In this document: in pieces, positions 1-31,064 of the stretch | Numbering within the stretch: position 1 is the stretch's first letter | How the letters are laid out: each line of letters begins with the position of its first letter | DNA from: a virus | Virus record (IMG/VR): IMGVR_UViG_3300045919_000094 | Coordinates: 1 to 31,064 of that record | DNA: 31,064 nt | Strand: one strand, 5' to 3' | Program-made: the position numbers and the translations under genes | The notes under the pieces: generated by a model | What the model was told of the DNA's origin: nothing | Database searches by the model: none | The model's input: the letters and a program-made list of their open reading frames with translations, nothing else

Positions 1-2
1 AC

Positions 3-599
3 ACGCTCGCCAGGGCGTTCGGCGGCGGCAACGAGAACGCGGCCGAGGACATGGGCGCGGTCATCCTGCATGCGGACCGCATTCGTATGGTGACCAAGGC
101 GCACGTCATGTTCATCCACCACGCCGGTAAGGACGTGGCGAAGGGTTCGCGGGGCCACAGCAGCCTGAAGGCGGCCACAGACACCGAGATCGAGGTCATA
201 GCAGACGACACAACCAAGATCCACACGGCACGGGTCACTAAGCAGCGTGACATGGGAAGCAGGGGCGTCGAAATCAACACCCGATTCACCGTGGTCGAGA
301 TGGGCAAAGACCAGTGGGGAAAGCCGATGACGACGTGCGTCGTGGACTCCACCGACGAGAAGCCGGCATCTGCATCGAAGTCGAACCGGGCGAAGTCCTC
401 CGAGTTGCGGGATGCCCTGAAGGCCATGTTGGCGAAGGCGCCCAGCATGAGCATGAAGTCCCGCGATCTGGTGCCGGCCCTGCTCGAAATGGGCTTCAAG
501 CAGTCCCCAATTTACGACTGCATCAAGCAACTGACTGTTGATGGAGTGCTCACTCACATGGCCGGAATGGTTCACCTGAACGGGTCAAAATATGTGTAA
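3..599 (+). CDS. RepA/DnaB-like AAA ATPase (replicative helicase-type), C-terminal part
   Basis: The reading frame is open from the left edge, so the gene starts outside the window; an internal ATG at 51 is not its start. The visible N-terminal portion (TLARAFGGGNENAAEDMGAV, then HVMFIHHAGKD about 20 residues later, then RGHSSLKAATDTEIEV) matches the second half of the RecA-like core of RepA-type hexameric ATPases (AAA_25). The conserved HH-GKD stretch and the RG-S-L-AA-DTEIEV stretch are typical of that family. The last 60-70 residues look like a small winged-helix region (RDLVPALLEMGFKQSPIYDC). Expected role: DNA unwinding or loading in phage replication, in the cytoplasm. The stop overlaps the next ORF by 8 bases. 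The Walker A part lies outside the window. Confidence 0.85.
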   Translation, partial: TLARAFGGGNENAAEDMGAVILHADRIRMVTKAHVMFIHHAGKDVAKGSRGHSSLKAATDTEIEVIADDTTKIHTARVTKQRDMGSRGVEINTRFTVVEMGKDQWGKPMTTCVVDSTDEKPASASKSNRAKSSELRDALKAMLAKAPSMSMKSRDLVPALLEMGFKQSPIYDCIKQLTVDGVLTHMAGMVHLNGSKYV

Positions 600-855
600 C
601 AAGAATTCTGTCCGGAATTTCATCCGGAAAATTCCGCAGCAAGGGCAAGCGGTTTCCGGACGCTTTCCTTCTTTTCCCGAAGGGAAAAGAGGAAACGGAA
701 AGCAGCCCCCGGAATTCCGGACGGACTGCGGAATTCCGGACGGCATCCGGAAAATTCCATCCGGAATCCGGAATCCTGAAACGGCTGAAGAGCAGAAGGC
801 CAGACTCGCACTTGATCCACGCTTCGCGGCTTGGGCCGCAGGAGCGAAGGCATGA
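592..855 (+). CDS. Small hypothetical protein over a repeat-rich region
   Basis: An 87-aa open frame starts 8 bases before the upstream stop and ends in an ATGA overlap with the next gene. This linkage on both sides is the main support for translation. Its middle is low-complexity because it is encoded by CCGGAATTCCGG-type DNA repeats and a hairpin, giving recurring FRTDCGIPDGIRKIPSGIR-like peptides. The C-terminus (EEQKARLALDPRFAAWAAGA) looks more like a normal helical protein. No family recognised. Either a real small protein that has absorbed a DNA repeat element, or an open frame kept by chance across a replication or regulatory element. Confidence 0.4.
   Translation: MCNKNSVRNFIRKIPQQGQAVSGRFPSFPEGKRGNGKQPPEFRTDCGIPDGIRKIPSGIRNPETAEEQKARLALDPRFAAWAAGAKA
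611..771 (+). repeat. Cluster of CCGGAATTCCGG-type direct and inverted repeats
   Basis: The half-site TCCGGA (or TCCGGAA) recurs about eight times. CATCCGGAAAATTCC occurs at 621-635 and again, identical, at 744-758. CGGAATTCCGGACGG occurs at 710-724 and again at 729-743, a 19-bp period. CCGGAATTCCGG at 709-720 is a perfect palindrome. The cluster directly follows the helicase-type ATPase gene, a common position for iterons or an origin, but binding sites for a regulator or a REP-like mobile palindrome are equally possible. Confidence 0.7.
664..695 (+). repeat. Strong hairpin (14-bp stem, one bulge, GAA loop)
   Basis: The left arm TTTCCTTCTTTTCCC (664-678) pairs with GGGAAAAGAGGAAA (682-695) around the loop GAA, leaving a single unpaired T in the left arm. 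No T-run follows, so it is not a canonical Rho-independent terminator. It lies in the centre of the TCCGGA repeat cluster. The purine/pyrimidine asymmetry of the arms and the position after a replication gene would suit an origin structure or a REP-like element; function not known. Confidence 0.7.
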
Positions 856-1061
856 AAGCACCCGACCTAGAGCCCATCTTCGGCGCCGACATCCACCCCG
901 CCGCTGCCCGCGTCCTGGCCGACATGCACGAGCGCTGCAGGCTGCATGCGACGAAGCTGATGCGGGATGAGAAGTGGGTCAAGGGCGCGACGGCTGAAGC
1001 GCTGGAGTGGGCTGCGAGTTGGGCTAGCGCCAGGCCGGTGGATGTCACGGAGGCCGCATGA
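852..1061 (+). CDS. Small phage protein of unknown function
   Basis: A 69-aa protein; the ATG at 852 is chosen because AGGAG lies about 8 bases upstream and it forms an ATGA overlap with the preceding ORF. The frame is open further upstream to a TTG at 831, but that has no better ribosome site. The sequence is charged and helical, with MHERCRLHATKLMRDEKWVK in the middle and no recognised domain. Small charged proteins of this kind often sit between replication and nuclease genes in podoviruses. It ends in an ATGA overlap with the nuclease gene, so the two are probably translationally coupled. Confidence 0.65.
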   Translation: MKAPDLEPIFGADIHPAAARVLADMHERCRLHATKLMRDEKWVKGATAEALEWAASWASARPVDVTEAA

Positions 1062-1357
1062 GATACGCCGCCCGAGTCGATGCGAACCAGGCCGAGATCG
1101 TCGCGGCACTACGCAATGCCGGCGCCAACGTCTGGATCATCAGCTTGCCCGTTGACCTGCTTGTCGGCTACGCCGGCAAGACCGCATTGATGGAGGTCAA
1201 GACGCTGACTGGCAAGCGCGCACCGAAGGCTGCAGGGCACACGCAGCTGCAGAAGGACTTCATGCTCGACTGGAACGGCGGGACGGTTGCCACGGTGACA
1301 GACATCGAGGGCGCGCTGCGTGTTCTGGCTGCGATGGGTGAGGGGGCTGCGCTGTGA
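1058..1357 (+). CDS. VRR-NUC-like small phage nuclease
   Basis: A 99-aa protein with a compact PD-(D/E)XK-type core: Asp33 in LPVDLLVG, then Glu46 and Lys48 in LMEVKTL, followed by QLQKDFMLDWNGG and a C-terminal helix. This layout matches small stand-alone VRR-NUC domain proteins common in phages, which are proposed to act on branched DNA or replication/packaging intermediates. Substrate is not known from sequence. It starts in an ATGA overlap with the gene before it and ends in a GTGA overlap with the LuxR-type gene. Confidence 0.75.
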   Translation: MRYAARVDANQAEIVAALRNAGANVWIISLPVDLLVGYAGKTALMEVKTLTGKRAPKAAGHTQLQKDFMLDWNGGTVATVTDIEGALRVLAAMGEGAAL

Positions 1358-1581
1358 TCCCACTCACCGACACCGACCGCTCAGCCCTGGCTGCGCTGAC
1401 GCACCGCGAGCGTGAGGTGCTGGTCTGCATGGCGCAGGGCCGGCAGGACGAGCAGATCGGGGTTTGCCTGGGGATCACTCGCTCGACAGTCAACGGCTAC
1501 CTCAAGAAAATTTTCGACAGGCTGGGCGTTCGGACTCGGGTTTCGGCTGCGGTGATCGCAACTAAAGCGGGGTGGGTATGA
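1354..1581 (+). CDS. Stand-alone LuxR-type helix-turn-helix protein
   Basis: A 75-aa protein starting at GTG in a GTGA overlap. Almost the whole length is a GerE/LuxR DNA-binding domain: LTHREREVLVCMAQGRQDEQ, then the recognition part ITRSTVNGYLKKIFDRLGVR. There is no receiver or ligand-binding domain, so it cannot sense an input in the way of full-length LuxR or response regulators. Probable role: a phage transcription regulator at the junction between early genes and what follows, which here is the sugar cassette. Its targets are not visible. Confidence 0.8.
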   Translation: MIPLTDTDRSALAALTHREREVLVCMAQGRQDEQIGVCLGITRSTVNGYLKKIFDRLGVRTRVSAAVIATKAGWV

Positions 1582-1607
1582 GCGTAATCGGAGACCCCAA
1601 AGCATGA
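1578..1607 (+). other. 9-codon mini-cistron between the LuxR-type gene and pseB
   Basis: ATG at 1578 overlaps the stop of the LuxR-type gene (ATGA). The frame encodes MSVIGDPKA and stops with a TGA that overlaps the ATG of pseB at 1604 (again ATGA). A GGAG at about 1590-1593 can serve pseB. It may couple pseB translation to the upstream gene, or be the remaining first codons of the gene that followed luxR before the cassette was inserted. Translation of the peptide is not shown. Confidence 0.4.
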
Positions 1608-2434
1608 AGAGTGTTTTGATCACTGGCGGCAGCGGCTTTCTGGGCCGCGCGCTGGCCAGGCGTCTGATGGACATGGATGTGACGCGCATCGCGTTGCTCT
1701 CAAGTTCCGAGTCCCGGATGCATGAGGCCAGGCAGATCCTGGGTGACGACAGCCGTCTGCGCTACATGGTGGGAAACGTGCGAGACGCTGAGCGGATGCT
1801 GCGCGCCATGCGCGGCGTCGACACCGTCATCCATGCCGCAGCGCTCAAGCGCGTCGAGGTTGGGCAAGAGAACCCGCGCGAGATGATCGCGACCAACGTG
1901 CAAGGCACGGTCAACGTGCTGAATGCGGCAGAGGACTGCGGCGTGAGCAAGTTCGTATTCGTGTCGAGCGACAAAGCCTGCGAGCCGGCCAATCTGTACG
2001 GCGCTACCAAGTTCATGGGCGAAGGCCTGGTGCTTGCGCCTCGGGGTGAGTTGATGCCGCGGTGCTGCGTTGTGCGGTATGGCAACGTGGCCGGAAGCAC
2101 TGGCAGCGTGATCCCGATCTGGCGCCGCGCGCTGGAGCAGGGCAAGACGGTGCGGTTGACCGACTGGGCGGCCACGCGGTTCTGGATGACGCGCACCCAG
2201 GCTGTCAACTTTGTGCTCGACGCTGCGCTGGGCGGTCAGAACGGCGACCTGCTGGTGCCAGACCTGCCGGCCTACATGCTGGGCGACCTGGCGCTGGCCA
2301 TGGGCGTGGACTACGAGGTCACGCGACTGAACCCGGGCGAGAAGCGGCACGAGTCGATGCGATCAGGCGAATCGTCTGCTGATGCCAGGCGCATGACGGT
2401 GGATGAGTTACGCGAGGCGCTGACGTGTATCTGA
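1604..2434 (+). CDS. pseB: PseB-type UDP-GlcNAc 4,6-dehydratase (5-inverting)
   Basis: Predicted first step of pseudaminic acid synthesis: NADP-dependent conversion of UDP-GlcNAc to the 4-keto-6-deoxy-L-arabino sugar in the cytoplasm. The 276-aa protein has the extended SDR nucleotide motif GGSGFLG (residues 8-14), VIHAAALKRV (75-84), the PseB/FlaA1-type SSDKA motif with Asp123-Lys124, and Tyr132/Lys136 in LYGATK. VVRYGNVAGSTGSVIP and the C-terminal PGEKRHESM also match PseB. These features separate it from ordinary GalE-like epimerases. It is somewhat shorter than typical PseB (about 330 aa), mainly at the C-terminus. The ATG is preceded by GGAG and couples to a 9-codon mini-cistron. Its end overlaps the HNH gene by 10 bases. 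Confidence 0.88.
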   Translation: MKSVLITGGSGFLGRALARRLMDMDVTRIALLSSSESRMHEARQILGDDSRLRYMVGNVRDAERMLRAMRGVDTVIHAAALKRVEVGQENPREMIATNVQGTVNVLNAAEDCGVSKFVFVSSDKACEPANLYGATKFMGEGLVLAPRGELMPRCCVVRYGNVAGSTGSVIPIWRRALEQGKTVRLTDWAATRFWMTRTQAVNFVLDAALGGQNGDLLVPDLPAYMLGDLALAMGVDYEVTRLNPGEKRHESMRSGESSADARRMTVDELREALTCI

Positions 2435-2922
2435 TCACCGATGAGCAGAGGCTCCGGTTTGCCTCAAAGACGCGGCAAGCAGATAGCGGCTGCATCGAAT
2501 GGCGTGGCTCGCTGAAGTCGATGGTGGGCGGCCAAAAAACATACGGCCAGTTCTGGTGCGGGCGATTAGGCGCCGACGGGAGGATGAGGCTTGCTCATCG
2601 AGTTGCCTGGGAAATGGCCAACGGGCCCGCCCCGGAAGGTTTGATGGTTATGCATTCCTGCGACAACCCTTTGTGCGTGAACGTGGCCCATTTGTCTTTG
2701 GGTACCGCCAAGGACAACACCGCGGACATGATCTCCAAAGGCAGGAAAGCAACCACGGCAGGCGAAGCTCATGGCGGCGCTTTGCTAACCACTGCGCAAG
2801 CCCTGGCGATTCGCGAACTGCGAAGCCGCGGCGTGCCAAGGTCGCGCGTTGCCGCATTGTTTGAAGTGTCTGAGCGAACGATTGGGCGCATCACAAACCG
2901 ACAGGGCTGGAAGCATGTTTGA
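2425..2922 (+). CDS. HNH homing endonuclease 1 (HNH_3 type with C-terminal HTH)
   Basis: A 165-aa protein starting at GTG inside the end of pseB and ending inside the start of pseC. The HNH core is at residues 73-107: His77, Cys79-Asp80-Asn81, Cys84, His89, then GTAKDNTADMISKGR, the usual signature of phage HNH_3 endonucleases. Residues 123-160 (LTTAQALAIRELRSRGVPRS and following) form a DNA-binding HTH. It is expected to cut a site near its own insertion point and spread by repair. It plays no part in sugar synthesis, and its GC content appears lower than that of its neighbours. Start choice is moderately sure; a GAGG lies upstream. Confidence 0.88.
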   Translation: MYLITDEQRLRFASKTRQADSGCIEWRGSLKSMVGGQKTYGQFWCGRLGADGRMRLAHRVAWEMANGPAPEGLMVMHSCDNPLCVNVAHLSLGTAKDNTADMISKGRKATTAGEAHGGALLTTAQALAIRELRSRGVPRSRVAALFEVSERTIGRITNRQGWKHV

Positions 2923-3529
2923 TCCGCACCAGGTCACGCGCGACTTCGAGGCTGCGCTGTGCGAGTACACCGGGGCCAAGTACGCGGTGACGACGACCAG
3001 TTGCACGATGGCGCTGACGATCGCTCTGGCATGGCATTGGGCAGAGGACGGCCGACAGCGGCTGCTGATGCCATCGCACACCTACATCGGCGTGCCGTCT
3101 GCGGCGATGAATGCAGGCCATGCGGTGGGCTTCAGCGATACGCCCTGGCACTTTGCCTACCCAATCGAAGCCCGGGGCGGAACTGTGTGGGACTGCGCGT
3201 GGCATCTTGAGCGCAGCATGTTTCGCCGCGGCGAAATGCAGTGCTTGTCGTTCCACTGGACTAAGCCATTGGGCCTGGGCCAGGGTGGCGCCATCCTGCA
3301 CGACGACGACAGCGCCGATGAGTGGCTACGCCGCGCGCGCTTCGACGGTCGCACGGAGGGCGTGCACCCCAAGGACGACGTCATTCAGTGGCCCAACTGG
3401 CACGCCTACATGTCGCCTGAGACGGCGGCCACCGGGCTGATGCGGCTGAACGCTGGCGCTTTGCGCACCGATCACGTCGCCCGCTGGAGCGACTACCCAG
3501 ACATCTCACTGCAGGAGGCATTCAAGTGA
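2915..3529 (+). CDS. pseC: Miniature DegT/PseC-like PLP aminotransferase
   Basis: Predicted 4-aminotransferase acting on the PseB product. The start at 2915 gives 204 aa; the frame is open further upstream but only inside the HNH gene. Recognisable DegT blocks are TTTSCTMALTIAL (residues 26-38), MPSHTYIG (52-59), the PLP-binding Asp93 in VWDCAWHLERS, the Schiff-base Lys117 in LSFHWTKPLGLGQGGAIL, and NWHAYMSPETAATGLMRL near the end. Canonical PseC is about 380 aa. Here about 60 residues between the PSHT block and the Asp block, and the whole C-terminal small domain, are missing. The blocks remain in one frame, so this looks like a compact enzyme, not a frameshift. Activity is uncertain because the missing domain normally helps bind substrate. 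Confidence 0.75.
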   Translation: MFDPHQVTRDFEAALCEYTGAKYAVTTTSCTMALTIALAWHWAEDGRQRLLMPSHTYIGVPSAAMNAGHAVGFSDTPWHFAYPIEARGGTVWDCAWHLERSMFRRGEMQCLSFHWTKPLGLGQGGAILHDDDSADEWLRRARFDGRTEGVHPKDDVIQWPNWHAYMSPETAATGLMRLNAGALRTDHVARWSDYPDISLQEAFK

Positions 3530-3906
3530 CCAACGCCATAGCCGAGAGGCAGATCCGAACCGACATCGACATGCAGGTCACCGCGCGCGACGGCCAGATC
3601 CATCTGCTGTTCAACGAGAAGAACCAGGCCGGCGAGCGCGTGCCGGCCTACACGCCCAACTTCCTGATGTCGGCATCGGATGCGCTGGCGTTCAGCACGC
3701 TGCTGGCCGACCTGGCGTTCGAGGCTGAGACAGGGCTGAAGGCTGCGGGCCCGGCGGTCAAGGCCGAGTTGATCGAGCGGCACCGCGTCAAGCTGGTGGA
3801 CCGGCTGACGGTGGTGCTGAACAGCGTGCGCGAGAAGAAGACCACGACCAATCGTGGGCTGGCCAAGCAGGCTGTCGACATCGTGCTGGCCGAGGTCTTC
3901 AATTGA
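3526..3906 (+). CDS. Unknown 126-aa protein inside the sugar cassette
   Basis: Starts with GTG in a GTGA overlap with pseC, with AGGAGG about 9 bases upstream, and overlaps pseF at its end. The protein is mostly helical with a central AYTPNFLMSASDALAFSTLL and a Lys/Arg-rich C-terminus (REKKTTTNRGLAKQAVDIVL). There is no signal peptide, membrane segment or recognised domain. It does not resemble the missing C-terminal domain of PseC or the PseG hydrolase. It could be an ordinary phage protein captured with the cassette, or an accessory subunit for one of its enzymes; the coupling on both sides argues that it is expressed with them. Confidence 0.7.
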   Translation: MTNAIAERQIRTDIDMQVTARDGQIHLLFNEKNQAGERVPAYTPNFLMSASDALAFSTLLADLAFEAETGLKAAGPAVKAELIERHRVKLVDRLTVVLNSVREKKTTTNRGLAKQAVDIVLAEVFN

Positions 3907-4484
3907 GGCTGGCCATCATCCCGGCGCGTGGCGGCAGCGTGCGAGTGCCACGCAAGAACATCAAGCCGTTCCGCGGCAAGCCGATGCTCGAGTACCCGGT
4001 GACGGCAGCTAGGAACAGCGGCCTGTTTGAAAACATCGTGGTCAGCACCGACGACGAAGAGATTGAGGGCGCTGCCTTGGGCATGGGTTGCGAAGTGCAT
4101 TGGCGCCTTGCAGACGACGGCACCAAGGGCACCCAGGAGATAGCCCGCGAGGTGTTGGCGGTCTGGCCATGGATTACCGAGGCCTGCGTCATCTACCCCT
4201 GCAGCCCACTGCTGGTGGCCGCCGACCTGGTGCGCGGCCATGCCGTGCTGCAGCAACGAGGCGCACTGTTCGCCATGAGTGTGGCCACCGACCCGCTGGC
4301 CGACGCCGGCTGCTTCTACTGGGGCAAGGCCGAGGCCTTCCTGGTCCGAGCGCCGCTGATCGACAGCCACACCGTGATGGTGCCGATGCCTTCCAACCGC
4401 TGCATCGACATCAACACACCCGAGGACTGGGCGAAGGCCGAGTCCATGTTCGACGCCTTGAGGAGGGCACCCCATGAAACCTGA
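3903..4484 (+). CDS. pseF: PseF-type CMP-nonulosonate cytidylyltransferase
   Basis: Predicted to activate the sugar acid with CTP, giving CMP-pseudaminate (or a relative) and pyrophosphate. The 193-aa protein has the NeuA/PseF CTP-binding motif IPARGGSVRVPRKNIKPFRG (residues 5-24), VVSTDDEEI, YPCSPLL, a DAGCFYWGKAEAFL stretch resembling PseF-type enzymes, and a C-terminal CIDINTPEDWAKAE block that usually closes the active site. Family members are usually near 230 aa, so this is compact. The start is TTG at 3903, overlapping the previous stop; no ATG fits, because the CTP motif begins almost at once. Confidence 0.85.
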   Translation: MRLAIIPARGGSVRVPRKNIKPFRGKPMLEYPVTAARNSGLFENIVVSTDDEEIEGAALGMGCEVHWRLADDGTKGTQEIAREVLAVWPWITEACVIYPCSPLLVAADLVRGHAVLQQRGALFAMSVATDPLADAGCFYWGKAEAFLVRAPLIDSHTVMVPMPSNRCIDINTPEDWAKAESMFDALRRAPHET

Positions 4485-5055
4485 AGCATTCTGGGCCGGC
4501 GAGTTCGGCAATGAGTACGTGGACCGCAACCGAGTTGACTGGCATGCGCGCCTGCCGTTCTGGGAGAGTGCCGTGCAGTTCTGTCAGCCCGGCACGGTGC
4601 TCGAGGTCGGCTGCAACGCAGGGTGGAACCTGCTGGCCATCCATGAGGTCGCGCCGCGGGCTGAACTCAGCGGCATCGACATCAACGGCAAGGCCGCAGA
4701 GGAGGCGCGCCAGGCGGGCATCGATGCCATGTGCATTGCAGCCATCCCGGGCTGCCAGTCTCACGGGCCCGAGGCATTCGACCTGGTGTTCACGGCCGGC
4801 GTTCTGATCCACGTCCCGCCCGAAGACCTGAAGGCCACGATGCAAGCCATCGTTGACGTCAGCGCCAAGTACGTCATCGCGGTGGAGTACGAGGCCGAGA
4901 AGGAAGAAGAGGTCGAGTACCGCGGGCATGCGGGCAAGTTGTGGAAGCGGCCGTTCGGCGCCCTGTACGAAGCGCTGGGCCTGCGACTGCTGTCGGTGGT
5001 GCCGGATGCGCAGGGCTTCGACAAGTGCACGGCCTGGGTGCTGGAGAAGCCGTGA
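4474..5055 (+). CDS. Pseudaminic acid biosynthesis-associated SAM methyltransferase
   Basis: A 193-aa class I methyltransferase. The N-terminus EAFWAGEFGNEYVDRNR is characteristic of the family described as pseudaminic acid biosynthesis-associated methylase (TIGR03587). SAM motif I is VLEVGCNAGWNLLAI (residues 42-56), the acidic position is in LSGIDIN, and the FDLVFTAGVLIHVPPEDL block follows. Substrate is not shown by sequence; by family and position it is a nonulosonate or its precursor, so the final sugar may be O- or N-methylated. It has a strong GAGGAGGG ribosome site, overlaps pseF by 11 bases, and shares one base with the next gene (TGATG). Confidence 0.83.
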   Translation: MKPEAFWAGEFGNEYVDRNRVDWHARLPFWESAVQFCQPGTVLEVGCNAGWNLLAIHEVAPRAELSGIDINGKAAEEARQAGIDAMCIAAIPGCQSHGPEAFDLVFTAGVLIHVPPEDLKATMQAIVDVSAKYVIAVEYEAEKEEEVEYRGHAGKLWKRPFGALYEALGLRLLSVVPDAQGFDKCTAWVLEKP

Positions 5056-6152
5056 TGCTGCGCTGCTCGCGATGCGTCATGCCATCAACTCGTCCAGACA
5101 CGCCATTCATCGACGGGGTCTGCTCGGCATGCTTGACCTACGCCCGCAGGGCCGCGGTGGATTGGGAGGCGCGTAAGGCTGAACTGGTGCATCTGCTGGA
5201 CCGCCACGCTGGCCGGGTGCTGGTGCCGTCGTCGGGCGGCAAGGACTCGACCTACCAGGCGCTGACGCTGCTCGAGCTCGGCGCCGATGTCACGATCGTC
5301 ACAGCGCGGACCTGCCACCTGACGCCCATCGGCCGGGCCAACATTGACAACCTTGCGCGCTACGCCAGGACCATTGAGGTCGTGCCGAACATGCGCGTGC
5401 GGGCGAAGCTGAACCGGCTGGCGCTGGAGATGGTGGGCGACATCTCATGGCCAGAGCATGCAGTCATCTTCAGCACGCCATTCAATGTTGCAGCGCAGAC
5501 AGGCCACACGCTGCTGATGTACGGCGAGTGCCCGCAGGCTGAGTACGGCGGGCCCATGGGCAGCGAGCAGGCCAAGCAGATGACCCGCCGCTGGCGCAGC
5601 GAGTTCGGCGGATTCCTGGGCCTGCGGCCGGATGACTTCGTGGGCGAGGAGGGCATCACCGAGCGGGACATGCAGGACTACACCGTGCAGTGCTGGCCGT
5701 CAGATCTCGAGGCGCACTTCCTGGGGCAGTACATCCCGTGGGACAGCAGGCGCAATGCCGAGGTGGCGATCAAGGCGGGCATGCAAGCCCAACGCCCATG
5801 CGACGCCAATTGGTGGAACGCCGAGAATTTAGATAATTGGCAAACTGCTTGCCACGATGCAGGTATGTACCGAAAATACGGCTTCGGTCGGGGATGCCAG
5901 CAAATCAGCGTCGATGTGCGCGCTGGCCTTGTTGACCGCAAGGTGGCCCTGGCGTGGGTGCGCGAGTTTGACGGTCGATTTAGCGGCTGGTACTCAGGCG
6001 TTAATTTCCACGAGGGGTTGGATCGACTTGGGATGGCGGCGCCTCATTTCATGGCAGCGCTGGACAAGTTCACGGACTGGGCCCTGTTCGACGGCATGGA
6101 CGGGTTGCGTCCACTGTTGAAGGAGTTTCGGTATGGGACGCAAGGCGATTGA
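5055..6152 (+). CDS. pseA: PseA/WbpG-like N-acetyl sugar amidotransferase
   Basis: A 365-aa protein of the ATP PP-loop family that turns a sugar N-acetyl group into an acetamidino group (PseA in flagellar Pse5Ac7Am, WbpG in O-antigen). An N-terminal Zn-binding Cys pair set lies at Cys4/Cys7 and Cys23/Cys26, the PP-loop SSGGKDST at residues 59-66, and a conserved YGECPQAEYGG block follows. The frame runs open upstream to 4941, but the ATG at 5055 is right: the Cys cluster follows it immediately and it shares a base with the previous stop. The last part (about 5821-5880) is clearly AT-richer than the rest, just upstream of an HNH gene that overlaps the 3' end by 20 bases. Confidence 0.85.
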   Translation: MLRCSRCVMPSTRPDTPFIDGVCSACLTYARRAAVDWEARKAELVHLLDRHAGRVLVPSSGGKDSTYQALTLLELGADVTIVTARTCHLTPIGRANIDNLARYARTIEVVPNMRVRAKLNRLALEMVGDISWPEHAVIFSTPFNVAAQTGHTLLMYGECPQAEYGGPMGSEQAKQMTRRWRSEFGGFLGLRPDDFVGEEGITERDMQDYTVQCWPSDLEAHFLGQYIPWDSRRNAEVAIKAGMQAQRPCDANWWNAENLDNWQTACHDAGMYRKYGFGRGCQQISVDVRAGLVDRKVALAWVREFDGRFSGWYSGVNFHEGLDRLGMAAPHFMAALDKFTDWALFDGMDGLRPLLKEFRYGTQGD

Positions 6153-6804
6153 TATGACGGGCATGGTTTGCTCAAGGCTGACCGTGATCGACAGGGCTGG
6201 GCTTGGGTCCAACGGCGCCGAGTGGAATTGCGTGTGCGCGTGTGGCCGCACCGTTTCCGCTGCCGGCCCACTGCTTAGACGCGGGGCAGTGAAGTCGTGC
6301 GGCTGCCTGAAGGCAGAAGTTGGGGCTGCGCACTTGGCGGCGTATGCGGCCACAGGGAAGCATGCTGCTTTGAGGCATGGGGAAGCAAAGGCCGGCCAAG
6401 AGTCTGTCGAGTGGCGCACATGGCACTCAGTGAAGCGACGGTGCGATCCAGCGGCGGCGCGCATATTCCCCGACTACGCTGGCCGCGGGATCAGCATGCA
6501 CCAAGACTGGCGCCAATCGTTTGAGGCGTTTGTGGCGGCGGTTGGGCGGCGTCCAGGCCCGGGCTATTCGCTTGACCGATACCCGAACAACGACGGCAAC
6601 TATGAGCCTGGCAATGTGAGATGGGCCACACGAAAGCAGCAAGCAAGGAACCGCAGGAACAGTCTGTACATCGAATGCGGCAACGAGTGGAGAACGCTGG
6701 CCGAGTGGTCCGAGATCACAGGCCTGAAGAACACCACGATCCGGGGCCGGTTGCGCGCTGGATGGCCGGTAGAAAGGGCGCTTCAATGCTCGCGAAAAGA
6801 GTAA
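6133..6804 (+). CDS. HNH homing endonuclease 2 (YxGRGI-type)
   Basis: A 223-aa protein with AAGGAG before its ATG. Residues 30-60 hold a CVCACG...SCGC Cys cluster. The nuclease core is at 93-175: TWHSVKRRC, YAGRGISMHQDW (115-126), YSLDRYPNNDGNYEPGNVRW (145-164). This set is typical of a family of phage HNH endonucleases. Residues 188-215 look like an HTH (LAEWSEITGLKNTTIRGRL) for target recognition. It starts inside the amidotransferase gene and ends inside the HisF-like gene, as HNH 1 does between pseB and pseC. It is a mobile gene with no expected metabolic role. Confidence 0.85.
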   Translation: MGRKAIDMTGMVCSRLTVIDRAGLGSNGAEWNCVCACGRTVSAAGPLLRRGAVKSCGCLKAEVGAAHLAAYAATGKHAALRHGEAKAGQESVEWRTWHSVKRRCDPAAARIFPDYAGRGISMHQDWRQSFEAFVAAVGRRPGPGYSLDRYPNNDGNYEPGNVRWATRKQQARNRRNSLYIECGNEWRTLAEWSEITGLKNTTIRGRLRAGWPVERALQCSRKE

Positions 6805-7481
6805 TCCCAACCATCCTGGTCCGCGGCAAGACCGCCTTCAAGGGCGAGCGCTTTGTCAGCACGCGCAGCATCGGGTCGGCTTCCGCCATCGCCAAGGTGC
6901 ACGCCAAGCGCGGCGTCGATGAGCTCTGCATCCTGGACATTGGAGCGACTGCAGAAGGCCGCGGGCCAGATCTCGACCTGGTTCGCGAATTGAGCGCCGG
7001 GTGCTTCATCCCCATCACGGTGGGTGGCGGCGTGAAGACGTTGCACGACATCGATGCGCTGCTGCGGGCTGGGGCGGACAAGGTCAGCATCCGCACAGAG
7101 CACGACCTGTTCAAGCCTGCAGCCTATCGCTTCGGCAGCCAGGCCATCGTCGGAGTGTGCGACTCGCGCACGGACATACAGACTGCTTCCGGCTGGTGTG
7201 AGTGGCTGGAAGAGCATGGGGCCGGCGAGATCCTGCTCCAGTCTGTCGCCCGCGACGGCACGATGTGCGGCTACGACCTCGACCTCATCCGCGCCGTCAG
7301 CGCCGCAGTCTCCATCCCCGTCATCGCATCAGGCGGCTGCTCGGGCTACGACGACATGGCCGCCGCCTTCAAGGCCGGCGCCGATGCGTGCGCGGCCGGT
7401 GCGCTCTTCCAATTCACCGATGCCACACCCAAGGGCGCGGTGCGGTTCCTGAAGGCTCAAGGACTGGAGGTCAGGGCATGA
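6786..7481 (+). CDS. HisF2-like (beta/alpha)8 barrel protein, partner of the amidotransferase
   Basis: A 231-aa protein; the ATG at 6786 is chosen because MLAKRVIP is the normal HisF N-terminus. Barrel blocks are present: ILDIGATAEGRGPDL, PITVGGGVKTLHDID (76-90), ADKVSI, LLQSVARDGTMCGYDL, IPVIASGGCSG. The catalytic Asp11 of histidine-pathway HisF is Leu here (RVIPTILVRG), as in HisF2 proteins of O-antigen clusters that work with WbpG and HisH2 to supply ammonia for amidination. It is therefore unlikely to make imidazole-glycerol phosphate. No glutaminase (HisH) gene is present in the window. It overlaps the HNH gene by 19 bases and the GNAT gene by 4. Confidence 0.82.
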   Translation: MLAKRVIPTILVRGKTAFKGERFVSTRSIGSASAIAKVHAKRGVDELCILDIGATAEGRGPDLDLVRELSAGCFIPITVGGGVKTLHDIDALLRAGADKVSIRTEHDLFKPAAYRFGSQAIVGVCDSRTDIQTASGWCEWLEEHGAGEILLQSVARDGTMCGYDLDLIRAVSAAVSIPVIASGGCSGYDDMAAAFKAGADACAAGALFQFTDATPKGAVRFLKAQGLEVRA

Positions 7482-7882
7482 AGTTGCAAAGCATCTACGA
7501 CTACCCGGCGATGTGGACGCTTCCGTTCCAACTGCTCAAGGAGCGGGAGCCGCACCAGAACATCAGCCATAAGGAGATGCCGACATGGCAACAGCACTGC
7601 GCCTTCATGCGATCAAGGCCGCACACGGCGTGGTACTGGTTCACATCTCCGGTGGACTTCGAGGCTGGCTGCGTCTACCTGTCCAAGCAGCGCGAGATCG
7701 GCGTGGGGGTGCTGAAGGCGCACCGGGGACAGGGCCTGGGCAGACAAGCGGTCCAGGAGTTGATGCGACTGCACCCGGGGCCCTTCCTGGCGAACATCAA
7801 CCCGATGAACCAGAACAGCGTGGGCTTGTTCAGGAGCCTGGGCTTCAACCTGCTGCAGGAGACATACAGCTATGACGCGTGA
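7478..7882 (+). CDS. pseH: PseH-like GNAT N-acetyltransferase
   Basis: A 134-aa GNAT protein starting in an ATGA overlap after GGAGG. The acetyl-CoA pyrophosphate loop is HRGQGLGRQA (residues 82-91), followed by the NINPMNQNSVGLFRSLGF block (107-124) that many sugar N-acetyltransferases share. By position it would acetylate the 4-amino group made by PseC (the PseH step). It is shorter than classical PseH (about 180 aa), and the first 40 residues are not recognised. Alternative: a GNAT that acylates another amino sugar in the pathway. Confidence 0.72.
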   Translation: MKLQSIYDYPAMWTLPFQLLKEREPHQNISHKEMPTWQQHCAFMRSRPHTAWYWFTSPVDFEAGCVYLSKQREIGVGVLKAHRGQGLGRQAVQELMRLHPGPFLANINPMNQNSVGLFRSLGFNLLQETYSYDA

Positions 7883-7962
7883 ATTGTTCCGAGTGGCCTA
7901 TTTCGGTGCCGGCCAGCGTACCTCTTCCGCCAGGACTCGCCTTCCTCGGAACGGAGGCCATT
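7883..7962 (+). other. 80-base spacer before pseI, the only gap in the cassette
   Basis: All other cassette genes overlap; here 80 bases separate the GNAT stop from the chosen pseI start. The frame of pseI is open through it to a GTG at 7879, which would add 28 residues unlike PseI N-termini. TTCCGAG near its start and CTCGGAA near its end are exact inverted repeats with a loop of about 55 bases. GGAGG just after the second arm serves the ATG at 7963. It may be an RNA structure affecting pseI translation, or a recombination joint. Confidence 0.4.
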
Positions 7963-8952
7963 ATGCCCAACCTTGAGATCGTCGCCGAGCTTTCAGCGAA
8001 CCACCTAGGGTCGTTGCCACGCGCCAAGCAGATCGTGCAAGCCGCGGCAGATGCGGGCGCCGACCTGTTCAAAGTGCAGGTTTGGCAGCAAGACACCCTG
8101 TGCGTGAGCGACAGCTATGTCCTCCCATCAGGCCCCTGGGCTGGCCGCAATCTGCGCGCACTGTACCGCGAAGCATGGACTCCATGGGAATGGTTGCCTG
8201 AATTGTTCGCCCTGGTCCGGCAACTCGGCATGGAGCCGTTCGGCGCTGCGTTCGACAAGCCGAGCGTCGACTACCTCGAGTCGCTGGGCGTGAAGCGCCA
8301 CAAGGTCGCGAGCTTCGAACTGGTGGACCTGCCGCTGATCCGGTACATGGCCGGCAAGGGCAAGCCGCTGATCCTGTCGACCGGCATGGCAACCGAGGGC
8401 GAACTGTATGCGGCGCGGCTGGCCGGCATCTACCCTGGCAAGCAACACACGTTCCTGGTGTGCACCAGCGCTTACCCGGCGCCACCGGAAGACGCCAACT
8501 TGGTCAGGCTGTCCGCGTGGCGCACGCTGCTGGAGTCGCGCAACATCGGGCTGTCGGACCATACCGTGGGCATCGGAACATCGGTCGCCGCGGCAGCGCT
8601 GGGCGCCACGATGATCGAGAAGCACTTGACGCTGAGCCGGGCCGACGGAGGCCTCGACGCCGGGTTCAGCATGGAGCCCGCAGAGTTCAAGCAGCTGGTG
8701 ACCGAGTGCCGCCGCGCGGCCGCGTCGATCGGTGCGGTGCACTACGGGCCAGGGCCCAGCGAGTCAACGTCGCTGCGGCGCAGCCTGTGGGCCATCAAGG
8801 CCATCCTGGCGGGGGATGCGCTGGTCCTTGATGGCAACGTGGCCAGCGCCAGGCCGGCGCTTGGTGTCTCGCCAGACTTCGACCTGTCGGGCAAACAGGC
8901 CCGGTTCAGCATCCCGGCCGGCATGCCGCTCACGCTGGACTGCATCGCATGA
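7963..8952 (+). CDS. pseI: PseI, pseudaminic acid synthase (NeuB family)
   Basis: Condenses a 2,4-diacetamido-2,4,6-trideoxy sugar with phosphoenolpyruvate to form the nine-carbon acid. The 329-aa protein has the NeuB TIM-barrel start AELSANHLGSLPRAKQIV (residues 8-25), ILSTGMATEGEL (137-148), the invariant LSDHTVG (197-203), and SRADGGLDAGFSMEP (225-239). The last block is the PseI version; sialate and legionaminate synthases usually carry a GPDH-type sequence there. Residues about 271-329 form the C-terminal SAF (antifreeze-like) domain (RRSLWAIKAILAGD onward). Full length for the family. The ATG at 7963 follows GGAGG. It ends in an ATGA overlap with the next phage gene. Confidence 0.9.
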   Translation: MPNLEIVAELSANHLGSLPRAKQIVQAAADAGADLFKVQVWQQDTLCVSDSYVLPSGPWAGRNLRALYREAWTPWEWLPELFALVRQLGMEPFGAAFDKPSVDYLESLGVKRHKVASFELVDLPLIRYMAGKGKPLILSTGMATEGELYAARLAGIYPGKQHTFLVCTSAYPAPPEDANLVRLSAWRTLLESRNIGLSDHTVGIGTSVAAAALGATMIEKHLTLSRADGGLDAGFSMEPAEFKQLVTECRRAAASIGAVHYGPGPSESTSLRRSLWAIKAILAGDALVLDGNVASARPALGVSPDFDLSGKQARFSIPAGMPLTLDCIA

Positions 8953-9200
8953 TCCCGCCCGCCATCGACGTGCTGCAGATCGTGTCCGATCTCAACGGCT
9001 GGGGCTGGCGCGACTACAAGATCGAAGTGGCCTGCGGCCTGGGCAGCGGCTATATCGCTCAGGTCCGGTGCGGCGGCATCAAGGAGCCGGCCTACGGCAA
9101 GGCTGCACGGCTGCACAACTTCTGGTTTGAGCAACGCACCGTCGAGACTTCGAAGGCTGAGCATTTGCAAACTCGGCTGGAGTTCGCGACAACAGCGTAA
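8949..9200 (+). CDS. Small HTH-like phage protein
   Basis: An 83-aa protein starting in an ATGA overlap with pseI. The segment IVSDLNGWGWRDYKIEVACG followed by LGSGYIAQVRCGGIKEPAYG resembles a Cro/C1-type helix-turn-helix in which SGYIAQ is the recognition helix, and the ending KAARLHNFWFEQ is typical of small phage regulators. It lies just before the terminase genes and is the first phage-type gene after the cassette. Probable DNA-binding regulator; target unknown. Confidence 0.65.
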   Translation: MIPPAIDVLQIVSDLNGWGWRDYKIEVACGLGSGYIAQVRCGGIKEPAYGKAARLHNFWFEQRTVETSKAEHLQTRLEFATTA

Positions 9201-9221
9201 GGACTGGGTCCAATCCGGCCC

Positions 9222-9764
9222 ATGGCAACCAAGCGCGGGCCCGCCAAGAAGACAGTCGCCCCGGCGAAAAGCAAGGGGGGTCGTCCTTCGCCCTATCTCG
9301 TCGGCTACAAGGTCGACTTCCCGTCGGCCGCCAAGAAGCTGGCGCTGCTGGGCGCGATCGACAAGGACATCGCCGACTTCTTCGGCGTCGCCGAGTCCAC
9401 GCTGTACCTGTGGAAACTCAAGCACCCCGAGTTCGCCAAGGCTCTGCAGGCCGGCAAGGCAATGGCTGATGCCGAGGTCGTGGACCGTCTGTACCAGCGC
9501 GCGCTCGGATTCGAACACGACGAGGTCGACATCCGCGTCATCGACCGCGAGGTCGTACAGACCAAGGTGCGCAAGATCTACGCACCAGACACCGTGGCTT
9601 GCATCTTCTGGCTGAAGAACAGGCAGTCGGCGAAGTGGCGCGACAAGGTCGAAGTCGGCAACACCGACACCCAAGGCAAGGATGTGGCGCCGGCCGATCC
9701 GATGGAGGGCGCCAGGCGCATTGCCTTCGCCCTGGCCAAGGCCAACGAAACCCTGAAGGACTGA
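9222..9764 (+). CDS. terS: Terminase small subunit
   Basis: A 180-aa protein with a Lys/Pro-rich N-terminus, GGRPSPY, then an HTH at about residues 36-66 (AKKLALLGAIDKDIADFFGV, STLYLWK). HPEFAKALQAGKAMADAEVV and a YAPDTVACIFWLKNR-KWRDK block follow. This is the usual pattern of small terminase subunits that recognise phage DNA and hand it to the large subunit. Start at ATG 9222; 21 bases separate it from the previous gene. Unusually, five unrelated genes and a 51-aa ORF lie between it and the large subunit. Confidence 0.82.
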   Translation: MATKRGPAKKTVAPAKSKGGRPSPYLVGYKVDFPSAAKKLALLGAIDKDIADFFGVAESTLYLWKLKHPEFAKALQAGKAMADAEVVDRLYQRALGFEHDEVDIRVIDREVVQTKVRKIYAPDTVACIFWLKNRQSAKWRDKVEVGNTDTQGKDVAPADPMEGARRIAFALAKANETLKD

Positions 9765-9765
9765 G

Positions 9766-10149
9766 ATGCCGCAAGCGCTTGTTGACCTCGCCTACACCAC
9801 GGCCGAGTTGAAGGAAGAGAAGGCCGAGATGACTGTGGGCCCGGGCGGCAAACCCGACCCGTATTCGTGGGGCCTGAACCTCAGGCTGGAAGAGTCCGAG
9901 CTCGACAAGCTGGGCCTGAAGCTGCTGCCGCAGGTTGGCAGTGAAGTGCACTTCATGGCCGTGGCTTGCGTGACCAACGTCAGCCAGTCGTCCAGCGTGC
10001 GGGGCGACGACGAGACCAGCGTTGGCCTGCAGATCCGCATGATGCAAATCTTGCAGGTCGAGGCGCCTGACGAAGAGGGCGGCGAGAAGGAAACGCCGGC
10101 TGCAGAGGTCAAGGAAATGCCGCGCAAGGGCGGGGCGTTGGGTATCTGA
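9766..10149 (+). CDS. Probable capsid-associated protein (capsid-staple-like)
   Basis: A 127-aa acidic protein. Its start MPQALVDLAYTTAELKEE, then SWGLNLRLEESELDKLGL, a beta-rich middle and LQIRMMQILQVE, resemble small head proteins annotated as capsid staple or cement proteins in several phage groups. The assignment is from pattern memory and is moderate. The C-terminal third is Glu/Lys-rich and probably disordered. It starts one base after the terminase small subunit stop. If right, it binds the outside or inside of the capsid lattice. Confidence 0.5.
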   Translation: MPQALVDLAYTTAELKEEKAEMTVGPGGKPDPYSWGLNLRLEESELDKLGLKLLPQVGSEVHFMAVACVTNVSQSSSVRGDDETSVGLQIRMMQILQVEAPDEEGGEKETPAAEVKEMPRKGGALGI

Positions 10150-10150
10150 A

Positions 10151-11518
10151 ATGGCGCTGCGGCAAGTATTGTCCACGATCATGGGGTTTAAGTACGGACT
10201 CGACAGCGCCGGCAATCCGGTGTGGAACCGCCGCGACGGTTCGCAGATCGTGATCGACTCCGATGCAACGACAGGTGTGCCGTCGATCTTCACCAGAACA
10301 ACAACTGGCGCCGAGAAGTTGACGGTGCTAGGCCCTGGAATCATCTCGTTCACGACGGCAATTCCGTTCAACAGCGCCCTCTCCTACATGTCCCAAAGGA
10401 CAGTCAACAGCGTCCTGGCTTTTACCGTCAACAGCACGGGCGCAGTCGAGGGAGGGTCGTGCACGGTCGACCTGCTGGCAGACGGCACGAACGTCCCGAC
10501 CTTCACCGGCTTCCGCGAGTGGGACGGATCGAGTGGCTACGTCAACACGCTGAACGTCCGCAACTGCGTCACGTTCTTCGCTCGAGGCGGGATCTACTAC
10601 TACAGCATCAACCAGCAGTCTGGCGCTGCAGCCGACCAGGTCGCAGCGACTGCCGTCACGTTGTCAGGCCCAACGTCTGGCACCGTCAGCGTCGCATCGA
10701 GCAACTTCACAGTCGGCGCCAATGGCACGATCACTGGAACCGTCGTCGTCACTCCTGCGGCCACTGGCGGCGGCACGTTCACCCCGTCGTCGGTCTCGAT
10801 CAGCAGCGGATCGCCGACCGCGACGTTCTCGTATACGCCGGCATCGACCGGGTCCAAGACGATCAGCGTCACGAACAACGGCAGCCTGTCGAACCCGTCA
10901 TCCATTGCGTTCACATCCAACGCAGCCGGGTACAGCCTGCTCGCGCACGGCAGCGGCGTGCAGACGACTGCGGCCATCAACACAACAGGCGCCGACTTCA
11001 TCGTGGTCGGCATCGCGGCGGACGTCGGCCGCACGCTGTCCGACAACAAGGGCAACACCTGGACCGCGCTCACCGCAAGCAGCAGCGCCGGCCCCGGACT
11101 TTCGACAGCCAGGCTGTTCTATTGCAAGAGCCCAACGGTCGGAACCGGCCACACATTCACGGCGTCAATCAACTATGCGTCGGTGTTCGCAATGGCCTTC
11201 AGTGGGTCTGGCACCATACCGTTCGATGTTGAAATCGGAGCTGTCACCACATCGGCGACATCGTTGGCTGCCGGCAATCTCACGCCATCACAGAACAATA
11301 GCCTGGTGGTGGCACTCCTGACCGAGGGCCCGACCCTTGCGAGCCCGACCATCAGCACCGGGTTCACGGTTTCCGACTCCATCGCAGGCGTCAGCGGGAC
11401 CGCCTACGGCGGCGTGCTGGTCTACGAACTCCAGAGCACGGCCACGGCGCGCAATGCCACCTGGACATGGGCCACCGGCGCTGAAGAAGCCGCGACTCGC
11501 GTGGCGGTGTTCAAGTGA
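10151..11518 (+). CDS. Ig-like domain surface/virion protein
   Basis: A 455-aa Ser/Thr-rich protein in three parts. Residues 1-155 form a beta-rich N-terminal domain of unknown type (FKYGLDSAGNPVWNRRDGSQ). Residues about 160-260 are a bacterial Ig-like repeat (GTVSVASSNFTVGANGTITG, GTFTPSSVSISSG, TFSYTPASTGSKTISVTNNG). Residues about 265-455 form a beta-rich C-terminal domain that begins after a conserved-looking junction and ends VAVFK. There is no signal peptide. Such proteins decorate capsids or tails and can bind cell-surface carbohydrate. The high Ser/Thr content would also suit a glycosylation acceptor. It overlaps the SGNH hydrolase gene by 4 bases. Confidence 0.65.
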   Translation: MALRQVLSTIMGFKYGLDSAGNPVWNRRDGSQIVIDSDATTGVPSIFTRTTTGAEKLTVLGPGIISFTTAIPFNSALSYMSQRTVNSVLAFTVNSTGAVEGGSCTVDLLADGTNVPTFTGFREWDGSSGYVNTLNVRNCVTFFARGGIYYYSINQQSGAAADQVAATAVTLSGPTSGTVSVASSNFTVGANGTITGTVVVTPAATGGGTFTPSSVSISSGSPTATFSYTPASTGSKTISVTNNGSLSNPSSIAFTSNAAGYSLLAHGSGVQTTAAINTTGADFIVVGIAADVGRTLSDNKGNTWTALTASSSAGPGLSTARLFYCKSPTVGTGHTFTASINYASVFAMAFSGSGTIPFDVEIGAVTTSATSLAAGNLTPSQNNSLVVALLTEGPTLASPTISTGFTVSDSIAGVSGTAYGGVLVYELQSTATARNATWTWATGAEEAATRVAVFK

Positions 11519-12219
11519 AACCCGCACTGATAGGCAGGGCTAAATTGCGATATGCCAGCGGTCAGGCCATCGTCGTGTGCGATGGCAACAGTCTGACCAA
11601 GGGCGACTTCGCAACGTCTGCGGCGCAAAGCTACCCGAGCGTGCTTGCAACACTTCCTCCGATCAGCACCAACGGCACGCCGGTCACCAATCTCGGCGTG
11701 TCGGGCCAGACTGCCGCGCAAATGCTGTCCAGCCGGGTCGATGTCACGGCAGCCTACAACGCCGGCAAGGTCTGCGTGCTGGTGGCGTGGGAGTTGGTCA
11801 ACAGCATCTACAACGGGCGCACACCGCAGCAGGCCGTCGATGACTTGCTGCTGTACGTCAGCACCGTGAAGTCCGAGAACCCGTGGCATGTCGCGGTGTG
11901 CACCCAGCCGCCGTCGTATGTCAACAAGCTGTCCGATGCCGGCGTGCTGAATCAGACCACGGTGGATGCGATGAACGCCGATCTGAACAGCGCGAACACT
12001 AAGCTGCGAGCCCAGTGGGCTGGCACTGCAAACCGGCTCATCGACATGCGCTACGCGGGCGGTCCCTTCGACCTAGCCAACTACACCGCCACCACGTTCG
12101 ACAACACCGGCCTCTATCACCAAGAGGCGAGCGGCTGGCGCATCCACTTCAACGACAGCGGGTATGCCGCTATCGCCGCCATCGTCGCCAATAGCCTGCG
12201 GCAGATGCCGGCCCGCTGA
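11515..12219 (+). CDS. SGNH/GDSL-type hydrolase, probably virion-associated
   Basis: A 234-aa protein starting at GTG in a GTGA overlap. The nucleophile motif is VVCDGNSLTKG with Ser26. NLGVSGQTAAQM supplies the block II glycine, VLVAWELVN the block III Asn, and IHFNDSGYAAIA the C-terminal His211. The Asp normally three residues before that His is Trp here, so either another acid completes the triad or it works as a dyad. There is no signal peptide. SGNH enzymes on phage particles usually remove O-acetyl groups from host surface polysaccharide; that role is inferred from its place beside an Ig-like protein. Confidence 0.72.
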   Translation: MKPALIGRAKLRYASGQAIVVCDGNSLTKGDFATSAAQSYPSVLATLPPISTNGTPVTNLGVSGQTAAQMLSSRVDVTAAYNAGKVCVLVAWELVNSIYNGRTPQQAVDDLLLYVSTVKSENPWHVAVCTQPPSYVNKLSDAGVLNQTTVDAMNADLNSANTKLRAQWAGTANRLIDMRYAGGPFDLANYTATTFDNTGLYHQEASGWRIHFNDSGYAAIAAIVANSLRQMPAR

Positions 12220-12261
12220 ATCTATCCACTGCCTGCACACACAGAATTACTGAGGACCACC

Positions 12262-12594
12262 ATGTCACAAGACAGCGCATTCCGCCCAGCTGGCAACACC
12301 GTCCTGGTCGCGGCCACCAGTTCAACAGGCGCCACTCCGACGCAATGGAACACGGGTGGCATGTCGGCTTGCTGGGTCAGCAATCAGTCAACTCTGGCCG
12401 TCTGGCTGGCATGGGGCAGCAGCACCGTTGCCGCGTCCATCCCGACGACCGCAACGCCAAGCCAAGGCCTGGCGCTCCCATCCACGCTGAGCCGTTGTTT
12501 CACCATCGGGCCGAACAACAACGCAGCATGGGTATCGGCAGTTACCTCAGGCGGGACTGCATCGATTTACGTCACGCCCGGAGTCGGGTTCTAA
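12262..12594 (+). CDS. Small structural-type phage protein
   Basis: A 110-aa protein with GAGG before its ATG. It is beta-rich, with many Ser, Thr, Ala and Gly residues, three Trp (CWVSNQSTLAVWLAWGS), and an ending SIYVTPGVGF that resembles small decoration proteins. No domain recognised. It is in series with the SGNH hydrolase and the next small protein, so probably part of the same surface module. An overlapping frame from 12345 crosses two genes and is only a high-GC shadow. Confidence 0.6.
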   Translation: MSQDSAFRPAGNTVLVAATSSTGATPTQWNTGGMSACWVSNQSTLAVWLAWGSSTVAASIPTTATPSQGLALPSTLSRCFTIGPNNNAAWVSAVTSGGTASIYVTPGVGF

Positions 12595-12606
12595 CTGGAG
12601 GCCATC

Positions 12607-13074
12607 ATGGCTTGGAAAGACAAGATCACTACCACGCTCTTGGGCAGCCGGCTTGGCCTGCAGACCCTGAGCACCGTTCAGAGCGGAGGCCGCACGCCGG
12701 CCGAGTTCGTCGTCGGGGCCGAGGCCGTCCGCGCGCTGAACAGCACTGCGGACACGACAGCCGCGAACCTGCTGGCCTGGGGGCAGTCGGTGCTGACGAC
12801 GGCCGCATCGTCTGGCGTCTACACGCTGGACCCGCCGATTCCCGGCGTGACCAAGACGCTGGTCTTCAACAGCAGCGCCACTTCGGCGTCGCCGATCTAT
12901 GTGAAGACCGCCAACAGCGAGACCTTCGCCAGTTCGGTGATGTCCAGCGGCACGGTGCTGTCGTCATCGGCCAATGCCATCAGCACCCTGGTGCTGACCG
13001 GCATCAGCACTGCTGTGTGGGCCGTGGTCAACCCGTTCAGCACGGCGTCGATCAAGCTCAGCACGACGACCTGA
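12607..13074 (+). CDS. Structural-type phage protein of unknown function
   Basis: A 155-aa protein with a good GGAGG site before its ATG. After a helical start (AWKDKITTTLLGSRLGLQTL) the sequence is beta-rich and Ser/Thr-rich, with YTLDPPIPGVTKTLVFNSS in the middle and ASIKLSTTT at the end. No catalytic motif, signal peptide or membrane segment. Its composition matches phage decoration or fibre-base proteins. No family recognised. Confidence 0.6.
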   Translation: MAWKDKITTTLLGSRLGLQTLSTVQSGGRTPAEFVVGAEAVRALNSTADTTAANLLAWGQSVLTTAASSGVYTLDPPIPGVTKTLVFNSSATSASPIYVKTANSETFASSVMSSGTVLSSSANAISTLVLTGISTAVWAVVNPFSTASIKLSTTT

Positions 13075-13095
13075 TCAGCCTGAGGAGGGAAACTC

Positions 13096-13860
13096 ATGGC
13101 TGAACTGAAGATCGCGCTCTGCGGCTCTGCGCCTGCTTCGGCACGCTCAGCGCCTTACGCTGACCCGGGCTGGAAGATCTGGGGTTGCTCACCCGGCCTG
13201 TACGGCGTCGCGCCACGGGTCGATGAGTGGTTCGAGATGCACGTCTGGGAACCCGGGCAGACCTGGTTCTCGCCCGAATACTGCCAGTGGCTTGCGGCTC
13301 TTCCCGCCCGCGGCGTCACGCTGTGGACCGGCGCGCCAGTTGCAGCCTTGCCAGGCTCTAAGGTCTACCCGGCCGATGAGATCCTGGCCGAGTTCGACCC
13401 GCAGCGCTGGTTCTGCAGCAGCAGCCTGTTCTGGATGATGGCCCGCGCGATCAAACTCGGCGCCACCACCATCGGGCTGTGGGGCGTCGACATGGCGGCC
13501 GGCGAAGAGTACGAGATGCAGCGCGCCGGCATCCACTTCCTGACCTACATAGCCCGCTCGCGCGGCATTGAGGTGGGCACACCACCCGAGTCCGATCTGT
13601 TCACGCCGCGGTTCCGCTACGGTGTGGACGAGTGGACGCACAGCTACCGCAAGACCCGGGCGCGCACCCAGGAACTGCAGGGCAGGCTGGCCCAGGCCAA
13701 GGCGCAGGCCCAGGAGGCGCTGAACGCCAGCCACTTCCTGCAAGGTGCCATTGATGACCTGAAGTACATGGGCGACACCTGGGCCGACAAGCGCGACCAC
13801 ACCGGGCCGCAAGGCTTCCCCGCGGCTTTCGTGCCGCCAACCACTGGAGCATCCGCATGA
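13096..13860 (+). CDS. Conserved phage protein with a DUF115/GT42-like pattern
   Basis: A 254-aa protein with a strong GAGGAGGG site. It begins ELKIALCGSAPASARSAPY, a glycine loop after the first beta strand, then WKIWGCSPG, and later CSSSLFWMMARAIKLGATTI followed by GLWGVDMAAGEEYEMQRAG (128-146). The order GxxP loop, Ser-rich segment, A-I-x-LG, I-x-L-x-G-x-D and Tyr resembles GT42 sialyltransferases and DUF115/Maf proteins, which transfer CMP-nonulosonates. Residues about 187-225 are a Gln/Ala-rich coiled coil. Similar proteins seem to occur in phages without sugar genes, so the general function may differ; the transferase idea is inference. Confidence 0.5.
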   Translation: MAELKIALCGSAPASARSAPYADPGWKIWGCSPGLYGVAPRVDEWFEMHVWEPGQTWFSPEYCQWLAALPARGVTLWTGAPVAALPGSKVYPADEILAEFDPQRWFCSSSLFWMMARAIKLGATTIGLWGVDMAAGEEYEMQRAGIHFLTYIARSRGIEVGTPPESDLFTPRFRYGVDEWTHSYRKTRARTQELQGRLAQAKAQAQEALNASHFLQGAIDDLKYMGDTWADKRDHTGPQGFPAAFVPPTTGASA

Positions 13861-14012
13861 CCAAGACCGAACTGCAAGCCGAACTCGCGCAGGCCCAGGC
13901 CAGCGACTCGCCGTCCGTTGCCGCAGCGATCACCGTCGCCCTGGCTGTCGCGCCAGACGATGAACCTGTCGCTGCCCCGGCGCCTGTCGAGCAGGAACCG
14001 CCAGCCGTCTGA
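13857..14012 (+). CDS. 51-aa Ala/Pro-rich small protein
   Basis: A short frame starting in an ATGA overlap with the previous gene; its stop shares a base with the terminase large subunit start (TGATG). It reads MTKTELQAELAQAQASDSPS, then alanine/valine- and proline-rich sequence with Glu and Gln to the end (EQEPPAV). No family recognised. Tight coupling on both sides supports translation. It may keep ribosomes flowing into the terminase gene. Confidence 0.55.
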   Translation: MTKTELQAELAQAQASDSPSVAAAITVALAVAPDDEPVAAPAPVEQEPPAV

Positions 14013-15625
14013 TGAGCACGCTGGACGACATCATCGCCAGGGTGGCCAAGTTGCCACCGGCTGAGCAGGCTGCGATCTACAAGGACGCGAACGCTCAGAC
14101 GGCGGCGATGAAGTGGGTGCCCAACCCGGGCCCGCAAACCGAGGCCTACTTCAGCAAGGCCGACGTGCTGCTGTACGGCGGCGAGCCGGGTGGCGGCAAG
14201 AGCCAACTGATCCTGGGCCTGGCGCACAACGAGCACCAGCGCTCGCTGATCATGCGCCGGCAGTACGGCGACCTGGACCGCATCATCGAGGACTGCTTGA
14301 AGATCCACGGCAGCCGAGACGGGTTCAACGGCAGCCCGCCGCCAAAGCTGCGTGTGACCGACAAGCAGATCATCGACTTCGCTGCGGCCAACCGCGTGGG
14401 CGATGAGCAGGGCCAGATGGGCAAGGGGCGCGACCTGCTGGGCATTGACGAGGCCACCCACTTCGCCAAGAGCCAGATCCGCTTCCTGATGGGCTGGAAC
14501 CGCAGCGATGACCCCAAGCAGCGAGTGCGAACGGTACTGGCCACCAATCCGCCGCTGAGCGCCGAAGGCCTGTGGGTCATCGAGATGTTCGCCCCGTGGC
14601 TCGATCCGACCTATCACGACCCGGCCAAGCCTGGCGAGTTGCGCTGGGTGGTGTCCGACGACGATGGCAACGACAAATGGGTGCCGGGTCAGGGCGAGTA
14701 CGAGGTGACGGTGGCCGGCAAGGTGAAACAGGTCCGCGCCACGTCACGCACCTACATCCCGGCCAGCGTCAAGGACAACCCCTACTATGTGGCCAGCGGC
14801 TACGAGCAGCAGCTGGACGCCATGCCCGAGCCGTATCGATCGCTACTGATGGGCGGATTCCGCACAGCGTTCAAGGACCAGCCCAACCAGATCATCCCGA
14901 CCAAGTGGGTGGAACTGGCACAAGCGCGGTGGAAGCCGACGCCGCCGGCCGGCGTGCCGATGTGCTCGATCGGCGTGGACGCCAGCGGCGGCGGTGAAGA
15001 CCCGATGGTGCTGTCACCTCGCTATGACGGATGGTTCTCCGAGATGGTCGAGGTGCCCGGAAAGGACATCCCGATGGACCGCGCCGGCGCCTACTGCGCG
15101 GGCATCGTCATCAGCCATCGGCGCGACCAGGCTCTGGTGGTGCTCGATATGGGCGGCGGCTACGGCGGGCCGATGTACGAGCATCTGCGCGGCAACCAGG
15201 TCGAGGTCAAGGCCTACAAGGGCGCGGAGGCTTCATCGCGCCGCACCAACGATGGCAAGCTCAAGTTCACGAACAAGCGCACCGCTGCGCTGTGGCTGTT
15301 CCGTGAAGCGCTGGACCCGGGGCAACCTGGCGGCTCGCCCATCGCGCTGCCACCGCGACCGCGCCTCATGTCCGACCTGACGGCGCCGACCTTTGAGGTC
15401 ACGCCCAACGGCATCAAGGCCGAGCCCAAGGAGCGCGTGATGGAGCGACTGGGTCGGTCGACCAATGAGGGCGACGCGGCCGTGATGTCATGGCACTACG
15501 GACCGCGTGCGATCACGCACGTTGCCGACTGGATGGACCTGACGCAGACCAAGCAAGGCCTGCGCAAGTTGCCGCAGATCGTGCCGCCTGCGCGGCAACC
15601 GCTCTCGGTTCGGAGGCGGGCGTGA
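14012..15625 (+). CDS. terL: Terminase large subunit
   Basis: The ATPase/nuclease motor that packages phage DNA through the portal. The 537-aa protein has an N-terminal ATPase with Walker A GGEPGGGKS (residues 56-64), LIMRRQYGDLDRI after it, Walker B LLGIDEATHF (142-151), and a VRTVLATNPP coupling motif. The C-terminal RNase H-like nuclease has CSIGVDASGGGEDPM and LVVLDMGGGYGGPMYEHL as its acidic blocks. Length is normal. The start shares one base with the upstream stop. It ends in a GTGA overlap with the GNAT gene. Confidence 0.93.
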   Translation: MSTLDDIIARVAKLPPAEQAAIYKDANAQTAAMKWVPNPGPQTEAYFSKADVLLYGGEPGGGKSQLILGLAHNEHQRSLIMRRQYGDLDRIIEDCLKIHGSRDGFNGSPPPKLRVTDKQIIDFAAANRVGDEQGQMGKGRDLLGIDEATHFAKSQIRFLMGWNRSDDPKQRVRTVLATNPPLSAEGLWVIEMFAPWLDPTYHDPAKPGELRWVVSDDDGNDKWVPGQGEYEVTVAGKVKQVRATSRTYIPASVKDNPYYVASGYEQQLDAMPEPYRSLLMGGFRTAFKDQPNQIIPTKWVELAQARWKPTPPAGVPMCSIGVDASGGGEDPMVLSPRYDGWFSEMVEVPGKDIPMDRAGAYCAGIVISHRRDQALVVLDMGGGYGGPMYEHLRGNQVEVKAYKGAEASSRRTNDGKLKFTNKRTAALWLFREALDPGQPGGSPIALPPRPRLMSDLTAPTFEVTPNGIKAEPKERVMERLGRSTNEGDAAVMSWHYGPRAITHVADWMDLTQTKQGLRKLPQIVPPARQPLSVRRRA

Positions 15626-16068
15626 TCTCCTACCAGCGCGAGCAAGTCGGCGACGTGATCGAAGAGATCAAGCCGCTGCTGGCGCTGCATTGGCGCGAGA
15701 TCGCGCACTACCAGGACATCGCGCTGGACCCCGACTGGGAGTTCTACCGGCGTGCGCCGGCTGTGCGTGTCTACACCGCTCGCCTGGACGGCGAGCTGAT
15801 CGGATACGGCGTGTTTTTCCTGGCGCCGAACCGGCACTACAAGCAGTCGATACAGGCGGTGCAGGACATCCTGTTTCTGCACCCCGACCACCGCGGCGGC
15901 CGAACCGGCTACCGGCTGATCAAGTTCTGTGACGAGCAAGCGAAGGCCGAGGGGGCTCAAGCGATCTACCACCACGTCAAGAGCGCGCACGACTTCGGTC
16001 CTCTGCTAGGCGCGCTGGGCTACGAACTGGTGGATCTCATCTACGCCAAGCGATTGGACAAGGAGTAG
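15622..16068 (+). CDS. GNAT-fold acetyltransferase-like protein in the head module
   Basis: A 148-aa protein; GTG at 15622 is chosen because it makes the usual GTGA overlap and the fold starts there (ISYQREQVGDVIEEI). The acetyl-CoA loop region is HPDHRGGRTGYRLIKF (87-102), after the beta strand AVQDILFL. It resembles GNAT-like proteins found between terminase and portal genes in many podoviruses, whose targets are unknown. It is not obviously related to the PseH-like protein, and its place in the virion module argues for a separate, conserved phage role. Confidence 0.75.
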   Translation: MISYQREQVGDVIEEIKPLLALHWREIAHYQDIALDPDWEFYRRAPAVRVYTARLDGELIGYGVFFLAPNRHYKQSIQAVQDILFLHPDHRGGRTGYRLIKFCDEQAKAEGAQAIYHHVKSAHDFGPLLGALGYELVDLIYAKRLDKE

Positions 16069-16071
16069 CCC

Positions 16072-16548
16072 ATGGGCGCATCAGCAGCAGCAGTGGTGGA
16101 GTATTTCGGCGGCGCAGCAACGGCAGCCGAAGGGGCAGGCGCGGCAAGTGCCGCGACCGCTGCAGGGACGGCTGGCACGGCTGCCACGGCCGGAACCGTC
16201 GCCGGCAGCGGCCTGACGGCCAGCGGCGCATCGCTCTACACGGCTGGCGGATACGCGGCTGGGTCTGGTTCATTGGTCGGCGGGGCGGCGGCCGGTACAG
16301 TTGGCGCGGCAGGCGGCACAACCCTGCTCGGTGCAGCTGCGCAGACCGGCGCATCCGCATTGGCAGCAGGCCTTGTCGGCAAAGCTCTGGCCCCCAAGAC
16401 TCCCGGACTGCCTGCTCCCACCGCCATGCCAGACCCCATGGCACAGCAAGAGGCCCGCAAGCGAGAGCTCATCAATCAAGTCTCGCGTGGGGGCCGGGCA
16501 TCCACGATGCTGACCAACACCGCGCCGGCTTCCGGAAAGCTGGGTTAA
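16072..16548 (+). CDS. Gly/Ala-rich virion protein
   Basis: A 158-aa protein. Residues 1-110 are almost wholly Ala, Gly, Thr and Ser, with glycine-zipper-like spacing (AGGYAAGSGSLVGGAAAGTV) that could insert into a membrane. The C-terminal tail (QQEARKRELINQVSRGGRAS then TMLTNTAPASGKLG) matches the end of small proteins next to the portal gene in many podoviruses. Probable minor virion or ejected protein that helps form a channel; inferred from composition and location. Confidence 0.65.
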   Translation: MGASAAAVVEYFGGAATAAEGAGAASAATAAGTAGTAATAGTVAGSGLTASGASLYTAGGYAAGSGSLVGGAAAGTVGAAGGTTLLGAAAQTGASALAAGLVGKALAPKTPGLPAPTAMPDPMAQQEARKRELINQVSRGGRASTMLTNTAPASGKLG

Positions 16549-16551
16549 GCC

Positions 16552-18183
16552 ATGGACATCAAGCAACTCAATGAAGTGGCCGATGCCCTGTTCAGCAAGA
16601 AGGCGCCGCTGAACTCCCTGCATCAAGAGGTGGCCGACAACTTCTATCCGGAGCGCGCCGACTTCACGCTGTCGCGCAGCCTGGGCACTGACTTCGCCAG
16701 CAACCTGATGAGCAGTTTCCCGGTGCGCTGCCGGCGCGACCTGGGCAACCAGTTCAGCACGATGCTGCGCCCGACAGCCAGGCCATGGTTTCACCCGGGC
16801 ATCCGCCATGAGACCAAGGTCGACAACGAGGTCAAGGGTTTTCTGGAGTGGTTTGAGAAGGTCCAGCGCAAGGCCATGTACGACCCGGCCGCGCTGCTGA
16901 CCCGCGCCACCAAGGAAGGCGACCACGACTTCGCCGCGTTCGGCCAGGCCGTGCTCAGTGTCGAGTTGAACAAGAAGGCCAACGGCATGCTCTACCGCTG
17001 CTGGCACTTGCGCGACGTGTGCTGGCAGGAAAACGAGGAAGGCGCCATCGGCTTCGTGGCCCGCAAGTGGAAGCCCACGGCGCAGATGCTGGTGCGGATC
17101 TTCGGCGACAAGGTCGACCAGAAAGTCAAGGACATCGCCGGCAAGACACCGTTTGAAGAGATCGAGTGCCGCCACATGGTGATCGACGCCGACATGTACG
17201 ACGACGATGCACGTGGCCGCCCGCGCTGGTCGCTCTGGTACGACACGGCGCACAGCAAGTTGATGGAAGCCACGCCCATCTGGGGCAAGCACTACATCAT
17301 CCCGCGCTGGCAGACCGTCAGCGGCTCGCAGTACAGCTACAGCCCCGCCACGGTGTGCGCGTTGCCTGATGCCCGCCTGCTGCAGGCCATGACGTTCACC
17401 CTGCTCGAGGCCGGCGAGAAGGCCACCAGCCCGCCGATGCTGGCCACGCAGGGCGCCGTTCGAACAGACCTGGCGCTGTATGCCGGCGGCGTGACCTGGG
17501 TGGATGAAGAGTACGACGAGCGGCTGGGTGCTGCGCTGCGCCCGCTCGAGCAGGACTTCCGAGGCTTCAACTACGGCATCGAGATGAACCAGGACACGCG
17601 CAGCATGCTACACAGCGCGTTCTTTCTGGACGCCCTGACGCTACCCCAGCGCGCCCCAGAGATGACGGCCTACGAGGTCGGCCAGAGGGTGCAGGAGTAC
17701 ATCCGCAATGCGCTGCCCATCTTCGAGCCGATGGAGATGGAATACAACGCCGCACTGTGCGACGAGACCTTCGACCTGCTGTGGCGCAACGGCGGCTTCG
17801 GTGACCCTCGCGCGTGGCCCAAGAAACTGCACGGCGCCGACATTGCGTTCAATTTCGAAAGCCCGCTGCACGACGCCATCGAGCAGCAGAAGGGCGAGAA
17901 GTTCCAGCAGGCCCAGGCCCTGATCGGATCGGCCATGGCGCTGGACCCGTCGTGCGCTTTCCTGCCCAAGACCGAGGTGGCGCTGCGCGAGGCCCTGCTG
18001 GGCATCGGCGTGCCGGCTGCATGGGTCAACTCCGAGGCCTACGTCACCGAGCAGAAGGCCAACCAGGAGCAACTCATGGCGCAACAGCAGAAGCTCGCGT
18101 TGCTGCAGCAGGCCAGCGAGTCGGCCAAGAACATCGGCCAGTCGGGCATGGTGCCGCAGCAGGGCATGCCGGCGGCGGCGTAA
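16552..18183 (+). CDS. Portal (head-to-tail connector) protein, T7 gp8-like
   Basis: A 543-aa protein expected to form the dodecameric ring at one capsid vertex that binds terminase during packaging and the tail afterwards. The N-terminus NSLHQEVADNFYPERADFTL, then RDLGNQFSTMLRPTARPWF, CWQENEEGAIGFVARKW, and the FEPMEMEYNAALCDETFDLL block near residue 400 are typical of podovirus head-to-tail connecting proteins (PF12236). A Gln-rich tail (EQLMAQQQKLALLQQ) may project into the capsid as a barrel. Length is normal. Confidence 0.93.
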   Translation: MDIKQLNEVADALFSKKAPLNSLHQEVADNFYPERADFTLSRSLGTDFASNLMSSFPVRCRRDLGNQFSTMLRPTARPWFHPGIRHETKVDNEVKGFLEWFEKVQRKAMYDPAALLTRATKEGDHDFAAFGQAVLSVELNKKANGMLYRCWHLRDVCWQENEEGAIGFVARKWKPTAQMLVRIFGDKVDQKVKDIAGKTPFEEIECRHMVIDADMYDDDARGRPRWSLWYDTAHSKLMEATPIWGKHYIIPRWQTVSGSQYSYSPATVCALPDARLLQAMTFTLLEAGEKATSPPMLATQGAVRTDLALYAGGVTWVDEEYDERLGAALRPLEQDFRGFNYGIEMNQDTRSMLHSAFFLDALTLPQRAPEMTAYEVGQRVQEYIRNALPIFEPMEMEYNAALCDETFDLLWRNGGFGDPRAWPKKLHGADIAFNFESPLHDAIEQQKGEKFQQAQALIGSAMALDPSCAFLPKTEVALREALLGIGVPAAWVNSEAYVTEQKANQEQLMAQQQKLALLQQASESAKNIGQSGMVPQQGMPAAA

Positions 18184-18186
18184 TCG

Positions 18187-18465
18187 ATGGCGACCAAACC
18201 AGTCACCCGGGCGGCTGGCCCGCACATCCCGCCACCCTACGAGTTGGCCGATGCGAGCGCGCTGCAGGCCCTGCAGCGCGGTGTGGCCACCGAGGACCAG
18301 CAGCAGCGGGCCCTGAAGTGGGTCATCGAGCAGGCGGCCGGTACCTACCAGTTCAACTACTACCCGACCGACCGCGACACCGCGTTCGCGCTGGGTCGTG
18401 GGTTCGTCGGGCAGCAGGTCGTGAAGCTGCTCAAGGTCAACGTCAGCGCCCTGAGGAGGGATTGA
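18187..18465 (+). CDS. Bbp19-like phage protein
   Basis: A 92-aa protein directly after the portal gene. After a Pro-rich start, the block RALKWVIEQAAGTYQFNYYP followed by TDRDTAFALGRGFVGQQVVK corresponds to the Bbp19 domain named from Bordetella phage BPP-1, which has the same position in many podoviruses. Function is not known; its position suggests a head or connector accessory. It supports placing this genome with BPP-1/BcepC6B-type phages. Confidence 0.7.
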   Translation: MATKPVTRAAGPHIPPPYELADASALQALQRGVATEDQQQRALKWVIEQAAGTYQFNYYPTDRDTAFALGRGFVGQQVVKLLKVNVSALRRD

Positions 18466-18466
18466 A

Positions 18467-19477
18467 ATGTGGAAACGAAATGGTGTTCACCGCGCGCCCG
18501 ATGGTGATGGCGGATCGAGCGGCGGCGATGGTGCGGCGCCCGTAGCCAATGCAGCGCCCACGACCCCAGCGGCTGCCCCGGCCGCTCCAGCGGCGGCTGC
18601 CGCACCGGCAAGTGGTGCACCGGCTGCAGCACCAGCTGCGCCAGGCGCACCAGCAACACCCGCGGCACCGGCCACCCCAGAACCCGTCAAGGCCAACTGG
18701 CCCGAGAATTGGCGCGAGACCGTCAGCAAGGACGACGCCAAGAAGCTGACGCGGCTGCAACGCTACGCCTCGCCCGAGGCTGCCATCGATGCTCTGATCG
18801 AAGCGCAGAACCGCATCAGCAAAGGCGAGCTCAAGCCGGTGCTGGGTAAGAACCCGACGGCCGAGCAGGTTGCCGAGTACCGCGCCGCGGTAGGCATCCC
18901 CGCCGCGCCCGACAAGTACGACCTGGGTGATGCAGCCAAGGCCATCGATGCCGGCCTGTTGTCCGAGGTGCTGAAGGAGGCGCACGCCACCAACCAGACG
19001 CCAGATCAGGTCAAGGGCACACTGAAGGCCTGGCAGCAGATCACCAACCAGGTCGCCGATGCGCGCGCCGCGGAAGACCTGCGGCTGCAGCAGACCACAG
19101 ACGATGAGATGCGCGCCGAGTGGGGCGCCGAGTACACGCGCACCGTCAACCTGATCCACGGCCTGCTGGATGGCAACACCTCGCAGCCGCTCAAGGAGTC
19201 GTTGCTTGGCGGCCGACTGGCCGACGGCACGCCCATCGGCAGCAGCCCGGCCGCGCTTCGTTTGCTGGCCAGTCTGGCGCTTATCCAGAACCCGGCCGGC
19301 GTCGTCGTGCCAGGCGCTGGCGGCAACCAGATGGAGGGCGTCGAGAGTGAGATCGACAAGATCGAAACCACGATGCGCAAGGACCGCGCGGGCTACAACC
19401 GAGACGAGAAAATGCAGGCCCGCTACCGCGAACTGCTCGGTGCACGCGAGAAGTTGAAGCCGCGCCGACAGGCCTGA
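18467..19477 (+). CDS. Capsid scaffolding/assembly protein
   Basis: A 336-aa protein with a strong GAGGAGGG site before ATG 18467. Residues about 15-75 are a low-complexity Ala/Pro/Gly stretch. The rest is charged and helical: NWPENWRETVSKDDAKKLTR, then EAQNRISKGELKPVLGKNPT, AAPDKYDLGDAAKAID and a C-terminal coiled-coil-like EMQ/KDRAGYNRDEKMQARYRELL region. A helical, acidic/charged protein directly before the major capsid gene is the usual scaffold arrangement. It is expected to guide procapsid assembly and leave or be degraded. Confidence 0.8.
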   Translation: MWKRNGVHRAPDGDGGSSGGDGAAPVANAAPTTPAAAPAAPAAAAAPASGAPAAAPAAPGAPATPAAPATPEPVKANWPENWRETVSKDDAKKLTRLQRYASPEAAIDALIEAQNRISKGELKPVLGKNPTAEQVAEYRAAVGIPAAPDKYDLGDAAKAIDAGLLSEVLKEAHATNQTPDQVKGTLKAWQQITNQVADARAAEDLRLQQTTDDEMRAEWGAEYTRTVNLIHGLLDGNTSQPLKESLLGGRLADGTPIGSSPAALRLLASLALIQNPAGVVVPGAGGNQMEGVESEIDKIETTMRKDRAGYNRDEKMQARYRELLGAREKLKPRRQA

Positions 19478-19653
19478 GCAAACTCGGCTCGCAATTTGAC
19501 GGCATGCAGGCGCGCACGCAAAGTGCGGCCTGCTTACCGAGTAGCAAGGCCCCGTTGGCGGGCCGCCGGCCCCTGTGAAGGACACCCCGGCGAACAGCCA
19601 CAGAACGGACACCCCGAGCGACGGTTGATCCCAACCCTCTCAAGGAGACCATC
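19478..19653 (+). promoter_or_regulatory. Non-coding leader before the major capsid gene
   Basis: At 176 bases this is the longest gap without a supported gene. It holds a hairpin at 19506-19533 (GCAGGCGCGCAC / GTGCGGCCTGC, loop GCAAA), a short GC hairpin at 19560-19572 (GGGCC-GCC-GGCCC), and GGACACCCC twice within about 30 bases. TTGACG at 19496-19501 with CAAAGT 17 bases later is a weak sigma70-like candidate. CAAGGAG serves the capsid gene. The likely purpose is separate control, processing or stabilisation of capsid mRNA; neither hairpin has a T-run. Confidence 0.4.
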
Positions 19654-20505
19654 GTGTCCGATTCAGCATTCCAAATTCAGTACAAGCAGGAATTCATCCA
19701 GGCCTTCGAAGCCCATTCGACCTTGCTGCGTGACACCGTCACCACCGAGGCCGTCATCAAGGGCCAGCAGGCGATCTTCCTGGTCGCCGGTTCCGGCGCC
19801 GCCTCGGCCGTCACCCGCGGCTTGAACGGCCGCATCCCGGCGCGCAACGACAGCAACAGCCAGAACACCGTCACGCTGCAGGAGTGGCATGACCTGGTGC
19901 GCAAGACCGGCTTCAACATCTTCGCGTCGCAGGGCAACCAGCGCGCGGTGATGCAGATGACCACGATGGCCGTGATCAACCGCAAGATCGATGAGTTGAT
20001 CATCAACCAGTTGAACACCGGCACGGTGACGATCGGCTCGAGCAGCACCATCCCCAACGTGTCGCTGTTCCAGAACGGCCGCGTGAAGCTCAGCAACGCT
20101 GCGGTGCCATGGGACAGCAACATCACGCTGCTGTGCCAGCCCTCGTTCCTGGCCTACATGGAGCAGGCCACCGAGTTCAGCAATGCGCAGTACGTCGACA
20201 TGCGGCCCTATGCCGGTTCGGACAACCCGAGTTGGAAGGACAAGCCGATGGCCTACCGCTGGCGCAACACGCTGCTGATCGAGCACCCGAACCTGCCGGG
20301 CAAGGGCACGACCAGCGAGAAGTCTTTCCTGTACCACAAGACCGCTGCCGGGTTTGCGGCCGACACCGCCGGCATCCAGTCGCCGGTCGGCTACGACCAG
20401 GAAAACGACTACAGCTACGCGCGCGCCTCGTGCTTCATGGGCGCACTGCTGCTGCAGAACACCGGGGTCGTTGTGATCACCGCAGACGGAAGCGCTTATG
20501 CCTGA
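19654..20505 (+). CDS. Major capsid protein
   Basis: A 283-aa protein with a GTG start after CAAGGAG. The N-terminus FQIQYKQEFIQAFEAHSTLL, then AVIKGQQAIFLVAGSG, TRGLNGRIPARND and a later WRNTLLIEHPNLPGKG block match HK97-fold capsid proteins of podoviruses in this group. Position after the scaffold and a long leader agrees. The end of the gene overlaps the third HNH gene by 8 bases. Confidence 0.88.
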   Translation: MSDSAFQIQYKQEFIQAFEAHSTLLRDTVTTEAVIKGQQAIFLVAGSGAASAVTRGLNGRIPARNDSNSQNTVTLQEWHDLVRKTGFNIFASQGNQRAVMQMTTMAVINRKIDELIINQLNTGTVTIGSSSTIPNVSLFQNGRVKLSNAAVPWDSNITLLCQPSFLAYMEQATEFSNAQYVDMRPYAGSDNPSWKDKPMAYRWRNTLLIEHPNLPGKGTTSEKSFLYHKTAAGFAADTAGIQSPVGYDQENDYSYARASCFMGALLLQNTGVVVITADGSAYA

Positions 20506-21100
20506 CCGCCTTTCTCGGGGTGATGCCTTGTTGGCCGGTGCTCGTCGGTACTACACCGGCAAGCCCTGTCCGCACGGGCATTGCGCTGAACGGTTTGTCA
20601 CCACACGAGCTTGCACCGAGTGCATGGCGTCGAAGTCGGCAGCCTGGAAGCGCAACAACCCCGAGAAGCATGCGGCACAGCATCGCGCATGGGCGAAGGC
20701 CAACCCAGAACAAGCGAGAGAACTGAAGAGTGCTGAGCAGAAACGCAACCGCGCATCGGCCAATGCTCGCAACCAACGCTACGCGGCAACGCATCGCGAA
20801 CACTTGCGCGCAAAGAACGCTGCATGGTCTGCCGCCAACCACGGCAAGCGCAATGCAACGGCGGCGAAGTACAGAGCCGCGCAACTTCAGGCAACTCCGC
20901 CATGGGCGGACCACGACCTGATCGAGGACATCTACACGCTGGCCGCAATCTACCGAGAGCATGCCGGCATGGAGGTGGATGTGGATCACATCGTTCCGCT
21001 TCAAGGCAAGCATGTCTGCGGCCTGCACGTACCGTCAAACCTCCAGCTTCTTGGCTCTCTCGCGAACAAGGCCAAATCCAACGCCTTCGCTTCGCACTGA
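20498..21100 (+). CDS. HNH homing endonuclease 3, behind the capsid gene
   Basis: A 200-aa protein whose ATG lies within the last codons of the major capsid gene. The N-terminus has a Cys/His cluster (GKPCPHGHCAERF, ACTECM) as in Zn-ribbon HNH proteins. A long Lys/Arg/Ala helical middle (about 45-130) is likely DNA-binding. The C-terminal nuclease motif is DVDHIVPLQGKHVCGLHVPS (161-180) followed by NLQLLGSLANKAKSN. It is probably mobile; insertion next to the highly conserved capsid gene is a common homing site. Confidence 0.87.
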   Translation: MPDRLSRGDALLAGARRYYTGKPCPHGHCAERFVTTRACTECMASKSAAWKRNNPEKHAAQHRAWAKANPEQARELKSAEQKRNRASANARNQRYAATHREHLRAKNAAWSAANHGKRNATAAKYRAAQLQATPPWADHDLIEDIYTLAAIYREHAGMEVDVDHIVPLQGKHVCGLHVPSNLQLLGSLANKAKSNAFASH

Positions 21101-21113
21101 AAGGAATTTCCCC

Positions 21114-21503
21114 ATGGCTTACTTCGGTTCCACCCAGGCGTCATCGATCGCCAACCCGCCGCGCCAACTCATCGCGCCCTTTGCTGTCAACCCAGCCATC
21201 ACCGGCTCGACGCAGTTCCTGTCCACGCAAGGCTCGACCGCGGCGAACAACGCCAACGGCCCGGGCGGCGGCGGCGGCGGTCTCTGGTACTACGCCAGCA
21301 CCAACGCCACCACCGACCTGACCGCGTCGAACTTCTTCAGCGACGGGTTCTACCTGGGCATGAAGGCGGGCGACCCGATCATCTGCGCATCGTTCACTTC
21401 GCTGGGCTCCAGCGTGCAGACCGCCATCGGCTGCATCGTGTCGGTGTCCACGGCCGGCGCTTCGCTGTCGACCGGCAGCCTGATGACTTCGACCTTCAAC
21501 TAA
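21114..21503 (+). CDS. Small head/decoration-type protein
   Basis: A 129-aa protein; the ATG at 21114 is chosen for its AAGGAA site and because the upstream part of the frame lies in the HNH gene. It starts MAYFGSTQASSIANPPRQLI, has a glycine run near residue 50 (GPGGGGGGLWYYAST), and then beta-rich sequence (FSDGFYLGMKAGDPIICASF). It is located right after the capsid protein and before a strong terminator, as expected for a capsid decoration protein made in high amounts. No certain family. Confidence 0.65.
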   Translation: MAYFGSTQASSIANPPRQLIAPFAVNPAITGSTQFLSTQGSTAANNANGPGGGGGGLWYYASTNATTDLTASNFFSDGFYLGMKAGDPIICASFTSLGSSVQTAIGCIVSVSTAGASLSTGSLMTSTFN

Positions 21504-21523
21504 GGCTTTGCAGCCTTGCCATC

Positions 21524-21560
21524 GCGGGCGCGCCTTTTGCAGGGTGCGCCCGCTTTTTTT
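21524..21560 (+). terminator. Rho-independent terminator after the capsid genes
   Basis: GCGGGCGCGCC (21524-21534) pairs with GGTGCGCCCGC (21543-21553) in an 11-bp stem with one G-U pair and an 8-base loop, followed at once by seven T (21554-21560). It lies 21 bases after the stop of the small head protein and 20 bases before the next start. It should reduce read-through into tail genes, keeping capsid transcripts more abundant than tail ones. No clear promoter follows, so tail genes depend on read-through or antitermination. Confidence 0.9.
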
Positions 21561-21580
21561 CAGCCACTGAGGAGTGATTG

Positions 21581-22042
21581 ATGAGTGACCTCAACCAGCC
21601 CAAGCGGGCCGTGATCCTGGACCCGCAGCGCATTGGCCTGGCCGAGCAGCTGCGCCGCGACTGGGTCGTCAATGCCGCTGCCGGCACCACCATCAACGAC
21701 GTGCTGCAGCCGGCCTACTGGGCCCACTGCTCGCAGGAATTCACCGTCTATGACCGCATCGATGTGCGCGTCGAGACCGGAGAGTGGGCGCTGGACTTGA
21801 TCGTCATGGACGTGGGCCGCAACTACGCGCGCATGTTCGTCGCGCATCGGTACACCTTCGCCGAGGTCGACGTGCCCGAGATCCCGGCCGACCCGATTGC
21901 CCACAAGGTGGAGTTCAAGGGCCCGCACCTGAAGTGGGTTGTGATCCGCCTGGCCGACGGCGCCCAGGTGCAGGACCGCCTGAAGACCGAGAAGGAAGCG
22001 GTCGAGTGGATGCAGAACCACATGAAGATCACGGCCGCCTGA
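21581..22042 (+). CDS. Unknown phage protein before tail tube A
   Basis: A 153-aa protein; the ATG at 21581 is preferred to a TTG three bases earlier, with GAGGAGT upstream. It reads QPKRAVILDPQRIGLAEQLR, then DVLQPAYWAHCSQEFTVYDR, with a beta-rich middle and a helical end (EKEAVEWMQNHMKITAA). No motif for catalysis. Being the first gene after the terminator and next to the tail tube gene, it could be a head-tail junction or virion accessory protein. Confidence 0.65.
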   Translation: MSDLNQPKRAVILDPQRIGLAEQLRRDWVVNAAAGTTINDVLQPAYWAHCSQEFTVYDRIDVRVETGEWALDLIVMDVGRNYARMFVAHRYTFAEVDVPEIPADPIAHKVEFKGPHLKWVVIRLADGAQVQDRLKTEKEAVEWMQNHMKITAA

Positions 22043-22043
22043 C

Positions 22044-22688
22044 GTGACCACGAAGCTGGACCTCTACAACGGAGCGCTGCTGCACTGCGGCGAGCGCTTC
22101 TTGAACTCGCTCACCGAGCAGCGCGAACCACGCCGTCTGCTCGACCGCGTGTGGTCCAGCAACGGTGTGAAGACCTGCCTCGAGCAAGGGCAGTGGAACT
22201 TCGCGATGCGGACGATCCAGATCGACTATGACCCGACCATCGAGCCGCCGTTCGGCTACAACCGCGCGTTTGAGAAGCCGGCCGACTGGGTGCTGACCAC
22301 TGGCCTGTGCGCCGACGAGTTCTTCCGCAGCCCGCTCACGCGCTACCACGATGAGACCGGCTATTGGTACGCCGACCTGGACACGATCTACGTCCGCATG
22401 GTGTCGTCGCTCGACAGCTACGGGCTGGACCTGAACAAGTGGCCCGAGTCGTTCCGCGAATTCGTGGAGGCTCATTTCGCCAGCAAGATCATCCTGAAGT
22501 TGTCCAACTCGCAGGACGAACTGGCGCGCGTGCACACCCTGCGCGAATCGCTGCTGAAGCGGGCCAAGAGCAAAGCCGCGATGGCCGAGCCGACCTCATT
22601 TCCGGCCCGGGGCAACTGGTCGCTGTCACGCAACCGCTTCCCCAATCGCCGCGATGGCGGCGGCAGCACCGGCAACCTGATCGGCTGA
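22044..22688 (+). CDS. Tail tubular protein A (T7 gp11-like adaptor)
   Basis: A 214-aa protein with a GTG start two bases after the previous stop. KLDLYNGALLHCGERFLNSL, then RRLLDRVWSSNGVKTCLEQG, QWNFAMRTIQ, YNRAFEKPADWVL and ESFREFVEAHFASKII form the well-known order of gp11-type adaptor proteins, which join portal to nozzle. The C-terminus is Arg/Gly/Ser-rich. The gene for the gp12-type partner follows after four bases. Confidence 0.9.
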   Translation: MTTKLDLYNGALLHCGERFLNSLTEQREPRRLLDRVWSSNGVKTCLEQGQWNFAMRTIQIDYDPTIEPPFGYNRAFEKPADWVLTTGLCADEFFRSPLTRYHDETGYWYADLDTIYVRMVSSLDSYGLDLNKWPESFREFVEAHFASKIILKLSNSQDELARVHTLRESLLKRAKSKAAMAEPTSFPARGNWSLSRNRFPNRRDGGGSTGNLIG

Positions 22689-22692
22689 CGAG

Positions 22693-25410
22693 ATGGCTCG
22701 CGACATCTCATCGCTGTTCTCCTTCAATCGCGGTGTCGTCGACAAGCGGGCCCTGGCGCGCATCGACGTGAAGCGCCTGGCGCTGGCGGCCGAGCAGCAG
22801 ACCAACTGGGTCTGCCGGGTGCTGGGCAACATGTCGTTGCGCGTGGGTTGGAAGTACATCGGCACGATTTACAACAGCCTGGCGTCGCGCACCCTGAAGT
22901 TCTGCTTCTCGACCACCGACCTGGCCGAACTCGAGCTCACGGCCAACCTCATGCGGATCTGGATCAGTGACACCCTGCTGACCCGGCCGACAGTGACGAC
23001 CGCCATCACCAATGGAACTTTCCCGACCGACCTGACTGGGTGGACAGACAGCGACGAGGCCGGCGCCACGTCGTCATGGGTCGCGCCCAACTACATGCAA
23101 CTGGTCGGCAGTGGCACGGCATTCGCCATTCGCGAACAGGCAGTCACGACCGTCAATACCGGCGTCGAGCACGGGCTGCGCATCATCGTTGCCCGCGGCC
23201 CCGTGATGCTGCGCATCGGGTCTTCATCCGGCGCGGACGACTACGTGCGCGAGACAACCCTCTACCAGGGCACGCACTCCCTGTCGATCACCCCGACAGG
23301 CAACTTCTACATCCGGTTCTTCAGCCGACTGGCGCGCAAGGTCTGGGTGTCCAACTGCACCGTTGAGGCGGCCGGCGTCGTCACCCTTCCGACCCCGTGG
23401 GGTGCAAGCGACCTGAGCAAGATCCGCATCGACCAATCGGCCGACGTCATCTTCGCGGCCTGCTCTGGCTTCCAGCAGCGGCGCATTGAGCGGCGCGGCA
23501 CGCATCCCGCCGGGCGGTCGTGGTCAGTCGTGCTGTACACGCCGATCGACGGCCCGTTCAATCTGGAGAACACGACCCAGACGACCTTGACGGCCAGCGC
23601 CTTGACGGGGAACGTGACCCTGACAGCCAGCGCGGCCACGTTCAAGTCCACGCACGTAGGCGCGCTGTTCTCCATCACATCAGTCGGCCAGGACGTGAAG
23701 ACCGTGGCATCGGCCAGCGGCGTCTTCACCTCATCGATCAGAGTGACGGGCCTGTCCACTGGCGGCGGCGGCGCGCGCGTCTTCAGCGTGAGCATCTCGG
23801 GGAACGCAACAGCCTCCACGGTAAAGCTGCAGCGGTCCTACGACAACGCCACATGGATTGATGTCGGACCGCTCAGCACTTGGACCAACGACATCACGGG
23901 CCCGATCGATGACGGCCTGGACAACCAGATCATCTGGTATCGGCTTCTGCTGTTCACGCGCGTCGCTCCCGACAACGTGACGATGGAACTCATCATCGGC
24001 AGCGGGTCTGTGCGAGGCATCGCCAGGATCACAGACTACACGTCAGCCACCAGTGTCGGCGCCGAGGTCGTCAAGGATCTTGGCGGCATCACGGCCACGC
24101 AGTATTGGCAAGAGGGCAAGTGGTCCGACCTGGCCGGCTGGCCAACATCGGTTCGCATCCACGAGGGACGCATGTGGTGGGCGGGCCTGAACGGCGTCTG
24201 GGGTTCGATCTCGGACGCCTATGACTCGTTCGATGAGACCTACCCTGGCGATGCGGGCCCGATCAATCGCACCATCGGTTCAGGCCCTGTCGACACCATC
24301 AACTGGCTGCTGAACCTGAAGGGCCTGTTGTTGGGTGCGGAGGGCGCCGAGTATTCGGTGCGTGCATCGTCACTGGACGAGCCGCTGACGCCGACCAACT
24401 TCAACATGAAGGTCTCAAGCACGCAGGGCTCTGGCGTCACCGAGGCGGTCAAGGTCGACCAGACCGGCTACTTCGTGAACCGGGCCGGCGTGAAGGTCTT
24501 CGACTTGTCGTTCAACCTGCAGTCCTACGACTACGCCTCCACCGACCTGATGGAGTTGGCGCCTGAACTGGGCATGCCAGGGATCGTTCGCATCGACGTG
24601 CAGCGCATGCCAGACACGCGCCTGCACTGCATCCGTTCGGACGGCACCGCTTTCGTGGCCATCGTCAACAAGGCCGAGGACATGCTGGCGCTGGTCGAGA
24701 TCCAGACCGACGGCTACATCGAGGACGTCGTGGTGCAACCGGCCGTGCCGGGAAATCTGGACGACCAGGTCTACTACACCGTGCGCCGAACCATCAACGG
24801 CGCCACGGTGCGCTATCGCGAGAAGTGGGCGCAAGAGGTCGACTGCCGCGGCGACAAGCAACTGTGCCTGCTGGCCGACTCTTTCACGACCTACACCGGG
24901 TCTGCCGCTACGGTCATCACGGGTCTCGGCCATCTCGAGGGCAAGGATGTCGTGGTGTGGGCCGACGGCGCCGATGTCGGAACCATCGACACCACCGAGG
25001 TCTGGACGCAGCGCTACACCGTGTCGGGCGGACAGATCACGCTGGCCACCGCAGCCACCAACGTCGTGGTTGGTCTCGGCTACCAGGCTCGGTTCAGGAG
25101 CGCGAAGCTGGGCCAACAGTCGCAGCAAGGCAGCCCGCTGAACCGGCAGAAGAAGGTCGGCCACATCGGTCTGATCCTGGCCGACACGCACCGCAAGGGC
25201 CTGAAGTACGGCGGCGCGTTCGACTACCTGGACGACATGCCAGAGATCGAGGCCGGCGCCGAAGTGACTGCCGAAGTCACCACCGAGTACGACGAGAACC
25301 TGATCGAATTCCCCGGCTTCTGGACGACCGACGCGCGCATCTGCCTCCAAGCGCAGGCGCCTCGCCCGGCCACCGTCATGGCCGTCACCCCTGACCTGGC
25401 GGAATACTGA
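22693..25410 (+). CDS. Tail tubular protein B (T7 gp12-like nozzle)
   Basis: A 905-aa protein, the largest in the window. The start ISSLFSFNRGVVDKRALARI, followed by QQTNWVCRVLGNMSLRVGWK, is typical of podovirus nozzle proteins. The C-terminal half includes WPTSVRIHEGRMWWAGLNGV, WLLNLKGLLLGAEGAEYSVR and LNRQKKVGHIGLILADTHRK, also family features. The middle (about 290-440) has Thr/Ser-rich beta repeats that may be a lectin-like or Ig-like insertion. It forms the tail tip through which DNA leaves. Its stop shares one base with the next start. Confidence 0.88.
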   Translation: MARDISSLFSFNRGVVDKRALARIDVKRLALAAEQQTNWVCRVLGNMSLRVGWKYIGTIYNSLASRTLKFCFSTTDLAELELTANLMRIWISDTLLTRPTVTTAITNGTFPTDLTGWTDSDEAGATSSWVAPNYMQLVGSGTAFAIREQAVTTVNTGVEHGLRIIVARGPVMLRIGSSSGADDYVRETTLYQGTHSLSITPTGNFYIRFFSRLARKVWVSNCTVEAAGVVTLPTPWGASDLSKIRIDQSADVIFAACSGFQQRRIERRGTHPAGRSWSVVLYTPIDGPFNLENTTQTTLTASALTGNVTLTASAATFKSTHVGALFSITSVGQDVKTVASASGVFTSSIRVTGLSTGGGGARVFSVSISGNATASTVKLQRSYDNATWIDVGPLSTWTNDITGPIDDGLDNQIIWYRLLLFTRVAPDNVTMELIIGSGSVRGIARITDYTSATSVGAEVVKDLGGITATQYWQEGKWSDLAGWPTSVRIHEGRMWWAGLNGVWGSISDAYDSFDETYPGDAGPINRTIGSGPVDTINWLLNLKGLLLGAEGAEYSVRASSLDEPLTPTNFNMKVSSTQGSGVTEAVKVDQTGYFVNRAGVKVFDLSFNLQSYDYASTDLMELAPELGMPGIVRIDVQRMPDTRLHCIRSDGTAFVAIVNKAEDMLALVEIQTDGYIEDVVVQPAVPGNLDDQVYYTVRRTINGATVRYREKWAQEVDCRGDKQLCLLADSFTTYTGSAATVITGLGHLEGKDVVVWADGADVGTIDTTEVWTQRYTVSGGQITLATAATNVVVGLGYQARFRSAKLGQQSQQGSPLNRQKKVGHIGLILADTHRKGLKYGGAFDYLDDMPEIEAGAEVTAEVTTEYDENLIEFPGFWTTDARICLQAQAPRPATVMAVTPDLAEY

Positions 25411-25976
25411 TGGCCGGCTTCCTCGACTTCCTCAGTGGCAGCAACACAGGCGCGCAGGATCTGTCCGTTCTGGGCAGCATCCTGCAGTTCTCCGGAGCCA
25501 TCCAGCAGGGTCAACAGTCCCAGCATGCCAGCGAGTTCCAGGCCGATCAGCTGCGCCAGAACGGCGGCCAGGCGCAGGCATCCTCGCAGCGCACCGCGGC
25601 CGAAATCGACCGTCAGACCCAGATGGTCGTGTCGCGTTCGCTGGCTGTGGCGGCGGCATCCGGCGGTGGCGCATCTGATCCGACGGTGGTGAACCTGATA
25701 GCGCAGAACGCCGCCGAGGGCGCCTACCGCAAGGCCGTGGCCCTGTACAACGGCGATGAGGCAAACCGCGGCGACCAGGCCCAGGCGTCGGCGCGCGAGT
25801 ACGAAGGCAAGAGCGCCAAGGTCAGCGGCTACGTGGCCGGCGCATCGAACCTGCTGTCGGCCGGCGCCAAGAGCGCCTCGCTGTTCCAGCGCTTCGGCTC
25901 TGGTGCGCCAGGCCGTGGTGACTTGGCTGGCGGTCCCGGCACATCGTCCTGGGGTAGCGACTTGGTGGATCGCTGA
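25410..25976 (+). CDS. Internal virion protein (gp14-like)
   Basis: A 188-aa protein with a TGATG overlap. After a short start, residues about 25-130 are helical, Gln/Ala-rich (QQGQQSQHASEFQADQLRQN), with RTAAEIDRQTQMVVSRSLAV and NLIAQNAAEGAYRKAVALYN. The C-terminus is Gly/Ser-rich. This composition, length and place between nozzle and larger internal proteins are as in the T7 gp14-type core protein, which is ejected and forms the outer-membrane part of the channel. Confidence 0.75.
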   Translation: MAGFLDFLSGSNTGAQDLSVLGSILQFSGAIQQGQQSQHASEFQADQLRQNGGQAQASSQRTAAEIDRQTQMVVSRSLAVAAASGGGASDPTVVNLIAQNAAEGAYRKAVALYNGDEANRGDQAQASAREYEGKSAKVSGYVAGASNLLSAGAKSASLFQRFGSGAPGRGDLAGGPGTSSWGSDLVDR

Positions 25977-27763
25977 TGCCAGTCCTGCCAGACCCCACAT
26001 CCTTCGGCCAGCGGCCATCGCTGCAGCCGTCGGCAACTGTTGCGGGCTACAACCCCACGACGGGGCGCGACGTCGCGCAGGCCGGCAAGGAGATGCAGGG
26101 TGCGGCTGATGTGCTGGCCGAGACCAACCTGCGGCAGGACGCGATGGCCGCAAAGGACGGCGCGAACAGACTGACTCAGGCGGCGATGCTGATTCAGTAC
26201 AACGACAAGGACGGGTGGGCAAACACCCGCGAGCAGCAGGCTGTCGGCAAGCCGTTCATCGACACCTATGCCGGCAAGTTCAACGACGAACGGCAGAAGA
26301 TCCGCGACAGCCTGCAGTCCGACGCCCAGCGCGCGCTGTTTGACAAGCACGCAGATGTCGAAGCGCTGCAGATGCAATCGTCGCTGCTTCGGCACCAAGC
26401 CGCAGAGACGCAGAAAGCCAACGATTCAACGGACAACGCGCGGGTGACGCTGAGCCTGCAAAAGATTGCCAGAGACCCCAACAACATCGTCGGCTTCGGC
26501 ACTGAGATGTCGAAGATCGAGGGCGCAGTGACCAGCAACGGCGAGCGCAACGGCCTGTCGCAGCAACAGATCGACGTCAACCTGGGCAAGGTCCGCACGG
26601 CTGCCTACGTCTCGCGCATCCAAGCCTTGATGCACGGCATCCCTGGCGTGGTCGAGCCTGATGCCGACGCAGCCGCGGCGCTGTTCAAGTCGGTCGAGCC
26701 CATCCTCGGCGAGCAGGCCATCCGAGATCTGTCACCCCAACTGGCGGTGGCCGGCACGCAGCAGAAGGCGCAGAAGATCGGCGCCGGCCTGGCGGCCAAA
26801 TATGACTACACCCAGACCGGCGATGCGCAAAAAGAGATCGATGCGTCGGACATGCCCGCTGCGCTGAAGACGGCCGTGCGTGCCGAGGTCGAGCACCGGC
26901 ATGCAGTGCAGCAGTCAGATGCCGACAAGGCGCAGGCGCTGGGCGTCAGTAAGGTGATGGAGCAGGTATACGGCGGCGCATCCAAAGGACAGGTGCTGGC
27001 AAGCCCAGAGTTCGCCGCCCTGCGCGACAAGGGCGCCGTGTTGAAGGCTATTGACGACAAGGCCTACACCGACGTGTTGCGCGCCAATGCCAACGACGCC
27101 CGTGCAATATCCAAACTGCAGCGCGCCGAGACCGAGTTGCACATCAAGGGCGCGGCCGCCGCCTTCAACTACCTGGACCCGCAGACGCTGGTCGACACGC
27201 CGCGCGCCAAGATCGAAGCGCTGCTGCCGACACTTGGGCGCGACTGGACCGCGCAGATCCTGCAGCGCAAGGACTCGCTCGAAAAGAAGGGCGTGGCCGA
27301 CGCCAAGGTGGACCACGACGACATGATGGCGATCCTGGGCGAGATGGGCCTGAAGCCATTCGAAAAGGCCAAGAGCGACGAGGGGAAGGCTGCGATCGCC
27401 ACGACGCAGTCGCGCGTTGAACGCATGCTGACCGCTGTTCAGCAGGCCACCGGAAAGCCGCTGTCTCGCGAGCAGAAGAACCAGATCATGCGTGAGGAAG
27501 TCGCCAAGACCGTAACGGTGGACAACACCTTCTGGTTCAACGACACCAAGCCGATCGCCGAGTTGTCGCCCGACGAACTAAGCCGGGTGATCGTGCCGCC
27601 TCAAGAGGCATCGCGAAGCTACAGCGAGATGGCCGACCTGTACAAGCGCAGCGCCGGCAAGCTGACGCAGTACGAGCCCACGCCCGAGAACATGCGGCGC
27701 TACTACCTGACGCACCGCAAGGGCTCGATGACGGCGCCCATGATCCCGGCGGCGTCGCGATGA
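25976..27763 (+). CDS. Internal/ejection virion protein (gp15-like)
   Basis: A 595-aa, mostly helical and charged protein. TSFGQRPSLQPSATVAGYNP near the N-terminus and QAGKEMQGAADVLAETNLRQ are typical of podovirus proteins stored in the head and ejected into the periplasm. Long coiled-coil-like stretches run through the middle, and the end is NMRRYYLTHRKGSMTAP. No catalytic motif. It shares a base with the upstream stop and has a 4-base overlap with the next gene. By order it corresponds to gp15 of T7, though sequence similarity may be low. Confidence 0.75.
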   Translation: MPVLPDPTSFGQRPSLQPSATVAGYNPTTGRDVAQAGKEMQGAADVLAETNLRQDAMAAKDGANRLTQAAMLIQYNDKDGWANTREQQAVGKPFIDTYAGKFNDERQKIRDSLQSDAQRALFDKHADVEALQMQSSLLRHQAAETQKANDSTDNARVTLSLQKIARDPNNIVGFGTEMSKIEGAVTSNGERNGLSQQQIDVNLGKVRTAAYVSRIQALMHGIPGVVEPDADAAAALFKSVEPILGEQAIRDLSPQLAVAGTQQKAQKIGAGLAAKYDYTQTGDAQKEIDASDMPAALKTAVRAEVEHRHAVQQSDADKAQALGVSKVMEQVYGGASKGQVLASPEFAALRDKGAVLKAIDDKAYTDVLRANANDARAISKLQRAETELHIKGAAAAFNYLDPQTLVDTPRAKIEALLPTLGRDWTAQILQRKDSLEKKGVADAKVDHDDMMAILGEMGLKPFEKAKSDEGKAAIATTQSRVERMLTAVQQATGKPLSREQKNQIMREEVAKTVTVDNTFWFNDTKPIAELSPDELSRVIVPPQEASRSYSEMADLYKRSAGKLTQYEPTPENMRRYYLTHRKGSMTAPMIPAASR

Positions 27764-29673
27764 GTGACTACCTGAAGTCGCTGCAGGAGCAGGCTGATGC
27801 TGTCGGCCGCGGCGGCGCGCTTGAGCCGCCGCCCGACTACATGGACGCGCTGCGCAAGCAGGCCGATGAGGTCGGCCAGGCGCAGTTCCGCGGCACGGTG
27901 TCGCAAGCACTGGCCGTCAACCCCGACCAGTATGCCGGGCAGCGCCAGGTTGCACAGCGCATGGGTGTCGCGCCCGCCGTCGTTCAGGCCCTTCCGGCTG
28001 AGATGGACGCGCGCGACAAACTGCAGCAGGTCGAGCGTGACACCGCAGACTCGGCACCGCTGCGGCTAAAGTACTCCGACGCCGACTTCGCCAAGTTGGC
28101 CCACGACGACAGCGGCCCCCTGTCCGCAGTTGCAGCTGCAGCCAAGTGGCTGTTCAGCGCCGATCCCGGCAACGGCCTGATGTACGCCGCAGCCGGCGGC
28201 TTCCGCAGTGGAAACGCCAGCCTGTGGCAAGTGGGTCGTGCTGCCGCCGAAAACCTGGCGCCACTGGTCAACCCGCTGGTCGGCGCCGTGCTGCCCGAGA
28301 ACCCGCTGTCCCGCATGGCGCAGGGCATGGGCGAATTCGCAGCCACCGAAGAGGCTGCAGCCAAGCGCATCAACCCGCCCAAGCAGGGCATCGTGGCCGG
28401 CGGCATCGACAGCGGCATCCAGTCGGTGGTGCAGAACGCATCCTGGTTGCCGCTGGCAATCATGGGCGGGCCGGCCGGTCCCGCCATCGCGCTGACCATG
28501 ATGTCGCTGCAGCAAGGCGGCCAGTCCTACGGCGAGGCACGCGACAAGGGCGCCAACCCGCAGCAGGCACTGGCTTACGGAGGAATGCAGGCGGGCCTGG
28601 AGGCTGCGTTCGAAGTCGCCCCACTGGTTGCCCTCATCAAGGACTTGAAGGCCGGCAGCGGCTTCCTGAAGACGTTGGTGCACCAGGCCGTCACCGAGAT
28701 CCCGGGTGAGTTAGCCACACAGCATCTGCAAGACCTGAATGAGTGGATTTCGCTGCACCCCGAGAAGACCTTCGGCGACTACCTGGACGAGCGGCCGGCG
28801 GCCACCGCGCAGACCATCATCGCCACGCTGATCGGAGTCGGCGCGCACACCAGCATCGGGCACGCTGTGGCCAAGGTGATGGACGGGGCTGGCGACCAGC
28901 GCGCTCAGGTTGATGTGTCAAACGCACAGACAAAAGCCATCGCCGACCTGTTCGCCAAAGCAGCTGCCACCAAGACCCGCGAGCGCGACCCTGTCTCGTT
29001 TGCCGATGTCGTGCAGCAGGCGGCCGATGAAGGCCACCCTGAAACCAAGAGCGTCTACATCGACGCCAAGACCTTGGTCGAGACGATGCAGGGCAACGAG
29101 GAAGCGGCCGGCGTCTTCAACCAGATGCCGCAGGCCGTGCAGGACCAGGTGCAGGAGGCGCTTGCTACGGGCGGCGCGGTGGAGTTGCCCATCGGCGAAC
29201 TGGTCTCGCGCGCCGCCGGCACGCCGCTTGAAGCCGCGCTGTTGCCGCACTTGCGCACCACGCCAGAAGGCCTGAGTCAGACCGAAGCCAAGGAGGCATC
29301 AGCCCAGGCCCAGGCCGACCTGACAGCGCACGCCGACCGCGTTATCGCCGAGAGCCAGCGCGGCGATCAGATCCGCAGCGAAGGCGAACAAGTTCGGCAG
29401 ACCGTGCTGGATTCTCTGAACGCCGTGGGCCGCAACACCTCAGACGTCAACGAGTCCTACGCCAGGTTGCACGAGGCCTTCTTCACTGCGATGTCCGATC
29501 GCATGGGCACCACACCGATGCAGTTGTTCAAGGCCTTCGACCTAAAGGTCAAGGGCGAGACCCAGCAGCAGAACGAGGCCAATCCCGAAGTGCTCGAGGC
29601 GGCCAGGACTGAGATGGTCTCGATGCGCAAGCGCGAGTCGGTGCTCAAGCAGTTGCTGGAGTGCGTCGGATGA
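27760..29673 (+). CDS. Internal virion / shortened polyvalent-type protein
   Basis: A 637-aa protein. Residues 1-60 hold two related short helical repeats (MSDYLKSLQEQADAVG and YMDALRKQADEVG). Residues about 120-330 are Gly/Ala-rich and hydrophobic (LPLAIMGGPAGPAIALTMMS), able to cross or enter a membrane. HQAVTEIPGELATQHLQDLN and FFTAMSDRMGTTPMQLFKAF are blocks I associate with large ejected polyvalent proteins of podoviruses. Those often continue for hundreds of residues with enzyme domains; here the protein ends about 50 residues later. There is no visible lysozyme motif in the N-terminal part. Confidence 0.72.
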   Translation: MSDYLKSLQEQADAVGRGGALEPPPDYMDALRKQADEVGQAQFRGTVSQALAVNPDQYAGQRQVAQRMGVAPAVVQALPAEMDARDKLQQVERDTADSAPLRLKYSDADFAKLAHDDSGPLSAVAAAAKWLFSADPGNGLMYAAAGGFRSGNASLWQVGRAAAENLAPLVNPLVGAVLPENPLSRMAQGMGEFAATEEAAAKRINPPKQGIVAGGIDSGIQSVVQNASWLPLAIMGGPAGPAIALTMMSLQQGGQSYGEARDKGANPQQALAYGGMQAGLEAAFEVAPLVALIKDLKAGSGFLKTLVHQAVTEIPGELATQHLQDLNEWISLHPEKTFGDYLDERPAATAQTIIATLIGVGAHTSIGHAVAKVMDGAGDQRAQVDVSNAQTKAIADLFAKAAATKTRERDPVSFADVVQQAADEGHPETKSVYIDAKTLVETMQGNEEAAGVFNQMPQAVQDQVQEALATGGAVELPIGELVSRAAGTPLEAALLPHLRTTPEGLSQTEAKEASAQAQADLTAHADRVIAESQRGDQIRSEGEQVRQTVLDSLNAVGRNTSDVNESYARLHEAFFTAMSDRMGTTPMQLFKAFDLKVKGETQQQNEANPEVLEAARTEMVSMRKRESVLKQLLECVG

Positions 29674-30029
29674 GTGCCCTGGCAAAGATCAGCGCGCAGG
29701 TTATCGAGCTTTCGCAGCGAGACACGTCAGCGCTCGAGGACGTCCTGTCGGAGATCAGCAGCGCGCTAAGCGACTTGTTGGTGGTTCTGGAGCGGCCAAC
29801 TGCTGAAGCGGCGGTGCCCCAAGTCACCGTCAACTCGCCCAGCGTCATCGTCAATTCGCCCGACGTGATCGTGAACGTGCCCGAGGCGCGGCCCGTCATC
29901 AACGTGCAGCCCGCATCGGTCGTCGTCATGCCGGCGCCCGAGTCCGCGATGAAGGGCTGGCGCCTGGTGGTGACAGAGCGAGACGGCAACGGGGCGATCT
30001 ATTCAGTCAACTTGATACCGGAGAAATGA
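29670..30029 (+). CDS. Unknown protein with VNSP-type beta repeats
   Basis: A 119-aa protein; the ATG at 29670 forms an ATGA overlap. It has a helical N-terminus (about 1-50) and then short hydrophobic repeats with alternating residues: VTVNSPSVIVNSPDVIVNVP, then INVQPASVVV. It ends in a small beta-rich domain (MKGWRLVVTERDGNGAIYSV). The pattern suggests a trimeric beta-helix or fibre shaft with an N-terminal coiled coil, possibly a tail spike connector. No family recognised with confidence. Confidence 0.6.
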   Translation: MSALAKISAQVIELSQRDTSALEDVLSEISSALSDLLVVLERPTAEAAVPQVTVNSPSVIVNSPDVIVNVPEARPVINVQPASVVVMPAPESAMKGWRLVVTERDGNGAIYSVNLIPEK

Positions 30030-30030
30030 G

Positions 30031-30468
30031 ATGGCACTAGGTTCAACTTTCGAGGCCGACATCCTCAACCTGTGGCTGTGCGCAAAGCCCATCGCCAACG
30101 TGGCGGACAACGCCGCGTCGGCCCCATTGACGGTGACCTGGTGCTCTCTGCACACGGCAGATCCGAGCAGCGGCACGCAGGCCACCAGCGAGCTCGCCCT
30201 GACCGGCTACGCCCGCACCAGCGTGGCCCGCACGACGGCCGGCTACACGGTGACGGGGTCAGGCCCCGCCACTGCATCCCCGGTCGCGGCCATCACCTTC
30301 CCGCAGTGCACCTCGACATCGACGGGCACCGTCACCTTCTGGTCGGTCGGAACGTCATCTGCCGGCACGGGCAAGTTGCTGGCCAGCGGCACGGTGACAC
30401 CGAACATCAACATCAGTCAGAACGTGACGCCGCAGATCACGACTGGCTCTTCCATCACGCTGAGCTGA
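30031..30468 (+). CDS. Tail-fibre-type protein
   Basis: A 145-aa protein with GGAG before its ATG. MALGSTFEADILNLWLCAKP, then VTWCSLHTADPSSGTQATSE, GYARTSVARTT and AITFPQCTSTSTGTVTFWSV match a common small phage tail-fibre family. Beta-rich throughout with no catalytic residues; the C-terminus ends in SSITLS. It is probably part of the tail tip or fibre complex. Two bases separate it from the previous gene. Confidence 0.75.
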   Translation: MALGSTFEADILNLWLCAKPIANVADNAASAPLTVTWCSLHTADPSSGTQATSELALTGYARTSVARTTAGYTVTGSGPATASPVAAITFPQCTSTSTGTVTFWSVGTSSAGTGKLLASGTVTPNINISQNVTPQITTGSSITLS

Positions 30469-30469
30469 T

Positions 30470-30871
30470 ATGTCGGCCACCGGAACGGCAACCCTCGACT
30501 TCGGCGCCTTCCCTGGCGGAAGCGACGCATCACTGGCCGTGGCCAGCGCGGGCATCGCATCAGGGTCGCTGGTCGAGGCGTGGCTGTTTCCTGCGGCAAC
30601 GACAGACCATACCGCCGACGAACACCTGGTTGAGACGCTCAGCGTCGTCGCAGGGAATGTCTCGGCGGGAGTGGGTTTCACGATCTACGGAGTGAACACC
30701 TCGCAACTGTATGAGCCGGTGACGCAGCCGGTATCGGCCAACAGCATCGTGAGCAGTTCAAGCATCACGACGATCGCCGTGAAGAACGCGCAGCCAGGTG
30801 CAGTGGCCTACGGCGGCGGTGCCGGCACTCGCATCTACGGCAAATGGAACGTCGGCTGGGTCTGGGTCTAA
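30470..30871 (+). CDS. Small tail/virion protein
   Basis: A 133-aa protein starting one base after the previous stop. ATGTATLDFGAFPGGSDASL at the start, SLVEAWLFPAATTDHTADEH in the middle, and a C-terminal TRIYGKWNVGWVWV are typical of small tail-associated phage proteins found beside the fibre protein before it. Beta-rich; no enzyme motif. It likely belongs to the tail tip assembly. Confidence 0.65.
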   Translation: MSATGTATLDFGAFPGGSDASLAVASAGIASGSLVEAWLFPAATTDHTADEHLVETLSVVAGNVSAGVGFTIYGVNTSQLYEPVTQPVSANSIVSSSSITTIAVKNAQPGAVAYGGGAGTRIYGKWNVGWVWV

Positions 30872-30884
30872 CCAAGAGGATCGC

Positions 30885-31064
30885 ATGGCACTTCAACTAC
30901 AAGGCAATGGCGGCACCGTCGCGGAAGTCGACGGCACGACCTATCGTGCGGTGCGTACGACGCTGCGCCCGACAGAGTACGGAGCGTTCGGCCACTACCG
31001 GGCGACGATGGTGATCCCGCTGGTTGTCACGCAGGCCCTGAACGGCACGCTTTTCAGTTTCAGG
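30885..31064 (+). CDS. Tail protein, N-terminal part only
   Basis: The ATG at 30885 follows AAGAGGA, and the frame stays open for 60 codons to the right edge. It reads MALQLQGNGGTVAEVDGTTY, then RAVRTTLRPTEYGAFGHYRA, a start I associate with phage tail or neck-fibre proteins in this gene neighbourhood. The rest, including any receptor-binding or variable region, lies outside the window. It is the natural place to look for a tropism-determining gene. Confidence 0.65.
   Translation, partial: MALQLQGNGGTVAEVDGTTYRAVRTTLRPTEYGAFGHYRATMVIPLVVTQALNGTLFSFR

Follow-up and report, generated by a model that had tools for sequence, protein, structure and literature searches.

A phage that encodes much of the pathway to a nine-carbon sugar nucleotide raises the question of which enzyme would transfer the sugar, and onto what. 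We addressed this question for a viral stretch of 31,064 nucleotides (IMG/VR record IMGVR_UViG_3300045919_000094; hereafter the window), which is probably an incomplete genome because its relatives measure 50–57 kb. A cassette of pseudaminate-type (pse) genes precedes the late genes in this window, and the initial annotation had remarked that the cassette holds no transferase and had proposed that an ORF in the late genes encodes the missing one. No scanned cassette gene matched any glycosyltransferase family, and the model of the very common transferase family GT2 (PF00535) was blank across the window and gave no above-cut-off match in 37 contigs. The features on which the argument turns are as follows.

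1604..2434, + strand: PseB-like UDP-GlcNAc 4,6-dehydratase (TIGR03589 E 4e-71, below the curated cut-off; PF02719 above)
2849..3529, + strand: PseC-like DegT/DnrJ aminotransferase, short, 226 aa (family models)
3903..4484, + strand: PseF-like CMP-nonulosonate cytidylyltransferase (TIGR03584 E 2e-46, below cut-off)
4474..5055, + strand: pseudaminate biosynthesis-associated methylase (TIGR03587, above cut-off)
5055..6152, + strand: WbuX-type N-acetyl sugar amidotransferase, acetamidino group (TIGR03573 E 2e-53, just below cut-off)
6621..7481, homology from about 6786, + strand: WbuZ/HisF-like amidotransferase partner (E 2e-57, below the curated cut-off)
7202..7882, homology from about 7475, + strand: GNAT acetyltransferase in the place of PseH (family models)
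7879..8952, homology from about 7957, + strand: PseI/NeuB nonulosonate synthase (TIGR03586 E 2e-93, also under NCBI's curated cut-off; PF03102 E 1e-64)
12607..13074, + strand: g12607, candidate acceptor/virion protein, 155 aa (Ser+Thr 31.6%)
13096..13860, + strand: putative nonulosonate transferase of a phage GT42/DUF115-fold family (fold model, conservation)
14012..15625, + strand: terminase large subunit (TerL), directly 3′ of the transferase gene in almost all loci of this lineage

The order PseB, PseC, PseF, Pse methylase, WbuX, WbuZ, GNAT, PseI, g12607, transferase, terminase recurs in about 90 loci, where genes for the portal, scaffold, major capsid protein and tail tubular proteins follow downstream of the terminase; it was read as far as each contig reaches, and the most distant members are partly rearranged. 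PseI and the transferase are encoded on the same strand in 49 of the 50 loci having both, at a median distance of 3.3 kb. The cassette provides B-, C-, F- and I-like genes together with the GNAT gene, and PseG, the UDP-sugar hydrolase, is absent from all cassettes in the 37 contigs, so the phage pathway is incomplete and the PseG step must be supplied by the host or by an unrecognised enzyme. Several other ORFs were seen in this neighborhood. ORFs resembling HNH/homing endonucleases were picked out by eye at positions 2425–2922, 6133–6804 and 20498–21100 of the window, and one of the three separates the WbuX gene from the WbuZ gene. A GDSL esterase (PF13472) that could trim sugar O-acetyl groups is encoded in the late genes at 11515–12219, and a further GNAT acetyltransferase, kept in part of the lineage, lies between the terminase and portal genes at 15577–16068 and may modify a virion protein or the sugar.

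The ORF at 13096–13860 (+) encodes 254 amino acids from an ATG start codon, which lies just 3′ of a ribosome-binding site (AGGAGGG, 13083–13089) and 21 bases past the g12607 stop; the ORF ends about 150 bases short of the terminase gene. All motifs on which the initial annotation had relied were found in the protein, in the order claimed: the GxxP loop (GSAP, residues 10–13), the CSSS segment (FCSSS, 106–110), A-I-x-LG (AIKLG, 118–122), I-G-L-W-G-V-D (126–132) and Tyr139. Further features are a nucleotide-loop-like GSAPAS (residues 10–15), E47-x-H49 and WFSPEY (57–62), and the core that runs from SSS (108–110) to GVD (132) is followed by E138 and R143, by Y175 and by a long conserved C-terminal helix (182–228). 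When 52 homologues, all taken from other viral contigs, were aligned, the invariant columns were G10, A12, P13, S15, S32-P33-G34, E47, H49, W57-FSPEY-62, S109, M114, A118, I126, G130, D132, E138, Q142 and R143. The motifs of the initial annotation sit in these invariant or in near-invariant columns and are therefore not a product of chance.

Pfam, PHROG and PDB sequence searches, made with the single sequence and with the family, did not recognize the protein and returned chance matches only, among which antibody chains and SNF6 were set aside. The PF06002 (GT42) profile did not match the family, nor did the PF01973 (Maf/DUF115) profile. The homologues were located in IMG/VR viral contigs. Of 50,697 phage records, only that of Microcystis phage Mvi-Yong1342-1 contained a relative, a distant one (31–34% identical), and the genomes of 84,980 bacterial and archaeal species gave one match only, on a phage-like contig in a betaproteobacterial MAG. 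Thus, the family is essentially viral, and it is nearly absent from cultured phages. The Microcystis phage relative (PP496355.1:34781-35584) is labelled 'type 11 methyltransferase', a label that looks wrong.

The fold was analyzed with two AlphaFold models. The first, built from 14 close sequences, was of mediocre quality (pLDDT 73), and the second, an AlphaFold2 model built from 52 diverse sequences, reached a pLDDT of 90.1; the 254 residues are modelled as one alpha/beta domain and one long helix. In a Foldseek search of the PDB with the second model, the best 15 matches were all GT42 sialyltransferases, i.e., CstII, Cst-I and the P. multocida sialyltransferase (ST) (E 1e-5 to 6e-4, prob 1.00). 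By VIA-align, the same model gave Z scores of 11.4 for MjHPPK (8sd5, of the DUF115/MptE group), 10.9 for CstII, 10.7 for Cst-I, up to 10.6 for thiamine pyrophosphokinase (TPK), 10.5 for the P. multocida ST and 7.5 for human ST8SiaIII; unrelated folds scored no higher than about 6. Maf (5mu5) tops the VIA list for the weaker first model (Z 11.2) and is missing from that of the second, an absence that does not count against it. The predicted structure therefore has at once the Rossmann-like GT-A variant fold of GT42, the central Maf_flag10/MptE-like fold (5mu5 and 8sd5) and the fold of the HPPK/TPK pyrophosphokinases. An unrelated fold, which would have spoken against the initial annotation, did not appear: its structural guess is supported by the predicted model, yet the fold is common to transferases and pyrophosphokinases.

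Profile–profile comparison of the family with GT42, for which the GT42 profile consisted of two sequences only because few GT42 proteins occur in the proteobacterial genomes sampled, aligned SSLFWMMARAIKLGATTIGLWGVDM to TSGVYMCAVAIALGYKEIYLSGIDF gap-free in the register TSGVYM..GID against SSLFWMM..GVD, a marginal result (prob 21.7, E 1e-3). It is about equal to that for Maf against GT42, a pair of accepted relatives (prob 27.8, E 6e-4); against PF01973 the family scored prob 3.7. In CstII the general base is His188 and in Cst-I it is His202 (PMC4202792). The 52 homologues have no conserved His after the GVD motif, and His188 of CstII is thus left with no conserved counterpart. Filing the protein under GT42 or DUF115 was rejected, because neither profile recognizes it and the family does not keep the GT42 general base; what stands of the initial annotation is that the protein is GT42-like in fold, and what falls, with the catalytic His, is that it belongs to GT42. 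Rather, it represents a previously undescribed family of single-domain viral proteins within the GT42/Maf/DUF115 fold group.

The only invariant His in the 52 homologues is His49, in Glu47-x-His49 directly past the third strand. Across 108 superfamily sequences, His49 is conserved in 98%, Glu138 in 97%, Tyr175 in 95% and Arg143 in 94%, and all four residues are retained in five divergent copies from NeuB-bearing loci. From this conservation, His49 is a candidate catalytic residue in place of the GT42 His188, and Glu138 and Arg143 may likewise take part in catalysis. Inteins favor active sites. On L185, the contig from the betaproteobacterial MAG, the GVDMAAA/SEY motif of the transferase is split by an intein-like insertion that has a Cys start, a His-Asn/Ser end, and LAGLIDADG and intein-splicing matches under the Pfam cut-offs, which hints that the GVD…EY region is an active site. 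The same contig has a second intein-like insertion in the terminase P-loop (the transferase and terminase insertions are at L185:6511-8121 and 8108-10774), and terminase ORFs of about 880–900 aa, compared with 535 aa, occur at L005:10718-13429, L031:4216-6849 and L086:1649-4327, possibly also owing to inteins.

We further analyzed the linkage of the family to the nonulosonate synthase. When contigs were retrieved by the transferase query, with the sugar genes disregarded, NeuB was present in 38 of 50 contigs, and in 30 of 33 with a length of at least 30 kb. In phages that are similar by TerL and lack the transferase, NeuB was found in 0/46, or 0/19 at that length. For the long contigs the difference (30/33 vs 0/19) corresponds to a Fisher p of 2e-11. 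On a TerL tree of 68 phages the non-carriers all lie on one side of a single branch, so the lineage-wide association reflects one joint origin, not dozens of events; we counted it once and did not use it as independent evidence within the lineage. Three long carriers have no NeuB. In two of them (L008 and L091) the contig ends 1.4–1.8 kb upstream of the transferase gene, and the third (L084) is a genuine exception, with no NeuB in its 51-kb contig. Near the virion genes of L084, a sulfotransferase-like ORF was noticed by eye (L084:1522-2088).

In the reverse direction, a family member was present in 49 of the 68 phage loci retrieved by NeuB, or in their records. Thus, the co-occurrence with pse genes proposed as a check in the initial annotation was positive in both directions. 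Both genes, with no detectable TerL homologue, are carried by eight contigs (G499, G505, G510–G513, G518 and G521), most of which are about 75 kb long, and G504 likewise has the transferase and NeuB and no detectable homologue of this terminase. This second lineage is apparently unrelated to the first. In the contigs read, its transferase gene is again found among virion genes, flanked by genes for small Ser/Thr-rich proteins (23–29%) that are unrelated to g12607. Divergent copies of the transferase are also present in NeuB-bearing loci; in two of these phages, L258 and L265, one copy lies by the terminase gene and another beyond NeuB. The divergent second copies upstream of NeuB are at L258:4753-5697 and L265:3205-4431, and L261 and L228 have second divergent or tandem copies. 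The association of transferase and NeuB that is independent of lineage is the strongest functional evidence.

The initial annotation had also cautioned that relatives may exist in phages devoid of sugar genes, and such relatives do occur, as distant ones only. The Microcystis phage, whose genome is complete and by annotation has no nonulosonate genes, is one case, and most of 28 related contigs lack NeuB within 10 kb of the distant relative; NeuB strictly tracking the wider superfamily was therefore rejected. All NeuB-linked sequences examined keep His49. One subgroup of the NeuB-less relatives has Asn or some other residue at the position of His49 (L289, L290, L294, L295 and L305, with no NeuB nearby), which suggests a different function or donor. 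The caution was thus right, and the wider family must either draw its donors from the host or another source or serve another function.

The gene directly 5′ of the transferase points to a possible acceptor. Of the 91 loci whose upstream sequence is long enough to judge, 88 have a g12607 gene in this position (74 by a strict rule and 14 that fail it only through overlapping stop-to-stop frames), and the mean Ser+Thr content of the g12607 family is 27%, whereas that of TerL and the transferase is about 10%. A g12607 profile, built from the transferase neighbors and scored by HMM in the loci collected, found 0 members in 73 terminase relatives that lack the transferase gene; very distant forms elsewhere could escape it. 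L084, the carrier lacking NeuB, still has a g12607-like neighbor. No family model recognizes g12607, which from its composition and position is a candidate for the acceptor or the acceptor's carrier.

Taken together, the fold, the family conservation, the linkage to NeuB and to g12607 and the location in the late genes lead us to consider it likely that the protein is a phage nonulosonate (pseudaminate-type) transferase that uses the donor of the cassette and acts on a virion protein, most likely g12607. As a single-domain Rossmann-like glycosyltransferase, it would bind the nucleotide sugar through the loop at residues 10–15 and the SSS…GVD core. The donor would be a CMP-activated nonulosonic acid from the phage's own cassette, of pseudaminate type and probably acetamidino- and/or methyl-modified, and the sugar would be transferred during late infection, most likely to hydroxyls of the small Ser/Thr-rich g12607. 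Against this reading stand sequence searches in which neither GT42 nor Maf or DUF115 matched significantly, the want of a conserved counterpart to the CstII general base His188, the membership of thiamine and pterin pyrophosphokinases in the same fold, L084 and the Microcystis phage relative with no nonulosonate genes, the single event on the TerL tree and the missing PseG. We put forward more tentatively, as a possibility, a nearly self-contained phage glycosylation system, with its own CMP-nonulosonate pathway, a His49-using family of the GT42/Maf fold, a dedicated virion acceptor and a pseudaminate-type coat.

Other readings of the same data have to be weighed. A nonulosonate transferase might instead modify the host surface (LPS, capsule or glycolipid), thereby blocking superinfection or changing a receptor; changes of host serotype caused by phage glycosyltransferases are established (PMC12619734), and the donor pathway and the fold would fit equally well. 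However, the gene lies in the late structural block in two lineages and not in an early or lysogeny module, it is strictly paired with one small Ser/Thr-rich protein, and no flippase or polymerase was seen in the window, so that we regard a host-surface target as unlikely. We give the same low weight to a transferase that uses a host-made or different sugar nucleotide, its link to the pse genes being inherited synteny of one lineage. The one joint origin on the TerL tree, the exception L084 and the NeuB-less relatives, including the subgroup lacking His49, speak for such a reading, but the second lineage with both genes has no detectable TerL homology, and the divergent copies stand in NeuB-bearing loci, two of whose phages retain the terminase-side copy too.

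It seems improbable to us that the protein binds a nucleotide in the same fold for another chemistry, as an HPPK/TPK-like pyrophosphokinase making a small molecule or modified nucleotide. By VIA-align, MjHPPK does head the structural matches of the second model, TPKs reach Z 10.6, and wider family members occur with no NeuB nearby, but Foldseek ranks GT42 first and gives TPK E values that are worse by two to three orders of magnitude, genes for pterin or thiamine were not noticed in the window, and the association with NeuB would be hard to account for. This association, together with a conservation that is concentrated in the loops forming the nucleotide site of the fold, argues against a degenerate, non-catalytic member serving as a structural or assembly protein, which we consider very improbable despite the long conserved C-terminal helix, the position among morphogenesis genes and the lack of conservation of the GT42 His188.

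The putative transferase can be compared with several known systems. With the GT42 enzymes (CstII, Cst-I and the P. multocida ST; PF06002), its best Foldseek matches in the PDB, it shares the motif order GxxPS ... (T/S)S...M...A.A...G...I.L.G.D, and CMP-nonulosonate chemistry would suit the phage cassette; it differs in its invariant Glu47-x-His49, its long C-terminal helix and the position of its gene beside the terminase gene. Maf (PF01973) has a three-domain architecture, its pfam01973 domain resembles CstII, and Neu5Ac is accepted by a Maf enzyme (PMC11339370). The phage protein resembles Maf/DUF115 in fold, and the addition of a nonulosonate to protein Ser/Thr, as by Maf, is what we propose for it; unlike Maf, which is multi-domain with ORFs of mostly 830–890 aa in the genomes sampled, it has a single domain, and its acceptor would be a phage protein and not flagellin. 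Archaeal HPPK/MptE (8sd5) and the thiamine pyrophosphokinases have the same fold, but the phage protein is linked to sugar genes, matches them more weakly by Foldseek and has no matching pathway context in view. Mycobacteriophage virions bear sugars on capsid and tail tube proteins (Freeman et al., 2023, as cited in PMC12691614 and PMC12619734); compared with that glycosylation as those papers relay it, the phage here also encodes most of a nine-carbon sugar-nucleotide pathway, and its candidate transferase has the GT42/Maf fold. In the open-licence literature we found no paper on a phage nonulosonate transferase.

The nonulosonates, the group that includes sialic acid, have been described chiefly from flagella and the surfaces of cells. 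If our reading is correct, virions would be modified in a new way, by a sugar that the phage makes itself and transfers with an enzyme of its own to a dedicated acceptor, which would bear on adsorption, on escape from host recognition or on particle stability in the environment. Glycobiology gains a minimal, single-domain candidate transferase family, and the role of the phage-borne pse/neu genes, which are usually overlooked as auxiliary metabolic genes, becomes directly testable: some bacterial viruses may sugar-coat a protein of their own particle without the help of the host.
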